Origin: Chryseolinea serpens
Lineage (GTDB): Bacteria > Bacteroidota > Bacteroidia > Cytophagales > Cyclobacteriaceae
NCBI RefSeq assembly: GCF_900129725.1
Contig: NZ_FQWQ01000001.1
Location: forward strand, 2,480,001-2,544,000
Length of the DNA: 64,000 nt
Direction of reading: 5' to 3'
Part shown: piece after piece, positions 1 to 64,000 of the stretch
How the letters are laid out: each line of letters starts with the position of its first letter
Position numbering within the stretch: the first letter of the stretch is position 1
The notes under the pieces: generated by a model
Databases searched by the model: none
What the model was told of the DNA's origin: nothing
Seen by the model: the letters and a program-made list of their open reading frames with translations, nothing else
Translations under genes and position numbers: made by a program

Positions 1-1642
1 TTACGAGCCAGTCCGCACCTTTCTCTGCCGCCTGGAGATATTTTTCGTCTTTCAGGATCCGGTATGCAACGATCAGTCCATAGAAAGTGGGACGGAGATC
101 TTTGATGTCGGTGAACAATGGCTTTTGGGTTTGTTGGTCGTAGGCCACTTCCCAGCTGCCGTCTTCCTTCTGCCATTTCAGCAACAGGTCTGCACCCAGG
201 CGAAGCCGTTCAAGCAACGCTTTGTTGTCGGGTTCGAAGAGCAGGATATTTCCCACGTCGAGCATCGTGTAGTAGGTGAGGCTCACGGGTTCAACAAATT
301 CTCCCCACTCCTCCACAAACATTTTGCGCTTCGCCAGGTAGTACTGCCCGATGGCAGCGCCTTGAAAAAATCCGGGTTTCGTTTGTTGCTGCACCAGTTT
401 GAAGTTCAGCGCATAGGGCAACACATTTTTCTTCAGCAACGGATCGCCGGTGGCGTGTGCCAGCATCCACATGGCGCCGTAGTCAGAATTCTTCATGGCG
501 TCCTTCTGCGAGCCGACCACACCGCCCAGGTAGGATTGTCCTCCAATCTTTAGTCCTTGGTAGGATTCAATATTCCAAAGCGATGTTTTGGGATCGATGA
601 GGTAATGATGCATAGCCTCGATCCGGCTGGTCAATGATTGCCGGTTTGTGCGCAACGCCAGCGTTTTTTTGAATTGATAGATGTCGTTGGCGGCATGGTT
701 CACATTTTTATACCAGTTCCCGTTTTGAATGCTGTAGCGGAACTCAAATGCGATCGTGTCGCCGGCCTTTAACAACGATGGCTTTTCACCCAACACCGGG
801 AAATACAACGACGGCGCCAGGGCCGCATCGCGGTTCTTGTGCGAAATTCCAATGTGCCATTCCTCGTGGGTGTTGTGGTCTTCCTCCCAGGGATCACGAC
901 CCAATCCCGGTGCGGGAATCACCGCCAGCGATACCTGTTCTTTTGTATCGACAATAGCCGCCATCGTGCTGACACAACGCTCGCGGTAGATCACTGGAAG
1001 CTCAGGGACGCCCTGCCCGTAAGCATACGCCAAAACAAAATCTTTCTGGATCGCGTCGCCTTGAAAATAGCCGGGCACCGTGGCCCAGGCCATATCTTTT
1101 TCGTCGACCGTTACCAGCGTGGGTGAGCTTAGCGAATAGTAGCCGGCCTTTTTTACTACGGCCGTTTGCTTTACTACGATGTCGGTGGGATATTTTTCGT
1201 CCAACTTCCATTCGGCGGTTACCGTGGCTTGGTCATTGTCGGAGGTAAAAGTGATTACGTTGCCCGCTGTCTTTGCTTCTTGAGGGAAAAAAGCAATGGC
1301 TTTCCCCGCGGTGTTCAGCGACACCGGTTCGGTGGCCGCTTCCCAAATGTCCTGTTGATAGTGATATACTTTTTCGGGAAACTGAACGCCGGTGTTGGCC
1401 TTAAAGATCGTGGCCGTGCTGTCGGGCTTGCCTTCGCTGAACAGCAACGTGTACTGGCCCGAGGGAACGCCGACGTTCTTCCACGCCCCTCCTGCCTGCA
1501 ACTGCAGATCTTTCACTTTCCATCCCTCGCCGCTTTTCTCCCAGCTAAGTTTCAGTTCCGCGTTGGCCAATTGTACATCTTCCTTCCGGCAACCAGCCCA
1601 AACCAGCGCCAGCGCTATCGCAAAAACAAATCGTTTCATCAT
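1..1642 (-). CDS. Lipoprotein with alpha-barrel-like C-terminus, partial
   Basis: This is the last visible gene of the PUL A operon; its 3' end lies outside the window. Reading from 1642, the product starts with a lipoprotein signal (hydrophobic stretch ending in WAGC), then about 250 residues that look mostly beta, then a helical part with a repeated aromatic and Gly pattern typical of alpha/alpha-barrel sugar-active proteins, for example LLKWQKEDGSWEVAYD near the cut end. I do not recognise the family. ATG codons at 1642, 1639 and in-frame 1660 are possible starts; 1660 would overlap the stop of the upstream oxidoreductase gene, so I chose 1642, which has a GAGAAAGAA tract before it. An enzyme or binding protein for the PUL A glycan is likely from context only. 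Confidence 0.7.
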   Translation of the reverse strand, partial: MMKRFVFAIALALVWAGCRKEDVQLANAELKLSWEKSGEGWKVKDLQLQAGGAWKNVGVPSGQYTLLFSEGKPDSTATIFKANTGVQFPEKVYHYQQDIWEAATEPVSLNTAGKAIAFFPQEAKTAGNVITFTSDNDQATVTAEWKLDEKYPTDIVVKQTAVVKKAGYYSLSSPTLVTVDEKDMAWATVPGYFQGDAIQKDFVLAYAYGQGVPELPVIYRERCVSTMAAIVDTKEQVSLAVIPAPGLGRDPWEEDHNTHEEWHIGISHKNRDAALAPSLYFPVLGEKPSLLKAGDTIAFEFRYSIQNGNWYKNVNHAANDIYQFKKTLALRTNRQSLTSRIEAMHHYLIDPKTSLWNIESYQGLKIGGQSYLGGVVGSQKDAMKNSDYGAMWMLAHATGDPLLKKNVLPYALNFKLVQQQTKPGFFQGAAIGQYYLAKRKMFVEEWGEFVEPVSLTYYTMLDVGNILLFEPDNKALLERLRLGADLLLKWQKEDGSWEVAYDQQTQKPLFTDIKDLRPTFYGLIVAYRILKDEKYLQAAEKGADWLV

Positions 1643-1649
1643 TTCTTTC

Positions 1650-3932
1650 TCAATTTTCATAGCACAATACTTCAAATACCGCCGCAGGAACTTGTGCCGA
1701 CGGATGTTCCACTTCCAGGGTCAATCGTTTTGTCTGCAAGGGCTCGTGCAACCGGATGGTGTTCATCGTCTGGTAATTTCCAGTCTTTTGATAGACCACC
1801 TTGCCCTGGTCGTCGCGCAGCACATAGTTGCGCACGCAGAAGGGTATGACATTTTCAGGGTGTCCCATGAGCACCGATTCCATGGGATGATCAAAGTCGG
1901 TATCGAACTTCAGCACAATGGTACGAATGGTTTTCGGTTCGCTCCAGGAGATTTGCAGCGCTGGTTTAGGATCGGCATATGCGGCCACCCATGCATTGGG
2001 ACGGTCTGTGGGCCGCGCCACGCCGTTCCGGATATTGTCCACCCCAAAATCCTCCAGCGGTGTGCTCATCTTGATGGCCAGATTTTCTCCCTGCGGCCGG
2101 CGCTGCGGGCACCAGAATTCAAAGGCGTCGATACCAATGTCGTCGGGTGGTGTTTGTTTGCCATAGTTGGATACGGCTTCGTTTATGTGATTGAACACCG
2201 ACAGCACGCCCGTGATCCGCCTGGGCGAAAAGTGCAGCTTTATCGCGGGATTTTTTCGGAACACAATGAACACGTATTGAGCGGCAGCAAGTTTTGTCTT
2301 AAAGGCCAGCTTCACGCAGTTCCTTCCCTCCGCGAGATCGATGGTTTTTTGTTCGAGCAACACATCGGGGGTGAAACTTCCGATCTTGCCACTGGTGCGC
2401 AGCTCCACCTGCATCGCCGTTACCTCGGTCGCTTGGGCGTGCACCGTGAAGATGGGAAGTTCGCCATGGGCAGCGGGCAGCATCTGCGCCACCGCTGGGT
2501 CCAGTGTTTTTAATAAACTATCTTCGGGCAATTCGTTCAAGCGAAGTTCACTGGACGCAGACAAGGATGCCTCGAGCACAAGATCTTTTTTGTCATCCAA
2601 CACAAATCCGGGAATGTATTGTCCGGAGCGGATCAGTCGTTGCTGGAGGGCCTTCATGCGTTGTGTTTCGCCCAAGGCCGCCGGCAACACACCGAGCTCG
2701 CGGCAGAGCACAGCCGCCATGCCCACCGACTGTCCGCCATAGGCGCTCGTGCCCATGACACGCGCAGAGCCGAACGCTACGTGACTTACACTGATAATCC
2801 TTCCTGCGAAGAACAGGTTCGGAACATTCTTACTATAAAAACTGCGATAGGGAATGTGATAAATGCCCTTGCCATGCCACTGGTTACAGCCCGGCTTTTC
2901 GCTGAACACGCCATCGGCCGGGTGCAGGTCGATGGACCATCCGCCGTAGGCAACGGCGTCGCTATACTCACGTTGCTCAACAATGTCCTGTTGGCGCAAC
3001 ATGTAGTCGCCCTCAAAGCGGCGGCTTTCGCGCTTGCCCGGGATGGTGCCCACCCATTCCAACGTCAGGTTCTTCGCCTCGGGAAATTCGCCAGAGTTCT
3101 TAATGTGATTCCACACCCCATAGACCACGCGCCACAATTCCCATTTGATGGCTTCTGTTTCATGTACGGTATCCAGTCTTCCGCCGTATTCGATCCACCA
3201 TAGATTACATCCGTATTCTTTTGTATTGAACTTCCGGTAGCGGGGAATGGCCGTGATGTCTTTCAGGGCATACGAGGGTGGCACGAAGTTCACAGGCTTG
3301 CCGGTGTCCTTGCTGTAGAAATAGAGGGAATGTCCAAGCAGTTCACCGTAGTCTTTGGTGGGTGCGAATTTCTCGCCCAGCTCGTCCCGCGATTCAGCGC
3401 CCATCCGAAAGGCGGCGCCGGATAAAAATCCCAGCACGCCGTCGCCGGAGGCATCACAAAATAAAGGCGCTTTCAAGACATACTCCACCGAGTTCTGGCT
3501 GCAAAAAGCCTTCACACTCGCGATGGTATCGTCCGACCGCTTCTCTACTTCGAATGCGGCCGTGTTCAACAACAGCGTGATGTTCGGTTCACTCACGACT
3601 TTATCCAGCACCACCGTATCAAAAATGACGGCGTTGCCCTCGGGATTCCGGTAAAGATTTTCCACCAGGATCTCATCGATCACACCCCCTTCGCGGGACC
3701 AGCGATTGTTATTCCCCATGTGCGACGTGGCACCCAGAACCCACAGACGCACCTCGCTGGAAGCATTACCACCCAACACCGGTCTGTCTTGTACCAACGT
3801 CACTTTTATTCCTTCGCGAGCAGCCGTGATGGCACAGCAGGTGCCGGCCAGTCCGCCACCCACTACCACCAGGTCGGACGCGATTATTTTTTGCTGAAAC
3901 GATCTGGACTTCATTTGCTCTTCAATGATCAT
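1650..3932 (-). CDS. FAD-dependent oxidoreductase with C-terminal discoidin-like domain
   Basis: The N-terminus carries a Rossmann dinucleotide-binding motif (VVVGGGLAGTCCA, residues about 21-33) followed by a conserved RPVLGGNASSEVR segment, which is typical of the FAD_oxidored family (PF12831). Members occur often in Bacteroidota polysaccharide loci, but their substrates are mostly unknown. The FAD part runs to about residue 480. The remaining 270 residues end in a beta-rich stretch (from about 640) resembling a galactose-binding or F5/8-type fold. No clear signal peptide is visible, although a signal-less start at residue 7 is possible. The gene lies 25 bases after the GH2 gene and 7 bases before the next lipoprotein gene, so it is an operon member and probably oxidises a sugar or aglycone released by its neighbours. 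Confidence 0.85.
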   Translation of the reverse strand: MIIEEQMKSRSFQQKIIASDLVVVGGGLAGTCCAITAAREGIKVTLVQDRPVLGGNASSEVRLWVLGATSHMGNNNRWSREGGVIDEILVENLYRNPEGNAVIFDTVVLDKVVSEPNITLLLNTAAFEVEKRSDDTIASVKAFCSQNSVEYVLKAPLFCDASGDGVLGFLSGAAFRMGAESRDELGEKFAPTKDYGELLGHSLYFYSKDTGKPVNFVPPSYALKDITAIPRYRKFNTKEYGCNLWWIEYGGRLDTVHETEAIKWELWRVVYGVWNHIKNSGEFPEAKNLTLEWVGTIPGKRESRRFEGDYMLRQQDIVEQREYSDAVAYGGWSIDLHPADGVFSEKPGCNQWHGKGIYHIPYRSFYSKNVPNLFFAGRIISVSHVAFGSARVMGTSAYGGQSVGMAAVLCRELGVLPAALGETQRMKALQQRLIRSGQYIPGFVLDDKKDLVLEASLSASSELRLNELPEDSLLKTLDPAVAQMLPAAHGELPIFTVHAQATEVTAMQVELRTSGKIGSFTPDVLLEQKTIDLAEGRNCVKLAFKTKLAAAQYVFIVFRKNPAIKLHFSPRRITGVLSVFNHINEAVSNYGKQTPPDDIGIDAFEFWCPQRRPQGENLAIKMSTPLEDFGVDNIRNGVARPTDRPNAWVAAYADPKPALQISWSEPKTIRTIVLKFDTDFDHPMESVLMGHPENVIPFCVRNYVLRDDQGKVVYQKTGNYQTMNTIRLHEPLQTKRLTLEVEHPSAQVPAAVFEVLCYEN

Positions 3933-3957
3933 ATTGTATGGCCGTTAACAATCGTTT

Positions 3958-5931
3958 TTAATGCTGAATTGATTTTTTCAAAACGGTGAACCCGCCGGGT
4001 TTTACCAGCGATATTTCTTTTACCGCTGGACCTTCATAGGTGAAGGACTTGCTTTCGCCGGGCTTGAGTTGCGCGATGTCGAAGGTTTGACTTCCGCAGG
4101 CGATCGAATAGTGGCGCAAGGTGTAGCTTGGAAAATCTTTCCGCGCGGTCACCGTAATATTCAGTTTACTGCCTTCGTTTTGGAAAGCCAGGGTAGCCGG
4201 CGAAAATTCCTCCTGGAAAGCATAGTACATGCCACGCAGTTCCCGCTCGGGCGACACCAGTCCCCAGGGACGATAGCCGTTGGGATTGGTGCCGGGGAAA
4301 CGACTCTGATAGTCGTTGAAAGTCCATACTGATGCACCAATGAGGAAATCGCATTGACGAAAGTCCTGCATCGCCTTGGCAAGATGGTCCACCCGCCCTT
4401 GCTCCGTCTTCACACCGTCGGTGCGAATACCGAATTCACTCACGTAAACCGCTTTGTCGGGGTAGACCTCGTGAATGTGTTTCAGGTTATTGAGATAGTT
4501 CCCATACATGTTGGAGCTGATGAAGTCGACGTACTGTGAAGCTTCATCTTCGGGTTTCTTGATGATGTCGCGCGCCACGAACATGCTGGCAAACGTGACC
4601 AGTCGCGAAGGGTCGAGTGACTTGGCGTAGGCATACATGTCTTTTGTCCAGGACTTGCCCTCGTCGGTTTGGGATGGGTATTCATTGCCCACACTCCAGG
4701 CAAACACCGAAGGGTGATTCCAATCGCGTTCGATCATTTCGCTAAACTGCGATTGAAATTTCTTGCGCATCACCGGGTCCGCCATTTGTTTTGGTGTGAG
4801 CTGCCAGTTGCCCGCTTCGGCAATGATGAGCAACCCGTGCTCGTCGGCCCAGTCCAAGAGGTGCGTGGAGACCGGGTAGTGGCTGATGCGCGACAATTCC
4901 ATGCCACCCGATTTGATGAGGGTGAGGTCTTTCTCTAAAACGTCCTGAGGGTCCATTGACCCGAAATGTGGATAGTCCAACGGCCGGTTGCAGCCACCCA
5001 TGCGGATGGGCTCGCCGTTAAGCAGCAGACGGGTTCCTTTTACCTCTACTTTCCGGATGCCAAACCGTGTGCGCACCGTATCCGTGCCGGCGATCACTTC
5101 GGCTTCGTACAAGGTAGGCTCGTCTGTATACCAAAGCGCCACATCTTTCGCGGCCAACGTGCCGTCTATCCACAGGCTGTTGGGCGTTCCGCCGTCAGGC
5201 CTCAGTTTTCCTTTGAACGGGACCTTGATCTTATTTCGGTAAAGCGTGAGTACCGGCACAATCTTCTTTGCCGGATCAGCATTGACAATATCCACACGCA
5301 CCTGTACCGAAGCTGTCTTCTTCAGCAGGTCGGGATCTGCCACGATCTTCACATGTTGAATGTATGTGGCTGGACGGATAATGAGATACACTTCGCGATT
5401 GATGCCGCCGTAGTTGATCCACGGAAAAACTTGCGCGTTGTTTTCCTTCTCATAGTTCACACGCGTCTTGGCACCGGGGATGGTGGTGGTGTCCCAGGAG
5501 TTGTTCACCCGGAGCGCAAGGGTGTTCTCTGCCGACAACGCATCGGTGATATCCACTTCAAAGGGTGTGTAACCACCTTCGTGCTCGCCCAATTTCTTAC
5601 CGTTCACCCACACCGCCGATTTATAAAACACGGCTTCAAACCGGAGAAATGCACGATGACCTTGCGGAACGGGAGCCTGATTAAATTTCCTTACATACCA
5701 TGCCGAGCCCGTGTAGAGTTGATAGCGCGGATCAACCGAAAAACAATGCGGCACCGTCACTTTGTCCCAGCCCTGCACGGGAAAGGTTGGCGTATGCCAT
5801 GCATTATACTCGCCGATGTTGACCGGATCGAGGGCAAAGGCCCATTCGCCGTGCAGGGTTGTCTTCGATGCCTGGCCCAGCAACGTGAGCGGATAAAAAA
5901 GAATGAGGAGGACGATGTATTTCAATTTCAT
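3958..5931 (-). CDS. Glycoside hydrolase family 2 (beta-galactosidase/glucuronidase type)
   Basis: A 657-residue secreted enzyme with signal peptide (MKLKYIVLLILFYPLTLLGQA). The order is the usual one for GH2: N-terminal sugar-binding jelly roll (about 25-180, with ALRVNNSWD), an immunoglobulin-like domain (about 185-295), then a TIM barrel (about 297-570). The acid/base is expected at Glu417 in SVGNEYPS and the nucleophile at Glu499 in VSEFG, both present. A short beta domain closes the protein. The length fits beta-glucuronidase-like members better than large LacZ enzymes, but substrate cannot be read from the sequence. It begins 3 bases after the esterase gene, so the two are translationally close and probably act on the same substituted glycan. 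Confidence 0.92.
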   Translation of the reverse strand: MKLKYIVLLILFYPLTLLGQASKTTLHGEWAFALDPVNIGEYNAWHTPTFPVQGWDKVTVPHCFSVDPRYQLYTGSAWYVRKFNQAPVPQGHRAFLRFEAVFYKSAVWVNGKKLGEHEGGYTPFEVDITDALSAENTLALRVNNSWDTTTIPGAKTRVNYEKENNAQVFPWINYGGINREVYLIIRPATYIQHVKIVADPDLLKKTASVQVRVDIVNADPAKKIVPVLTLYRNKIKVPFKGKLRPDGGTPNSLWIDGTLAAKDVALWYTDEPTLYEAEVIAGTDTVRTRFGIRKVEVKGTRLLLNGEPIRMGGCNRPLDYPHFGSMDPQDVLEKDLTLIKSGGMELSRISHYPVSTHLLDWADEHGLLIIAEAGNWQLTPKQMADPVMRKKFQSQFSEMIERDWNHPSVFAWSVGNEYPSQTDEGKSWTKDMYAYAKSLDPSRLVTFASMFVARDIIKKPEDEASQYVDFISSNMYGNYLNNLKHIHEVYPDKAVYVSEFGIRTDGVKTEQGRVDHLAKAMQDFRQCDFLIGASVWTFNDYQSRFPGTNPNGYRPWGLVSPERELRGMYYAFQEEFSPATLAFQNEGSKLNITVTARKDFPSYTLRHYSIACGSQTFDIAQLKPGESKSFTYEGPAVKEISLVKPGGFTVLKKSIQH

Positions 5932-5934
5932 GGA

Positions 5935-6819
5935 TCATTTAAAGTTTGAAAGGGCGTCGGCCACTACCGCGCCAATATGGTTTAAACCGATTTGATTATA
6001 GTGAATTTGGTCTTTCATCCAACCTTTCGCTTCAAACAGATTGGTTTCCGTGTAGACCACGCTGGTGAATTTGTCTTTATCGGCAACATTCTGCTGTGCG
6101 CGGCGCACGGCGTCGAAGCCTTCGTGTGGATGATCTTTGAAGTAGCCGGTTTGAACAATGTAAAAAGGGACCTTGCTTCCGAGGGCTTTCCGGAATCGGG
6201 CGATCAGGTTCGTCAACGCTGCTTCATATTCATGCGGTGTCAATTTTCCATCGTTGATCGCGTTGGCATCACGCTCGCCCTGGAGCCAAAGTATCCCCGA
6301 GAGCGTGAGGGCCGTTTTCTTTTCGGCAGCCTTCACTTTTGTTATGGCATCATCGAACAACAGCAGGTTGCCGCGCGTATCCCACGTCCCATAGTTATTC
6401 AACTCCGCCTTTTGATGACAGGAAGCTCCTCCCCGCGCTGCCGAAACGATGACAATAGAAGAAGAGCCTTGTCGCGCCACCATACCCGACGCAAAAGCCG
6501 GTGCGAGACTTCCGCTGTTGGCTCGTTCAAAACTCAATTCTTTTACTCCAACAGGATCGGCGAGTGGGCGCAATGCGTCGGAGGAGAACGCATACTCCCA
6601 CGCCGTGTCCTCCTCGCATTTCGGCGACAACGTGCTGTCGCCCTGCCCCACGGCGTTGCTCTGGCCTGCGATGAGCCAGAGCGTTTTTTCCTGCGCTAAA
6701 GTTTTTGCGTTCATCAAGAGGCTGCTCACAAAAAGGCAACAGGCGAACAGTGAAGCCCTCCGGTTAGACCGAAAAACTCCCCTGTTCGCGCTGCCACCCT
6801 CTACCCAAATCATCATCAC
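5935..6819 (-). CDS. SGNH-type carbohydrate esterase (sialate O-acetylesterase-like)
   Basis: The product of 294 residues contains LWLIAGQSNAVG, the GQSN block of the SASA family (PF03629), with the nucleophile Ser54. It ends with DQIHYNQIGLNHIG, which supplies the Asp and His of the catalytic triad. A hydrophobic segment ending LAQ at about residue 43 is an export signal, but it is preceded by about 20 polar residues, so the true start may be internal (a GTG inside that stretch). These enzymes remove acetyl groups from sugars, not only sialic acid. The gene starts 6 bases after the susD stop and is followed 3 bases later by the GH2 gene, so deacetylation before glycosidase attack is the likely role. 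Confidence 0.88.
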   Translation of the reverse strand: MMMIWVEGGSANRGVFRSNRRASLFACCLFVSSLLMNAKTLAQEKTLWLIAGQSNAVGQGDSTLSPKCEEDTAWEYAFSSDALRPLADPVGVKELSFERANSGSLAPAFASGMVARQGSSSIVIVSAARGGASCHQKAELNNYGTWDTRGNLLLFDDAITKVKAAEKKTALTLSGILWLQGERDANAINDGKLTPHEYEAALTNLIARFRKALGSKVPFYIVQTGYFKDHPHEGFDAVRRAQQNVADKDKFTSVVYTETNLFEAKGWMKDQIHYNQIGLNHIGAVVADALSNFK

Positions 6820-6825
6820 TTACTA

Positions 6826-8331
6826 TTATTTCCAAGGATCGTTTTGTGTCAGCAACGTGTTGGCGTTGAGCTCATCCTGGGGGATGGGAAAATATTTATT
6901 CTTTGGCTGTGGTGTGCGCACGGGATAGTAGTCGCTCACCGCCAACGGAATAACCGTCATGAATTTATCGGTGCGCGTGAGGTCATACCAGCGGTCGCCC
7001 TCGGCAAAAAATTCCCACGAGCGCTCTTGCAACACGGCATCGATAAAATCCTGTTGACTCAATCCTGCCGTTAGGTCACCCAGGCCTGCACGATTACGAA
7101 CCGCGTCGGCGTAGTCATAGGCCGCCGTGGTTGGTCCGTTGAGGTGCGCTTCGGCTTCCGCGGCAATGAGGTATACGTCGGCCATGCGGAGGATCGGAAT
7201 GTTGTTGGTGCAGCCCGTTGTCGAAATGGGGTCCATGTATTTTTTTACCAACACCCCACTCTTGGTGATGGGTGTGATACTTTTTTGCGAAACCGTCTTG
7301 CCCGTTTTATCGATGTAGGTGGTATCCAGTAAGGTGCGGCGTTTATCGTCGGGATCAAAAGAATTGAAGAACGACTGATAGGCGAAGAACGATCCGAACG
7401 TGGTCAGTCCATACGCAGGACCGTTGCTACCGGCAGGACCACAAAGGCCTACCATCTGGTGGCTTCTCGACGAAGTGGAGCCGGAAACGGAGGCGTTGGA
7501 CTCGGATTCGAACGCAAAGATATTTTCCACGCGTGCCACATCTTCTTTCGTTACATCGTAGATATCCTTCACGTTGGGCATCAGCATCAGGTAGGGATTG
7601 GTCATCACCGCCTGGGCCTTCGACAACGATGTGGCCCAATCCTGATTATAGAGTGCTGCCTTGGCATACAAGGCCAGCGCAGCTTCTTTTGAAGGACGAC
7701 CTTTCACCAGGGAGGCCGTGTGCGTGGGCAACTTGGCAACCGCCGAGTCGAGGTCCTGATAGATCTGCTTGTACACATCGGCGATGGCGCTCTTCGGCAC
7801 GTAGGCATTGGCCTGCACATCACTGGATTTTGTTTTAACGATCACTTCGCCGAAGTTTTTCGTGGCCATCCAATGATAGAATGCGCGCAGGAAAAACGCC
7901 TCACCGATGATCTCTTTTTTGCGGGCGGCATCCATATTGGCGCCGGGCACTTTTTCGATAACCCAATTTGCCTTTTCGATACCATCGTAACAAGATATCC
8001 AGATCTGTTGTGGCGATTCAAAAAGACGTCCCGCTGTGCGTTGGGCCGTGTAGTTGACATCGTAAGTGAACAAGGTCAGCGTATTTCTGGACACGGCGAC
8101 ACGCGGATAGGTTTGGTCGCCGCTGAAATCGGATACCAACACCGCCGCAGGACCGCTGTAGAGGTCGGCGATGGGATCGTATGCCGCGGTGATGGCAGCC
8201 TGCGCATCGGCGCCGGTCTTGTAAAAGTTTGCCGTGTAGATGGAAGAATACACCTGCTCATCCAGCTGGCACGATGCAAGCATCAGCAGCGTCAGGCAAA
8301 CGGAAGTCATGTATGTCGTTAAGCGTTTCAT
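6826..8331 (-). CDS. SusD/RagB-like outer-membrane glycan-binding lipoprotein
   Basis: A 501-residue lipoprotein (lipobox LASC, then QLDEQVYSSI) with the SusD pattern: N-terminal helical TPR-like region with AAITAAYDPI, a mid-protein YLIAAEAEAHLNG helix, and a C-terminal ERSWEFFAEGDRWYDLTRT segment that is diagnostic of RagB/SusD (PF07980). It sits 30 bases downstream of susC and forms the lid and surface receptor over the SusC pore, catching oligosaccharide for TonB-dependent import. It is the second gene of the PUL A operon. Confidence 0.95.
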   Translation of the reverse strand: MKRLTTYMTSVCLTLLMLASCQLDEQVYSSIYTANFYKTGADAQAAITAAYDPIADLYSGPAAVLVSDFSGDQTYPRVAVSRNTLTLFTYDVNYTAQRTAGRLFESPQQIWISCYDGIEKANWVIEKVPGANMDAARKKEIIGEAFFLRAFYHWMATKNFGEVIVKTKSSDVQANAYVPKSAIADVYKQIYQDLDSAVAKLPTHTASLVKGRPSKEAALALYAKAALYNQDWATSLSKAQAVMTNPYLMLMPNVKDIYDVTKEDVARVENIFAFESESNASVSGSTSSRSHQMVGLCGPAGSNGPAYGLTTFGSFFAYQSFFNSFDPDDKRRTLLDTTYIDKTGKTVSQKSITPITKSGVLVKKYMDPISTTGCTNNIPILRMADVYLIAAEAEAHLNGPTTAAYDYADAVRNRAGLGDLTAGLSQQDFIDAVLQERSWEFFAEGDRWYDLTRTDKFMTVIPLAVSDYYPVRTPQPKNKYFPIPQDELNANTLLTQNDPWK

Positions 8332-8361
8332 AAGATTATGCTTGTTATAGATTCGCGACCG

Positions 8362-11300
8362 TTAAAAAGTTACCTGAATACCACCGAGCACCGAGCGCGC
8401 AGCCGGATACACCAGGTTGTCTACACCGATGGCGGTGTTTGATCCGGCGTAGGTGTTCACCTCGGGATCATAGCCCGTATACTTCGTGATGGTGAACAGG
8501 TTGTTCGTGCTCACATAGATCCGCGCGCTGTTGATGCCCTTGATGGCCGGCAGGCGATACCCCAGCGTGATGTTCTTGCACCGCAGGTAAGAGCCGTTCT
8601 CCACAAAGCGATCCGTGATGGGAAGGCGTCCGCCCTGGAGCGGGCTGGCGTATTCGTTGTTCGGATTGTCGGCGGTCCAATGGTTGGCCACACCGGCCAA
8701 CAGGTTGCGTTGCCCCAACGGGTTTTCGAAGGACGCGCGGCTCACGTTGTAGATGTCGTTGCCATACGTTCCGGACACAAATACGCTGAGATCAAAATTC
8801 TTGTAGGAAAGATTGGTCGAGAGGCCATAGATGAATTTCGGGTTAGGATTTCCCGTGATCACCTGGTCGGCCGACGTGATGACGCCGTCGCCGTTGTAGT
8901 CCTTCACTTTTGTTCCACCGATGCGTCCATCCGAACCCGGGATGATGGTCTCACCGGTTTGATAGATGCCGTCGAACAAATAGGTTTTGAAAAGACCCAG
9001 GGGCTGGCCAACCTTCAGGAGGGTGTAGGTGGTAATGAACCGTTCGTTGGTCACCCCGCCGTCGATGTCGGTCACCTTGTTACGGTTGGCCGTGAAGTTG
9101 GCGCTGAGGTTCCATTTAAAATCTCCGTGATCGATCACCCGTGCGTTGACCGCCAATTCAACCCCCTTGTTCTGAATACCTCCGAGGTTCGTAATAATAG
9201 AAGGATAGCCCGACGACAGTGGCAATGTTTTTTCATACAAAAGGTCTTTGGTGTCTTTCTTGTACACGTCCACGGTAAAGCCGATGCGATCGTCCAGGAA
9301 GCTCACATCCAGACCGATGTCCAGCTGCGTGGATTTCTCCCAGCGAAGATCAGGGTTGGCAATGCCTGACGGGCTAATGCCTTTCGTGTACGCGTGATTG
9401 AATTGATAGTCGCCTCCGCCCGGAGAGGTGAGACTCGAAGTAGTTTGCAGTGACAGCGATTTGTACGGATCGATCGCACCGGCATTCCCCGTACGGCCGA
9501 AACTGGCCCGGAGTTTCAAGTCGCTGATGACGTCCACATCTTGCATGAACGCTTCTTCATTGATGCGCCACGCTGCAGACGCTGCGGGAAAGAAACCATA
9601 CTTGTGGTTCGCGCCAAACTTGGACGAACCGTCTACCCGTGCCGTGATGTCAAAGAAATATTTATCCTTGTAACCGTAGTTCACGCGCCCCATATACGAA
9701 TCGAGCCGTTCCTTGGTGCGCAAGCTGCTGGTCGACACGGTGTTTGCGATCTGTAGCGATTCATTGGTGGTCGCATCGTTCGGAAAGCCATTGGCGTTAA
9801 TGGTGTTCTGGTTGAATTGCACCGACTGCGTGGCAAACACGCCGGTGAACTTCAGCGAATGAACATCGGCCAACGTCTTCGCATAGGTGAGGATGCTTTC
9901 ATGCAGCAACACGAGGTTGTTGCGATTGTCTTTTTTTGCCGAGCCCGAATTGGCATTGATGTCTTTCGTGGCGATGATGTACAATGGCGAATAATAGTTA
10001 TTCAGATTTTCCTGCACATCGGCGTTGAACGATGCGCGGTAGGTCAGCCCCTTCACCAACGTGGCTTCTCCATATATATTCGCCATCACGCGGCGGATGT
10101 CCGTTTGGTTCTTGACGGAGGCCAGCCCCAACGGGTTGGTCACTTCGCGGTAGCGGCCGTCGCGTTGTTCGCCAAAGGGATAGAGCGTGCCATCATCGCG
10201 ATAAGGCCGCAACGTGGGCGGCGCTCCCAGCGCGGCGCCGACGATGCTACCCGTTACCACATCGGCGTCGCCAACCGTTTGCGACCCCGTGGGAATACCC
10301 GAGTTGATATTGTAGCTGCCCATGATGCTCGTGCCCACCTTCACGCGATCACTGATCTTGTGATCGAGGTTCAGCCGCAGCGAATAGCGCTTGAAATTGG
10401 AGTTGATGATGATACCGTCCTGGTTGAAGTAGTTGAGCGACAAAGCCAGCTGCGTCTTATCTGTTCCGCCGTTCACGGACAACTGATGGTTTTGGATGGG
10501 CGCTGTGCGGAAGATGAGGTCCTGCCAGTTCACACCCTGCCCTTCGGCTGCGGGATCGGCATATACCTGCGATTTGAAAACGTCGTTTTCCAGTTGTGCA
10601 AATTGCGCGGCGTTGAGCATGTCGAGTTCCTTGCGCACTTGCTGTACGCCGTAATACCCTTCATACGAAACACGGGTGGTCCCGCTTTTACCGCGTTTGG
10701 TGGTGATGAGCACTACGCCGTTGGAGCCCCGTGCGCCATAGATGGCCGTAGCCGATGCATCCTTCAACACTTCTACCGACTCGATGTCGCTGGGGTTGAT
10801 GGTGGAGAGCGGGCTCACATCGGTGATGTTGCCGCTGTTGGCGATCTGGATGCCATCGATGACGTATAAAGGTTCCGATGTACCGTTGATGGAGTTTGTT
10901 CCACGAACGCGAACACTGACGTTACCGCCGGGAGCACCGGAGTTTTGCGTGATCTGCACGCCGGCCACCCGTCCCTGGAGACCCTGGACCACGTTGGATA
11001 CGGGGGTCTGCACGAGGTCGGAGGATTTCACGGAGGCGATGGAGCCGGTGGTTTCAATTTTGCGCTGCGTACCGTAACCCACGACCACCACTTCGCCAAG
11101 GGTTTCCATGTCGGTCGTGAGGGTGATGTTGAGCGTCGTTTGGTTCCCCACGGTCAATTCCTGTGTCGTATAGCCGATGAAGGAGAACACCAGCACATCG
11201 GCCGGCGTCACATTACCCAGTACAAACTGTCCATCCGCATCGGTCGTCGTGCCGCGCGACGATCCCTTGATCAGCACGTTCACCCCCGGCAGCACTTCTC

Positions 11301-11427
11301 CCACATCGGAGACGACCTTTCCCTTCACCGATCCGTCTTGCGCAAACGCAAACGACGGGCTGCCCAGCAGATAAAGCATGCATCCCAGCAGCAGGAAAGC
11401 ACGTGTTGTAGTAAAGCTTTTTCTCAT
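8362..11427 (-). CDS. SusC/RagA TonB-linked outer-membrane transporter (PUL A)
   Basis: A 1021-residue outer-membrane protein. After a signal peptide it has a carboxypeptidase-regulatory-like domain (about 33-110, GKVVSDVGEVLPGVNVLIKG), a TonB box region (ETLGEVVVVGYGTQRK), the plug with VVQGLQGRVAGVQI and SVRVRGTNSI, then a 22-strand barrel ending in an aromatic residue (IQVTF), as expected for barrel assembly. It imports the oligosaccharide that SusD presents. It is the first gene of the operon. The 233-base divergent gap to the LacI-type gene holds an inverted repeat that may be the operator. Confidence 0.96.
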   Translation of the reverse strand: MRKSFTTTRAFLLLGCMLYLLGSPSFAFAQDGSVKGKVVSDVGEVLPGVNVLIKGSSRGTTTDADGQFVLGNVTPADVLVFSFIGYTTQELTVGNQTTLNITLTTDMETLGEVVVVGYGTQRKIETTGSIASVKSSDLVQTPVSNVVQGLQGRVAGVQITQNSGAPGGNVSVRVRGTNSINGTSEPLYVIDGIQIANSGNITDVSPLSTINPSDIESVEVLKDASATAIYGARGSNGVVLITTKRGKSGTTRVSYEGYYGVQQVRKELDMLNAAQFAQLENDVFKSQVYADPAAEGQGVNWQDLIFRTAPIQNHQLSVNGGTDKTQLALSLNYFNQDGIIINSNFKRYSLRLNLDHKISDRVKVGTSIMGSYNINSGIPTGSQTVGDADVVTGSIVGAALGAPPTLRPYRDDGTLYPFGEQRDGRYREVTNPLGLASVKNQTDIRRVMANIYGEATLVKGLTYRASFNADVQENLNNYYSPLYIIATKDINANSGSAKKDNRNNLVLLHESILTYAKTLADVHSLKFTGVFATQSVQFNQNTINANGFPNDATTNESLQIANTVSTSSLRTKERLDSYMGRVNYGYKDKYFFDITARVDGSSKFGANHKYGFFPAASAAWRINEEAFMQDVDVISDLKLRASFGRTGNAGAIDPYKSLSLQTTSSLTSPGGGDYQFNHAYTKGISPSGIANPDLRWEKSTQLDIGLDVSFLDDRIGFTVDVYKKDTKDLLYEKTLPLSSGYPSIITNLGGIQNKGVELAVNARVIDHGDFKWNLSANFTANRNKVTDIDGGVTNERFITTYTLLKVGQPLGLFKTYLFDGIYQTGETIIPGSDGRIGGTKVKDYNGDGVITSADQVITGNPNPKFIYGLSTNLSYKNFDLSVFVSGTYGNDIYNVSRASFENPLGQRNLLAGVANHWTADNPNNEYASPLQGGRLPITDRFVENGSYLRCKNITLGYRLPAIKGINSARIYVSTNNLFTITKYTGYDPEVNTYAGSNTAIGVDNLVYPAARSVLGGIQVTF

Positions 11428-11477
11428 AGAGGTTTGAAATTATGGGCAGAAATGTAATTCGTGTTCCGGGAAAAATT

Positions 11478-11506
11478 CTTGAAAACGATTGAAATCACGT
11501 TTCAAG
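11478..11506. promoter_or_regulatory. Candidate operator between susC and lacI-type gene
   Basis: Arms CTTGAAAACG (11478-11487) and CGTTTCAAG (11498-11506) form an imperfect inverted repeat in the 233-base gap between the divergent transporter operon and the LacI-type regulator. LacI-family operators are usually palindromic with a central CG, and one such site could control both directions. No protein-DNA evidence exists here; the assignment rests on symmetry and position. Confidence 0.4.
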
Positions 11507-11660
11507 ATGTACCGGGAACGCTTTCGCAACCGCTCTCGATAGGTGCGGGCCGTTCATCCCTGGTCTTTTTTCAATCGTTGCCACCATTTTCCAGGCGACT
11601 TTTTTTTACTATTTTTCAGATGGCGAAGCCACGTCAGGGCCGTTCGTCGGGAGGACCACT

Positions 11661-12818
11661 ATGATCAAATGCAACAAATGCGGGGAGGTCGATGCCATTG
11701 CCAAATCGGGCATCGTGCGGGGAAAACAGCGATATCATTGCAAGCGGTGTGAGTATTATTTTACACAACCTTCCTTGCTCACCCCGGAGACGCATCATCA
11801 CCGCCGTCACCAGACCACCATCATGGACATCGCCAGCGCGTTGCAGATCTCCAAATCAACCGTATCGCGCGCTTTGCAAGGACATTCCGACATCAACGAA
11901 AACACCCGCAAGGCCGTGCTGGACATGGCGCACCAACTGGATTACCAACCCAACCTGTTGGCGCTGGGGCTGGCCAAGAGCCGCAGCTATACCATCGGCA
12001 TCATCGTACCCGAATTTATCAACAGCTTTTTTCCCTATATCATTATTGGCGCACAACAAGTGGCCAACCCGGCGGGATATCACGTGATCATTTGTCAATC
12101 CAACGAATCGCTGGAAACCGAGATTGCCAACACCAACGTGCTCATGGCGAGCCGCGTCGACGGCGTGGTGGCGTCGGTGACGGCGGAGACAAAAAGCCTG
12201 GATCATTTTCAAAAGTTCCAGCGCGCCGGCATCCCGCTGGTGATGTTCAATCGCATCTGCGACGGATTGGATGTGTCGAAGGTTTTGGTCGACGATTACG
12301 ACGGGGCCTACCGTGGCGTGGAGCACCTGATCCAGCAAGGTTGCACACGCATCGCGCACTTGGCCGGACCACAAAATCTGCAGGTGGGAAAGCAACGGCT
12401 CCGCGGATACCTTGACGCCCTCCGTGATTATAATTTGCCGGTATACGACGAATTGATCGTGTACTGCAACCTGACCAAAAGCAGCGCCCAAGCCGCAGCC
12501 CGGCAATTACTGGACCTCCCTACCCCACCCGACAGCATCTTTGGCGTGAACGACCCGGCGGCCATTCAAACCATTCTCATTGCCAAGAGCAAAGGCATCT
12601 CCATTCCCAACGACCTGGCTATTGTCGGTTTTAGCAACGAACCCACGTCGGCACTGATCGAGCCGGGACTCACCACGCTGGCACAGCCCTTGGATGAGAT
12701 CGGCAAGACCACCGTTCAGTTTCTGTTAAATGAGATGGAAGACGACACTATCCTGCCGCAGACGGAAATCCTGAAGACACAGTTGATTGTGCGGGCTTCG
12801 TCTTTGCGGAAGCGATAG
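11661..12818 (+). CDS. LacI-family regulator with N-terminal transposase-type zinc ribbon
   Basis: A 385-residue regulator. Residues 1-37 hold Cys4-x2-Cys7-x19-Cys27-x2-Cys30 with GKQRYHCKRCEYYF, which matches the zinc-ribbon pattern of IS1 InsA/ISNCY-type transposases. A His-rich linker follows, then a normal LacI helix-turn-helix (about 54-100, TIMDIASALQISKSTVSRAL) and a periplasmic-binding-protein-like effector domain (about 110-385). A strong GGGAGG at 11649-11654, six bases before the ATG, supports this start and so the inclusion of the ribbon in the protein. It faces away from susC and probably represses or activates PUL A in response to a sugar. The zinc ribbon may extend DNA contact or add a regulatory contact. 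Confidence 0.9.
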   Translation: MIKCNKCGEVDAIAKSGIVRGKQRYHCKRCEYYFTQPSLLTPETHHHRRHQTTIMDIASALQISKSTVSRALQGHSDINENTRKAVLDMAHQLDYQPNLLALGLAKSRSYTIGIIVPEFINSFFPYIIIGAQQVANPAGYHVIICQSNESLETEIANTNVLMASRVDGVVASVTAETKSLDHFQKFQRAGIPLVMFNRICDGLDVSKVLVDDYDGAYRGVEHLIQQGCTRIAHLAGPQNLQVGKQRLRGYLDALRDYNLPVYDELIVYCNLTKSSAQAAARQLLDLPTPPDSIFGVNDPAAIQTILIAKSKGISIPNDLAIVGFSNEPTSALIEPGLTTLAQPLDEIGKTTVQFLLNEMEDDTILPQTEILKTQLIVRASSLRKR

Positions 12819-12828
12819 CCACAAAGGT

Positions 12829-13317
12829 CTATAAGCCAAGCGCCGTGACAAAACCCTCCTTCTGGAATTTCTCCGTCACATCCGAATAAATAGTAGACAA
12901 CACCTGCAGCCCCTCCTCGGGGTCAAGCCTCACCACAAAGTTGTGATAGGCCACTTTCTGCGTATCGGACGCTTTTCCGGAAATGTTTATATCGTAGTCG
13001 ACGAACAATATCAGGGTGAAAACGAGGAGATGATCTTCGCTATAGGGAGCAACATGGAGTATTTTATAGTCACCTTTATTGGCCGACGACAATACATCCG
13101 CTTTTAGTTTTTCAAATTGATCCTTTGAAAAATCTTTCTTGTTCACATAAGGAATATCCAACGATGCGGCTATGGCCTGTGCCTTTGAAGGATTTTTTTT
13201 GATGGCATTGATGGCGGCTTTTGTGGACTGTCTGCTTAACGCACCGGAGATCAGACGCGTCACCACGAAGCCAACTCCTCCTAAGATCATTAAAACGGTT
13301 ACGATTAACTTTCCCAT
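12829..13317 (-). CDS. Small membrane-anchored protein of unknown function
   Basis: A 162-residue product whose first 25 residues form one hydrophobic segment (ending SGALSR), an uncleaved anchor or signal. The rest is soluble and mixed alpha/beta: a Lys-rich helix (KAAINAIKKNPSKAQAIAASLDIPYV) then strands with HLLVFTLILFVDYD. I do not recognise a family. It converges with the LacI-type gene, with only 10 bases between the stop codons and no hairpin there. Confidence 0.65.
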   Translation of the reverse strand: MGKLIVTVLMILGGVGFVVTRLISGALSRQSTKAAINAIKKNPSKAQAIAASLDIPYVNKKDFSKDQFEKLKADVLSSANKGDYKILHVAPYSEDHLLVFTLILFVDYDINISGKASDTQKVAYHNFVVRLDPEEGLQVLSTIYSDVTEKFQKEGFVTALGL

Positions 13318-13459
13318 AGTTAAAATTGTTTGTTGTGATTTGATTTGCGGATTCGAAAAAAATATAGGTTAGCGCACATGAATGACACGCAAAAATCGAA
13401 AAAACAATTTAAGTAGGTGAGAATTCCTTAGAAATTTTATCAACGGTATGGCTAGTAAA

Positions 13460-15124
13460 TTAAACTACGGCTACTTCCCGCAGTTCACGTCGCAAGATCT
13501 TGCCAACGGCTGTTTTGGGGAGGGCGGTTACGAAAGCCACATGCTTGGGAATTTTATAGGGCGCCAGGTTTTGCCGGCAATGGGCGATGATCTCGTCGTT
13601 GGTGAGAGAGGTGTCGCGTTTTACGATGAATACTTTTACCGCTTCTCCACATTGCGCATCGGGCACGCCAATGACGCCCACTTCCAGCACCTTAGGATGC
13701 GACGCAATCACATTTTCGACTTCGTTGGGAAAAACTTTTAAGCCCGACACGCTGATCATGTCTTTTTTGCGATCGACGATCCGGAAGTAGCCGTCTTCGT
13801 CCATCACCCCCACATCGCCCGTCCTAAACCAATTGCCTTCAAAAAAAACGCCGTCGTTGTCGTGATTCCAATAGCCGCTCATCAGCTGGGGGCCGCGGGC
13901 GCAGATCTCTCCTGTTTCGCCCTGGGGGAGCTGTTGACCCGCCTCGTCGAATATGCCTAATTCGGTGCTGGGCAACGGTAACCCTACAGAATCGTTTTTT
14001 ATATGGCCGGTAATGGGGTTGGCGCAGAGCGCGCCGGAGTTTTCGCTGAGTCCGTAGCCTTGAATGATCGTGTTGCCGGTCACTTCTTTCCATCGGCTGG
14101 CAACCACCTCTTGCAAGGCCATGGCCCCTGCCCCCGCAATGCGCAGTTCTGAAAAATCAACGGAGGCAAAATCGGGATGACTCAGCAAGGCATTATACAA
14201 TGAGTTGACGCCACTGATCACCGTAAATTTATGTTTTTTCAACTCGCGCACGAACCCGGGAATGTCGCGCGGATTGGTGATCAACACGTTTTTGCTTCCA
14301 CAACAATAGCCGACCAGCAAATTCACCATGAGGGAATAGACATGGTAAAGGGGCAATGCTGTGATGACCACATCTTCCCCCTTGCCCTTCATCGCCGGAA
14401 AAAGCCAATCCCTGAGTTGTCGCGCTTGCGCCAACAGGTTCCGATGCGAAAGCATCGCACCCTTCGGCGTGCCGGTCGTGCCACCGGTATATTGCAACAC
14501 TACCAGGTCGTTGATATGAACAGTCGGCTTTTGATACGGCGAGCGGCTGCCGATCTTCAGAGCATCATTGAACCGGACGGCACCTGCGATGGAGTAGGCC
14601 GGCTCGAGCTTCTTGCCATACTTCACCACGAGATCGACGAGCGTACCCTTGATCATCCCAAGCCGGTCGCCCATGCGTGTAACAATCACATGTTTGATGC
14701 CCGTGCGTGACAGAATAGACTCCAGACTTTTCCCTACGGTGGAGAGTATGACCACGGCTTTTACCTGCGCATCGAGGAATTGAAATTCCATTTCACGCGC
14801 TGTATATAAAGGATTCGTCGGCACCACCACCAATCCGGCTTTGATGGCGCCGAAGTATGCAATCGGGAATTGCAATAGGTTGGGCAGTTGCAGGGCGATG
14901 TGATCTCCTTTGCGCAGACCGATGTGTTGCAGGTATGCCGCAAAGTAGGTGGCCTGGCGATGCACGTCGGTAAAGGTCATGGTGACACCCATGTTGTCGG
15001 CTGCGATCGCGTCGGTATACACCAGGCTGTAGTGATCGAAGTAGTCGATCATGGAGTAGTGTTCAACGGCACCGATTTCATGCGGAATGCCGGCCGGATA
15101 ACTTTTGTACCAAGCGAAAGTCAT
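13460..15124 (-). CDS. fadD: Long-chain fatty-acid--CoA ligase (AMP-forming)
   Basis: A 554-residue member of the ANL adenylating superfamily. The phosphate-binding motif YTGGTTGTPKGAMLSH lies near residue 215, the A5-like GYGLSENSGA near 355, the hinge DRKKDMISVSGLKVFPNEVE near 450, and the catalytic lysine in KTAVGKILRREL close to the end. Length and motifs fit FadD, which activates free fatty acids to acyl-CoA for beta-oxidation or lipid synthesis. It is monocistronic as far as can be seen: 200 bases separate it from the upstream oxidoreductase gene. Confidence 0.9.
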   Translation of the reverse strand: MTFAWYKSYPAGIPHEIGAVEHYSMIDYFDHYSLVYTDAIAADNMGVTMTFTDVHRQATYFAAYLQHIGLRKGDHIALQLPNLLQFPIAYFGAIKAGLVVVPTNPLYTAREMEFQFLDAQVKAVVILSTVGKSLESILSRTGIKHVIVTRMGDRLGMIKGTLVDLVVKYGKKLEPAYSIAGAVRFNDALKIGSRSPYQKPTVHINDLVVLQYTGGTTGTPKGAMLSHRNLLAQARQLRDWLFPAMKGKGEDVVITALPLYHVYSLMVNLLVGYCCGSKNVLITNPRDIPGFVRELKKHKFTVISGVNSLYNALLSHPDFASVDFSELRIAGAGAMALQEVVASRWKEVTGNTIIQGYGLSENSGALCANPITGHIKNDSVGLPLPSTELGIFDEAGQQLPQGETGEICARGPQLMSGYWNHDNDGVFFEGNWFRTGDVGVMDEDGYFRIVDRKKDMISVSGLKVFPNEVENVIASHPKVLEVGVIGVPDAQCGEAVKVFIVKRDTSLTNDEIIAHCRQNLAPYKIPKHVAFVTALPKTAVGKILRRELREVAVV

Positions 15125-15323
15125 AGGATCCAGGTTAGGTTCGATGACAAAACGTGTACCGGAATACCTTGAGATGATGGCTAACGAAAACGGTTTCCTG
15201 CCAACGACTTGTCTATCGAAAATAACAATTTATCCGAGATTTTCAAGAGCTTTTCTGCACGAACAAATTCGATGTTCACACGTGTATCACCCTAAACCTG
15301 CAAAATTTTTGTCTGCGAAAAAA

Positions 15324-16340
15324 TCACAGGATGGATTCCCGAATTCCCACAACCACTTTTCCCAAACTCTTGCGACTCTCCATAACACGATAGGCACGAT
15401 TGGCATCTACCAACGAAAACTTCTCGGGGTGTATCAATGGTTTTATCTTTCCCGCCTCAACAAGTTTCGTTGCTTCCTGGAGGATCTTGCCATGATGCTG
15501 CCGGCCTTTACCGGTGAGCAAAGGAAGCAAAGTAAAAATACCTGAATACGTGGCACCCCGGAAAGACAAGGGAGCTATGCTGTGCGTACCCCAACCCAAC
15601 GCGCTCACCACGTGACCGTGATAAGGCCGGATAGACTTGAAGGAGTTGTCCAGCGTTTCACCACCGATGGTATCGAAGACGATATCAAATCCTTCAGAGT
15701 CGGTATATTGTTTCAAGTATTCTTCGGGTGTCTTCGTGGTGTAGTCGATCCCCTCGGCGTTCAGCGTGGCGAGGTAGCTCAGTCCTTTGGCAGAACCGGT
15801 CGCGAACACTTCGGCGCCAAAAGCTTTGGCGATCTGAACAGCAATATGCCCTACGCCACCCGAACCGCCGTGAATGAGCACCTTCTGTCCGGCGCGAACT
15901 TTTGCGCGGTCCACTAAGCCTTCCCATGCCGTTATAAAAACCAGTGGCAAGGCTGCGGCTTCTTTCATGGAAAGGTTTTGCGGCTTGCGCGCCAACAGGT
16001 CGGCATCGGCCACGACGTATTCGGCGAGCGTTCCCGGGTGTCCTCCAATGCCGCCCATCATGCCATACACTTCATCGAGCGGCTTGAAGTCGGTGACACC
16101 CTCTCCCACTTCTTCAACAATGCCGGCTCCATCGATGCCGAGTATGGCCGGCAGCGTAACGCGGGCGTGTGCGGCCTTGCCGGCCATGACCTTCAGATCG
16201 AGTGGATTCAGACCACTGGCCATTACTTTTACCAGGACCTGGCCTTTGCCGGGCGTGGGGCGCGACATCACCCGGAACTCCAGTTCTTCGTTGTACTTTT
16301 CAAGGACCATGGCATGCATGGTGAGCGTAGGTTTTTTCAT
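15324..16340 (-). CDS. Zinc-independent MDR / quinone oxidoreductase-type dehydrogenase
   Basis: A 338-residue medium-chain dehydrogenase. It has the GroES-like N-terminus (about 20-130, SGLNPLDLKVMAGK) and a Rossmann domain with VLIHGGSGGVGHIAVQIAK near residue 155-173, the nucleotide-binding motif of the quinone oxidoreductase branch. No structural-zinc cysteine cluster is seen. It reduces quinones or enone-type carbonyls with NADPH. The start is 8 bases after the stop of the AhpD-like gene, so both are one operon, probably under the AraC regulator just upstream, and may deal with reactive carbonyl or oxidative stress. Confidence 0.85.
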   Translation of the reverse strand: MKKPTLTMHAMVLEKYNEELEFRVMSRPTPGKGQVLVKVMASGLNPLDLKVMAGKAAHARVTLPAILGIDGAGIVEEVGEGVTDFKPLDEVYGMMGGIGGHPGTLAEYVVADADLLARKPQNLSMKEAAALPLVFITAWEGLVDRAKVRAGQKVLIHGGSGGVGHIAVQIAKAFGAEVFATGSAKGLSYLATLNAEGIDYTTKTPEEYLKQYTDSEGFDIVFDTIGGETLDNSFKSIRPYHGHVVSALGWGTHSIAPLSFRGATYSGIFTLLPLLTGKGRQHHGKILQEATKLVEAGKIKPLIHPEKFSLVDANRAYRVMESRKSLGKVVVGIRESIL

Positions 16341-16348
16341 ATGGTTTT

Positions 16349-16888
16349 TTATTGCAAAGATTCTGCGGCAGGAAAATCAACGGGGATCGCTGTGAGTGCG
16401 TAGACATAGTTCGTATACACCCGCACAGCCACCAGACCGGTCAGCTCCATCAACGCCGCTTCGGTGTAGCCTTGTTCATAAAAGTTGTTCAGCGAACGCT
16501 CGTCTGCGTGCCCTTTGTTTTCGGCGATGGACTTTGCCAGTTGCACGATGGCATTCAGTTTCACATCGCTCACGTGGCCCCGCCGGACATCCAGCGTCTC
16601 CGCGTTTGAGAAACCCCTCAAGATGGCCAGCCTCGTGTGGGATGCCAGGCAATAGGCACATTGGTTCACTTCCGATACAACCAGGGCAATGGCTTCTCTT
16701 TCCTTTGCAGAAAATTGCCCGCCGTTGAGGCCGGCTTCAAAATCCAGAAATCCTTTTAATGCGTGGGACGAATAGCCCATCGTGGCATACAGGTTGGGCA
16801 CTTTGCCCAGGCGTTTTTTCAATTGATCAAATAGCACGCGCGACTCATCGCTGACCTGGTCTGCTGAGGGAACGGTAATGGTTTTCAT
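16349..16888 (-). CDS. Carboxymuconolactone decarboxylase / AhpD-like protein
   Basis: A 179-residue all-helical protein with the AhpD-type active site Cys77-Ala-Tyr-Cys80 and a nearby His84 (NQCAYCLASHTRLA). Family members act as peroxidase partners or decarboxylases; the redox CxxC favours the peroxidase-like type. Its gene precedes the quinone-oxidoreductase gene by 8 bases and follows an AraC regulator gene by about 165 bases on the same strand, which suggests an inducible detoxification pair. Confidence 0.85.
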   Translation of the reverse strand: MKTITVPSADQVSDESRVLFDQLKKRLGKVPNLYATMGYSSHALKGFLDFEAGLNGGQFSAKEREAIALVVSEVNQCAYCLASHTRLAILRGFSNAETLDVRRGHVSDVKLNAIVQLAKSIAENKGHADERSLNNFYEQGYTEAALMELTGLVAVRVYTNYVYALTAIPVDFPAAESLQ

Positions 16889-17052
16889 AAGTATGGTTTG
16901 AAAGCGACGCTCGTAGATGAATTGCTTCTCCGTCGCAGTGAGTTATACGTCAAAAGTAGTGTGGGCGTCCACACCATAGCATGGACAAAACAGGAAGAGT
17001 ACCGGACAAATTCGACAGGGGTCGACCAGCCGAATCCTGACAAACGATTGCG

Positions 17053-17934
17053 TTACGGGGCGACGTCGGCCATCACGGAGATCCCTGTTTTGTCGCGGAA
17101 GGTTTGGGGTGAGACGTGGGTGAACTTCTTGAAGAAGCGGCTGAAATAGGATTCGTCCTCAAAATTCAAAGCATGTGCGATTTCCTTGATGCTTTGCCGG
17201 GTCAGGTGCAGCTTCTTTTTGGCCTCCAGGATCAGGCGTTCCTGGATGAGGGTGGACGGCGTTTTTTTAAAATAACGGACACACCGTTTGCTGAACGTGT
17301 TGGGCGTCATGGCCAGCAAACTGGCGTAGTCGTTCGGCTTGTGAAGCGTGAGAAAGTTTTTTTCCAGCAGTTGCATGAACTGCTCCATTTGTTCGTCTCT
17401 TTCTTTCGGGTCGCTCGCGGAAAGGGCGTGGAGTTTCGCGCTGCTCGACCGGGCCAGGAAGAGTTGCAGGTAGGATTGCAAAACCATTTCATCGGGAACC
17501 TGCGCAGCAAATTCCTCCTCCATGTCGGTGACGATCTTTTTGAAACCTTTCACTTCGGGGGTTGTGAGCGCGATAGACGGCTCGATATAAATATTGTTAA
17601 ACAACAATCCATTGCAGCCTACTTGGGTTTTGTGGTATTCGATGCAATAGAAGTCGCCGTGAAATTGGATCATGGTCCCCTTCAGGCCATGACACTCTTG
17701 CATGTAGATCACCTGCAGCGGTGTGGAGAACAGCAACATGGGCCCCTTAAAAGGAAAGACACCAAAATCGGCGTGGTACGTTCCCTCTCCTTCTTCGAGA
17801 AAGAGAACGGTATAGAGGGAGTGTTGTCCCGGCACCGCCATGGTCTCGTCGTGCACCGGGTGAAGGCAGAAGAGCAGCTCCCCTGTGGGAGAGACCAACC
17901 TGTTCATGTTTTCTAAAAAAGCAGGATTTTCCAT
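17053..17934 (-). CDS. AraC-family transcriptional regulator
   Basis: The product of 293 residues has a cupin-like N-terminal half (about 20-150) and a C-terminal double helix-turn-helix with IKEIAHALNFEDESYFSRFFKKFTHVSPQTFR (split: first helix pair about 195-235, second about 245-285), the AraC signature. It most likely controls the AhpD-like and quinone-oxidoreductase genes directly downstream on the same strand. The inducer is unknown. Confidence 0.88.
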   Translation of the reverse strand: MENPAFLENMNRLVSPTGELLFCLHPVHDETMAVPGQHSLYTVLFLEEGEGTYHADFGVFPFKGPMLLFSTPLQVIYMQECHGLKGTMIQFHGDFYCIEYHKTQVGCNGLLFNNIYIEPSIALTTPEVKGFKKIVTDMEEEFAAQVPDEMVLQSYLQLFLARSSSAKLHALSASDPKERDEQMEQFMQLLEKNFLTLHKPNDYASLLAMTPNTFSKRCVRYFKKTPSTLIQERLILEAKKKLHLTRQSIKEIAHALNFEDESYFSRFFKKFTHVSPQTFRDKTGISVMADVAP

Positions 17935-18082
17935 GGCGACGTTGCACAGCTGTTGCGAAAGGCGTTAACCCCCCATTCCCTTCTGTGTTCACCTAATATT
18001 GAAAGAAAAATTCAGGTCTCCAAAAAAGCGAATTGGTTTGGGCTGGGGGATAAAGCCGTCCATCCCAAACCAAAAAGCCCGG

Positions 18083-19300
18083 TCAGAGCTTCTTGTGCTC
18101 AACATTCGGGAGCAAACCGGTGACAATGCCGATCAGCGGCAGGAACGCGCAAAGTTTAAAAACAAAACCGATGCTGGTATGATCGGCCAGGTTGCCTAAG
18201 ACAGCGGAACCGAGTCCCCCCATGCCAAAGGCCAGGCCGAAGAAAAGACCCGCGATGGTCCCCACTTTGCCGGGTACCAGGTCGGTCGCATACACCAGTA
18301 TGGCCGAGAATGCCGACGCAATGATGGCGCCGACAATGACGGCGAGCACGACGGTCCAGAACAAACTCACATACGGCAGCAACAACGTGAACGGTGCCAC
18401 CCCTAAGATGGAAAACCAGATGACCACCTTTCTGCCAAAGCGATCGCCGAGCGGGCCGCCGGCGATGGTGCCCACGGCTACCGCAGCCAGGAAGGCAAAC
18501 AAATACAGCTGCGACTGTTGCGCGTCGATGTGGAATTTATCGATGAGGAAAAATGTGAAATAGCTGGTCATGCTGGCCATGTAGAAATACTTGGAGAAGA
18601 TCAGCAACAAAAGAATGCCGATCGCGGCAACGATCTTTCCTTTCGGCAAAGCCGGTCGCGCGTCGTGGACAACGGCTTTCGATTTCTTCAGGTACAAATG
18701 TTTCTGATACCATTTTCCCACCTGCCACAACAGCGTGATGCCCAGTACAGCCGCCACCGAGATCCAACTCACACTGTGCATACCGTAGGGCATGACGATC
18801 AACGCCGCGAGCAAAGGACCGAGTGCACTGCCGGCATTGCCACCCACCTGGAAGATCGATTGCGCGAGTCCTTTCCGTCCACCCGAAGCCAGCTGCGCCA
18901 CGCGTGACGATTCCGGGTGAAACACCGACGACCCCATGCCCACCAGGGCCACCGAGACCAGCAACATTCCAAAACTATTGGCCATCGAAAGTAAAATAAG
19001 TCCCACCAACGTAAAGCTCATGCCAATGGCCAGCGACATGGGCAACGGCTTTTTGTCCGTATAAAATCCAACCACCGGTTGAAGCAATGAAGCGGTTAAT
19101 TGAAACGTGAGCGTGGTCAATCCGATTTCGGTGAAGGAAAGACTAAACTGTTCTTTGATCAATGGATACACCGCCGGAATGACGGACTGCATCATGTCGT
19201 TGAGCAAATGCGTAAACGCGATGGTGAACAATATGGGATAAACCGTTTTCTGAACGGCGGCCGGCTCGACCGCGAGGGACATCTCTGACGCTGCTTTCAT
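18083..19300 (-). CDS. fsr: MFS efflux transporter, fosmidomycin-resistance (Fsr) type
   Basis: A 12-helix major-facilitator protein of 405 residues from the ATG at 19300; an upstream in-frame extension to 19396 would overlap the GntR gene and has a Pro/Arg-rich non-membrane sequence, so I reject it. The segment GMGSSVFHPESSRVAQLASG, followed by AQSIFQVGGNAGSALGPL, is the hallmark of the Fsr group, which exports fosmidomycin and related compounds by proton antiport. The natural substrate here is unknown. The gene lies 28 bases after the GntR-type regulator gene, so they form one transcription unit. Confidence 0.88.
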   Translation of the reverse strand: MKAASEMSLAVEPAAVQKTVYPILFTIAFTHLLNDMMQSVIPAVYPLIKEQFSLSFTEIGLTTLTFQLTASLLQPVVGFYTDKKPLPMSLAIGMSFTLVGLILLSMANSFGMLLVSVALVGMGSSVFHPESSRVAQLASGGRKGLAQSIFQVGGNAGSALGPLLAALIVMPYGMHSVSWISVAAVLGITLLWQVGKWYQKHLYLKKSKAVVHDARPALPKGKIVAAIGILLLLIFSKYFYMASMTSYFTFFLIDKFHIDAQQSQLYLFAFLAAVAVGTIAGGPLGDRFGRKVVIWFSILGVAPFTLLLPYVSLFWTVVLAVIVGAIIASAFSAILVYATDLVPGKVGTIAGLFFGLAFGMGGLGSAVLGNLADHTSIGFVFKLCAFLPLIGIVTGLLPNVEHKKL

Positions 19301-19328
19301 CTTGAAATAATATGCTGTGATTATGAAT

Positions 19329-20015
19329 TCATTTTGGGTTGTGGCCATACTTGTAGCCGATGATCTTCTCGGCGGTGTCGCCGGCCTGGGCGGCATTTTG
19401 CGCTACGATGGCTTTGAAGAGTTTCTCGTGGAGGGAATGACTTCCCTTGAACGCTTCGGTATCTTTATAGAGGCGAAGGAATCCTTTTTTCAGGTGCACC
19501 GAGATCACGCGGTACAGGTCCGCCAGGATCTGGTTCTTGGTGGCCTCGGCCACTGAAACGTGGAAATGGATATCGGCTTCCACACAGTCTTCCAACCTTC
19601 CTTCGGCCGCGGCTTTCTTGCGGTTGGCAAGGTGTTTTTCCATGGTGCGAATATCTTTTTCCGTTCGGTTGCGGGCGGCTTTTTCCGCGATCTTTAATTC
19701 CAGCAGTTCGCGCACGTCGTCCACTTCCTGGATGCGCGCGCGTTTGAGCCGCTGATCGAACGGTTCGTTGCTGGCCGCCGCACTTTCCACAAACGTTCCC
19801 AGTCCCTGGCGGACATTCAGGAACCCGGCGTTGACCAGGATCCGGATGGCTTCGCGAATGGTGGACCGGCCCACACCAAAGAGCTTCATCAGCTCCGGTT
19901 CGATGGGCAGCTTGTCGCCGGGCTTGTATTGCCCCAGGGAGATCTTCTCCTGCAGGCGGGAGGCGACTTCGTCGGAAAGTGATTTTCGGCTGAGCGTGTC
20001 TGGCATAGTCATCAT
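19329..20015 (-). CDS. GntR/FadR-family regulator
   Basis: A 228-residue regulator with the winged helix of the GntR family (about 8-78, LPIEPELMKLFGVGRSTIREAIR, given here in two parts: ELMKLFGVGR and STIREAIR) and a C-terminal helical FCD ligand domain (about 85-215) that includes the metal-binding His residues in ADIHFHVSVAEATKN. Three ATG codons are close together (20015, 20012, 20006). A perfect 6-base palindrome abuts the first, so it probably represses itself and the efflux gene that follows 28 bases downstream. Confidence 0.88.
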   Translation of the reverse strand: MMTMPDTLSRKSLSDEVASRLQEKISLGQYKPGDKLPIEPELMKLFGVGRSTIREAIRILVNAGFLNVRQGLGTFVESAAASNEPFDQRLKRARIQEVDDVRELLELKIAEKAARNRTEKDIRTMEKHLANRKKAAAEGRLEDCVEADIHFHVSVAEATKNQILADLYRVISVHLKKGFLRLYKDTEAFKGSHSLHEKLFKAIVAQNAAQAGDTAEKIIGYKYGHNPK

Positions 20016-20028
20016 ATCATCTGATGAT
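20016..20028. promoter_or_regulatory. Candidate GntR autoregulatory operator
   Basis: ATCATC-T-GATGAT is a perfect inverted repeat of 6-base arms around one base, touching the first possible start codon of the GntR-type gene. GntR/FCD regulators bind short palindromes of about this size. Position over the ribosome-binding region would give repression of the regulator and efflux pump. Inference from sequence symmetry. Confidence 0.45.
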
Positions 20029-20209
20029 TGGGCAATATGGCTGAAAAACGATCTCTGGCAGTCAGGGGTTGTCGTTTATTGAAAAAAAATTTGAACGGAA
20101 TACGGGATTGAACAACCGCTTGTATGGTAATGACCTGTTTTGATCTCCAGGATGGGCAAAAATCGCAATTGCTATAATTTCTAAATAAATTTACAGGAAC
20201 TCCGGAAAA

Positions 20210-21142
20210 ATGGATAAAAAGATCGTCTCGTTCAACAACCTATTCGATACCTACAAAGCCATGGGGCTGCCCGTCGACGGCATACCCACGGCGGGCGACT
20301 TCACCATCAACAACCTGAAGACGCTCCACCCCCAATTGCCCTTCTCCTCCGTGGGCTACCGGCCTGGCTATTTCTCTTTTCTTTTTGTAAAGAACGCCAC
20401 GGGTCAATACACCACCGACGACTCCACATTCAAAACGCAGCCCGGCACCATCTACTTCACCAACCCAGGCCATTTCAAATCCTTTGTCTGGAACACCCTC
20501 GAGGACGTGACGCTGATTACGTTTACGGAAGACTTCCTGAAGGAAAATGTGCACCGCGATGTGTTCCAGGAGTTCCCCTTCCTGTTGTCGGAAACAGTTT
20601 CACCCCGCGTGCTGGAGCCGGAGGCCTTTGCTGAATTCGAATTGCTCTACCAGCAGATCGATGAGGCGTTTCGCGGGACGTCGCAGTACAAGCAGAAGAT
20701 CATCGGCAATTTTTTTGTGATCCTGCTGCTGAAGATCAAGGAATATTTCTGGAGCGACTACAATCCCATCTATGAAGGCAACCGCAGCTCACAGATCGTG
20801 AAAACTTTTCGCAGAAACCTGGAGGCGCACTACCGCCAGTTGGTACAGGGCAAGACCAACAAGGTCTATCGCGTGCAGGAATACGCTTCATTGCAAGGGC
20901 TGCACCCCAACTACCTGAGCAACGTCATCAAAAGCAAGACCGGGAAGACGGTGAGCACCTGGATCATGGAGAAGACCATTACAGAGGCAAAATCGCTGTT
21001 GCAAAACTCTTCGCTTTCCATCAAGGAAATTGCCTACCTACTGGGTTTCACGGAGGCCACCCACCTGAGCAACTATTTCAAAAAGAACACGGGCACCACG
21101 CCGGCCCTGTACCGCAAGGAGTCGACAAAGGCCGATCTTTAG
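20210..21142 (+). CDS. AraC-family transcriptional regulator
   Basis: A 310-residue protein with a cupin-like sensor half (about 30-180) and a C-terminal AraC domain (about 215-305): first helix-turn-helix around YASLQGLHPNYLSNVIKSK, second around IKEIAYLLGFTEATHLSNYF. It is followed 85 bases later by two short-chain dehydrogenase genes on the same strand, the likely targets. Divergent from the GntR-type gene, with which it shares a 195-base gap. Confidence 0.88.
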   Translation: MDKKIVSFNNLFDTYKAMGLPVDGIPTAGDFTINNLKTLHPQLPFSSVGYRPGYFSFLFVKNATGQYTTDDSTFKTQPGTIYFTNPGHFKSFVWNTLEDVTLITFTEDFLKENVHRDVFQEFPFLLSETVSPRVLEPEAFAEFELLYQQIDEAFRGTSQYKQKIIGNFFVILLLKIKEYFWSDYNPIYEGNRSSQIVKTFRRNLEAHYRQLVQGKTNKVYRVQEYASLQGLHPNYLSNVIKSKTGKTVSTWIMEKTITEAKSLLQNSSLSIKEIAYLLGFTEATHLSNYFKKNTGTTPALYRKESTKADL

Positions 21143-21227
21143 ATTTCATAAGCAATTCTGTAATTCTCATACGTTCCAGGGCCGGTCTGTAGCCCACCTT
21201 TGTGTCATCAACAAAACACAAAATCGT

Positions 21228-21968
21228 ATGAGAACCCTGCAAGAAAAAGTAATCCTGGTAACCGGCGCCTCCAAAGGAATTGGCGCAGCCGTTGCCCGTC
21301 AACTGGCCGCCGATGGTGCCAGCCTCATCGTGAACTATGCCGGCGACAAAGCCGGTGCCGACACGCTGGTGGCCGAACTAAAAGCAAAAGGCACCAACGC
21401 CATCGCCGTGCAAGCCGACGTGAGCAAGCCCGCCGAAGTAAAACAAATGTTCGACACCGCCCTGGCGCACTTTGGCCGGATCGACGTGCTGGTGAACAAC
21501 GCCGGCGTGATGATCACCAAATTATTGAAGGACACCACCGATGAAGATTTCACCCGCCAGTTCGACATCAATGTAAGAGGCGTGTTCAACACCCTGCGTG
21601 AAGCGGCCACCCGTTTGGCCGACCATGGCACGATCATCAACTTCTCCACTTCCGTGAACCGTATCATGTTGCCGACCTACTCCACGTATGTGGCCACGAA
21701 AGCGGCCGTCGAACAATTGACGCGCGTGTTTGCAAAAGAGGTCGGCGGCCGGGGCATTAATGTGAACTCGGTTTCGCCGGGACCCACGAACACCGAGTTG
21801 TTCACCAAGGGAAAAACAGACGAGACCATTGCGCGGCTTGCTTCTTTGTCGGCTTTCAATCGCATTGGACAGCCGGATGATATTGCTAAGGTGGTGAGCT
21901 TTTTGGCGAGCGATGATGCGAAGTGGATCTCGGCGCAGAATATTGGGCTTAATGGGGGGATGGCTTGA
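21228..21968 (+). CDS. Short-chain dehydrogenase/reductase
   Basis: A classical SDR of 246 residues: cofactor motif TGASKGIG (about 13-20), NNAG (about 90), and the catalytic Ser in NFSTS with Tyr-x3-Lys in STYVATKAA (about 152-160). Reduces a carbonyl or oxidises an alcohol with NAD(P)H; substrate unknown. A CACCTTTG sequence at 21195-21202 resembles a Bacteroidota -7 element and would give a leader of about 20 bases, so the gene may have its own promoter. Regulation by the AraC protein just upstream is likely. Confidence 0.9.
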   Translation: MRTLQEKVILVTGASKGIGAAVARQLAADGASLIVNYAGDKAGADTLVAELKAKGTNAIAVQADVSKPAEVKQMFDTALAHFGRIDVLVNNAGVMITKLLKDTTDEDFTRQFDINVRGVFNTLREAATRLADHGTIINFSTSVNRIMLPTYSTYVATKAAVEQLTRVFAKEVGGRGINVNSVSPGPTNTELFTKGKTDETIARLASLSAFNRIGQPDDIAKVVSFLASDDAKWISAQNIGLNGGMA

Positions 21969-22060
21969 TAGTCAGGAGCCAGAAGCCAGGAGCCAGTAGT
22001 CGGTAGTCAGTAGTCAGTAGTCAGTAATTAGTAATTAGTATTAATCTTTAGTAGTCATTA
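21969..22060. repeat. Degenerate short tandem repeat
   Basis: The gap between the two dehydrogenase genes is filled with short units of the types AGCCAG, TAGTCAG and TAATTAG repeated with drift. Such AGTCAGT-type simple repeats are common between genes in Bacteroidota. No hairpin with a T tract is seen, so a terminator role is not supported. Confidence 0.7.
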
Positions 22061-22110
22061 GTTTTTTTAATCAAATCAGAAAACTTTAAAAACTTTAAAT
22101 CCATTTGTTT

Positions 22111-22863
22111 ATGAACAGTTTAAAAAATAAAGTCGCCATTGTTACAGGATCTGCAAGGGGGCTTGGTAAAGCTATTGCTGAACGGTATGCTGCGTTGGGG
22201 GCGGATTTGGTGATCAATTATTCCAAGGACAAAGCTTCGGCCGATGAGGTGGTGAGTAACATCAAGGCGATGGGGGCGCGGGTGATCGCGGTGCAGGCGG
22301 ATGTGAGTAAAGTGGCTGACATTGAGCGACTCTTTGCTGAGGCTAAGAAAGCTTTTGGTAGGGTCGATATTGTGGTGGCCAATGCGGGGATCGAGTTGGT
22401 GGAGACGCCGGTGACGGAGTTTACGGAGGCTCAGTTTGATCGCGTTTTTTCGATCAACACCAAGGGTTCGTATTTCACGCTGCAACAAGCGGCGCGTAAC
22501 ATTGAGGACAATGGGCGCATCATTTACATCGCTTCCAGCACGACCTCTTTTCCTGTTCCCGGCATGGCTGTCTATGGTGGAAGCAAAACCACACCTCGAT
22601 ACCTGGTGGACATTTTGTCCAAAGAGATCGGACACCGGGGGGTGACGGTGAACTCGATCATTCCTTTTGCGGTGGATCATTCGGGAATTTTCGCGGAGGC
22701 CGATAGTTATCCGGCGTTGCGCAAACAATTGCTGGACAGTTGCCCGATGGGAAGGCTTGCCGAAGTGGAGGATGTCGCCAATGTGGCGGAGTTCTTTGCC
22801 AGTGACCTTTCCTCGTTTGTGAACGGCCAGCACCTTTTGGTCAACGGAGGCGCTACCAACTAG
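22111..22863 (+). CDS. Short-chain dehydrogenase/reductase, second copy
   Basis: A 250-residue SDR starting at the ATG 22111; the two-codon upstream extension uses TTG and is not favoured. Motifs: TGSARGLG (about 11-18), an altered ANAG in place of NNAG, and SSTTSFPVPGMAVYGGSK with catalytic Ser, Tyr and Lys. It resembles its neighbour in the cofactor half but diverges in the substrate half, so the pair is probably an old duplication with separate substrates. Its first half is richer in runs of G than its neighbour. Confidence 0.9.
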   Translation: MNSLKNKVAIVTGSARGLGKAIAERYAALGADLVINYSKDKASADEVVSNIKAMGARVIAVQADVSKVADIERLFAEAKKAFGRVDIVVANAGIELVETPVTEFTEAQFDRVFSINTKGSYFTLQQAARNIEDNGRIIYIASSTTSFPVPGMAVYGGSKTTPRYLVDILSKEIGHRGVTVNSIIPFAVDHSGIFAEADSYPALRKQLLDSCPMGRLAEVEDVANVAEFFASDLSSFVNGQHLLVNGGATN

Positions 22864-22986
22864 CGGCTGGGGATCGCCCCGGCATTTTGACCCGATCGTG
22901 TGATGCACGTCGGGTTATTATCATGTCATTCATTTTTAATATTTCTTTCCATGCCGAACATTTAAAAAGCGCTTTGGCGCCAACGT

Positions 22987-23256
22987 ATGTTGAACCCCTC
23001 TCAAAATGAAGATTATCAAAAAGCTTTGAATCACCTGGCCTTCTCGATATCGCACCGGTTTCGAAGACCCATCGCCACCATGCTGGGACTGCTCGAGCTG
23101 ATCCGGCTTGACCTCCTGAAAGAACATGAACACGAGCAGGCGATCGTCGACTTCAGAACCTGCCTTGATGAACTCGACCGGTATACGCGTGAGTTGGGAT
23201 GCCTGATCCATCGCGAGCAGATCAAAATAACCGGGTGCGGCGGATCCATCGATTGA
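22987..23256 (+). CDS. Orphan histidine-kinase dimerisation-domain-like protein
   Basis: The 89-residue product has an H-box-like helix (FSISHRFRRPIATMLGLLEL, residues about 19-38) and a second helix (EHEQAIVDFRTCLDELDRYT), matching the two-helix DHp dimerisation fold. The His and the Pro six residues later are kept, but the acidic residue that normally follows His is Arg. No ATPase domain follows in any frame, so it is either a short phosphotransfer/dimerisation protein or a remnant of a kinase. It starts 123 bases after the dehydrogenase gene. Confidence 0.6.
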   Translation: MLNPSQNEDYQKALNHLAFSISHRFRRPIATMLGLLELIRLDLLKEHEHEQAIVDFRTCLDELDRYTRELGCLIHREQIKITGCGGSID

Positions 23257-23766
23257 AATATATTGGCGCATTTTGCCTGACTCATCTTTGTCCGGAAACG
23301 ATCATTAACGCATCAGAAAGTCTTCCTCTTCTTTGCTGGATCCATCCCATTTATTTTATAACACATACTTCACACCATCGTAAAACTACAAATGCTCAAA
23401 TGTCGTTCTTCGCGACATCAACCATAACCAAGACGGGAGCAGGAAGGAACAGGACGGTTAAATCAAAGTTTGCTTTTAACTATACAGGGAAGACTCTTCA
23501 AAAAGTTCTCTCGACCATTGTTGTCTGCACGAGGGAATAGGTAGTCTCGCGCGGCATCGATGGCAAATTCCTTCAGTGAACATCCAGCCGATGCCAGCCA
23601 TGATTGGTGACGATTGAATTTATTTCTAAAAAACGTTCGCACGTTTTACAAGGAAGTGATGTGGAAAATTCCGAGTTTAGAGGGACTTGCCCTCGCGTTG
23701 CCCAGCCCGGGGGTTATTCAGTAATACGTAGAAAAAAGATTGTGCATTCACGCTAAGGATACGGTT
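23257..23766. other. 510-base gap upstream of the XylR-like gene
   Basis: I see no convincing gene here: open frames are short, with unusual composition and no recognisable domain. An inverted repeat AAAACG, six bases, CGTTTT at 23630-23647 is listed separately. The stretch is AT-richer than the flanks. Confidence 0.5.
23630..23647. promoter_or_regulatory. Inverted repeat upstream of XylR-like regulator
   Basis: AAAACG and CGTTTT arms around TTCGCA form a perfect 6-base inverted repeat, 120 bases upstream of the XylR-like start. It could be an operator for autoregulation. It does not match the N17-spaced boxes found upstream of the PUL genes. Confidence 0.35.
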
Positions 23767-24939
23767 ATGATCAGAATTATTTTACTCAGTGATTTTTCCG
23801 AAGAATATTATAAGAACCTGTTGCGTGGCATTACGCGGTACTCGAAAGATCACGGCCCCTGGACGTTTTGCCGGATGCCCCCGTACTACCGCGAGACCAT
23901 CGGCATCGACGGCATCCTGGAGTGGGTTCATGAATGGGGCGCCGATGGCATCATCGGGCAATTCTATAACGATGAGGAAGTGAATAAATTCACCGCAGCA
24001 AAGATCCCGGTCATTGCCCAGGACTTCAAAGAACGGTTCACCAGCATTCCCAACATCACCGGCGCCTATCATGACACGGGGCGGCTAGGCGCGGAATACT
24101 TCCTCAAAAAAGGATTCAAAAATTTTGCTTTCTACGGATTCAACAACATTGTATGGTCGCGCGAACGGGCCGAAGGTTTTGAAGAGCGCGTGAGAGAAGC
24201 GGGCTATACCGTGCACTACTATGAACACAAAGAACAGCGGAGCCGCGACCTTTGGTACTATAAACCCTCCGAACTCAGCCGCTGGCTCCAGTCGCTGCCC
24301 AAGCCCGTTGCCCTGATGACGTGCGACGACAACCAGGGACATCACATCACCGAAGCGGCAAGTCACGCCAACATCCGCATGCCCGACGAAGTGGCCGTGC
24401 TCGGGGTGGACAACGACGAAATGCTGTGCAACCTCTCCGATCCTCCCCTCTCCAGCATCAACCTCGATGCCGAAAAATGTGGCTATGAAGCCGCGCGGCT
24501 CATGGAGAAAATGATCGCCCAAAAAACCTGCACCGCCCGCGACATCGTGGTGAAGGCCACGCACGTGATCACCCGGCAATCCACCGACATCTTTGCCAGC
24601 AAGGATAAATACATCGTGAACGCGCTGAAATACATTCACGAAAACCTGGACAAAAATCTGAAAGTAGACCAGGTGCTGCGCGAGGTTCCCCTCTCCCGTC
24701 GTTCGCTGGAGAAACGGTTTATGCAAACCACCGGTTACCCCGTCTACGAATACATCTACAACCAACGCATCGAAAAATTCACCCAGAAATTATTGGAGAC
24801 CGACATGACCATCTTCGAGATTGCACTCGATCTCGGGCTTACGGATAGCAAAAACATCGCCCGGCAATTCAAACAGATAAAAGGATTGACACCCGTCGAG
24901 TATCGCAAAAAGTATATGGTGACCAAGCAGCCCGTGTAA
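23767..24939 (+). CDS. XylR-like AraC-family regulator with sugar-binding domain
   Basis: A 390-residue regulator from the ATG at 23767 (an upstream GTG adds nine poor residues). The N-terminal 275 residues are a LacI-like periplasmic-binding fold (MIRIILLSDFSEEYYKNLLRG, here only its start: MIRIILLSDF), and the last 100 are an AraC double helix-turn-helix (LREVPLSRRSLEKRF and IFEIALDLGLTDSKNIARQF). This order is that of XylR, where a sugar bound in the first domain activates transcription. It converges with the sialidase-like gene that ends the PUL on the opposite strand, so it is the best local candidate for control of that PUL. Confidence 0.9.
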   Translation: MIRIILLSDFSEEYYKNLLRGITRYSKDHGPWTFCRMPPYYRETIGIDGILEWVHEWGADGIIGQFYNDEEVNKFTAAKIPVIAQDFKERFTSIPNITGAYHDTGRLGAEYFLKKGFKNFAFYGFNNIVWSRERAEGFEERVREAGYTVHYYEHKEQRSRDLWYYKPSELSRWLQSLPKPVALMTCDDNQGHHITEAASHANIRMPDEVAVLGVDNDEMLCNLSDPPLSSINLDAEKCGYEAARLMEKMIAQKTCTARDIVVKATHVITRQSTDIFASKDKYIVNALKYIHENLDKNLKVDQVLREVPLSRRSLEKRFMQTTGYPVYEYIYNQRIEKFTQKLLETDMTIFEIALDLGLTDSKNIARQFKQIKGLTPVEYRKKYMVTKQPV

Positions 24940-25023
24940 TCCTCACCCTGCGCACAAAAGTCACCCAAACCCCGATCATTCCGGGCTACACCAACCTGAT
25001 CCAACCCGGATCGCTTTAAAGTG

Positions 25024-26382
25024 TTATGGTTTCTCTTTAACCCAGCCCACCGGAAAGGAAGCATACTTGATCGTCTTTCCCGGCTTGACATCGTCGCGAT
25101 GATAACTGTACACCACCTGTATGGTGCCATCAGCGCCCGCGATCACCGAAGGGTAGTGGCTTGACGTGGCGTCTTTGGTGCGGGTGTCATTTTCGAGACT
25201 GCGTTTCCAGCGCCAGGTTTTGCCTTCATCATCGGAGATGGCAACGGAAAGATTGAAGCGCCCTGCTTCGGTGTCGTTGAACACCATGAGCCATTCGCCA
25301 TCGGGAAGTGTCACCATGTCGAAGCCGGCACCGGGGTTGGGAAGTATATCGTCTTTGGCGATGCTCCAGGTCATGCCTCTGTCGTCTGAAGTCGTACGTT
25401 GCATGCGTTGGGGTGGCGGGCCGTTGTCGCGAAGGTAGGCCGCCAGCGTGCTGTCCTTTTTTATAGCGACCGTGGGTTGAATGCCGGCGCCGCCTAACAC
25501 GGGGTTGCTGAATTGCCAATGCTCTCCATCGTCATCAGAGATCGCAAAAAGAGACCCGTCGAATCCGTCGCTATACAGCGGGAGGATCAGGCGGTTGCCG
25601 ACATAAACAGCTTTGTTCTTGGTTTGCCAGCCGAGCCTGCGCGTGAGCGGATACCCCAGTTCTGCCGGGGTGTCGTGTGCATCGTCGGTGATCCGGCCGT
25701 TGCGCAGCATGTTGCGGCCCTTTGAGAGACTGTCCATTTTATAGCGATAAGCCTTCCAATCGGCCATCATTACATGCTTGAGACTATCGGGAGCCTGCGG
25801 CAGTAACGTGGATTTCATGTAGTCTTCGTATTGACGCAACTGGTCACCTACTTGCACCACGAACTTATCGTTGGGTTGGATGCCGCGTTCGGTTTTATCG
25901 CCGGCCTTTACCAACAAAATATTTTGTGTTTTCCATTCGGGTACGCCGGGTTGAGCATAGTTTTCGCTTCGCGCATACATTAACAACGACGTTTCCCATT
26001 GGTTGGCCAGCACGGTGTACCACATCAGCCAAAGCCGTTGCTGCTTGTCCATGAACAGGATGGGATTGATGTCGGGAAAACCGGGTGCATCCGCCATCAC
26101 GAAAGGTGTTGACCATGCGGTGTCTCCTTTAATCAATCGCGAACCCATGATCCGCACATCGTCGGCCCATCGTTCGCCCGACCCTTGAAACCATGCCGAC
26201 AACAAATCGCCATTGGGCAGCTCCACGAGCGTCGATCCATGGACGTGTTCGTCCTGCAATGGAAAAATGAGGTTGGTTCGCAACGATTGTCCGGGGGGCT
26301 TTTCACTTGGGGGCTGACAACCGTTGCTCACCAACAAAATAAGGAACGGCAGGGTCGCTTTCTTCAGATACGTCATCATCAT
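25024..26382 (-). CDS. Sialidase-superfamily (BNR repeat) lipoprotein
   Basis: A 452-residue lipoprotein (SNGC lipobox) with a six-bladed propeller. Three Asp-box motifs are visible: SDDDGEHW, SDDRGMTW and SDDEGKTW. The start of the domain reads HGSTLVELPNGDLLSAWF with GERWADDVRIMGSR, the BNR_2 pattern. The Arg-Ile-Pro motif of true GH33 sialidases is not present near the start, so it may cut another sugar or only bind. It overlaps the GDPD gene by 4 bases (ATG inside its end) and closes the operon. Confidence 0.85.
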   Translation of the reverse strand: MMMTYLKKATLPFLILLVSNGCQPPSEKPPGQSLRTNLIFPLQDEHVHGSTLVELPNGDLLSAWFQGSGERWADDVRIMGSRLIKGDTAWSTPFVMADAPGFPDINPILFMDKQQRLWLMWYTVLANQWETSLLMYARSENYAQPGVPEWKTQNILLVKAGDKTERGIQPNDKFVVQVGDQLRQYEDYMKSTLLPQAPDSLKHVMMADWKAYRYKMDSLSKGRNMLRNGRITDDAHDTPAELGYPLTRRLGWQTKNKAVYVGNRLILPLYSDGFDGSLFAISDDDGEHWQFSNPVLGGAGIQPTVAIKKDSTLAAYLRDNGPPPQRMQRTTSDDRGMTWSIAKDDILPNPGAGFDMVTLPDGEWLMVFNDTEAGRFNLSVAISDDEGKTWRWKRSLENDTRTKDATSSHYPSVIAGADGTIQVVYSYHRDDVKPGKTIKYASFPVGWVKEKP

Positions 26383-27218
26383 TGTTTTCGTTTTTGCGAC
26401 ATCGCCTCACGCACCGCCGCCACGTCGTCGGTTTGTATGAGATCGACGTTCAGGTCAATGGCTTTCTCATAGTTGGGCAAGGTATCGTGTTCACCCAGCA
26501 GATCGGTGAACACGCGAATGCCGGCGGCATGACATTGAGTCACCAGGTCCGGCGTTATCTCACGCCAGGCCACATCGAAAGCATAGGGCTTGAGCGACTG
26601 CGTTGTCGCGCGCACTTTGTCAGCACCCGGATACGATGGCATGAGACGGGCAGCAGCATACTCCTGGCGGATCTTTATCAACGTCGCTTCGTCGCCATAG
26701 AAAACAGCAGAATTCAACAACGCATAGCGGCGGAGGGTCTTCACCACCGTGCCCGCGACAATGTCTTTGCAATCCACATAGAGCCGGCAATAGTGAGACG
26801 ACACCTTGTTATTTTGGACGACGAGGGCGCATACCTCATCCAAGACCGGCACTTTTTCGTTTTCGAATTTTCTATCAAACCATTGGCCGGCCGAGAGTTT
26901 TTGAAGCTCGCCGATCGCCACGTCTTTCACGGACTTATCGATGCCTGTTGTCCGTTTCAGTGAACAGTCGTGGAGGCAAACCTGTGTGCCGTCGGAAGTT
27001 GTGCGGACGTCGACTTCGATAAAATCAGCTTTCATCTCCATGGCCAGCCGGAACGCGGCCAATGTGTTTTCGGGTGCTTGACGCGATGCACCCCGGTGCG
27101 CCGAAACCAGAAGAAGGTGGTTTTCTGATTTTGTTCTCATCGTGAAAGAAAGCAGCATCGTGCCTGCAACGGCGATCACCCCAAGTCTCCACCAGCTTAT
27201 TTTTTTTATGACCGTCAT
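26379..27218 (-). CDS. Glycerophosphodiester phosphodiesterase family, first copy
   Basis: A 279-residue GDPD TIM barrel with one N-terminal membrane segment or signal (about 12-26). The active-site pattern is intact: His41-Arg in SAHRGAS, Glu and Asp in FIEVDVR, and His in CLHDCSLKRTTG. These enzymes cut glycerophosphodiesters to glycerol-3-phosphate and an alcohol. The export signal puts it outside the cytoplasm, where it would act on an imported or surface polymer, not on cell phospholipid. It overlaps the sialidase-like gene and follows a second GDPD gene by 10 bases. Confidence 0.88.
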   Translation of the reverse strand: MTVIKKISWWRLGVIAVAGTMLLSFTMRTKSENHLLLVSAHRGASRQAPENTLAAFRLAMEMKADFIEVDVRTTSDGTQVCLHDCSLKRTTGIDKSVKDVAIGELQKLSAGQWFDRKFENEKVPVLDEVCALVVQNNKVSSHYCRLYVDCKDIVAGTVVKTLRRYALLNSAVFYGDEATLIKIRQEYAAARLMPSYPGADKVRATTQSLKPYAFDVAWREITPDLVTQCHAAGIRVFTDLLGEHDTLPNYEKAIDLNVDLIQTDDVAAVREAMSQKRKQ

Positions 27219-27228
27219 TATGCTACCC

Positions 27229-28077
27229 TTAACGCCAGCCGCCCGCTTTCAAAGCCTGGATCACTTTCTGAGGTTCGTCCGTTTGAATGATGCTGGCCCC
27301 ATGCTTCAACAATTTCTTCAACGCATGTTTTTCTTTTCCATTCCGGATCTCTTCATCCGGCTCACCGAGCGCGTTGATCCAGGCGCGGGCATAGCTGCCT
27401 TTGATCATTTGAATACAATCCGGTGTGTAGAACGAGTCGTCGATATGAACCACCGGCGGATCGAACAACGCGATGGCCGAGTCGGCTTGCGTGTAGCGAT
27501 AGGCCCGTGGCATGATCATGAAATTGGTGTCGGCGGCGCGAATGGCAGAGAGCAATGTGTAGTCACTGTCGAAAAAGAAAACGATGTCCTTGGTTTCCGT
27601 TTTGCGAACGATCCGGAGGACGTTGTCGATGCGATCGGTTTTAAGGTCCAGGTCCACCAATATTTTTCCCGACGCCACGTTCAACGCCTCTTCGAGTGAC
27701 GGAATTTTTAATGACGTTCGCTTTCCTTTATCCACCAGGAAAAGTTGTTGCAGCTCGCTCCAGGTCATGGCCTCGGGATCTCCCTTTCCGTTCGTCGTGC
27801 GGTCTACGGTTTTGTCGTGCATGAGAAAGGGGACACCGTCCTTGGAAACCTTTACATCTATCTCCACAATATCGACCCCCAGGTCGATGGCGGCCTGAAT
27901 GGCCTTTAACGAATTTTCCGGGTAGCGGTGATGTTCTGCACGGTGGGCCGCTACCAATACACTACCCGACGGATCGAGCAGGGTATGGCGAATGGCGTCC
28001 GCATTTTGCTGCGCATAGCCTGCTCCACAGATCCAAAGGAAAAAAAAGAAAAGCGCGAAACGTTTTTGCATGATCAC
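27229..28077 (-). CDS. Glycerophosphodiester phosphodiesterase family, second copy
   Basis: A 282-residue secreted GDPD (signal peptide ending GYAQ). The metal and catalytic residues His45 (AAHRAEHHRYPENS), Glu/Asp (IVEIDVK) and His (LMHDKTVDRTTNG) are kept, but the Gly of the usual HRG is Ala, and spacing after the first His is changed. It is only distantly like its neighbour, so the two probably cut different linkages. Its start directly follows the stop of the PhoPQ-related hydrolase gene (no gap). Confidence 0.87.
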   Translation of the reverse strand: MIMQKRFALFFFFLWICGAGYAQQNADAIRHTLLDPSGSVLVAAHRAEHHRYPENSLKAIQAAIDLGVDIVEIDVKVSKDGVPFLMHDKTVDRTTNGKGDPEAMTWSELQQLFLVDKGKRTSLKIPSLEEALNVASGKILVDLDLKTDRIDNVLRIVRKTETKDIVFFFDSDYTLLSAIRAADTNFMIMPRAYRYTQADSAIALFDPPVVHIDDSFYTPDCIQMIKGSYARAWINALGEPDEEIRNGKEKHALKKLLKHGASIIQTDEPQKVIQALKAGGWR

Positions 28078-29436
28078 CTATTTTACAAACACTTCATCGT
28101 TGTCGGCCACATACATGCGGGTGCTTTCTGTGTATTCTCCGCCGTTGGGGTCTTTGTATTTCAGATCCAGATAGAATGCCCTGTAGCCCGACGGTGGGAA
28201 GGGTTGGGTTGACGTGATCACAGGTGTCTTCTTTTTCAGCATCAGGCTTTTGCCCGTCCACTTGTCGTTGCGAAAATCCGTGTCGGGCGATTCGGTGGTC
28301 CACAGGATGGCGTCGATCAATTGATCGGGGGTTGCTTTCACGCTGAGGGTGATGCCTTTCTTGGAATACGTTAACGTGGGTGTGCACAACGGGTAGGGTG
28401 TATGCATCAGGGTCTCTCCAAAAAAGGCGCTCAAGGCGGTGAGGGCTTGTTTCTTGTCGCCAAGGTCATGCCCCACGTTGGGAACGTAGTGCACAAAGTT
28501 CTGGCCTGGGATGCTGTCGATGTAGTGCTTGATGGCGTCTACGGTCCAGTACTCGTCGTTCGTTCCCATGAAGAGCATCTTGGGCATGGTCAGTTTCTTG
28601 CGGTAGGAATATGGATCGACCATGGTGTTGATGGCCTCGCCCTTTTCGGAACGCGCCGTTTGTGGAATGCCCAGCTTCACATAGTCTTCGATCTGCTCGC
28701 TATAGGCCTTCCACATTTTGATCTGGTAGTCGAGGTTGACCGGCATGTTGAGCACATCGATCACCATCGGCGCCATGGCGGCCACCCGCGGATCGCTGGC
28801 ACCCGTGAGCCACGTGGTCCAGCCACGCTTCGAAGCACCCGACACCAAAAAACGATTCACGTCATGTTGCAAGGTAGTTTTAGAAAACTCCTGCACGGCG
28901 TCCATCGCCCTGACGGCGCTCTTCACCATGGGGAAAAGCAGCGGCCAGGAATAGTCGCCGTCTTCTTTAAAATTGTGGAGCGTGAAAGAGATCAGCGCAT
29001 CTTCTTCGAGGTCGTTGAAGAGGGGTTGGTTGGGTGTCTGACGCAACACGGCCACGATGGCCTTGTTCTTGGTGGCGATGTCGGCCATCGATTTATTGAA
29101 GCCATCGTCGCGGCCTTTCATGTTGGGCAAACCTTTGTTGTTGCTTCCACCAGTGATGAAGAGGAGCGCGCCATCGTATTTGTTCTCTGCCGGCACCAGG
29201 ATCGTAAGCTGATGACTCCAGACAAATTCGTGCCATTGTTGGGAGACCAGGAGAAGGCTATACGTTTTTACATCGCCTAGTGTGTAGGTATCTTTTACTT
29301 CCCAGCGGTAGGTTTTGTCGCCATTGTTCAGGTAGCCTTGCAGGGCTGTGGAAGGTGTGAGTTGGGCTTGCAAGGCGTTTGTGCCCATGCAAAACAGGAG
29401 GAGTGTGAGGAGGGTGTTGGGGAGGAGGTGTTTCAT
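28078..29436 (-). CDS. PhoPQ-activated pathogenicity-related (PqaA-type) hydrolase
   Basis: A 452-residue secreted alpha/beta hydrolase (signal peptide ending LQAQ) of the PF10142 family. The nucleophile Ser202 sits in SGASKRGWTTWLTG, the Asp in GTNDEYWTVDA and the His in VGHDLG, so the triad is complete. The family is poorly characterised and is linked to glycan or envelope stress in several bacteria. It is the first gene after the SusD terminator and is translationally joined to the second GDPD gene. Confidence 0.88.
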   Translation of the reverse strand: MKHLLPNTLLTLLLFCMGTNALQAQLTPSTALQGYLNNGDKTYRWEVKDTYTLGDVKTYSLLLVSQQWHEFVWSHQLTILVPAENKYDGALLFITGGSNNKGLPNMKGRDDGFNKSMADIATKNKAIVAVLRQTPNQPLFNDLEEDALISFTLHNFKEDGDYSWPLLFPMVKSAVRAMDAVQEFSKTTLQHDVNRFLVSGASKRGWTTWLTGASDPRVAAMAPMVIDVLNMPVNLDYQIKMWKAYSEQIEDYVKLGIPQTARSEKGEAINTMVDPYSYRKKLTMPKMLFMGTNDEYWTVDAIKHYIDSIPGQNFVHYVPNVGHDLGDKKQALTALSAFFGETLMHTPYPLCTPTLTYSKKGITLSVKATPDQLIDAILWTTESPDTDFRNDKWTGKSLMLKKKTPVITSTQPFPPSGYRAFYLDLKYKDPNGGEYTESTRMYVADNDEVFVK

Positions 29437-29510
29437 GAAACGATGATTTTGATGGGTTGAATTTTAAGGATGATTTGGATTGTGGTCCTACTTTGTTTGT
29501 TGAGGCTGCT

Positions 29511-29546
29511 GCCCGCCTTCGCTAAGCTTCGGCGGGCGAAGCCCGC
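29511..29546. repeat. GC-rich palindromic element
   Basis: GCCCGCC (29511-29517), GGCGGGC (29531-29537) and GCCCGC (29541-29546) can pair in two alternative hairpins. The sequence resembles the short GC-rich repeats scattered between Bacteroidota genes. It lies between the PhoPQ-related gene and the SusD terminator. Confidence 0.55.
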
Positions 29547-29561
29547 GAAAGAGGTAAAAGA

Positions 29562-29592
29562 AAAATAGCGGAGATGGCTCCTCCGCTATTTT
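29562..29592 (-). terminator. Rho-independent terminator after susD (minus strand)
   Basis: A perfect 12-base stem (AAAATAGCGGAG with CTCCGCTATTTT, 29562-29573 and 29581-29592) with a 7-base loop. On the minus strand it is followed by TTTTTCTTTT. It lies 18 bases after the susD stop and should cut most transcripts of the susCD pair from the following hydrolase genes, leaving lower expression by read-through or requiring a separate promoter. Confidence 0.85.
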
Positions 29593-29610
29593 CAAAATTA
29601 CAGGTGCTAT

Positions 29611-31257
29611 TTAGTTCCAGGGTTTACCGGTGCCCTGAATTAGCCAAGGTTTGGACCATGCGCTATTCTTGCCGTCGGCTTGAGAGAAGCCGGTGACTTC
29701 GAGCCTGTCGATGGCGCTCGACGTGTTGTCGGCGTTGAGTCGGATCTCGGCTTGCATGTAGTAGAAACGTAGGGGCATTTTATCACGCTTGGCGGAAATG
29801 CCGGTTGCCAGATCGGGAAAGCCCGTGCGGCGGTAGTCGAACCATGACTCGGTGGCTACGGTCCAACTGGCGATCCATTTTTGTTCGATGATCAATTGTT
29901 GCAATTTCTCGAGCGACGCAGTTTTATCGAACTCCACCGCAGGTTGTGCAATGTAGTCGTCGTAGGCATCGGCCAGTCCCCACGTTTGGAGGGACGCAGC
30001 AATCGCGGCATTGTAGCGGTCGGCGGCCTCGTCTTTGTCGCCATCCATCAGGGCGGCTTCGGCCAAAATGAAGTGCACTTCGGCGGCGGAGATCAGGCGA
30101 GCCTTTAACAAGTCGCCATTTGCTTCCTGGTACATATCGCTCAGGAAAGACACATGCGGATTGTATGACAGTTGACCTGGCGTGGGGTTCATGTTGTAGG
30201 CAGAAGGCAATGCCGAGAAACTTGGAGGTATGCCCACATAGTCGGGATCGGTATCGATGATCACATCTTCTACTACATCAGGCGCCAGGTGACGCACTCC
30301 GTCAATGATCTCGTCTCCTCCAGGGAGCATCGTGTCATCGATAAAAAGCGGGATCTCGACCTTCTTTGCCCAGAGGTCAAGCCGGGGATCGTTCAGGGAT
30401 TGAAGCTTATCCACGAAGGTGGCGCACATTTTTATCCGGCGGAAGTTGCTGCCACTGGCATCATAGACCGAGTTGGAAGGCCACGAATCATCAGCATTGT
30501 GTCCCGCATAATCCATGACTGCATCGTCGCCAGGGTCTGTGATGATGGGAAATTGAGCAGGATCACTAACGATCTGATCAATGCCTGTCTTAGCATCGGA
30601 CGGCAGCTTGGAGGAGATGCGCAGGTAGTAGCGCAACATGAGGGAGTTGGCCATCTTGCGCCAAGCTAAGGCATTGCCGTCGAAGTACACGTCGACGTCA
30701 TTTTTGTAGCCGGGGTTCGCAGCGTCGAAGTCGGCCAGGAGTTGGTTGGCCGTTTTCAGGTCGGCGATGATGCCTTTGTAGATATCTTCCTGATTGTCAA
30801 ACTTAGCTTGTGAATTTTCGATGCCCGGTGTTTCGCCGTTCAGCGCTGCCGAGTAGGGTGCGTCGCCCCACAGGTCGGTGATCAATCCAAACATGAACGA
30901 CTTCATCGTCAATGCCACGCCTTGGTGAAATTTCGATTCCAGCTCCACACCACGGTCATAGACCAGCTTGTTGTTTCTGAGCACGCCATAATAGGTCGAC
31001 CAGCTCTGATCGTACCAGTTGTAGTCGTTGTGACTGTCGGCCCATGCGTCGTACTGCGTATGTTGCATCACACCGGCGATGTCGCCAAAGCCGAGGTTGG
31101 TATAAGCTTTGGCACCTTCCGTGAGCACCGTGGGCAGGATCAGGTCGGGGTTCACGTCGGTGGCCTCGATACCGTTGGGGTTCTTATTTACTTCGGTCAA
31201 ATCTTCGCAGGAAAAGAGTGCGAATACAACCAGGCATGCTATCAATCTTGTTTTCAT
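29611..31257 (-). CDS. SusD-like (SusD_2 type) glycan-binding lipoprotein
   Basis: A 548-residue lipoprotein (lipobox ALFSC, then EDLTEVNKNPNG). The start with NKNPNG and ILPTVLTEGAK, and the segments LMLRYYLRISSK and EVHFILAEAALMDG, are typical of the SusD_2 branch (PF12771), which differs from the RagB type of PUL A. It is the surface receptor of the SusC protein encoded 20 bases upstream. Confidence 0.93.
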   Translation of the reverse strand: MKTRLIACLVVFALFSCEDLTEVNKNPNGIEATDVNPDLILPTVLTEGAKAYTNLGFGDIAGVMQHTQYDAWADSHNDYNWYDQSWSTYYGVLRNNKLVYDRGVELESKFHQGVALTMKSFMFGLITDLWGDAPYSAALNGETPGIENSQAKFDNQEDIYKGIIADLKTANQLLADFDAANPGYKNDVDVYFDGNALAWRKMANSLMLRYYLRISSKLPSDAKTGIDQIVSDPAQFPIITDPGDDAVMDYAGHNADDSWPSNSVYDASGSNFRRIKMCATFVDKLQSLNDPRLDLWAKKVEIPLFIDDTMLPGGDEIIDGVRHLAPDVVEDVIIDTDPDYVGIPPSFSALPSAYNMNPTPGQLSYNPHVSFLSDMYQEANGDLLKARLISAAEVHFILAEAALMDGDKDEAADRYNAAIAASLQTWGLADAYDDYIAQPAVEFDKTASLEKLQQLIIEQKWIASWTVATESWFDYRRTGFPDLATGISAKRDKMPLRFYYMQAEIRLNADNTSSAIDRLEVTGFSQADGKNSAWSKPWLIQGTGKPWN

Positions 31258-31277
31258 AATACGTTCGTGGTTATGCC

Positions 31278-34200
31278 TTAAAATGTGAGACTCAATTTAA
31301 ATCCTGTGGAAACGGTCCAGGGGTTCACGTTGTAGCGCTCGATGCCTTGCTTGAACGGCGAGTTATTTCCCTGTTGATTTCCCTCCGGCTGAAAGGCCAG
31401 CTCCGGATCCACGCCGATCTTGGCTTTGGTCCACAGCATTAGGTTGCGTGCATACAGCGAGAAGCTGGCATTTTGAAGTCCAAGTGCATTTACAAAAGTC
31501 TTTGGCAATTGATATCCCAGGGATATTTCGCGCAGTTTGATGAATGATGCATCGAAAGTGGCGGGTTTCATAAAGCCCCAAGGATAGTTGTCGGAAAAGG
31601 GAATGTATTTGGTGTCTGGGCCACCGAGGTTCTCCGTGTAGCCCGTGATGTTTCCATTCGCATCGTATTGCGCGATGACGCCAGGATTGAACACGCCATC
31701 GTTAAGAGTCACATTATCTCCAAGGTCACCCAGGGGATGTCCACCATATTCCGGGCCGGGTCCGCCCACGATGTGAAAACCATTGGTGATGTATTTGTCA
31801 GCATTGGCCACCAGATAGTCGCGCAGCGCATCGCCTGTCATGCTGCCCGGGTTGATCAGTTGGTCGAGCCAGCGCTGTGTTTTAAGATCCGATTCGGCGT
31901 AGCGATAGGTTTGCGAAATGAACTGACCGCCTTGGCGCCAATCGAACGAAAGGTTTAGCGTGAACGCCTTGTACGACAACGTCGATTGCATACCCATCAA
32001 AAAGTCTGGGTTGTAGTTTCCAATCTTGTTCTTGGTGTCGCCGGCACTCACACTCTGCCACGATCCTTCGTCATCCAGCAACGGGTAGCCATAGTAAGGC
32101 GAATTTTTGTCTTCTACAGTTACCAGTTTTGAATCGTAGAGGTCGCCGATCGTTTCACCTACATACGTCCAAGACCCACCTTTTCCGTCCGTCCAGAAAG
32201 TGTAAAATTTATCACCACCCGACAGCTCCATCAGCTTGGTGCGATTACGGCTATAGTTCAGGTTGACATCCCATCGCCAATTGCCATTCTCCACAACAGT
32301 AGCACCAACGCTTAACTCAATCCCTTTGCTGACCAAAAGGCCTGAATTGACCTTGCGTGTTTCAAATCCACTGGACGGCGCCAACGCAGTCGGGAAGATC
32401 TGGTTGCGGCTGTCCATTTTGTAATAAGTTCCCTCAAAGCGTAGTCGGTTGTTGAAAAGGCCGGCTTCCAGGCCAAATTCAGACGTGGTGAGCATCTCAG
32501 GCTTCAAGTTTGAAGTCAGTAGGTTCGGTGATTTACCACTCCGGGGGATGCCATTCCACGCCGTATAGGGATCCAGTATGTTATACAGTTGATAAGGATT
32601 AGTATCGTTACCCACCTTTGAAATTGCAGCCCGAACCTTCAACATGCTGAGTTCGTCGGAAATGTGAACCATCTCGTTCACCAACGCACTTAAAGACGCA
32701 GAGGGATAAAAATACGAGCGGCTTTCCGGCGGGAGGGTGCTCGACCAGTCGTTACGCGCCGTCACATCCAAATAAATCATATCCTTGTATCCGAGCGTGG
32801 AGGTACCATAGACACTATAGATGGATTTCTTATTGCGATTGCTACTATACTCAAGATTGTCTGTAGCGATATTCTGAATAGTGTACAAACCCGGTATGAC
32901 CAAGCCCGTACCTGCTTTGCTCGCATTGGACACGCCGCCGTAGTCTTGATGCATGGCATTACCCCCTGCCGACACGCTGAGATGAAACTGGCCGATGTCT
33001 TTTTTATAAGTCGCCAGGAAATCGGCGTTGCGTTCCAGGCGATCCAGGTCGATGATACCATACGCGCCACGCGGTTCGCCGGTGTAGCTGTTGGCGATCT
33101 TCGTTTCACGTTGCTCTTTATAGGTGTCGAGTGAATAACGACCAAACACCGTGATGTCCTTCGTGATCTCCCAGTCGAGTTTCACGTTTCCGTAAACACG
33201 GTCGCGCACAAAACTGTTGTTCACTTCGTTCGCTAAAAAGTAAGGGTTGTTGTATTCTCCTGCACCATCGTCTTGAGTGAGTTGTTGCAAACCTTCTTTT
33301 CCTTTCACCCAATAATTCTTCATGTCGCGAATGTCGATGTGAGGTGAAACATAATAGGCCCATTGGATCGGATTGGTCCCCCGGTTCCCGGCGGGCCGGT
33401 TGTTGGAATTGCTCCGGGTGAAGTCGATGTTGGTGCTGAAGCGAACTTTGTTTGAGATCTTTACCGCCGTATTGAAGTCCAGCGTATTTCTAAACAAATC
33501 CGAGTTGGGCACGATGCCGCGGTTGCTCATGTTGGTGTAGGACAAGCGATACGTGAGCAGGTCGCTGCTGTTGGACACCGACACCGTGTTCGTAGAAGTG
33601 ATGCCCGTGCGCACAAAATTCTTCACGTTGTTTGGATGCGAGGTCAGCAAGGTTGGGATCTTGTTTCCATCGGCGTCCACAGGGCTGTTCCATTGAATGG
33701 CCTTGTAGCCCTGGTCGAGTCGCGGACCGACACCGGCCACGGTTCCTTCATCGATCGTGAGTGTTCCCGACGGATTGGCATCCGGCGTATAGGGCCGCAC
33801 ACCCACGGCATATTTATCGTGGAAGTCCAGGAACTTGTAAGGGACATCGAAGGTATTGTTGGTGGAAACGTTCACCGTTAGTTTCTTGGCCTTCGCGCCC
33901 GTCTTCGTCGTGATCATGACCACACCGTTTCCTGCGCGCGAACCATACAACGCTGCGGCGGCACCACCTTTCAACACGGAGACCGATTCGATGTTGTCGG
34001 GGTTCAAGTCGGCAATGGCGTTGCCATAATCGACGCGGTTATCCGAACCGATAGCGCTCACGTTTTGGATTGAGTTGTTCAGTGGCACGCCGTCCACGAC
34101 AAACAACGGTTGGTTGTTGGTGAGCGATTTGGCACCACGGATCACCATGTTCACCGACGAGCCAGGACCGCCCGTAGAAGAAATGGTCACGCCGGGAACA

Positions 34201-34676
34201 CGGCCCGCCAAACTGTTGAGCACGTTTTCCTGCGGAATGCGGTTCAGATCGTTCCCATTCACGCGACCCACCGAGTAGCCCAGGGAGCGTTCATCGCGTT
34301 TGATACCCAATGCCGTCACCACCACTTCATCGAGCGACTCGGTGTTGGGTTGCAACACGACGTCGATGGTGGTTCGATCGCCGATCGATACTTCCTGGGT
34401 GGTATAGCCGATGTAGGAAAACACGATCACCGCGTTGTTGTCGGAGGCGGTGATGGAATATTTTCCATCCGCATCGGTGATCGTACCCACCTGCGTTCCT
34501 TTCAGGTAAATGTTCACGCCGGGGAGCGAGCTTCCATCGTCGGCAGAAGTGACTTTGCCAGTCACCGTCACGTCAACGGGTGCGCTGGCGAAGGCACTGC
34601 CGGCCAGCAGCATCATGCAACAGGAGAATAGGTAGCTCCTGCATTTTTTCTGTAGACTGTAAAATTTCTCATTCAT
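31278..34676 (-). CDS. SusC/RagA TonB-linked outer-membrane transporter (PUL B)
   Basis: A 1132-residue barrel protein counted from the ATG at 34676 (an upstream extension to 34757 lacks coding character and precedes a normal signal sequence MNEKFYSLQKKCRSYLFS). Order: signal peptide ending FASAP, carboxypeptidase-like domain (VTGKVTSADDGSSLPGVNIYLKG), TonB box (ESLDEVVVTALGIKR), plug with LAGRVPGVTI, then the barrel with a C-terminal aromatic (LSLTF). It is the pore for the oligosaccharide caught by the SusD_2 protein. The promoter region carries box B of the shared regulatory motif. Confidence 0.96.
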   Translation of the reverse strand: MNEKFYSLQKKCRSYLFSCCMMLLAGSAFASAPVDVTVTGKVTSADDGSSLPGVNIYLKGTQVGTITDADGKYSITASDNNAVIVFSYIGYTTQEVSIGDRTTIDVVLQPNTESLDEVVVTALGIKRDERSLGYSVGRVNGNDLNRIPQENVLNSLAGRVPGVTISSTGGPGSSVNMVIRGAKSLTNNQPLFVVDGVPLNNSIQNVSAIGSDNRVDYGNAIADLNPDNIESVSVLKGGAAAALYGSRAGNGVVMITTKTGAKAKKLTVNVSTNNTFDVPYKFLDFHDKYAVGVRPYTPDANPSGTLTIDEGTVAGVGPRLDQGYKAIQWNSPVDADGNKIPTLLTSHPNNVKNFVRTGITSTNTVSVSNSSDLLTYRLSYTNMSNRGIVPNSDLFRNTLDFNTAVKISNKVRFSTNIDFTRSNSNNRPAGNRGTNPIQWAYYVSPHIDIRDMKNYWVKGKEGLQQLTQDDGAGEYNNPYFLANEVNNSFVRDRVYGNVKLDWEITKDITVFGRYSLDTYKEQRETKIANSYTGEPRGAYGIIDLDRLERNADFLATYKKDIGQFHLSVSAGGNAMHQDYGGVSNASKAGTGLVIPGLYTIQNIATDNLEYSSNRNKKSIYSVYGTSTLGYKDMIYLDVTARNDWSSTLPPESRSYFYPSASLSALVNEMVHISDELSMLKVRAAISKVGNDTNPYQLYNILDPYTAWNGIPRSGKSPNLLTSNLKPEMLTTSEFGLEAGLFNNRLRFEGTYYKMDSRNQIFPTALAPSSGFETRKVNSGLLVSKGIELSVGATVVENGNWRWDVNLNYSRNRTKLMELSGGDKFYTFWTDGKGGSWTYVGETIGDLYDSKLVTVEDKNSPYYGYPLLDDEGSWQSVSAGDTKNKIGNYNPDFLMGMQSTLSYKAFTLNLSFDWRQGGQFISQTYRYAESDLKTQRWLDQLINPGSMTGDALRDYLVANADKYITNGFHIVGGPGPEYGGHPLGDLGDNVTLNDGVFNPGVIAQYDANGNITGYTENLGGPDTKYIPFSDNYPWGFMKPATFDASFIKLREISLGYQLPKTFVNALGLQNASFSLYARNLMLWTKAKIGVDPELAFQPEGNQQGNNSPFKQGIERYNVNPWTVSTGFKLSLTF

Positions 34677-34864
34677 GGGGAGATGGGGGTTAATATTCAG
34701 AGTTAGTTTTTGCGTTTCGAGATCGTATTGTTCTTGTTGGCATTGAAAAAAGGGCAATTTTTTTCAACTGATCTTCCGTTTTGGCAACCCTCCCTTTCTG
34801 CTCCAATTCCGGCAACTGCAGGATGCTTATCTAAAGCTGGTCATTAATTGTGTGCAGTGTGCTC

Positions 34865-34974
34865 GCATTTTGCGTCAACCGAGGTGGGGTTTGCGCAAGA
34901 GTGCGATATTTAATACGCTCTTAATATAATGATTTTCAAATCTTTACAATAGCCTCAACGATTACGCAAAATGC
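34865..34974. repeat. Widely spaced 11-base inverted repeat
   Basis: GCATTTTGCGT (34865-34875) and ACGCAAAATGC (34964-34974) are exact reverse complements, 88 bases apart, around the regulatory box B. Each arm contains a TGCGT/ACGCA half-site like those of the box. Looping between regulator dimers would be one explanation. Hairpin formation over 88 bases is less likely. Confidence 0.6.
34884..34919 (-). promoter_or_regulatory. Shared box, copy B (upstream of susC)
   Basis: On the minus strand this reads AGCGT, 18 bases, GCGCAAACCCCACC. It matches the consensus TGCGY, 17 bases, RCGCAAAAYCCCAC of the other copies except for one extra spacer base and one changed arm base. No -7-like element is found at the usual 22-base distance, so this copy may act at another range. 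Likely site for an activator of the susCD genes. Confidence 0.5.
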
Positions 34975-35102
34975 TCCTTCGTCCCGTGCAGCGATGGGCT
35001 GAAAGCAGCCTCCAACGGTTCATTCAATCGGATGTTGATCTATCAGGCCACTGCGCCCGGAAAGGCGATGGCGGGATGTGGCGAGGGAGGTACAAAATCT
35101 CA

Positions 35103-37724
35103 TCATTCAAGCGACACGTTCACCCGGTGACTGGCTTTACCAGCGTCATCAAAGCTTTTCAAGGCCACCGGCCCCTTTACAACAACAGGTTTTGTGTAGT
35201 GGGGTGAGGCTAGGGTGGGTTCGGTTCCGTCTGTCGTATAATGTATGGTCAGTCCGGGATATTCTACGTTTGCCCTCAACTCACCATTGTCAATGATGGC
35301 ACCCGGCGGTGGAACGCGATAGTTGTAGCCGCTATTCAAATAATGAAGACGCGGCAGTTCCCGTTTGCCCAGGCGGTTGGCAAAAACATTCCATCCGTCG
35401 CGGATCAGCTTTTCGCGTTGCGTTTTGTCGGCTACGGTTTCCCACGGGCGTTCGGCTGCCCAGGCGCTTTCGGCAAAGCCCACCAGTTTGGGAAGCATGT
35501 AGTATTCCAGCATGTCGCGGCCCTTCACGGTTTCGCACCACACCTGGGCTTCCAGGCCGAGGATATTTTTGCGGGCTTGAGGTTTCAGATGTTCTACGAT
35601 GATCTTGTTCTTTTCATATACGTTCACCGCTTCCAGGTCGAGTTTTTGACCCAATGAATTTTTCTTCGTCGTCTTGAACATATCGTAAGGGGCAAAGGTC
35701 CAGCTGTGCCGGGTATCGACAAATCCGGCCCAATACAGACCGGGCTCCTGGGGATCTTTGCTATAGGCCAAATCAAAATAGAAGTTGGACACGTTACACA
35801 ACACCACCTTGTAGCCCGCGTTGGCCAATCGATAGCCCAGGTCGGGATAGTCGAAAATGTTGTTCCAGATAAAGGGCACTACATTGGCGTCGACAAACTC
35901 GGCGTTGGGTTCGTATTTCCCATCGCCCTTTTTCGCCAGCGCCACTTCCTCCCATCCATCGAGTTGAAGGTTCCGCGACTTTAGCCGCTTCACCAACTCG
36001 CTCAGGAAATAGGTTTGCAGATTTTTGGGATCCTTTATTTCGGGGTGCAGGCGCATCAATTCCAGGGCCATGGGCGATTTTGTCCACGCGCCTTCGGGCA
36101 CTTCGTCACCGCCTGTGTGAAACTCATCCAAGGTCAACCCTGCTTCCTTGTAGAGCGCAGCAATTTCGTCGGTCACTTTCTCATAAAAATGAAAGACCGA
36201 TTCGCGCGCCACGCACACCACATTGTCCCGGTAGCCTTGCGCCGATTCGTAAACCGATCGGTCGTCGGGATCGATGAGACGGAATTCATTCGCTTCAACT
36301 TCCTTGCCCTCCCCCATCAATCGCTCATAGCGCGCTTCCATGGCTTTGATGGCCGCCCGCGCATGACCCGGAAAGTTCACCTCCGGAATGACCTTGATGT
36401 GACGCGCCGTGGCGTATTTCAATATCCCGATAAAATCTTCCCGTGAATAGTAGCCATGCCCATAGCGACCTTCCTCTTTTGAAAAAGGGCCCGAACCATA
36501 GGCCGGGTGCAGCGCCGGCGCTTCTTTGCCTGATGTATGTTGTCGTTGTGCACCCACTTCGGTCAACTCGGGCAGGTCTTTAATTTCCAGGCGCCATCCT
36601 TCGTCCTCTGTGGTATAGAAAAGAAAGCGGTTGATCTTGTAGAACGATAAAAGATCAAGGGTCCGCAAGATGGTTTCCTTGGTCTGGAAATTCCGGCTCA
36701 CGTCCAGGTGCAACCCCCGGAATGCAAAGCGTGGGGCATCCTTCACACGCAGGTTCGGCAACCGTAACGTACCAGATTTGTTTGCATAGGATTTTAACGG
36801 TATGCATGCGCGCAAACTCTGAATGCCATAGAATACGCCGGCGGCATCGCTTCCTGAAATATCAATGCCGTTGCCGGCGATGTTTAACGTGTAAGCTTCA
36901 TGCGTGACGCCGTTCACGGTGAGCGGCGCTTGCCGGAGTCGGATGGCTTTCCCCTGCGGAGGGTCTGGCAGTATTTTTAGATCCAGTCCTGTGGCCTCTT
37001 TCAAGGCCGCAGCCAGGTAAGCCGACTCTCCAGCCAAACCCTTCTCGAAATAAATACTCCATGTATGATCCATCTCGACGGAATCTTTATCCATCACCAA
37101 CGAAACCGGCGAAGGCACAATGGGGGTAACGGCGCTTGGAGAAATATCCGTTAAGTCAAGGCTGTTCTGGTATGCCAGCGCTGCCGTAGGGATTGGCTCC
37201 TCATCTTTTTCATTTCGGTTAACCTGGTCCGGACTGACAAAAGGCTTCCAGGTGTATTCGACGACGTTCACAATTTTCTTTTCCTTGCCCTCGTCATCAT
37301 AAAAAACAAAATATAAACCCAGGGGGCGGTCGGTTTCCTTGATCACTGCTTCCACGCCGCGGTAAGAAATATCTACCGACTTTCCCGGCAGCAGCGTGAA
37401 GCCTTTGTCTGGCCGTAGCGCATACCAGTCGCCATTGATGTGATGAAGGCGCGCGAACTGTTCGGTCTTGTTCTCGAGGATTCGCCGGGGTGCCAGGTTG
37501 AAAAAGAGCGCCCAATTTTTGTCATCCAATTCCAGATCACTGTGATTGGTCAGTTGGAAGCGGGCATCGAACACGTCCTTCTCATCGGTGAAATTGGTGA
37601 CCAACTCCCATCGCACGGCGATCTTGCCGGCGGTTTCCAGCGGGTTCTTTTTTTGCTGACAGGCCATGCCCGTCAGCAGGAGAAAGACAAGGCAAATGAG
37701 GTGGTGTCTCTTTGTAGCGTTCAT
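35103..37724 (-). CDS. Beta-N-acetylhexosaminidase, GH20
   Basis: An 873-residue lipoprotein (lipobox TGMAC). N-terminal carbohydrate-binding domain of chitobiase type (about 30-180), a short GH20b domain (about 200-320), then the GH20 TIM barrel (about 330-740) with the catalytic pair Asp540-Glu541 in FHTGGDEVPEG, and a small C-terminal domain with YTTDGTEPTL. It removes terminal GlcNAc or GalNAc by substrate-assisted catalysis at the cell surface. The gene starts about 20 bases after the stop of the NagX-type gene, so the two form one unit. Confidence 0.93.
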   Translation of the reverse strand: MNATKRHHLICLVFLLLTGMACQQKKNPLETAGKIAVRWELVTNFTDEKDVFDARFQLTNHSDLELDDKNWALFFNLAPRRILENKTEQFARLHHINGDWYALRPDKGFTLLPGKSVDISYRGVEAVIKETDRPLGLYFVFYDDEGKEKKIVNVVEYTWKPFVSPDQVNRNEKDEEPIPTAALAYQNSLDLTDISPSAVTPIVPSPVSLVMDKDSVEMDHTWSIYFEKGLAGESAYLAAALKEATGLDLKILPDPPQGKAIRLRQAPLTVNGVTHEAYTLNIAGNGIDISGSDAAGVFYGIQSLRACIPLKSYANKSGTLRLPNLRVKDAPRFAFRGLHLDVSRNFQTKETILRTLDLLSFYKINRFLFYTTEDEGWRLEIKDLPELTEVGAQRQHTSGKEAPALHPAYGSGPFSKEEGRYGHGYYSREDFIGILKYATARHIKVIPEVNFPGHARAAIKAMEARYERLMGEGKEVEANEFRLIDPDDRSVYESAQGYRDNVVCVARESVFHFYEKVTDEIAALYKEAGLTLDEFHTGGDEVPEGAWTKSPMALELMRLHPEIKDPKNLQTYFLSELVKRLKSRNLQLDGWEEVALAKKGDGKYEPNAEFVDANVVPFIWNNIFDYPDLGYRLANAGYKVVLCNVSNFYFDLAYSKDPQEPGLYWAGFVDTRHSWTFAPYDMFKTTKKNSLGQKLDLEAVNVYEKNKIIVEHLKPQARKNILGLEAQVWCETVKGRDMLEYYMLPKLVGFAESAWAAERPWETVADKTQREKLIRDGWNVFANRLGKRELPRLHYLNSGYNYRVPPPGAIIDNGELRANVEYPGLTIHYTTDGTEPTLASPHYTKPVVVKGPVALKSFDDAGKASHRVNVSLE

Positions 37725-37745
37725 ACAACCGGCCGCGACGGGTTA

Positions 37746-38858
37746 TTATAATTTTATGAAGATCTTCTTACGATACAAAACATACGCCGGAATAAAATTG
37801 ATGCCCACGAAGAGCATCGCATAGAGCACACTCGCTATTTTCGGCGCCACTCCGAAGTGCGTCAGGGCCGCAAACCATTGCTCGTTGAGTGGTGCGCCTC
37901 CAAAGGGCACAAGGTAGAACAGGTAGGAGATCACCTCAGAAATAAAATAAACCGCAATCGCATTGGCCCCAAAAATAATTCCCGGCAGCGTTCCCTTGAC
38001 GTAGTGGCAGATGTCCACAACGTAGTAGGCCGTACCCAACACCAGGGCAGCCAGTCCGCCGGTGATCAACACAAAGGAACTGGTCCACAGATTTTTATTT
38101 ACCGGGAAAGTCAAGTGCCAGAGGTATCCCAACACGACCGCTAAAAAGCCAGCGATCAATAATAGGATTGTTTTTTCGTGTGGCGTTCGCGAACTCAGCA
38201 GCAACCTGCCGGCCAGCATCCCTCCTATCCCGGTGACAATCGAGGGAAATGTGCTGAGTATCCCCTCGGGGTCCCACGTGCCCTGCCACATGCGGCCCGG
38301 CAACAATTTACTATCCACCCAAGCCGCCAGGTTGTTGCCAGGGTCCAGCACAACGCGTCCCTGTCCCGGTGTTGGAATGAGTACCATGGCCAGCCAATAT
38401 GCCACGAGCGTCACCACCCCAACCCAAACCAACGTTCGAAACGAGGCGTTCAGAAAAAGAAAAGAACACACCAGGAACACGATGGCGATGCGCTGCAACA
38501 CACCCGTGACGCGCAATTCTGAAAAATGAAAATACGGCAACAGGGTCAGGAAAATTCCGACAGCAAAAATCTTGAGCGCCCGCAACGCGACCTTGTTGTA
38601 CAACACCCCCTTCGCCACCCCTTGCTCCAATGCCCGCGTGAACGCCAGCACTATCGATACGCCGACGATAAACAGAAAAAATGGAAAGATGAGATCGGTT
38701 GGTGTCAGCCCGTTCCACGCGGCGTGTTCCAACGGTTCAAAAATAAATTCGCCGTTACCGGGATAGTTCACCAGGATCATTGCGGCGATGGTAAACCCGC
38801 GCATGGCGTCCAGCGAGGTGAGACGCGTGGCCGGGGTGGAGGGGAGCGATTCGTTCAT
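37746..38858 (-). CDS. nagX: NagX-type / heparan-alpha-glucosaminide N-acetyltransferase-like membrane protein
   Basis: A 370-residue protein with about ten membrane segments. It starts with TRLTSLDAMRGFTIAAMILVN and continues with LTPTDLIFPFFLFIVGVSI, the pattern of the HGSNAT/NagX family. Members acetylate glucosamine across the membrane, or are thought to move GlcNAc. Being just upstream of a GH20 gene, it probably handles the aminosugar released by that enzyme. No signal peptide is needed. A 100-base gap separates it from the propeller gene upstream. Confidence 0.87.
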   Translation of the reverse strand: MNESLPSTPATRLTSLDAMRGFTIAAMILVNYPGNGEFIFEPLEHAAWNGLTPTDLIFPFFLFIVGVSIVLAFTRALEQGVAKGVLYNKVALRALKIFAVGIFLTLLPYFHFSELRVTGVLQRIAIVFLVCSFLFLNASFRTLVWVGVVTLVAYWLAMVLIPTPGQGRVVLDPGNNLAAWVDSKLLPGRMWQGTWDPEGILSTFPSIVTGIGGMLAGRLLLSSRTPHEKTILLLIAGFLAVVLGYLWHLTFPVNKNLWTSSFVLITGGLAALVLGTAYYVVDICHYVKGTLPGIIFGANAIAVYFISEVISYLFYLVPFGGAPLNEQWFAALTHFGVAPKIASVLYAMLFVGINFIPAYVLYRKKIFIKL

Positions 38859-38962
38859 AGGTATCGGTTTACGCAGTTTTCAGCTTTTTTAAATCCGGTC
38901 TGCCCAGGGCTCCCGTTGAGACGCAGGGCGTCCCGATGATAAAGCTATCTTCTTCCACTACA

Positions 38963-41185
38963 TCACTTTTCAACGGGTGCGCTGATCACACCCAGATAAC
39001 GTCCCATCCAGTACGGCAACAACCAAATGTCGCCCGCGCTGTATTCCGATGCGCCGTCATCGCCGCCATCCAGGTCAAAGCGGTTGGCGTTGTGGCGGTT
39101 GATGGGTAGTTCGTCAGGAGGCAGCACATCGCGAATGGTTTGCTTGCGGAAGTTGGGTTCGATGCGCTCGATGTCGCGGCGGTGTTCGTTCGACACTTTC
39201 CAGTGGATCAGGTCCAGCGGATATTCTTGCAGATACCAAACGGCTTCGTTCAAATCGAAATCGGGTGTGCCCGTGAGTGCGGTAAAAATATTCCACGCCC
39301 CTTCTTTCTCGGGCCGCTCTGCCTGCCAGTGGTCGATGATCGATTCTTTGTAACGCGTCTTCAGTGTGTCGTTGAAGGCATAGCGATACAAACCCCAATA
39401 GCCCACAAAATACATCTCATCATCCGAATGATTCCACGCCTCCGACAGCATCTTGCTCCAGTCGTCGGCATCCGGCGCGGCCATGCCGATCTTGCTCATG
39501 GGATACATCAGGTTCTTGAAGTAGCCATGTTTGTCCAGGAGTTCGAAGGCCTTTGTTTTGTAGGCTTCCTTCTTTGTGAAATGATAGGCAGTTTGCAACA
39601 TGGCGATGATGTTGGAAGAATTGATCTTCCGGTCGCCGACACCAAACGGTCTTTGGTTCACATAGTCAGGATTCCATTTGCCCCACACCGTGGGCTTGCC
39701 ATCCCAATCCACGAGGTAGAGGTTGTTGTCGAGCACATGTTGCATCAGCGAGTCGATGAGGGTGACGGCACGGTGTTTCAGGTCCTGATCGTCCAGCAAC
39801 TCGGCCATCACGCCAAAGGCAAAGATGTGACCGATGGCTTCGTCGCTGCTCGTGGTCGATTTCCAATCCCACTCCGGATCGCCCGCACGGCGCCAGGGTT
39901 TGTCGTCATACTTATACCCCCTCCGCTCGAATGAGCGCGATGGGAATCCTTTCAAGTCATTGATAGAATACAACCGCTCCATGGCCTCGGTGGCCTCGCG
40001 AATATTTTGCAGCGCATCGTCCGACTTGGTCACCGCATAGCGAAACACTTCTGCGCCGAGGTACATGGACGTCCACAAGCCGTCGTTGTCAGAGTCTTCC
40101 AACGAGCCGGTGGCCAGGCTGCCGTCTTTCATATAACCCAGTGTGGCATTGAAGCCGTGCCGGATGTGACGTGCGCGAACCTGGCGCTCGAAATAGTCGG
40201 CCTTCTCATGCAAAGTCATTTTTTTTAATACGATTTGTCCCAGCCCCTGATCGGTCAGGATCAGGATGGATCCCTCCGGACCTTCGGCGATATCGACCAC
40301 GAGGTCGCTGGGGAGCCAGCGTTTGGAGGCGTAGTGATCAAACTTTCCGTCGTGACGTATTTTGAAAGCGCCGCGTGTGGTCCCAAACCACAGGTCGTCG
40401 CCGATCGTTCTCACGCAGGTGATCTCCGTCCAGGGAAGTTTGGTCTGGCGTTCGCCTTTTTGGGTGGCCGAGGTGAGGTCGATCACTACATAGCCTTCGC
40501 GCGTTCCGATCACGGCCTCTTTTCCTTTTCCGGTCAGGGCAAAGCTGGTCAGATCCTTTCCTAAGAAAACGGTCTTCAGGGTTTGGTCTTTTGTGGAGAA
40601 TGATTGCAGGGAATTGGCGGTCAGCAACCAAAATGTAGCGGTGGTCTCATCGAAGGCCATGTCCAATATGTTTTCGGCGTGCTTTTCTTTCCACAAAGAC
40701 TTTCCGTTTTTCACGTATTCCAGTTGCTGTCCATCCGAAAGCAGAAAGCCTTCGCGGTTCCCCTTGAAGCGCGTCACCGTGGGGAGCGTGTGGGGCATGT
40801 ACAATTCACCAGCCCAGGCGTTGCTGAGCACGGCCTTGTCGTCGACATAGACAAATTGGTGTTCACAGACCTCCAACGCCTTTATCTTTTTATCCGCCAG
40901 CGGTCGATAGGTACGGTCCACCACCAATGTCCCGGGATAGAGAAAACTTCCTGCGAAAGGCTTCAGCAAACCTGCCGACGAAAAAACCTGGATCACGCCA
41001 TTGCGATCGCTCACCACATTCTTCAACGTGATCCCTTCCCCGGCAAGACCATATTTGATACTGTAGTCCTGGACAAATGCAACGTCCGTGTGGACCGGCT
41101 GGGTCGGTAATTTGGCAGGGCCATCTTGTTTACAGGCTTGAAAGAAGATCGTGAGCAGGACGAAGGTCCACGGCGCATATTTCAT
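38963..41185 (-). CDS. Propeller plus alpha-barrel lipoprotein, first paralogue
   Basis: A 740-residue lipoprotein (FFQACKQ lipobox) started at ATG 41185; the longer frame to 41296 is not supported because a -7-like element sits at 41213-41220. About residues 30-330 form a propeller with two-component-regulator-like repeats (DLWFGTTRGAFKI, YVVIDLTS). The C-terminal half is helical with a distinctive set of motifs shared with the neighbouring gene: DSDNDGLWTSMYL, TSSDEAIGHIF and DGKPTVWGKW, ending LLPYWMGRYLG. Acidic residues in conserved motifs suggest an enzyme, perhaps a lyase or hydrolase, but I cannot assign one. Confidence 0.82.
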   Translation of the reverse strand: MKYAPWTFVLLTIFFQACKQDGPAKLPTQPVHTDVAFVQDYSIKYGLAGEGITLKNVVSDRNGVIQVFSSAGLLKPFAGSFLYPGTLVVDRTYRPLADKKIKALEVCEHQFVYVDDKAVLSNAWAGELYMPHTLPTVTRFKGNREGFLLSDGQQLEYVKNGKSLWKEKHAENILDMAFDETTATFWLLTANSLQSFSTKDQTLKTVFLGKDLTSFALTGKGKEAVIGTREGYVVIDLTSATQKGERQTKLPWTEITCVRTIGDDLWFGTTRGAFKIRHDGKFDHYASKRWLPSDLVVDIAEGPEGSILILTDQGLGQIVLKKMTLHEKADYFERQVRARHIRHGFNATLGYMKDGSLATGSLEDSDNDGLWTSMYLGAEVFRYAVTKSDDALQNIREATEAMERLYSINDLKGFPSRSFERRGYKYDDKPWRRAGDPEWDWKSTTSSDEAIGHIFAFGVMAELLDDQDLKHRAVTLIDSLMQHVLDNNLYLVDWDGKPTVWGKWNPDYVNQRPFGVGDRKINSSNIIAMLQTAYHFTKKEAYKTKAFELLDKHGYFKNLMYPMSKIGMAAPDADDWSKMLSEAWNHSDDEMYFVGYWGLYRYAFNDTLKTRYKESIIDHWQAERPEKEGAWNIFTALTGTPDFDLNEAVWYLQEYPLDLIHWKVSNEHRRDIERIEPNFRKQTIRDVLPPDELPINRHNANRFDLDGGDDGASEYSAGDIWLLPYWMGRYLGVISAPVEK

Positions 41186-41212
41186 GGAAAGGGCGTTTCG
41201 GTTTAGGATGGA

Positions 41213-41277
41213 CAAGAATATCAAAAAATCACCAGGCGCTTGTGGGATTTTACGTTTATGAAGGATGCATTTGCGCA
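41213..41277 (-). promoter_or_regulatory. Shared box C with promoter (first propeller gene)
   Basis: On the minus strand: TGCGC, 17 bases, ACGTAAAATCCCAC (41242-41277), then 21 bases, then TATTCTTG (41213-41220), close to the TAnnTTTG -7 element. The predicted leader is about 20 bases, which agrees with the start at 41185. Part of the four-copy motif of this region. Confidence 0.55.
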
Positions 41278-41302
41278 ACGGCCAGTTTATCTTCACCGAT
41301 CG

Positions 41303-43552
41303 TCACTCCGCCGGTTCCCCGATCATCCCCAGGTATCGTCCCATCCAATACGGCAACAACCAAAACACCGGCTCGCGCTCCATAAAGTGGTCGCCAGGGT
41401 TGATGCCCCACGGATTTTTATCCCAACGCACCGTCGACCGGATGCTGGCCGGTGGCAACGCATCCACTTGCACGTCGTCTAACACGGGCGCATGCACGAC
41501 GTGCACATCTTCCCGTTTCGTGTGGTCGATGCTCCAGTCTACCAGGTCGAGCGGCGTGTCGGTGAGAAACTCTACCGAGGGCTGCAGTTCTTTTTTCTGT
41601 TGCCGCGCATACACATAGATGAAATTGATCAACGGGTTGTGATCGCCCTTGCGCCGCTCCAGCCATTGGTCGATATGGTTTTCGTAAAACTGCTTCAACT
41701 TGGGGTCGGTTTCGGTTTTCAACAAGATGGGATATTGGTAGGCCGCCAGGATCACGTCGAAATAGATAAACCACGCCGGATTTTGATGCGGGACGTTCGC
41801 CATGTTGTCGAGGTAGTGTTCCGTTTGGATGAGACGGAGATATTCCTGCTGAAATTTTTCCTCGCCCGTGATGTAGTGAGCAAACTTGAGGAACGACAGC
41901 ACCTCCATCGAATTCAGGCTGCGGTCGGGGGTCCATTCGGGATCGCGGTTCAGCCGGTCGGGTGACCAAACGCCCCAACGCGTGGGTTGTCCGTCGATGT
42001 CGGTCAGCGTGAACTGATGGGCCATCAGGTGGCTGACGATCTTGGAGACGTGCGCGCGGATTTCCTTTTTCTCTGCTTCATCGGCTACCAGATCGTAGTA
42101 AATAAAATAGCCGAACATGTGTCCACAGATCTCGTCGCTGCTGGTGTCGCCTTTCCACAACCATTTGCCATCGCGCGATTTGTGCCAGCGCACCTCCACG
42201 GGTTTGTAGCGGGGTTCTTTCACTTCTTCGTCGGCCCGTTCGCGGTCGGTGTAGGAGCGATTGCCGTCGTGGTAGAACGTCCATTCCGTGGGCACGATGG
42301 TGCGGGCAAAGAAGCCATCGGTTTCCGTCACCTCTTGCAGGAGTTTCAAAAACCGGAAAGCTTTACGGGCTTTTTCTTTTGCGTCTTCGCTTTTGGTGGT
42401 GGCATAGCGAAAGCTTTCCATCGCCAGGTAGTTGCTGGTGAATTCGCCGTCGTTGTCGTCGTCTTCCGCCTTCCAGTGAGTAGTGTCCCCTTCTTGCAGC
42501 AGCCTGCATTGTCCGGCGATCCACGGTTCGCGCATGTGACGGCGCATCAGCACATCATAAAAATAGTGTTCCTTGGAGGCCAGCGTCATACGTTTTCGTT
42601 TGATGGCGCTCACACCCTGGGGTGTGCCCAGCCAGGCATTTCCGTCGGCATCAAAAGCAATGGCGTTCACTTTGTCGTCGACCAACCATCGCCGGCTGAA
42701 ACGCAGGGAAGGTGAGTGATCGCCTGCATAGCGCACGACACCCACATTGGTGCCGATCCACATCACGCCGACCGGCGAGCGGCGTACAGCGTTCACGTGG
42801 ATCGACGGCATGCCTGCATCCGGTCCAAGCGTTCTCATTTTCTTCCCGTTCTGCAATACCGTGACCCCTCCAAGTCCCCCAGCCCAAACCTGCCCGCCAT
42901 CCTCCAAGGCAACCCCGCGAATGTAGGCACTCAACAGATCGGTCGTATCCATGAGGTGTTGCGTGCTGTCGCGGCCGGCATGATATAAGCCTACATCCGT
43001 TGCGAGCCACAAACCTTCGTCACCATCAGAGATCACGTCGCGGATGGAACGGGCAACGACGTAGTTCTTTTTCTCGCATCCTTCCTCTTTGAAGAGCCAT
43101 ACGCCTCTGGGACCTGCGGCATACATTCCTTCTGTTGTGGCACACAACACGCTTAGCGGCGACGTGGCCCCTTCCATTTTGGTCACCACGTTATGCTTCA
43201 TCCTAAACACGGCCCTCCAAGTGCTCATCCAGACCGCGGAGTCCTTGTCTATCACTACTGAAAATGCAGGGCCTTGTTCAACGGTCGGCAGCGCGGCTTC
43301 CCAGGTCATGGATCTGTTCTTTTTCACAAAGACGCCCGCCGGTGTGGCGATCCACACGTTGGCTTTGCCATCCACCGCGAGACTTCGCACTTCGCCAATG
43401 CTCGCAGGAGTGGTATAACCTTCGTGATATTCCTGCCAAAACACGGTGTCACGGAATACGGTCGTCTCAGCGGGTTTAGGAGGCGCCGGGGCGTTCTGCT
43501 TGCAGGCAAACCAGAGCGCGCACGACAACAGTAGAAAAAGTCGTTGCATCAT
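41303..43552 (-). CDS. Propeller plus alpha-barrel lipoprotein, second paralogue
   Basis: A 749-residue lipoprotein (LWFACKQ lipobox) with start ATG 43552 or 43549. Propeller repeats fill about residues 40-330 (NVWIATPAGVFV, MWIGTNVGVVRY), as in two-component-type propellers. The helical half keeps the same motifs as its neighbour: DDDNDGEFTSNYL, TSSDEICGHMF, DGQPTRWGVW and LLPYWMGRYLG. The two proteins are clearly paralogues but are diverged overall, so they likely have different glycan preferences. A predicted promoter lies about 25 bases upstream. Confidence 0.82.
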   Translation of the reverse strand: MMQRLFLLLSCALWFACKQNAPAPPKPAETTVFRDTVFWQEYHEGYTTPASIGEVRSLAVDGKANVWIATPAGVFVKKNRSMTWEAALPTVEQGPAFSVVIDKDSAVWMSTWRAVFRMKHNVVTKMEGATSPLSVLCATTEGMYAAGPRGVWLFKEEGCEKKNYVVARSIRDVISDGDEGLWLATDVGLYHAGRDSTQHLMDTTDLLSAYIRGVALEDGGQVWAGGLGGVTVLQNGKKMRTLGPDAGMPSIHVNAVRRSPVGVMWIGTNVGVVRYAGDHSPSLRFSRRWLVDDKVNAIAFDADGNAWLGTPQGVSAIKRKRMTLASKEHYFYDVLMRRHMREPWIAGQCRLLQEGDTTHWKAEDDDNDGEFTSNYLAMESFRYATTKSEDAKEKARKAFRFLKLLQEVTETDGFFARTIVPTEWTFYHDGNRSYTDRERADEEVKEPRYKPVEVRWHKSRDGKWLWKGDTSSDEICGHMFGYFIYYDLVADEAEKKEIRAHVSKIVSHLMAHQFTLTDIDGQPTRWGVWSPDRLNRDPEWTPDRSLNSMEVLSFLKFAHYITGEEKFQQEYLRLIQTEHYLDNMANVPHQNPAWFIYFDVILAAYQYPILLKTETDPKLKQFYENHIDQWLERRKGDHNPLINFIYVYARQQKKELQPSVEFLTDTPLDLVDWSIDHTKREDVHVVHAPVLDDVQVDALPPASIRSTVRWDKNPWGINPGDHFMEREPVFWLLPYWMGRYLGMIGEPAE

Positions 43553-43583
43553 AAAGGGGAGTCGCACAGCTTTTGCGCGTAAG

Positions 43584-43649
43584 CAAGGATATCAAATTTT
43601 TAACGAAGCTCAAGGAGGATTTTGCGTATATCATTGGAATGTTAACGCA
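43584..43649 (-). promoter_or_regulatory. Shared box D with promoter (second propeller gene)
   Basis: On the minus strand: TGCGT, 17 bases, ACGCAAAATCCTCC (43614-43649), then 22 bases, then TATCCTTG (43584-43591). A TTG lies 19 bases before the -7-like element, as in the Bacteroidota consensus. The predicted leader is about 25 bases. This is the best-formed promoter of the set. Confidence 0.6.
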
Positions 43650-43731
43650 CGATGAACCGATCCGGGATCTTTGCGGCTACTGGCCACCCGGCGTCGACTG
43701 GTTCATGAGGCTACCCTTGCGCTCAGGTCCG

Positions 43732-45495
43732 CTATTTCCGAATGGTGAACGTATCCTTTACCGCGCCCTCGCTATCCACCGCCGTATAGGTGAGCGATTT
43801 GTCATGGATTTCCATGCGCTGATAAAAGTATCCGCTGTCGTATTGCTTCACGGCGTAAGGCTCCGGTGTCATGGCCTCGTGATGGCTGGGGATGCTGATC
43901 GAGATGGCATATACCGTGCCCTTGCCAAAGTTGTCCACCACTTTTCCGGCGAACATCGGGTTGGAGCGCATGTAGTAGTGAATGTGACCACCCAAAACCA
44001 TGTCGACATGATATTTGTCGAAAAGAGGAACCCAAGCCTGTTGAATATCGAGATAAGGTTCTTCAAAATTGTAGGGCGGGAAATGAAACATCACAAACTT
44101 CCAGGTGGCCTTGGTGTTGGCCAGTTTCTCTTCGATCCAGGGGGTGTGGGCATCGACTTCGGAAGTGGCGTCGATCATGATAAAAAGCGCGTTGCCATAT
44201 TCGAAAGCATAGCTCGATTCCGTGTCAACGCCGCGGGGCCCATTTTTGGGTAAACTAAACAAGTCGTAGTAGAGTTGCGCGCCCAAACCGTCCTGCCGGT
44301 CGTGGTTGCCGGGTACGGGCATCAGGGGTTTGCATGAAAACACGTCGTGCGAATAGCCAAACAAATGATCCCAGTCGTCGCGGTTGAGGCCCGTGCTCAC
44401 GATGTCGCCAGCGATGGAGTAGAAGGCTGCGTCTTTATTGTTCTTGTCGGCCAACGACACCAGCTTACCCGAATCGGGAAAACAATGCGTGTCGCCAAAC
44501 CATACGTAGGTAAAATCCTTCGTCTTCGCCGGCTCGGTCTGGAACGATCGCACGGTCGACCACCCCAAGCCTGCACCCACGCGGTAGCCGTAGTGCGTGC
44601 CGGCGCGCAAATTCGTGAGCTGCGCGGTGAACCGGTTGACGTACCGGTCATTGAACAGCATGCGGTCCTGGATTTGGTTGCGCGACGCTTTTGTTGTCAA
44701 CGTGTCGGTGGTGCCTTCGATCCAATACTTCACTTCACCTTGTGTCACAGCCGGTGCGGTCCGCCATTGCACATCGATGCTGGTTTGGGGTGAGGCGCTC
44801 CAGGTCAGCAGGACCTGGTCGGGTTCGGCGTGAGAAGGAAACTGGGTCTTCCGAAAGGCATCCACGACGTGTGCCTCGCGCGCCCGGCCCCGGACGGTGG
44901 TGAACAGCGCCTGGCCTTGCAAGGCTTCGGGAACTTTTGTGATCACCAGGCCCGACCAATCGTGATACGTGAACGCCCCCACACGCAATGTGTCAACGGG
45001 GTAGCCGGGATAGACATCCGAAAGGACAAGCTTCGCTGTTTTGTCCTGTGGTGCAACGCTCACAAAATAGACCGGGCGGTGTTTGTCAAAACCATTGATC
45101 CCCAGTTCGACCTGGCCCGCCGGAAAATCTTTTTGCCATACTTCGTAGGTATACTCCTCGTTCGTCACCTCCATCGTTGTTTTTGCGAACCCTGCCGGTT
45201 CCAGCCAAAAGGGAACAACGGGCTGACCTTTGTCGCGCATGATGGAGACTGTTACCGGAACGTTCACTGTAAAATACTGATAGCGCGTCGCCAGCACATG
45301 CCGTTCCGCATCGGTCACAAACTGACGCATAAAGGCGTCGTCGATCTTGGCAAATTGCGCTTCCGGCACGTTGGCATAGAGCCGGCTGATCACCGTGTCC
45401 ATCACGGCGGCCACAGAACCTTGGGACTGGGGTGGCGTTTTGTGACAGGATGTTAGTGAAGAAATAAAAATGGAAGCGATGAAGATGTAGCGCAT
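43732..45495 (-). CDS. Metallophosphoesterase lipoprotein, purple-acid-phosphatase-like
   Basis: A 587-residue lipoprotein (lipobox SLTSC). After about 200 residues of unassigned beta-rich sequence comes a fibronectin-like domain (about 215-320), then a calcineurin-type phosphoesterase (about 325-560) with all metal motifs: GDTH, AGDIVSTG, GNHD, HFPP and GGHIHYY. This order resembles purple acid phosphatases. It likely removes phosphate monoesters outside the cell. It is the first gene of the run and carries box A upstream. Confidence 0.9.
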   Translation of the reverse strand: MRYIFIASIFISSLTSCHKTPPQSQGSVAAVMDTVISRLYANVPEAQFAKIDDAFMRQFVTDAERHVLATRYQYFTVNVPVTVSIMRDKGQPVVPFWLEPAGFAKTTMEVTNEEYTYEVWQKDFPAGQVELGINGFDKHRPVYFVSVAPQDKTAKLVLSDVYPGYPVDTLRVGAFTYHDWSGLVITKVPEALQGQALFTTVRGRAREAHVVDAFRKTQFPSHAEPDQVLLTWSASPQTSIDVQWRTAPAVTQGEVKYWIEGTTDTLTTKASRNQIQDRMLFNDRYVNRFTAQLTNLRAGTHYGYRVGAGLGWSTVRSFQTEPAKTKDFTYVWFGDTHCFPDSGKLVSLADKNNKDAAFYSIAGDIVSTGLNRDDWDHLFGYSHDVFSCKPLMPVPGNHDRQDGLGAQLYYDLFSLPKNGPRGVDTESSYAFEYGNALFIMIDATSEVDAHTPWIEEKLANTKATWKFVMFHFPPYNFEEPYLDIQQAWVPLFDKYHVDMVLGGHIHYYMRSNPMFAGKVVDNFGKGTVYAISISIPSHHEAMTPEPYAVKQYDSGYFYQRMEIHDKSLTYTAVDSEGAVKDTFTIRK

Positions 45496-45662
45496 ATAAT
45501 CAGCGTTGTCAAAAAAGGAAGGAGCCGGAATGCTTTTTCAAACATCTAGCCGGCCCTTACCTGTACCCAAACTAAGAAATTTTCTACCCCAGACAAAGCC
45601 GTCCAACACCGTGTGTTTTGCAGAAAGATCGCTCTTGCTGCGGCCGGCCTTTCCAGGAAGTT

Positions 45663-45731
45663 CAAAAGTAGACTGCATCCGTTAGCATTGACGTGGGGTT
45701 TTGCGCATAGAATACTTCAAAACGCGCAAAA
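45663..45731 (-). promoter_or_regulatory. Shared box A with promoter (phosphoesterase gene)
   Basis: On the minus strand: TTTTGCGC, 17 bases, GCGCAAAACCCCAC (45693-45731), then 22 bases, then TACTTTTG (45663-45670), a perfect match to TAnnTTTG. The 8-base arms TTTTGCGC and GCGCAAAA are exact reverse complements. The start of transcription would be near 45656. Confidence 0.6.
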
Positions 45732-45766
45732 TCCTGACAGGCAGAATAGTTTTTATTCCGGTCACA

Positions 45767-45794
45767 CGGTTTTGGATTTTAAACCGTATCTTTA
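45767..45794 (+). promoter_or_regulatory. Candidate promoter of the long cold-shock gene
   Basis: An inverted repeat CGGTTT, 8 bases, AAACCG (45767-45786) is directly followed by TATCTTTA (45787-45794), which matches TAnnTTTG in all but the last base. The leader would be about 85 bases. A matching -33 element is not clear. Confidence 0.35.
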
Positions 45795-45887
45795 CACATC
45801 CTTCCTGTTTTGAGAGAAACTTAGCCTCCTAGGCCATCCCGATTCACCAAGGCCCCTTTCCGCAAAGTTTTCACCAACCCACATTAC

Positions 45888-46340
45888 ATGGCCCGACCAC
45901 AAGAATCATTCAGTAAAAAAGACCTCGAAAAAAGAAAATTACAGAAGCGTAAAGAAAAAGAGCAGCGCAAAGAAGAACGCAAAGCCGCCCCCAAAGACAC
46001 CTCTTGGGAAAATATGGTTGCCTACGTTGACGAAAACGGCAACCTGACCAACAAACCACCCGACGTAACCGCCAAGAAGAGCGTTATCAACACTGCCGAC
46101 ATTGTTACCGGATCGCGCAACACCGGCGAAACCGTTCACGTGAAGACCCGGCAAGGAAAGGTGATGTTCTTTAACTATGCCAAGGGATTTGGCTTTATCA
46201 AAGACAACGAAACTGGCCGGAACGTTTTTGTCTCCAGCAACGTGTTGCTCAACACCATCAAAGACAACGACATGGTGACTTTCGAGACCGAACAAGGTCC
46301 CAAGGGATTGAACGCTATAAAAGTAAGATTACTGAAATAG
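45888..46340 (+). CDS. Cold-shock domain protein with charged N-terminal extension
   Basis: A 150-residue protein. The last 65 residues are a cold-shock domain with RNP1 KGFGFIKD and RNP2 VFVSSNVL. The first 85 are not found in classical CspA proteins: a Lys/Glu/Arg-rich segment (about 9-37, likely a charged helix), then a linker with WENMVAYVDENGNL. It probably binds RNA or single-stranded DNA as a chaperone. A second, plain cold-shock gene lies convergently 490 bases away. A strong terminator follows 20 bases after the stop. Confidence 0.88.
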   Translation: MARPQESFSKKDLEKRKLQKRKEKEQRKEERKAAPKDTSWENMVAYVDENGNLTNKPPDVTAKKSVINTADIVTGSRNTGETVHVKTRQGKVMFFNYAKGFGFIKDNETGRNVFVSSNVLLNTIKDNDMVTFETEQGPKGLNAIKVRLLK

Positions 46341-46360
46341 ATTTTGCCTCACCGCAAAAG

Positions 46361-46390
46361 AAGGCTGCCTAAACAGGGCAGCCTTTTTAT
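46361..46390 (+). terminator. Rho-independent terminator of the long cold-shock gene
   Basis: Stem AAGGCTGCC (46361-46369) and GGCAGCCTT (46377-46385) with a 7-base loop, followed by a T-rich tract. It ends transcripts of the upstream gene 20 bases after the stop codon. Confidence 0.88.
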
Positions 46391-46392
46391 TT

Positions 46393-46679
46393 ATAACCCC
46401 AAGTTTAGCCTGGGGTTAGCGGACGAACTGAAAATGGCACCATAGGAAAGCTGAATCGATCTTCACTTTTCATGGCGCCGACCGTACACACTGCCCCGGG
46501 GAGCAACGCGCCGATCCACTCTCTTCGAACGGGACGTATCCTTTGGGCAGAGTGGCCCGATTGCTCTTCGAAGCCAGAGGTAGTGAAGGTGCGCCATGAA
46601 CGTTCGTGCTGCTAGTAAAATGCGCGCGTGGCGCAGTTGCGAGCGGTCATGCTAACCCCAGGCTAAAGCCTGGGGTTAT
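46393..46679. repeat. REP/BIME-like element bounded by inverted palindromes
   Basis: The left unit (46393-46420, ATAACCCC ... GGGGTTAGC) and the reverse complement of the right unit (46651-46679) are almost identical, differing by two or three bases. Each unit is also a hairpin by itself (AACCCCAGGC with GCCTGGGGTT). They flank 230 bases that contain no gene. This organisation is that of a bacterial interspersed mosaic element made by a REP-associated tyrosine transposase, or of a small MITE. No transposase gene is nearby in the window. Confidence 0.6.
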
Positions 46680-46762
46680 TAAAATCCGAAATGTGTATCT
46701 GAAGGGATCGTCAAAGTTGTTCTGCTCGTTAGCAACGTTAGTACCAGCGCGAATAAACCTCT

Positions 46763-46803
46763 TAAAAAAGAAAGAGGCCGTCCTTTTGAGACAGCCTCTT
46801 TTG
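46763..46803 (-). terminator. Rho-independent terminator of the short cold-shock gene
   Basis: On the minus strand AAGAGGCTGTC pairs with GACGGCCTCTT around a short loop, with one mismatch, and is followed by CTTTTTTAAG. It lies 22 bases after the stop of the short cold-shock gene. Confidence 0.82.
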
Positions 46804-46825
46804 CTTTTTATCGAAGAGAGTGGAA

Positions 46826-47017
46826 TTAAACCAGTTTCACTTTCACGGCGTTCAAGCCTTTCTTGCCTTTTTCCACTTCATATTCTACTTCATCGTTTTC
46901 ACGAATTTCGTCGATCAGCCCGGAGGAGTGAACGAAGATGTCTTGTTCGTTCGAGTTCGAGGGCTTAATGAAACCAAAACCTTTGGCGTCATTGAAAAAT
47001 TTTACTGTTCCTTGCAT
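46826..47017 (-). CDS. csp: Cold-shock protein, CspA family
   Basis: A 63-residue single cold-shock domain (MQGTVKFFNDAKGFGFIKP, given partly: KGFGFIKP; RNP2 DIFVHSSGL) started at ATG 47017; an upstream in-frame ATG at 47041 would add eight poor residues. It is the classical size for CspA. A -7-like element lies 183 bases upstream, which implies a leader of about 175 bases, as in cspA mRNAs that are stabilised in the cold. Transcription ends at the hairpin at 46763-46803. Confidence 0.93.
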   Translation of the reverse strand: MQGTVKFFNDAKGFGFIKPSNSNEQDIFVHSSGLIDEIRENDEVEYEVEKGKKGLNAVKVKLV

Positions 47018-47199
47018 TTTGTAATGTTTTATTAAAAGCATCGTTTTACGCTGCAGCCAGCCCGATAATCACCGATACGATACATTAAATTTTGCCCGAG
47101 GAATTCACAGGGCGAAGTGTAATGAGGGATTGGGAAATTAAAGAAGGAAAAAAGACAACGATGTATCAGTCTTGTTTCCGATTCACTTGAACTACGTCA

Positions 47200-47207
47200 C
47201 AAAGGTA
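47200..47207 (-). promoter_or_regulatory. -7 promoter element of the short cold-shock gene
   Basis: TACCTTTG on the minus strand matches TAnnTTTG exactly. A -33 TTTG at the usual distance is not clear. The implied leader of about 175 bases is of the length known for cold-inducible csp transcripts. Confidence 0.45.
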
Positions 47208-47277
47208 AACCTTTATTATGGGTAAACCTATTCCGGCAACCGGTAATTACACCGTTGTCGGAATGGGTTCGAATAGG

Positions 47278-47637
47278 CTATGCTTGCTCCTCCGCAGGCT
47301 GTAAGCGCGTAACATGCAGCACAAACTGACTGTCGAGCTTGAATTCGAAGCCATATTTCTCCATTTGCTCGCTGGCCTTGCGCGACGTGTTGAGCATGCT
47401 CAGCAAGTCTTGCGCGGCGAATGATTTCCGGATGCCATTGGTCGACTTGCCCCGGAAGGCTTGCAACACAAAAGAGAACGTTTTTTCCTTTGCCGCGAGT
47501 GCTTTGAACTCGTGACTAAAAAGTTTGTATTGCTGCGGGCCGTCGCCGGCAGCCAGCATAAGGTGCACGATCACGGGGCGATACTTATTCCACAAAGAAA
47601 GGTAAACGGTTGGCGTCATAGAATTCAAGATGTCCAT
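47278..47637 (-). CDS. Conserved hypothetical protein
   Basis: A 119-residue acidic-to-neutral protein with no signal peptide. It has an early helix (TVYLSLWNKYRPVIVHLMLAA), a mid helix (HEFKALAAKEKTFSFVLQAF) and a late strand pair with FVLHVTRL. I do not recognise a family. The gene follows the sigma factor gene by 27 bases on the same strand and could be co-transcribed with it. Confidence 0.65.
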   Translation of the reverse strand: MDILNSMTPTVYLSLWNKYRPVIVHLMLAAGDGPQQYKLFSHEFKALAAKEKTFSFVLQAFRGKSTNGIRKSFAAQDLLSMLNTSRKASEQMEKYGFEFKLDSQFVLHVTRLQPAEEQA

Positions 47638-47664
47638 TTGAAGGATTGGTTTGCTGTAGGGGAT

Positions 47665-48528
47665 TTATTCCAGGTAGGCGCGCAGCGATCTGCCCTTGCT
47701 CAGGGTTTGCAGACGCCGGGTGGCCTTTTCTTTTATTTGGCGCACGCGCTCCCGTGTCAGGTTGAAGCGGGTGCCGATCTCATCGAGTGTCATGGGATGG
47801 TTGCCGTTGAGACCAAAGTAGCTGGAGATCACCTCCGACTCACGGTTCGTCAACGCTGCCAGTACGCGGTTTATCTCGCCCTTCATGGAATGAAGCATGA
47901 GATTGGCGTCCGGTGTTTCGGTGCTGGTGCTGGCCAATACATCCAGCAAACTGCCATCTTCGCCTTGGCTTAAAGGTGCATCTACTGAAACCTGCCGCCC
48001 GGTGAAGCGCATGCTGGATTCCACTTCTTCCAACGAAACATTCATGGATTCGGCAAGCTCTGCCGGAGAAGGTTCGCGCTGAAATTTTTGTTCGAGCGCG
48101 GCGAACTCCTTGTGCATTTTGTTGAGAGCCCCTACGCGATTCAACGGAAGTCTCACCACGCGCGACTGCTCGGCCAATGCCTGCAACACGGATTGGCGGA
48201 TCCACCACACGGCATAGGAAATAAATTTAAAACCCCGCGTCTCGTCAAAACGCATGGCGGCTTTGATCAGGCCCAGGTTGCCTTCGTTGATCAGGTCGCC
48301 GAGGGCGAGACCGTTGTTCTGATATTGCTTGGCCACGGAAACCACGAAGCGCAAATTGGCTTTCACCATTTTGTCGAGCGCCGCCGCATCACCCTGCCGG
48401 ATCCGTCGCGCCAAATCCACTTCGGCTTCGGCTGAGATCAGATCCACCTTGCCGATTTCCTGCAAATACTTATCCAGCGATTGCATTTCGCGGTTGGTGA
48501 TCTGCTTGGTAATCTTAAGCTGCTTCAT
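47665..48528 (-). CDS. rpoD: RNA polymerase sigma factor, RpoD/SigA type
   Basis: A 287-residue sigma-70 with the compact Bacteroidota architecture: region 1.2 ([15 protein letters not shown]), 2.1-2.4 ([46 protein letters not shown]), 3 ([16 protein letters not shown]-like segment) and 4.2 ([27 protein letters not shown]). Region 1.1 is absent, as in this phylum. It is the primary-sigma type, but region 3 and the acidic linker ([14 protein letters not shown]) could also fit a second RpoD paralogue; which one it is cannot be decided from this window. Confidence 0.9.
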
Positions 48529-48595
48529 GTTGCGGGTGATTAAACCTGTTACTCAAAACACCGAAAAAATATTTTCCTGAAGATTTCGTCAAACC

Positions 48596-49690
48596 TCAAA
48601 CCGGGCGTGCGCCCAATTGCTTCAATAACCGTCCATGCAAAACCAGCGCCTGGAAGAAGGTGCGCGTACTTTTGTACGGCAATCCAAACTCTGTCGCGGT
48701 TTCTTTTACAATGCCGGAGATCTTCCGGTAGTGCACGTGACAGATGGAGGGGAACAAATGATGTTCGATCTGAAAATTAAGTCCGCCAACATACCAGGAG
48801 AACCAACGGCTTTTGTTTCCAAAGTTCGTGGTGGTCAGGAGTTGGTGTACGGCCCAATTGTTTTCCAGCATGTTGGCGTCGTCGGGCAACGGAAATTCGG
48901 TGCCTTCAATGACGTGTGCGGGCTGAAAGATGATGGCCAGGATAAAACCGGCGATGTAGTGCATCAACACAATGCCGATGATGATCTGCCACCACAACAA
49001 GGGGGTGAACAACACGGGCAACACAAAAATATACGTGATGTACAAAAGCTTGCTAAAAATCAGAATGATCCACTCTGTGGTGATGTTGGCATTTTGTTTC
49101 TTGGCCAGTCCGGTTTGATGATAGCGAACGATGCGGACGTAATCTTTGAAGAAAAGCCAAACGATGGTCATGAGTCCATACAGGAACCATGCATAGATAA
49201 ATTGGTACTTGTGTACCTTTTTCCAGGCGGTGTGCGGCGTCATGCGCAGCGCTCCCCGCGGGCTGATGTCTTCGTCTTCCTCGTGTACGTTGGTGTAGGT
49301 GTGGTGCAGCACGTTGTGTTGCATCTTCCAGTTGAAGGCGTTGGCGCCAATCAGGTTCAGGGAGTATCCAATGAGCACGTTGATCCATTTCTCTTTGGCA
49401 TAGGCGCCGTGGTTGGCATCGTGCATGACCGACAGGCCGATCCCTGCTAACCCCAGACTCATCACGATTACCGATGCCAGCATGGCGAGGTTACCCGTCA
49501 CGACGTTGGCCAGGATGAGACTATAGGGAACAAAGTAAGCCGCAAACATAACGACAGTCTTCACCACCATTTCGCCGTTTGCATGACGATTGATGTTATG
49601 ATTTTTAAAGTACTCGTTGACGCGCTTATTGAGCGTAACTGAAAAATCGCGATTCGACGTCGCAAAAGTTAATGACTTCGGTTGTTGCAT
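48596..49690 (-). CDS. Fatty acid desaturase (membrane, acyl-lipid type)
   Basis: A 364-residue membrane desaturase with the three His boxes: HDANHG (90-95), HNVLHH (125-130) and QIEHH (about 316-320), and four or five hydrophobic segments. The Gln in the last box is typical of front-end (delta-5/6-like) and linoleoyl-CoA desaturases. It puts double bonds in acyl chains to keep membranes fluid, which fits the nearby cold-shock genes. A perfect inverted repeat lies 80 bases upstream of the start. Confidence 0.9.
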   Translation of the reverse strand: MQQPKSLTFATSNRDFSVTLNKRVNEYFKNHNINRHANGEMVVKTVVMFAAYFVPYSLILANVVTGNLAMLASVIVMSLGLAGIGLSVMHDANHGAYAKEKWINVLIGYSLNLIGANAFNWKMQHNVLHHTYTNVHEEDEDISPRGALRMTPHTAWKKVHKYQFIYAWFLYGLMTIVWLFFKDYVRIVRYHQTGLAKKQNANITTEWIILIFSKLLYITYIFVLPVLFTPLLWWQIIIGIVLMHYIAGFILAIIFQPAHVIEGTEFPLPDDANMLENNWAVHQLLTTTNFGNKSRWFSWYVGGLNFQIEHHLFPSICHVHYRKISGIVKETATEFGLPYKSTRTFFQALVLHGRLLKQLGARPV

Positions 49691-50113
49691 TCTGGATGAA
49701 ATAAGAATTAAAAACGGAGGTGAACGACTCCATTGGACCCATGCACTCCCATTGCAGGCACTACCACACGTGTGAAAGATGTGCTTTCACACAAAAGTTT
49801 CCGTATTAATTGTGGAAAGGATTAAGAAACTACAATTCCGAGGCGAAATTTCGGCAGTGAATTAAAAGAATCCGCAATTGACGCGTAAAGATACGACCAA
49901 TTAAGTTACGAACCTATTGTCTCTAAAAGGAGTGAAAAGGGCCATATTACCCTCTGGTTACGCCTTTATTAGCTAACGTTCAAGTTGCATTTCCAGTTCA
50001 TAACACAACGCTCCGATGTCAGCAAAAGAACGTCTTGTTAAATTTTTCTTGCGCGATGTGATGCTTTCGACGATAACCTTACGTCATAAAAAATTTTCAT
50101 CAACGCATAGCCA
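49691..50113. other. 423-base gap upstream of the desaturase gene
   Basis: No gene is seen here. The only clear structure is the inverted repeat at 49770-49792, listed separately. No terminator hairpin with a T tract follows the Cys/Met enzyme gene. Confidence 0.55.
49770..49792. promoter_or_regulatory. Perfect inverted repeat upstream of desaturase
   Basis: GTGTGAAAG, five bases, CTTTCACAC. The 9-base arms match exactly. It lies 80 bases before the desaturase start and is not followed by a T tract, so a regulator operator is more likely than a terminator. Confidence 0.5.
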
Positions 50114-51292
50114 TCAAATTTTCTTCAATGCGTGCTCCAAATCTGTCAGGAGATCGTCTACGTTTTCGATGCCAACAGAATAGCGCACCAAACTTTCCGG
50201 AATGCCGAGCAACCGGCGTTGTTCCTCGGTCAGCTCCACGTGACTGGTCGTTCGCGGAGGGCCAGCCAGGGTGCTGACCGATCCCAGGCTTGCTCCCAGG
50301 TGAACAAGCTTTAACGCCGGAAGAAATTTTTTGACCAGCTCCCAGCCGCCATCCAATGAAAAACTCATCATCCCTCCAAAGCCGCGCATCTGTGATTTGG
50401 CGATGGCATGGCCTTGATGACTTTCCAAGCCCGGGTAGAAAACGTCTTTGATCTTGGGATGCTGGTGGAGATACTTTGCGATCTTCAACGCCGACGCATT
50501 TTGACGCTCCACTCTCAACTCCAGCGTTTTCATTCCACGCGCAATCATGTAGGCGGGATCGGCTTGCAGGCTCGCACCGTTGATCTCGCGGAAACCAAAA
50601 ATCTTCTTCACGAATTCTTCTTTGCCTGCCACCAATCCACCCATAGCATCGGAATGGCCACACAAAAATTTTGTCGCACTGTGCACGACCAGGTCAGCGC
50701 CAAGTTCCAGGGGATTCTGATTGATCGGGGTGGCAAAAGTGTTGTCCACCATAGTGATCGCTCCTACTTTTTTTGCCGCTGCTGCCAGGCGTTTGATGTC
50801 AACGATCTTCAGCGTGGGGTTGGTCGGCGTTTCGAGATAGAGCAGGTCGCATCCTTTGGCCACCTCGGCCTCGATCATCTCGTGGTCGGTGGTGTCGCAA
50901 AGTTTTACATCTACTTTATAGTTGGGAAGAAAATCGAGAAACACTTTGCTGGTGCCGCCATAGGTATCTTTTAATGAGACCACTCTTTTGCCGGCGGTTA
51001 AAAATGTGAACAGGCTGTTGCTGATGGCGGCCATGCCTGTGGAGAACGAGGTTGCTGCCTCCGCCCCTTCCAACACGCGGATCTTTTCCTCCAGTGCCGC
51101 CACCGTTGGGTTGGTGTTGCGGCTATAGATATAACCGGGTTCTTTCCCCGTGGCCACTTTGTGCCATTCGTCCAGGTCCTCGTAAGCGAACGTTACGCTG
51201 TTGACGATCGGTGTTGTCGTCGCACCTTTTGTGTTGACGTTGCCCTCGCCTGCCCATACGGCATCGGTGCCTTTTTTGTATGTCGATTTCAT
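50114..51292 (-). CDS. Cys/Met metabolism PLP-dependent enzyme
   Basis: A 392-residue member of the cystathionine gamma-synthase/lyase and methionine gamma-lyase family. The PLP lysine is in VVHSATKFLCGHSD (near residue 205), with the cofactor-contacting YSRNTNPT (about 50) and SFSTGMAA (about 85), and the substrate-Arg region SVGIENVDDLLTDL near the end. Synthase and lyase members cannot be separated by motif alone. It lies 12 bases after the serine hydrolase gene on the same strand. Confidence 0.9.
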   Translation of the reverse strand: MKSTYKKGTDAVWAGEGNVNTKGATTTPIVNSVTFAYEDLDEWHKVATGKEPGYIYSRNTNPTVAALEEKIRVLEGAEAATSFSTGMAAISNSLFTFLTAGKRVVSLKDTYGGTSKVFLDFLPNYKVDVKLCDTTDHEMIEAEVAKGCDLLYLETPTNPTLKIVDIKRLAAAAKKVGAITMVDNTFATPINQNPLELGADLVVHSATKFLCGHSDAMGGLVAGKEEFVKKIFGFREINGASLQADPAYMIARGMKTLELRVERQNASALKIAKYLHQHPKIKDVFYPGLESHQGHAIAKSQMRGFGGMMSFSLDGGWELVKKFLPALKLVHLGASLGSVSTLAGPPRTTSHVELTEEQRRLLGIPESLVRYSVGIENVDDLLTDLEHALKKI

Positions 51293-51304
51293 TCTTTTCC
51301 CGAA

Positions 51305-52441
51305 TTACTTTTTGATGATGTTGTTGTATAGAATAGCAATGGACCGGCTCAGTACATTCCGGATATCGCTTTGGTTATCGGGAATGCATCCGTTAGTGAT
51401 CACTACAAATCCGAATTTGTCTTTGGGATCGAAAAACATGGCGCTGTACAGTCCGTAGGCCGAGCCGGTGTGACCCTTCAATACTTTTCCAGGGATCAAT
51501 TCCGTGGCGGTACGCATGGCCATGCCATAGCCCTCTTCTTCGGAGATCTTTTCCCGCATCTTTTCAGCACTTTTTGCCGACATGATCTTCACGCCTTTAT
51601 ACGATCCGTTATACATGTGCATGGTCATGTATTTCGCCAGGTCTTCGGCGGTGATCTTCATGCCTCCTGTCGGTGAAAATACCGGCGTGGAGTATCCCAT
51701 CGTGTAGTTCCTGATATCTTCCGTGCGGGGTGCATAGGCTTGTGGCATGGGGGTAAAACGTTTGTTCAGGGAATCATAATCATACAACGTAGCAAAGCGC
51801 GAGGCATCCAGTGAGTCGACACAATAGCCTCCATAGAGTCCCAGCGGGTCGAGAATGCGATGCTTGATGCGCTGGTCGAATCGCTCACCGGTTTGCCGTT
51901 CGATGATGGCGCCGATCATATTAAAATTGAGATTACAGTAGAGGTATTTTGCCCCGGGAGCATAGTCGCCATAACACTTGGCCCAGTTGGGATTCTTCGC
52001 CGGGTCGATCAGGTCCAGGTAGAAATAGCCCTGGCTGTCATTGATGCTGGAGGTGTGCGAGAGCAGCATTTTCAGCGTGATGACCTTGTCGGGGAATTTT
52101 GGATTTCTTACGGCGAAGCCCACCAGCTTGCTGGCGTCGTCGTCGAGGCTAAGTTTCCCCGCTTCGATGAGTTGCATGATGGTGACGGCGGAAAATGATT
52201 TGGATATGGACGCGATCCGGAAAAGGGTGCGGTCGCTAAGCGGAATGTTCTTTTCCACATCCTGCATCCCGAATTGATGTTTGTAGACGATATCACCCTT
52301 GTTGACCACCACCACGGAAAGGCCAACCACATCCAGGTCGTCGATCACCGATTGCAATTCTTTTTCCGCCTGGGGATTCTGACCAGCGCAAAAAATAGAA
52401 ACGAGCAGGAGAGATAAGGTGAGCGTACAGTATTTAAGCAT
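51305..52441 (-). CDS. Serine hydrolase, class C beta-lactamase family
   Basis: A 378-residue secreted protein from ATG 52441 (signal peptide ending FCAGQ). The catalytic Ser78-x2-Lys81 lies in RIASISKSF, the Tyr-x-Asn motif is in YCNLNFN, and HTGSAYG stands for the KTG box. These make a class C penicillin-binding-protein-like fold, which includes esterases and D-aminopeptidases as well as beta-lactamases. The role here is unknown; its gene is upstream of the Cys/Met enzyme. Confidence 0.87.
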   Translation of the reverse strand: MLKYCTLTLSLLLVSIFCAGQNPQAEKELQSVIDDLDVVGLSVVVVNKGDIVYKHQFGMQDVEKNIPLSDRTLFRIASISKSFSAVTIMQLIEAGKLSLDDDASKLVGFAVRNPKFPDKVITLKMLLSHTSSINDSQGYFYLDLIDPAKNPNWAKCYGDYAPGAKYLYCNLNFNMIGAIIERQTGERFDQRIKHRILDPLGLYGGYCVDSLDASRFATLYDYDSLNKRFTPMPQAYAPRTEDIRNYTMGYSTPVFSPTGGMKITAEDLAKYMTMHMYNGSYKGVKIMSAKSAEKMREKISEEEGYGMAMRTATELIPGKVLKGHTGSAYGLYSAMFFDPKDKFGFVVITNGCIPDNQSDIRNVLSRSIAILYNNIIKK

Positions 52442-52616
52442 GGGCTTCTTTATTAAAATAGACAATCGGTCAAGCTATTCAATATACCGTATTGTTCCAA
52501 TTCTGGCAGCGCCGTAGCGAGCGTCTTTTTTTGAAAAAAGGCCGAAAATGCTTGGATTGGAGGGATTTGAGATTATTTCCGGGCGTATTGTAACCCCGCG
52601 TCAAAATAAGCGTCTA

Positions 52617-52637
52617 ATGCATAAGAACTCTATGTAT
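52617..52637. promoter_or_regulatory. Candidate PadR operator
   Basis: ATGCATA, seven bases, TATGTAT is an imperfect inverted repeat (six of seven positions symmetric) that ends 9 bases before the PadR start codon. PadR proteins bind AT-rich ATGT/ACAT palindromes and often repress themselves and a neighbouring transporter. Confidence 0.45.
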
Positions 52638-52646
52638 TAACAGTTT

Positions 52647-52979
52647 ATGCATCCAACCGAATTATTAAGAGGCACCCTGCAAACCATCATTTTAAAGGTG
52701 TTAAAAGACAATGGCAAAATGTATGGCTATGAGATCACGCAAATGGTGGGTGAGCTTTCGCAAGACCGGATCCTGCTCACGGAAGGCGCACTGTACCCGG
52801 CCCTGCATAAACTGGAAAACGACGGGCTGGTCAAAACCGAGGTCGTAAACATCGGCAAGCGCGTCCGGAAATATTATACGTTGACCTCGGAAGGGAAAGC
52901 CCTGGCCAAGGACAGGGTGGCCGAATTTGTAGATTTTATTAGGACCATGTCTGCGGTATTGCAGGTAAAAGTAGGTTAA
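52647..52979 (+). CDS. PadR-family transcriptional regulator
   Basis: A 110-residue winged-helix protein with the PadR core: GTLQTIILKVLKDNGKMYGYEI, here GTLQTIILKVLKDNG as start, then LTEGALYPALHKLENDGLVK and RKYYTLTSEGKALAKD. The ABC permease gene starts 3 bases after its stop, so they are one operon. The regulator probably represses both and releases them on binding a compound. Confidence 0.92.
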   Translation: MHPTELLRGTLQTIILKVLKDNGKMYGYEITQMVGELSQDRILLTEGALYPALHKLENDGLVKTEVVNIGKRVRKYYTLTSEGKALAKDRVAEFVDFIRTMSAVLQVKVG

Positions 52980-52982
52980 GGT

Positions 52983-55679
52983 ATGTCATTGCTCACGAGC
53001 GAACATATGGATTACATCGTCAAGGACCTTGGCCACCGGGGCATTGTCCTGGAGGGTTTTCAGGAAGAAGTTCTTGATCACCTCTGCATTCTCGTGGAAA
53101 AAGAAATGGAGGGTGGCAAAAGATTCGTCGATGCCTATCACCACGCCTTAAAGCGATTCGGCCATACCACCGGTTTACGACAAACACAACGACAAGTTCT
53201 CATCACCGATACTCAAACCACAAAGCTCATGTTCAAGAATTATTTCAAGATTGCCTTGCGCAATCTCACCAAACATCGTTTCTACTCGCTGGTCAACATT
53301 GCGGGACTGGCAACGGGTGTTGCTTCCTGTTTGATCATCTCGCTCTTTATTTTAAATGAGTTGAGCTATGACACGCAGCACGTCAACCGCGATCGCCTGT
53401 ACCGGGTGAATTTCCGCATCAAATTCGGCAACCTGGACTATGACATGGCGGTGACACCACCCGCGCTTGCCCCGGCCTTGCTTCAGGACTACCCCGAAGT
53501 GGAGGCCGTCGCCCGGATCCGTGTCCAGGGAAATTATCTCGTAAAAAGAGACCAGGAAAATTTCAAGGAAAAGAATGTCGCCTATGCCGACAGCTCGTTT
53601 TTCAAGGTCTTCACCATTCCGTTTCTTCATGGCAATCCTTCCAAAGCGCTCACCGAACCCAACACCATCGTCGTTAGCCGCAAAATCGCCGACAAATATT
53701 TCCCCAATGAAAATCCCATCGGGCAGACGCTCACGTTCTTCAACAACTGGAACAATAAGATCGTCGGCGTCATGGAAGATTTTCCCGACAACAGTCAGTT
53801 TCACTTCGAAATACTGGTGTCGATGCTGAACAGTGAGGAAAGCAAAGGCACGGTGTGGCTAAACAATAATTTTCACACCTATGTCCTGCTGAAGCCAGGC
53901 ACCGATGCCAAAGCGCTGGAAAAGAAATTCCTCGGGATGAAAGAAAAATATGTTGGTCCCCAGATCCGGGAATTCCTGGGCGCGGAAAACACGCCCGAGA
54001 AACTCGCCGCCGATGGCAGTAAATTCGACTTTTGGCTCATGCCGATAACGGACGTGCATTTGCATGCCAAGACCATGATCGAAGTGGAGCCTGCCGGTGA
54101 CATCGTCTATATTTATCTTTTCGGAGCTATCGCTCTTTTTATACTGGTCATTGCCTGTATCAACTTCATGAACTTGTCTACTGCCCGTTCTGCCAATCGT
54201 GCGAAGGAAGTGGGTGTCAGAAAAGTATTGGGATCGCTTCGCTCGCACCTGGTTCGTCAATTCCTGCTGGAGTCTGTGCTCATCAGCGTCATGGCGTTTC
54301 TGCTGGCGTTGGGGTTGGCCTTCGTGTTCCTTCCCACGTTCAATGAGCTTTCGGGCAAGCGCTTGCATATTCCGGTAGGCGATCCCAATTTTCTCGTTCT
54401 GTTTGTGGGGCTGTCCTTGTTCGTTGGTGCTTTGGCCGGCGTTTATCCTTCCTTTTTTTTATCGGCCTTCAAGCCTGTCAATGTGCTCAAGGGAAAGCTG
54501 GCGTTGGGGATGAAAAGCGGTTTGATCCGGAGCGGCCTGGTGGTTTTTCAGTTCACCATTTCCATATTCCTCATTGTGGGCACGATCACCATCAACCGGC
54601 AGCTCACCTACATCCAGGAGAAGAAAATCGGATTTAACAAAGACCAGGTCATCGTCATCCGGGAAGCGCATGCCATGGGCGATCAACTGGAAAGCTTCAA
54701 GAACGAAATGTTGAAGAATACCCACATTCTGAGTGCAACCATTTCGGGGTCACTGCCCGTGGCCGGAACCGACCGGAACAACAGCACCTACTGGCCACAG
54801 GGAAAACAACCCGACCAAGACAATATGGTCGGTATGCAAGGGTTCTATGTCGACTATGACTATATCAAAACCCTGGGGATGGAAATCAAGGAAGGCCGCG
54901 ACTTTTCGCACGACTTTGTTTCGGATTCCACCGGCATCATCCTCAATGAGGCAGCTGCCAAAGCCTTTAACATCGACGGCGATCCCATCGGCAAAAAAAT
55001 AGAAACGTTCAAATCCACGGAGAATAATTCGATCGACAAAGAAAAGCGCGATGTCTTCACCGTCGTGGGCATTGTCAAAGATTTTCATTTTGAATCCATG
55101 CGCGACAACATCACACCCCTGGGCATATTCCTCTCGAAGAGCAACGGGCTTATCTCCTTCCGGTTCGAGTCGAAGAATGTGAATGACGTGATCGCTGCCC
55201 TTGAAAAGAAATGGAAGCAGATGGCGCCGACCCAACCGTTCGAATATACTTTCCTGGACGATGACTTCAGCAGCATGTATGCCACGGAACAAAGGCTTGG
55301 AAAGATCTTTGCCATCTTTGCCGGGCTCGCCATCATCATTGCCTGCCTGGGATTGTTTGCGTTGAGCGCTTTCACGGCCGAGCAACGCACAAAAGAAATC
55401 GGCATCCGGAAAGTTCTCGGCGCCACCGTGACCAGCATCGTGCTGTTGCTCTCCAAGGAGTTTGGCAAACTCATTGTCATCGCTTTTATTATTGCCGCAC
55501 CAATCTCCTGGTTTGCCGTGAAATGGTGGCTGCAAAGTTATACTTACAAAACGGAGGTGGGTGTGTTGGTTTATGTGCTGGCGGGGGTATCGGCTTTCCT
55601 GGTTGCCTGGCTGACCATGGGATACCAATCCATAAAAGCCGCCGCATCGAATCCCGTGAATTCGTTGCGCAGTGAATAA
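52983..55679 (+). CDS. FtsX/MacB-type ABC transporter permease
   Basis: An 898-residue membrane protein. An N-terminal soluble region of about 80 residues (MSLLTSEHMDYIVKDLG as start) is the Bacteroidota-type addition paired with PadR. Then come a first FtsX unit: transmembrane segment 1 (about 105-128), a large periplasmic MacB_PCD domain (about 130-370) and a three-helix FtsX core, followed by a second such unit (about 515-890, KEIGIRKVLGATVTSIVLLL). No ATPase gene is next to it, so the ATP-binding partner must be elsewhere. Likely function is export or antibiotic/peptide resistance. Confidence 0.92.
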   Translation: MSLLTSEHMDYIVKDLGHRGIVLEGFQEEVLDHLCILVEKEMEGGKRFVDAYHHALKRFGHTTGLRQTQRQVLITDTQTTKLMFKNYFKIALRNLTKHRFYSLVNIAGLATGVASCLIISLFILNELSYDTQHVNRDRLYRVNFRIKFGNLDYDMAVTPPALAPALLQDYPEVEAVARIRVQGNYLVKRDQENFKEKNVAYADSSFFKVFTIPFLHGNPSKALTEPNTIVVSRKIADKYFPNENPIGQTLTFFNNWNNKIVGVMEDFPDNSQFHFEILVSMLNSEESKGTVWLNNNFHTYVLLKPGTDAKALEKKFLGMKEKYVGPQIREFLGAENTPEKLAADGSKFDFWLMPITDVHLHAKTMIEVEPAGDIVYIYLFGAIALFILVIACINFMNLSTARSANRAKEVGVRKVLGSLRSHLVRQFLLESVLISVMAFLLALGLAFVFLPTFNELSGKRLHIPVGDPNFLVLFVGLSLFVGALAGVYPSFFLSAFKPVNVLKGKLALGMKSGLIRSGLVVFQFTISIFLIVGTITINRQLTYIQEKKIGFNKDQVIVIREAHAMGDQLESFKNEMLKNTHILSATISGSLPVAGTDRNNSTYWPQGKQPDQDNMVGMQGFYVDYDYIKTLGMEIKEGRDFSHDFVSDSTGIILNEAAAKAFNIDGDPIGKKIETFKSTENNSIDKEKRDVFTVVGIVKDFHFESMRDNITPLGIFLSKSNGLISFRFESKNVNDVIAALEKKWKQMAPTQPFEYTFLDDDFSSMYATEQRLGKIFAIFAGLAIIIACLGLFALSAFTAEQRTKEIGIRKVLGATVTSIVLLLSKEFGKLIVIAFIIAAPISWFAVKWWLQSYTYKTEVGVLVYVLAGVSAFLVAWLTMGYQSIKAAASNPVNSLRSE

Positions 55680-56015
55680 TTTTTGGCAGGAGGAAGGTTT
55701 AGCCCAAGGCCAGACCTTCCTTCAACGCTTTATCCTATTTTCGTTTGTCGAAACTGTAGCGATGCGGCGAGCTGCGCGGGCCAATGCTCCTTCTCTCCTC
55801 CAACTTCTTTGGCAGCTCCAAGGCCATCAGCTTTGTGCGAATGTCGACATCATAAAAAAAATCAAAAATTCAGAGGCGTTGTCGACATCGAGTATGAAGG
55901 CGGGATTATGCAATGATGGGAACCCCGGATATCTAACCAACGAAGAAGGCATGCGTGCAACAAAAAAATGATCGAGAAAATGGGTTAAAGCGGGAATTTG
56001 ATGACGGTTAACCCG
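55680..56015. other. 336-base gap after the ABC permease gene
   Basis: It holds a hairpin at 55692-55720 right after the permease stop. The rest has only short open frames with no homology that I recognise, so I see no gene. Confidence 0.5.
55692..55720 (+). terminator. Possible transcription-ending hairpin after the ABC permease gene
   Basis: GGAAGGT and ACCTTCC (55692-55698, 55714-55720) pair, with an inner GCC/GGC pair. No T tract follows directly, so intrinsic termination is uncertain. Confidence 0.35.
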
Positions 56016-56510
56016 TTAAAACCGATAGATCAATGAAGGCATCGGGCTGATGTTGAGTCGGACGCTCTGCTCTAGTTCCATAGCACGTTTCATTTTTTGG
56101 GCACCCCTGATCCAAATGACCATTCCAGGAATAGCGACACCGGTTCCGGCGGCTACCAGGGCGACACCCGCGAACATCTTCAGATCACCGCTATTGTTGT
56201 TGGGGTGGCGTACTCCCGGGTTTTGCTGGTTATAGTTCCTACTCTCGTTGCGGCCCACCTCCACTAAAATGACTCCGGCAACCTGCAGCGCTCCGCCAAA
56301 CGCCACCATTCTCACTCCCCTATTCCTCATATCAGAGCTCGGCACATAGGCGACCTTAACCGGACTGGACGTCCAATACAACGCACCGGCAATGGATTGA
56401 CTGACAGGAGAAAATGCAACGCGTTGGGTTTGTGCCTGGGCTGTAGCGACTGCCAAAATCATCAATGGCACCAGCATGAGCACAATCCGACTCTTCCGGA
56501 TCGTCGGCAT
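56016..56510 (-). CDS. Small secreted or membrane protein of unknown function
   Basis: A 164-residue protein from ATG 56510. It begins with a signal sequence (MPTIRKSRIVLMLVPLMI then LAVATAQAQT). Two further hydrophobic Gly/Ala/Val-rich stretches (MVAFGGALQVAGVILVEVG and FAGVALVAAGTGVAIPG) suggest membrane insertion. A longer frame to 56663 begins with a second signal-like stretch and is less likely. I do not recognise the family. Confidence 0.6.
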   Translation of the reverse strand: MPTIRKSRIVLMLVPLMILAVATAQAQTQRVAFSPVSQSIAGALYWTSSPVKVAYVPSSDMRNRGVRMVAFGGALQVAGVILVEVGRNESRNYNQQNPGVRHPNNNSGDLKMFAGVALVAAGTGVAIPGMVIWIRGAQKMKRAMELEQSVRLNISPMPSLIYRF

Positions 56511-56742
56511 GTATCTTGCGCAACAGCCGAGGGGGAGAATAATAGGATGAACAGAGCGATTTTTTAGCGATAGGAAGAAACTCATAGCGTTCCCGTTGTG
56601 ACGTTCATTTAAACAGCTACCATTCGCATAGGCGAGCAGCAAAGATAGAATTGTCATTATCATTTGCCCGTTTTATTTTTTAGTCGCGCGCCTGGCCTGG
56701 GGAACGGATATTGCTTAAGTTTCCAATTCATCCCCTCTGCCC

Positions 56743-57393
56743 ATGATCAAGTATAGGATACTCCTGCTTTTTGTCTTGTGCGCAGCTTCCTGCAGGTCTC
56801 CCGAAAAGTCAGTACCCCTTGAGGATCAACCGGTAGCAAGCCAAGATTCAACACCGCCAAGCGTGGTTCTCCCGGACAATCCTGCGAACCCCGATGTTCC
56901 TGTCAAAATCGACACGATCACGGTGGCCGAGTTTGTAGCCAGCTTCAAAGAGCCCGAGCTTCGGAGATATTCTGTGGATGACATTCACTACCACGAGGGG
57001 GATTTGAGTTTTTTTGGTACGAAACGTCTGTTCGTAAATGATTCCTTAAAACCGCTTCCTATTTCTGGTTACCCCAAATCATTCCGGGAAATGGGCAATG
57101 GAACGAAGCGCGTCACGGCCATGGGAGATTCGGGAATAGGAATATACATCTGTGTGTATACGGTGGACAAGTTTTACAATTATATAGACCGCGCCGTGTT
57201 GACAGCGTATGGCGGGGACGAGAACGTGACTAGTAAGGAATCCGGCATTTTTTTAAACGACTCCACTTATCTCCAAACAGAGTCAATGATCACCTATGCC
57301 GACAACGGTGATGTCGCAAGTGTCGACACCGTGAAAAGGCGTTTTGTCATTCATTCAAACGGAAAAATAGTCACCGAATCTCTCAATCCGTAG
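56743..57393 (+). CDS. Predicted lipoprotein of unknown function
   Basis: A 216-residue product with lipobox (LLLFVLCAASC). A Pro/Ser-rich stretch of about 30 residues follows, then a soluble beta-rich domain with YHEGDLSFFGTKRL and YLQTESMITYADNGDV. No recognised domain. Divergent from the small membrane protein gene. Confidence 0.65.
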   Translation: MIKYRILLLFVLCAASCRSPEKSVPLEDQPVASQDSTPPSVVLPDNPANPDVPVKIDTITVAEFVASFKEPELRRYSVDDIHYHEGDLSFFGTKRLFVNDSLKPLPISGYPKSFREMGNGTKRVTAMGDSGIGIYICVYTVDKFYNYIDRAVLTAYGGDENVTSKESGIFLNDSTYLQTESMITYADNGDVASVDTVKRRFVIHSNGKIVTESLNP

Positions 57394-57508
57394 GTATAGT
57401 GCCCCAAGCATCAATATTCCGCTCAGCGAAACCACGTCCTCGCTAAGTGCCCTCCCGGGTTCCCTAAATGACGCTTCCGGCCATGCGGTGGGGTGGATAC
57501 ATTCGGAT

Positions 57509-58174
57509 ATGATTCATCGCAAGATCCTATCGCTCCTCCCGGCTGCCCTTCTTTGGGTGCCGCTGATCTTCTTTTCGCTTTTGTTGTCGCACAACGCCAT
57601 GTTGTATTTTACGCACGGTGGCGAATACGGCATCCTGCCTGAAAAAAGAGTCGCGCAACAGGATATCTTCTGGAACGTTGCCTTCTATATTCATCTCCCC
57701 ACCGGAGTTATTTGTTTGCTCAGCCCCATCGTTCTTTTCACCCGCAGGTTTTTCAAAAAAGCGCTTGACCTTCACCAGGTGATGGGGAAAATATACGTAT
57801 GGGTGACGTTGACTTTAGTCTGCCCCACCGGCATGTATCTCGCTTGTTATGCCAAAGGAGGCTTCATTACCCAGGTTGGTTTTATGTTGCAGGGGATTCT
57901 TTTGGCGGTGTTTACGTACCGGGGTTATCAGGCGATCGCAGGCGGAGATAAGGTCGGGCATTTTCATTATATGATCCGCTCCTATGCGATCGCTTCCGTG
58001 GTGCTGTCGTTCCGGATCCTTCACATTTTGTTTTTCCTGCTGAATGTCCCTTACCAGGACAACTATGCCATCTCGCAATGGCTCGGTTTATTTGGCAATT
58101 TCCTGATGGCCGAGCTCATTATCTTTTTTATTGAAATCAAAAAGTCACATTCACTAAAATCCCAATCCATATGA
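57509..58174 (+). CDS. DUF2306-like membrane protein
   Basis: A 221-residue membrane protein from ATG 57509 (a GTG start 21 bases earlier is also possible). It has seven hydrophobic segments. His residues sit near membrane ends in FYIHLPTG, LDLHQVMGKIYVW and VGHFHYMIRSYA, a pattern of DUF2306 proteins that may bind heme or a metal. Its stop overlaps the next start (ATGA). Confidence 0.7.
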   Translation: MIHRKILSLLPAALLWVPLIFFSLLLSHNAMLYFTHGGEYGILPEKRVAQQDIFWNVAFYIHLPTGVICLLSPIVLFTRRFFKKALDLHQVMGKIYVWVTLTLVCPTGMYLACYAKGGFITQVGFMLQGILLAVFTYRGYQAIAGGDKVGHFHYMIRSYAIASVVLSFRILHILFFLLNVPYQDNYAISQWLGLFGNFLMAELIIFFIEIKKSHSLKSQSI

Positions 58175-58545
58175 AACCCATGAGAAGAATTCTGGCGCTT
58201 TGCGTCATTGTTACATCGATCATTGTCTTTTGGCTGAACCCCGGAATAAACGCGGCAAAGGACACGACATACGTCCGCCGGTATGAAGACACGGACCGGA
58301 AAGCAGGTGGCGACACACTGGCCGTCAACAACCATCGCCGGAAGTATCAGAAATCCGACGCACAAAAATCCGAGCAGGGAAAGAAAGTCTACAAAAAAGA
58401 GCAGATCAGTTCGAAGGACAAATTATCAAACTTAAAAGCAGAAATGTTTAGCCGGGCTATTCAGTTCGAAGATTCGATGGTTGTGAAGAAAGAACTCGAA
58501 GAAGTTGTCTTAACCGGGAAAGACACCCTGATTATCAATCCTTAA
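58171..58545 (+). CDS. Small protein with N-terminal membrane segment
   Basis: A 124-residue basic product with one hydrophobic segment (LALCVIVTSIIVFWL) and then a charged region rich in Lys, Asp and Ser with a KKVYKKEQISSKDKL stretch. Overlaps the DUF2306-like gene by 4 bases, which points to translational coupling. Family not recognised. Confidence 0.65.
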   Translation: MKPMRRILALCVIVTSIIVFWLNPGINAAKDTTYVRRYEDTDRKAGGDTLAVNNHRRKYQKSDAQKSEQGKKVYKKEQISSKDKLSNLKAEMFSRAIQFEDSMVVKKELEEVVLTGKDTLIINP

Positions 58546-58558
58546 TCGAAAGAAAAGC

Positions 58559-59194
58559 ATGCGATCTATTTGTCTGTTTCTGGCGTTCGCGTTTGTCACC
58601 GGTTGTCACCTGGCATCTTGCCAGGAAAAGACTTCTTCCTCCAGGTCTTTCGATGAGCCCTGGGTCACCGATTCGGCCTCCACGATGTTGATACCCTATC
58701 GGTATGACGCCAATCTTTTCTCTTCCGACAAGATGAAGACCTGGGGCAATTACTATGCAAACTACATTGTGTATGACTTTACCTCCGACTCCTACAAAAC
58801 CCTCTTCCCAAGCGACACCTATATTCAGGCGCCGGATTTCTATTCCTACAGCAGCCGCCGGGGTGAGTCACGCCAAAAAAGTCTTTCAAAGCCGTGGATC
58901 TTCTTCCTGGTCAAAAACAAAGACTATAGCGGCAATGGAAAAATTGACGAGCGCGATCCCTTTATTCTATATGTTTCGGATACTCACGGTGAAAATCTAA
59001 AGCCCCTCACCCTGGAGTCTGAAAACGTTGTTTCCTTCACGCTCTATGAAAAGCTCGGCTTTGTCCTTCTGAATATTCAACGCGACAAAAACAATGACCG
59101 GGAGTTTCAGCCAAACGATAACGATCATTACATGGTAAAGGTAAACTTGTCGGATCTCCGTTTGGGCAATAAGATTGAATACAGGAAACCGTGA
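58559..59194 (+). CDS. Lipoprotein with EF-hand-like calcium-binding segments
   Basis: A 211-residue lipoprotein (VTGCHLASC). Two segments look like calcium-binding loops: DYSGNGKIDERD and RDKNNDREFQPND. The rest is beta-rich (YYANYIVYDFTSDSY). It starts 13 bases after the preceding gene, so it belongs to the same three-gene operon. Function unknown. Confidence 0.65.
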   Translation: MRSICLFLAFAFVTGCHLASCQEKTSSSRSFDEPWVTDSASTMLIPYRYDANLFSSDKMKTWGNYYANYIVYDFTSDSYKTLFPSDTYIQAPDFYSYSSRRGESRQKSLSKPWIFFLVKNKDYSGNGKIDERDPFILYVSDTHGENLKPLTLESENVVSFTLYEKLGFVLLNIQRDKNNDREFQPNDNDHYMVKVNLSDLRLGNKIEYRKP

Positions 59195-59229
59195 GGCTGT
59201 CATTTTCACCAAAAGCGTGTGATCTTTTC

Positions 59230-59270
59230 AAACGCCCGTCCATGATCTGCCGGATGATGGACAGGCGTTT
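59230..59270 (+). terminator. Hairpin after the EF-hand-like lipoprotein gene
   Basis: AAACGCC and GTCCAT pair with ATGGAC and GGCGTTT, interrupted by one mismatch, around a 13-base loop. No T tract follows on the plus strand, so its role as terminator is uncertain, though the position 35 bases after the stop fits. Confidence 0.4.
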
Positions 59271-59381
59271 GTTGGCCCGGGACTGACACCTCTAATTTCT
59301 TTTAAAGGATCCTTCACGCTAAAACAGAGAGTTGTTATTTTAGTACCCTGGATTCGAGAACTTCACAAACGGGTAATTAAA

Positions 59382-59924
59382 ATGGAAAATCGAAAGGCCT
59401 TGTTGATCATCGATATGCAAAACGAGTCGTTTCCGCCGGGTGCGCCGTGCTACGACATGGAAGGCGTTGTGAGCCGAATCAATGCGTTAAGTGCAAAGTT
59501 TCGCGCGGCGGGGCTCCCCGTTATTTTAGTTCAACACGATGGAGCGGCTCAAGGCGAATACGTGCCGGGCACACCCGGTTGGGAACTTATACCGGAACTG
59601 ACGGTTTCCCCCGGCGACATCCGCATCGGAAAGACAGCAAATGATACCTTCTATGAAACCGAATTGCAGACCATCCTGGATCAACGGCAGGTGAACGAGT
59701 TGTTTATCACCGGCAGCGCCACCGACTTCTGTATCGACTCCAGCATCCAGTCGGCCTTGACCAAAAACTACATCGTGAACGTTGTGAGAGACGGCCATAC
59801 CACCGGGGAGCGATCGCACCTGAGCGCCCAAAAAATAGTGGAACACTACAATTGGGTGTGGAGAAATTTAAATCCCACCAAAGGCCGGATCGTCATGAAG
59901 CGCGCGGAAGAAATTGAGCTGTGA
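59382..59924 (+). CDS. Isochorismatase-family cysteine hydrolase
   Basis: A 180-residue cytosolic enzyme with the triad of the family: Asp11 (LLIIDMQN), Lys near 85 (RIGKTAND) and Cys near 117 (SATDFCIDSS). The family includes nicotinamidases and N-carbamoyl hydrolases; the substrate cannot be assigned. It converges with the aldo/keto reductase gene, 10 bases apart. Confidence 0.88.
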   Translation: MENRKALLIIDMQNESFPPGAPCYDMEGVVSRINALSAKFRAAGLPVILVQHDGAAQGEYVPGTPGWELIPELTVSPGDIRIGKTANDTFYETELQTILDQRQVNELFITGSATDFCIDSSIQSALTKNYIVNVVRDGHTTGERSHLSAQKIVEHYNWVWRNLNPTKGRIVMKRAEEIEL

Positions 59925-59933
59925 GCCGTCGCT

Positions 59934-60977
59934 TTATTTCCGATACAACTTTGGCTCCGTGTTCAACATCGGGAACTGGCGCTGGTGCCAATAGGGATAG
60001 GCCGGCAAAATGGCGCTGACTTTGTCCAGCCGCTGGACTTGTTCCAAGGTTAAATTCCATCCCACGGCATCCAGGTTTTGTTTCAGCTGTGCTTCGTTTC
60101 TGGCTCCGAAGATGATGTTAGAAACGGTAGGGCGTTGCAGCAACCAGTTCAGTGAGATCTGTGCGATTGTTTTTCCGGTCTCCTTTGCCAGTTCATCCAG
60201 GACATCAACGATGTTGTACAACCGATCATCATCGTTGTCGGCAGCCAGCACCGGGTTGCCGCCCTGGGCAACACGCGCATCGGCAGGGGCGGGTTGATTC
60301 CGGCGGTACTTGCCACTCAGCTTGCCACTGGCCAGCGGGCTCCAGACGATCGTTCCCACGTTCTGATCAATCCCCAAGGGCATGAGTTCCCATTCAAAAT
60401 CGCGATTGAGCAAAGAATAGTAGGCCTGGTGTGCCACGTATTTTGACCAACCGTATCGTTCTGAAATGGAAAGCGACTTCATCAGGTGCCATCCCGAAAA
60501 ATTGGAGCAAGCGATGTAGCGGACTTTTCCGCTCCGCACAAGATTGTCCAACGCGTTTATGGTTTCTTCCATCGGCGTGTTGCCGTCGAAACCGTGCATG
60601 TGATAGATGTCGATGTGATCGGTGCCCAGCCGCTTCAGACTGTCTTCGCAGGCCTTCACCAGGTGTGCGCGTGACGACCCAAAATCATTGACAGCATCCG
60701 ACATCGGGAAGGTGGCCTTGGTGGAGATCAGCACTTTGTCTCTCAGCCCGGCGATCGCCTTGCCTAAAATTTCTTCGGCAGCTCCCCCCGAATAGACATT
60801 TGCCGTATCAAAAAGATTGACGCCTGCATCGAGGCAGAGGTTGACCATTTGCCGGGCTTCGTCCACTTGCGTGCTGCCCCAGGCTTTAAAAAAATCATTG
60901 CCGCCTCCGAAGGTGCCGGTTCCAAAGCTTAAAACAGGTACTCTTAATCCCGAATTTCCTAATTGTCTGTATTCCAT
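59934..60977 (-). CDS. Aldo/keto reductase
   Basis: A 347-residue NADPH-dependent TIM-barrel reductase. The tetrad is visible: Asp and Tyr in DTANVYSGGAAEE, Lys in VLISTKAT, His in YHMHGFDG, plus the C-terminal cofactor motif with IFGARNEAQL. It reduces aldehydes or ketones. A GTCAG, four bases, CTGAC inverted repeat lies 35-48 bases upstream. Confidence 0.92.
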   Translation of the reverse strand: MEYRQLGNSGLRVPVLSFGTGTFGGGNDFFKAWGSTQVDEARQMVNLCLDAGVNLFDTANVYSGGAAEEILGKAIAGLRDKVLISTKATFPMSDAVNDFGSSRAHLVKACEDSLKRLGTDHIDIYHMHGFDGNTPMEETINALDNLVRSGKVRYIACSNFSGWHLMKSLSISERYGWSKYVAHQAYYSLLNRDFEWELMPLGIDQNVGTIVWSPLASGKLSGKYRRNQPAPADARVAQGGNPVLAADNDDDRLYNIVDVLDELAKETGKTIAQISLNWLLQRPTVSNIIFGARNEAQLKQNLDAVGWNLTLEQVQRLDKVSAILPAYPYWHQRQFPMLNTEPKLYRK

Positions 60978-61498
60978 TTGTATAAATTGAATGTTAGCAA
61001 GTTCATGGCCAGTCAGCCAACTGACCAGCGCTACCAGTCCAAAAGTTAAGAACGTGTGAGCACAAAAACATACCGTTCAAATTAAATTACAAACTCGCGG
61101 TCAGATAAATCTTCCGCAACAACGTCGAAGAAAATTTAAGCTCCCGAATTCAAGGCGACATACCTGTGATCTGCGATCCATCGTCCGTGTTTTCATCTCA
61201 CAAAAATTATATCCCTGAAAACTTTTGTATGGAAACGATTGCAGAAGGTCTGGCGCTTCTCTACTTTCGATGCATCGACCCATTATTCTGCCCCGCGCTC
61301 AGGCGATGGCATGATGGGATTTAGTTTTTTTTAAAGCAGTCATCATTGTTACCTGATGACGCGGTGATCTCTCCCGGCACATGGTTTTTCTGATCTATTC
61401 TTATGGTGCTGTTGCGATTCCGCTTTGTTCGCAGGACTCTCTTGTAATCCGTCCGTTCTCATAAATTTTTTTTACAAAAAAAAAACCCGTAACACGTT
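60978..61498. other. 521-base divergent gap
   Basis: No gene is seen. The inverted repeat GTCAGCCAACTGAC (61012-61025) lies upstream of the aldo/keto reductase gene. The end next to the 730-residue protein gene is rich in A and T with long homopolymer runs, and that gene has no good ribosome-binding sequence. Confidence 0.55.
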
Positions 61499-63691
61499 AT
61501 GAAGAAAAATGAAAAAAGACCCGTTACCGTAAAAATCAAAAGCGGTAATGAAGATGCGCTCAAGGGCGCCCATCTCTATTTGTTCAGCACAGAAGGAGAT
61601 CTGCTGGAATCAGCGGCGATCAAAAACGGTGAGGCCCAACTCAAAACGGCTGCACACGACTTTGAAGGAAAAACACAGTTGATCATTGGCCCGGAATTGC
61701 CGGACGACTATGCCGGACGAAAGATCACTCCCCTACTGATGAAAAAAATGGGAGGCTATCAACCCTCCGTGCACCTCAACGCCGCCAATGAGATCCTTGT
61801 CCAAGGCGTCCCAAAATTTAAGTTTCCGATTTTTGATTGGTGTCTCATCACCGGGAATTTATCAAAGAATTTTACCATCGACGGCCAGAACAAAACGCTA
61901 CCCGTTTGTGACGCCCGCGTGCACATCTGCGAAGTCGATCGTATCGCCTGGTGGTGGTGGCGTATTCCGATCCACATCATCGACGACCTGGCAAAAAATC
62001 TTCGCGAGATCCTCGTCAATCCACACATCGTCATCCCTCCTCCTGGCCCCGACCCGGGCCCGGATCCCGAACCTTGGATGGCCGCGAATCAATTCCAACT
62101 GCGATCGGCCAGCGCCAAAGCTCCCGCGTCGATCCAGGGCGATCTGAAAAAAATGGCCTCCATTAATTCGACCCTGCCGGCGCATGTACAAAACGGTTTG
62201 TTCTCGGTTTCCGAAACCGTTGTGCGCGAAACGATCCAAAACAATTTCCACCTGCTGCACCCTTACTTGTGCTTGTGGCCCTGGTATTGGCCCTATTTTT
62301 ATTTCTGCGACGAGATCGTTACCGTGTATACGGATTGCAACGGGCGCTTCAACTACGAATACCTGAATCTCACCAACGACAAGGACATTTATGTTTGGGT
62401 AGAAGTTTGCATCAACGGCACGTGGGTCACCGTCTACAAGCCTGCGATACCTTGTCACACGCGATGGAATTATGCTTGCGGTTCCGACATCAACATTACC
62501 ATCACCGATCCGCGCGTACTGCCCTGCACCTGTGGGCAACATTTACAAGGTGAGCTGGTGTGGTTCCGTTCCATCGGCGAGTATGCCACCGCGCTTCACA
62601 TCGAGCAAGGCGACGCACACACAGTATCACTTCAAGGTGTCAACTTCCCTAATGTGGGTTGCACCGACGTTATTGATGCAAATCGCATCAGCCCGTTTGG
62701 GGGAGGACTTGCCTTTAAACTGTTGTTCGGCGATGGATTGCCAAAGACCGGCATCACGCACTATCGTTGGAGAAAAACGCGGATCAAGAATGCGGCCTTG
62801 GGAAATATTTTATTCCCCAGCACCAGCGTGGTGAATGGCCTGGTGCAGAAAACCTATTTCGTCATCACCACCGACAGCGGCGGACACATGCATTTCGAGA
62901 CAAAGGCCGTCACGCTTGGCGCTGAAGGAAGCGGAGAAAATATCGGTTATCGCATTCCGCATTGGGACATCTACCAGGATCCCGGCGTGCCTGCGGCCGA
63001 TAAATTGCTCACCATCCAGTGGACCAGCCCCGACTTTTGGTCAGCCTCGTTGGACAGCAATGCCCTCGTAGAAGGTTTGTGGCGCTTCGACCTGGAGCTG
63101 CTCGAACTCGACGGCAGTGGCACTTTCCAAAGGGTGCCCGTTCCGAAGCAGGTATTCCAGGTATCGGACTACAACAATTCCGGAAACTCTGTTGATGCAC
63201 CCACCGATTACCTGAACATAAACCTGATGACGCCAACGCTTGCCTCCAATCTGAAAGTTAAAGTCCGGATCGACAATGCCCATTGTCAGTCCGACATTCA
63301 GGATGCAAACATCACCGTCAACAGCGTGGTGGAATATTCGGGACGATGCGGCTTCCTGCATTATACCGCGTTGAACCAGCCGGTGCACATCAGCTTTATC
63401 GCCGCGCACCCGAGAAATTTTGCCACGTTTGGTTTTACTGTGACAAAGGGCAACAACACGGAGAACCCCGGCATCAACCAGAGTGGTTATGTCCTTTCCA
63501 GTGTGGGATTGTATGCACTGTCCGGCGGAATATTTTTCAGGGACGTGCTCGTGTCACAACTCCTGGGCACCTGCCCGCAGGCCGCGTTCGCCGAAAACCT
63601 GGGCGTGTATTCGCTGGCAACCGACGGTTCACGGCGCCTCTATGAATATGATGCGTGGGATACCAACGCATTTGCCCTTAGCAATACCTGA
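61499..63691 (+). CDS. Large protein of unknown function, Cys- and Trp-rich N-terminal half
   Basis: A 730-residue protein without signal peptide or membrane helix. It starts with a beta-rich domain resembling a carboxypeptidase-regulatory fold (KIKSGNEDALKGAHLYLF), then a conserved block with CDARVHICEVDRIAWWWW and a Pro/Asp-rich linker (GPDPGPDPEPW, about 180-195), then a Trp-rich block (HPYLCLWPWYWPYFYFC), TVYTDCNGRF and a Cys cluster with CTCGQHLQGELVWF. The second half is beta-rich. Similar multi-copy proteins occur in Bacteroidota, but I cannot give a role. A strong terminator follows. Confidence 0.85.
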   Translation: MKKNEKRPVTVKIKSGNEDALKGAHLYLFSTEGDLLESAAIKNGEAQLKTAAHDFEGKTQLIIGPELPDDYAGRKITPLLMKKMGGYQPSVHLNAANEILVQGVPKFKFPIFDWCLITGNLSKNFTIDGQNKTLPVCDARVHICEVDRIAWWWWRIPIHIIDDLAKNLREILVNPHIVIPPPGPDPGPDPEPWMAANQFQLRSASAKAPASIQGDLKKMASINSTLPAHVQNGLFSVSETVVRETIQNNFHLLHPYLCLWPWYWPYFYFCDEIVTVYTDCNGRFNYEYLNLTNDKDIYVWVEVCINGTWVTVYKPAIPCHTRWNYACGSDINITITDPRVLPCTCGQHLQGELVWFRSIGEYATALHIEQGDAHTVSLQGVNFPNVGCTDVIDANRISPFGGGLAFKLLFGDGLPKTGITHYRWRKTRIKNAALGNILFPSTSVVNGLVQKTYFVITTDSGGHMHFETKAVTLGAEGSGENIGYRIPHWDIYQDPGVPAADKLLTIQWTSPDFWSASLDSNALVEGLWRFDLELLELDGSGTFQRVPVPKQVFQVSDYNNSGNSVDAPTDYLNINLMTPTLASNLKVKVRIDNAHCQSDIQDANITVNSVVEYSGRCGFLHYTALNQPVHISFIAAHPRNFATFGFTVTKGNNTENPGINQSGYVLSSVGLYALSGGIFFRDVLVSQLLGTCPQAAFAENLGVYSLATDGSRRLYEYDAWDTNAFALSNT

Positions 63692-63696
63692 TTTTG

Positions 63697-63735
63697 AAAC
63701 TCTTGCAGGCACACTCGCCTGCAAGAGTTTTTTTT
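63697..63735 (+). terminator. Rho-independent terminator after the 730-residue protein gene
   Basis: A perfect 14-base stem (63697-63710 with 63717-63730) and a 6-base loop, followed by a run of T. The stop codon is 6 bases before. One of the strongest terminators of the window. Confidence 0.92.
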
Positions 63736-63741
63736 ATCTCA

Positions 63742-64000
63742 TCAATCCAACATCAGCTTATACAATTTCTCGAGCGCCACCGTAGTTTGTTTGTGCAGGG
63801 GGCTTTCGGTTACCGTGCCCAGGTTTATCGCCACAAACATGTACGTATCCTTTTCAGGAAAGTAATACAACTGGCAGCCGGCGCCGAGCCCGCCACCGCT
63901 ATGACCGTAGCCAGTGTGCCCCTGAAATTTGCCATAGTCCAGCCCAAGCCCGTAGGTGGGATTGCCTTTGCTGTCGTTGGCCCACGATTTCATCAGATCG
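63742..64000 (-). CDS. Serine hydrolase, beta-lactamase family, C-terminal part
   Basis: The last 86 residues of a protein whose start is outside the window. The motif GHSGGGLGAGCQLYYFPE corresponds to the HxG box of class C beta-lactamase-type hydrolases, and YGLGLDYGKFQGHTGYGHSG is typical of that family (given here as two overlapping short stretches). The catalytic Ser-x-x-Lys is not visible. It converges with the 730-residue protein gene. Confidence 0.8.
   Translation of the reverse strand, partial: DLMKSWANDSKGNPTYGLGLDYGKFQGHTGYGHSGGGLGAGCQLYYFPEKDTYMFVAINLGTVTESPLHKQTTVALEKLYKLMLD

Follow-up and report, generated by a model that had tools for sequence, protein, structure and literature searches.

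Predicted propeller and helical-ring proteins A and B of Chryseolinea serpens as candidate glycan-degrading enzymes

Why should a propeller of the two-component sensor type be joined to a helical domain without a name, in two neighbouring proteins encoded beside glycan-related genes? The two genes, A (38963..41185, minus strand, ATG at 41185, 740 aa) and B (41303..43552, minus strand, ATG at 43552, 749 aa), lie side by side in the window, the 64,000-nucleotide stretch of Chryseolinea serpens DNA analysed here. Our main reading, to which we assign a probability of about 0.5, is that A and B represent a family without a name whose members are exported and degrade glycans, most likely as glycoside hydrolases. 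It draws on the predicted architecture, residue conservation, the loss of motifs in a sister clade termed A', the genomic context and a fusion to a GH20 domain, from which we infer hydrolysis, the residue roles, the closure of the ring, the substrate and the localisation.

Architecture of A and B

A and B are paralogues of the same architecture, with 27% identity (E 8e-67) in an alignment covering approximately the whole length of both. A preliminary description of this DNA had claimed two neighbouring paralogues with four common motifs, and both open reading frames are found at that place, with all four motifs in each. The DxDNDG-region motif reads DSDNDGLWTSMYL in A and DDDNDGEFTSNYL in B, the second motif TSSDEAIGHIF in A and TSSDEICGHMF in B, and the third DGKPTVWGKW in A and DGQPTRWGVW in B; the C-terminal LLPYWMGRYLG is identical in the two proteins. 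Given the near-full-length alignment and the conservation of the motif residues, most of which are either invariant or kept in 90% or more of 70 aligned sequences, these common motifs are not due to chance.

B starts with a signal sequence followed by a lipobox-like Cys17, and a lipobox-like Cys18 is present in A, both judged by eye. The earlier designation as lipoproteins thus suits the two window proteins. It does not extend to the family, where a simple lipobox pattern, applied to closed frames of 650-850 aa with predicted ORF starts, is found in only 28 of the 73 frames of B type and 5 of the 40 of A type; lipoprotein character was accordingly rejected as a defining trait.

In B, the propeller spans residues 37-324 (42581..43444, minus strand) according to the AlphaFold2 model, Pfam and PDB matches, and in A residues 37-323 (40217..41077, minus strand) according to the AlphaFold2 model and structure matches. 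Our own strand count in the model of B gives seven blades, the last of them being completed by the first strand. Pfam assigns B to Reg_prop (PF07494, E 1.8e-10), with one further propeller family at 0.08, and Reg_prop is matched by 19 of the 40 rows of a 40-sequence alignment at E 1. Searching PDB sequences with the 70-row profile retrieves sensor-kinase propellers (best 4a2l, E 2.3e-49), the matches falling in the propeller regions, so that the two-component type previously ascribed to the propeller is supported for B. Superposition of the B model on 4a2l_C with VIA-align yields a Z-score of 30.1 and an rmsd of 2.9 over 281 aligned residues, many unrelated propellers scoring within 1 Z of this value. 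One propeller loop of B carries R288-W289-L290 (42683..42691, minus strand), 99-100% conserved in the 70 rows.

The propeller repeats resemble those of the Reg_prop hybrid sensors BT4663, BT4673 and BT3049 in both sequence and structure. As described in PMC3243724, hybrid two-component sensors combine a pair of 7-bladed propellers with a YYY domain, followed by kinase parts; a member of the Reg_prop hybrid sensors should thus carry YYY, kinase and receiver domains on one polypeptide. A and B instead combine a single propeller with a helical ring, and no kinase, receiver, Y_Y_Y or DNA-binding Pfam domain is detected in either at E 0.1. A sensor-kinase reading of the two proteins was rejected for lack of kinase-type Pfam domains.

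The predicted helical ring occupies residues 324-749 of B (41306..42583, minus strand) and, in the AlphaFold2 model of A, residues 325-740 (38966..40213, minus strand). The models display pLDDT values of 94.2 for B and 92.1 for A, obtained with 70 and 40 aligned sequences, respectively, which we chose from the homologues. The ring of B comprises 15 helical segments, twelve of which we assigned as ring helices alternating between outer and inner positions, counting segments 531-536 and 538-562 as one helix and leaving 436-445 and 580-584 in loops. With this assignment, the outer-to-inner connections of the model are 29, 64, 19, 20, 2 and 63 residues long, against 2, 3, 2, 3 and 5 residues for the inner-to-outer ones. 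This alternation of long and short connections, with one short exception, is consistent with an (alpha/alpha)6 ring in which the long loops would form the mouth. Structure prediction of both A and B therefore agrees with the earlier proposal of a propeller joined to a helical half, the predicted helix connectivity of the latter being ring-like.

The proteins had also been described as having no assigned function, and the ring indeed has no name in Pfam or NCBIfam. No Pfam family is hit by the ring of window B at E 10 or by full-length A at E 0.1; NCBIfam gives nothing in A and, in B, only sub-cut-off matches within residues 48-100. Among the matches listed, propellers dominate in Foldseek searches of the PDB with full-length B and A, in a Foldseek search of a viral library with full-length B, and in VIA-align searches with full-length B and A. 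A 16-row ring profile returns two chance-level matches among PDB sequences, the better at E 0.72.

Profile-profile comparison with hhalign, against families built from genome sequences, places GH127 first, at 60.2% (P 8.5e-5, 205 columns). It is followed by the AGE family of N-acylglucosamine 2-epimerases (PF07221, 23 rows) at 19.8%, glucuronyl C5-epimerase (PF06662) at 13.1% and GH88 (10 rows) at 6.6%. Twelve other families reach 0.1-0.7%, among them GH78 (0.2%) and GH92 (0.6%), both toroid families. As controls, reversed profiles of seven families give 0.1-0.8% (0.4% for AGE), and 20 column shuffles each of GH127, AGE and C5-epimerase give at most 0.9%, those of AGE having been made on a 23-row set with one row (L167) in the wrong reading frame. 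The values depend on the rows used: the first 60 ring rows, of B type, give 7.6% for GH127 and 18.2% for AGE, and the last ten, of A type, 17.9% and 65.3%. The profile link to GH127 and AGE is thus weak and row-dependent, yet above controls, which suggests a place near the AGE/GH127 toroids rather than membership of one family. The comparison with alpha/alpha-barrel enzymes proposed in the preliminary description yields this weak similarity at the profile level; the full-length fold matches listed are propeller-dominated.

The GH127 beta-L-arabinofuranosidase-like toroids (PF07944) use a Cys nucleophile, whereas no Cys is found among the invariant or nearly invariant columns of the ring family. 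PF07944 itself is matched by 3 of 16 ring rows (best E 0.0017) and by neither A nor B at E 0.1. Family-level matches to AGE and C5-epimerase are likewise absent from A and B, which carry their own set of motifs.

Conserved residues of the ring and the A' clade

In the predicted structure, the DxDNDG, WxWKGDTSSDE and DGxPTxWGxW motifs map to long loops or to the first residues of inner helices, as does the stretch preceding the last helix. Along B (all minus strand), DDDNDG (residues 364-369, with D366, N367, D368 and G369; 42446..42463) lies just before inner helix 1, SSDEICGH (471-478; 42119..42142) where inner helix 2 begins, DGQPTRWGVW (520-529; 41966..41995) before inner helix 3 and LLPYWMGRYLG (732-742; 41327..41359) in inner helix 6. 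Their counterparts in A, also on the minus strand, are DSDNDG (364-369; 40079..40096), SSDEAIGH (446-453; 39827..39850), DGKPTVWGKW (495-504; 39674..39703) and LLPYWMGRYLG (722-732; 38990..39022). From the topology, motifs placed in outer-to-inner connections should gather at one mouth of the ring.

Considering the positions of B occupied by D, E or H, and defining an outer-to-inner segment as the loop together with the initial eight positions of the inner helix, 13 of 14 conserved residues fall in such segments; among the 76 non-conserved residues the number is 43 (Fisher p 0.008). When all conserved columns are taken, 53 of 77 lie in the mouth (p 0.017), an enrichment that we rejected as strong evidence because 42 of 425 circular shifts are equal or better. 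Just two His residues, H339 and H478, are conserved at 90% or more. Conserved Arg, Asn and Tyr residues are present in the ring as well.

The conserved positions were compared across a table of 168 members, made of 31 aligned rows and hmmsearch matches below 1e-60, in which three members lack the DNDG region. Eight of these members form the single clade A' (support 0.996). At the position of E474, within the second motif of B, all 8 A' proteins have Gln and all 160 other members Glu. N367 is replaced by Ser, G369 by Asn and H478 by Gln in 8/8 A', two of which lack D366 as well, while N367 and G369 are invariant in the 157 non-A' members that contain the region. H478 is not universal elsewhere, being Tyr in 8 of the 160 members with E474. 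D473, D599 and D682 are kept in 168/168 members, and D368 is likewise retained in the 165 members whose sequence includes that position.

The E474 and DNDG loops, about 100 residues apart in sequence, thus change together in A', which fits a single shared active site; this joint loss marks E474 as the best catalytic candidate, and its role as the catalytic acid is our best reading of the alignments. As A' is one clade, the losses perhaps go back to a single event. All eight A' proteins share a locus or a fused frame with an A-type copy bearing E474 (L035, L042, L047, L060, L069, L073, L216 and L219). The homologues without E474 are probably pseudoenzymes, serving as non-catalytic partners.

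Distribution and genomic context

Relatives of the family are encoded by at least 549 stretches in a scan of a collection with one genome per species, 80 of which were kept as loci for analysis. These 80 loci come mostly from Bacteroidota, and also from KSB1, Planctomycetes, Omnitrophota, Verrucomicrobia and Hydrogenedentota. Of 126 homologous ORFs, 120 cover both propeller and ring, and these are spread over 77 of the 80 loci; the pairing of the two domains, earlier regarded as unusual, is therefore no local oddity. The helical half of B finds matches at 1e-5 in 30 of 148 genomes of the same taxonomic family; across the phylum, the ring profile does so at E 1e-20 in 6 of 296. Such a patchy prevalence points to an accessory trait. 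A genome that encodes the family often has several matches, up to 12 in one case, some being pieces of one gene. A-type and B-type genes occur together in 39 of the 80 loci, and in 16 of those 39 they lie on one strand less than 200 bases apart. In a Chitinophagaceae MAG, a single frame of 1408 aa (L073:7067-11290, plus strand) joins a GH20 domain (PF00728, E 2.2e-93) to a B protein with Reg_prop, a fusion that may be an assembly error; it is followed on the same strand by a frame joining A and A'.

In the window, the minus-strand cluster runs in the order PAP-like, B, A, NagX, GH20, SusC, SusD, hairpin, PhoPQ-related, two GDPD, BNR_2. Upstream of B, Pfam identifies a purple-acid-phosphatase (PAP)-like metallophosphoesterase (43732..45495, minus strand). 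After A come a NagX/HGSNAT-like transmembrane N-acetyltransferase (37746..38858, minus strand; sub-cut-off NCBIfam NagX match at E 2.9e-60, Pfam HGSNAT_cat above cut-off), which also matches HGSNAT structures, and a chitobiase-like GH20 beta-N-acetylhexosaminidase (35103..37724, minus strand; Pfam GH20, E 6.5e-84), which among solved structures best matches 9joq and chitobiase. They are followed by a SusC-type TonB-dependent transporter with plug and CarbopepD domains (31278..34757, minus strand), a SusD-like protein (29611..31257, minus strand; PF12771, E 3e-72), a terminator-like hairpin (29593-29561) and, further on, a BNR_2 (sialidase-like) propeller protein assigned by Pfam (25024..26382, minus strand). 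The PhoPQ-related protein and the two GDPD enzymes (26379-29436) might be a hint that the substrate contains a phosphodiester. Elsewhere in the window, a GH2 enzyme is encoded together with another SusC/SusD pair (3958-11427).

A SusC/SusD pair together with carbohydrate-active enzymes, the hallmark of a polysaccharide utilisation locus, is found here, and we read the window cluster as a putative locus of this kind for an amino-sugar glycan. At its end, and convergent to it, lies a regulator with a sugar-binding-type Peripla_BP_3 domain and an AraC HTH (23740..24939, plus strand), which we take to be XylR-type. This regulator is 70% identical to one in the relative G066 (L217:11486-12664), whose neighbours there include NagX, a ROK kinase and a GH2 protein bearing the Ig domain of exo-beta-D-glucosaminidases; the identity of the two regulators suggests a shared inducer. 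Genes for NagX and GH20 neighbour A and B not only in the window but also in several loci of the Chitinophagaceae type. In the available part of PMC9007349, NagX is proposed to serve glucosamine use on the basis of fitness data from five bacteria, its genes are said to lie often in chitin-utilisation operons, and the term 'regulator propeller' does not appear. Several literature term searches returned no paper, a weak absence as few subscription journals were covered.

Across the family, twelve glycan-gene seeds find matches in 61 of 80 loci compared to 9 of 40 control stretches (p 4e-8), a contrast that is overstated because the seeds were picked from the window and the family loci themselves. 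GH20, NagX or YdjC occur in 30/80 family loci and 1/40 control stretches. The controls are 40 stretches of 20 kb that we placed at spaced, non-random positions in eight family-bearing genomes; the family loci come from other genomes and have a mean length of 18.8 kb. Per 80 loci, the neighbours include YdjC (16), GH78 (10), DHDPS (9), GH92 (8), GDPD (8) and PAP (7). GH31 is found in 2/80 family loci and 2/40 controls. DHDPS/SSF or sulfatases appear in other family loci, sulfatase also in 2/40 controls. A glycan context of the family is thus supported. Since this context varies between loci, one substrate for the whole family is unlikely, and judging from gene content the family probably serves several glycans.

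Proposed mechanism and alternative readings

According to the proposed mechanism, the Reg_prop propeller would pack with the (alpha/alpha)6-type ring, and the substrate would enter through the mouth built by the outer-to-inner loops into a cleft lined by Trp and Arg residues. E474 of B, equivalent to E449 of A, would be the acid/base residue; in the DNDG loop, D366, D368 or both would supply the partner acid or form a metal-bound element. In the window, SusC/D would import oligosaccharides of an amino-sugar glycan for trimming by A and B, NagX would act across the inner membrane to N-acetylate glucosamine left exposed, and the chitobiase-like GH20 would remove GlcNAc. Elsewhere, A' would be the non-catalytic partner of an active paralogue. 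We advance only tentatively the fuller proposal that a sensor-type propeller has become the fixed partner of a toroid active site and that the two together define a new family of glycoside hydrolases, acting in the window on glucosamine-containing glycans, with an A' pseudoenzyme in the locus of, or fused to, A.

The ring could instead be a polysaccharide lyase or sugar epimerase, eliminating or epimerising a uronic-acid or amino-sugar unit in the same cleft. Such an activity would be in line with the weak profile similarity to AGE (18-65%) and C5-epimerase (11.8-13.1%) toroids and with the conserved Arg, Asn and Tyr residues, but the clearest residue lost in A' is a Glu and the GH20, SusC/D and NagX neighbours fit hydrolysis. 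The Pfam matches to such enzymes, C5-epim_C at E 0.016 and Alginate_lyase at 0.12, are single marginal rows in a scan of 40 members, and we consider this alternative unlikely. Somewhat less plausible still is that A and B are non-catalytic surface lipoproteins that bind or chaperone glycans and feed SusC/D. The propeller type is shared with the heparin/heparan-sulphate-sensing BT4663 and its relatives, both window proteins are lipoprotein-like, and A' proteins retain D368, D473, D599 and D682 without E474; in our judgement, however, the strictness of E474 in 160/160 members, together with these four Asp residues, goes beyond what binding alone would lead one to expect.

An N-deacetylase, sulfatase-like or phosphodiester-cleaving activity, with D366, D368 and D473 binding a metal, appears improbable. 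The DxDNDG motif resembles a calcium-binding loop, and YdjC, PAP and GDPD neighbours (16, 7 and 8 of 80 loci) would suit such chemistry, yet these separate neighbours could already provide the activities, and a ring with H339 and H478 as its only highly conserved His residues speaks against it. Very improbable, finally, is a role as the sensor domain of a regulatory system, to which the Reg_prop matches might point: neither protein contains a kinase, Y_Y_Y or DNA-binding Pfam domain, and the cluster has its own regulator at its end.

If A and B are enzymes, as in our main reading, at least 549 stretches would encode a carbohydrate-active domain without a Pfam or NCBIfam name, and an extra step would be added to the breakdown of amino-sugar and other glycans by Bacteroidota, Planctomycetes and others. 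The A' clade would then allow an active copy to be compared directly with one that is probably dead. Frames carrying both types are seen in two MAGs: A fused to A' in the Chitinophagaceae MAG (L073:11307-15758, plus strand, 1484 aa), which may be an assembly error, and A' with A in one frame of 1514 aa (L069:11342-15883, plus strand), in which no Pfam family is named. In two loci, a DUF3748 propeller protein adjoins A (L216:13262-14632 and L051:14700-16073); DUF3748 occurs in 16/80 loci but in only three genera or bins. Weak GH67N/GH20b-like N-terminal matches are given by the products of L216:14649-17240 and L219:10921-13338, which are possibly further unnamed glycosidases.
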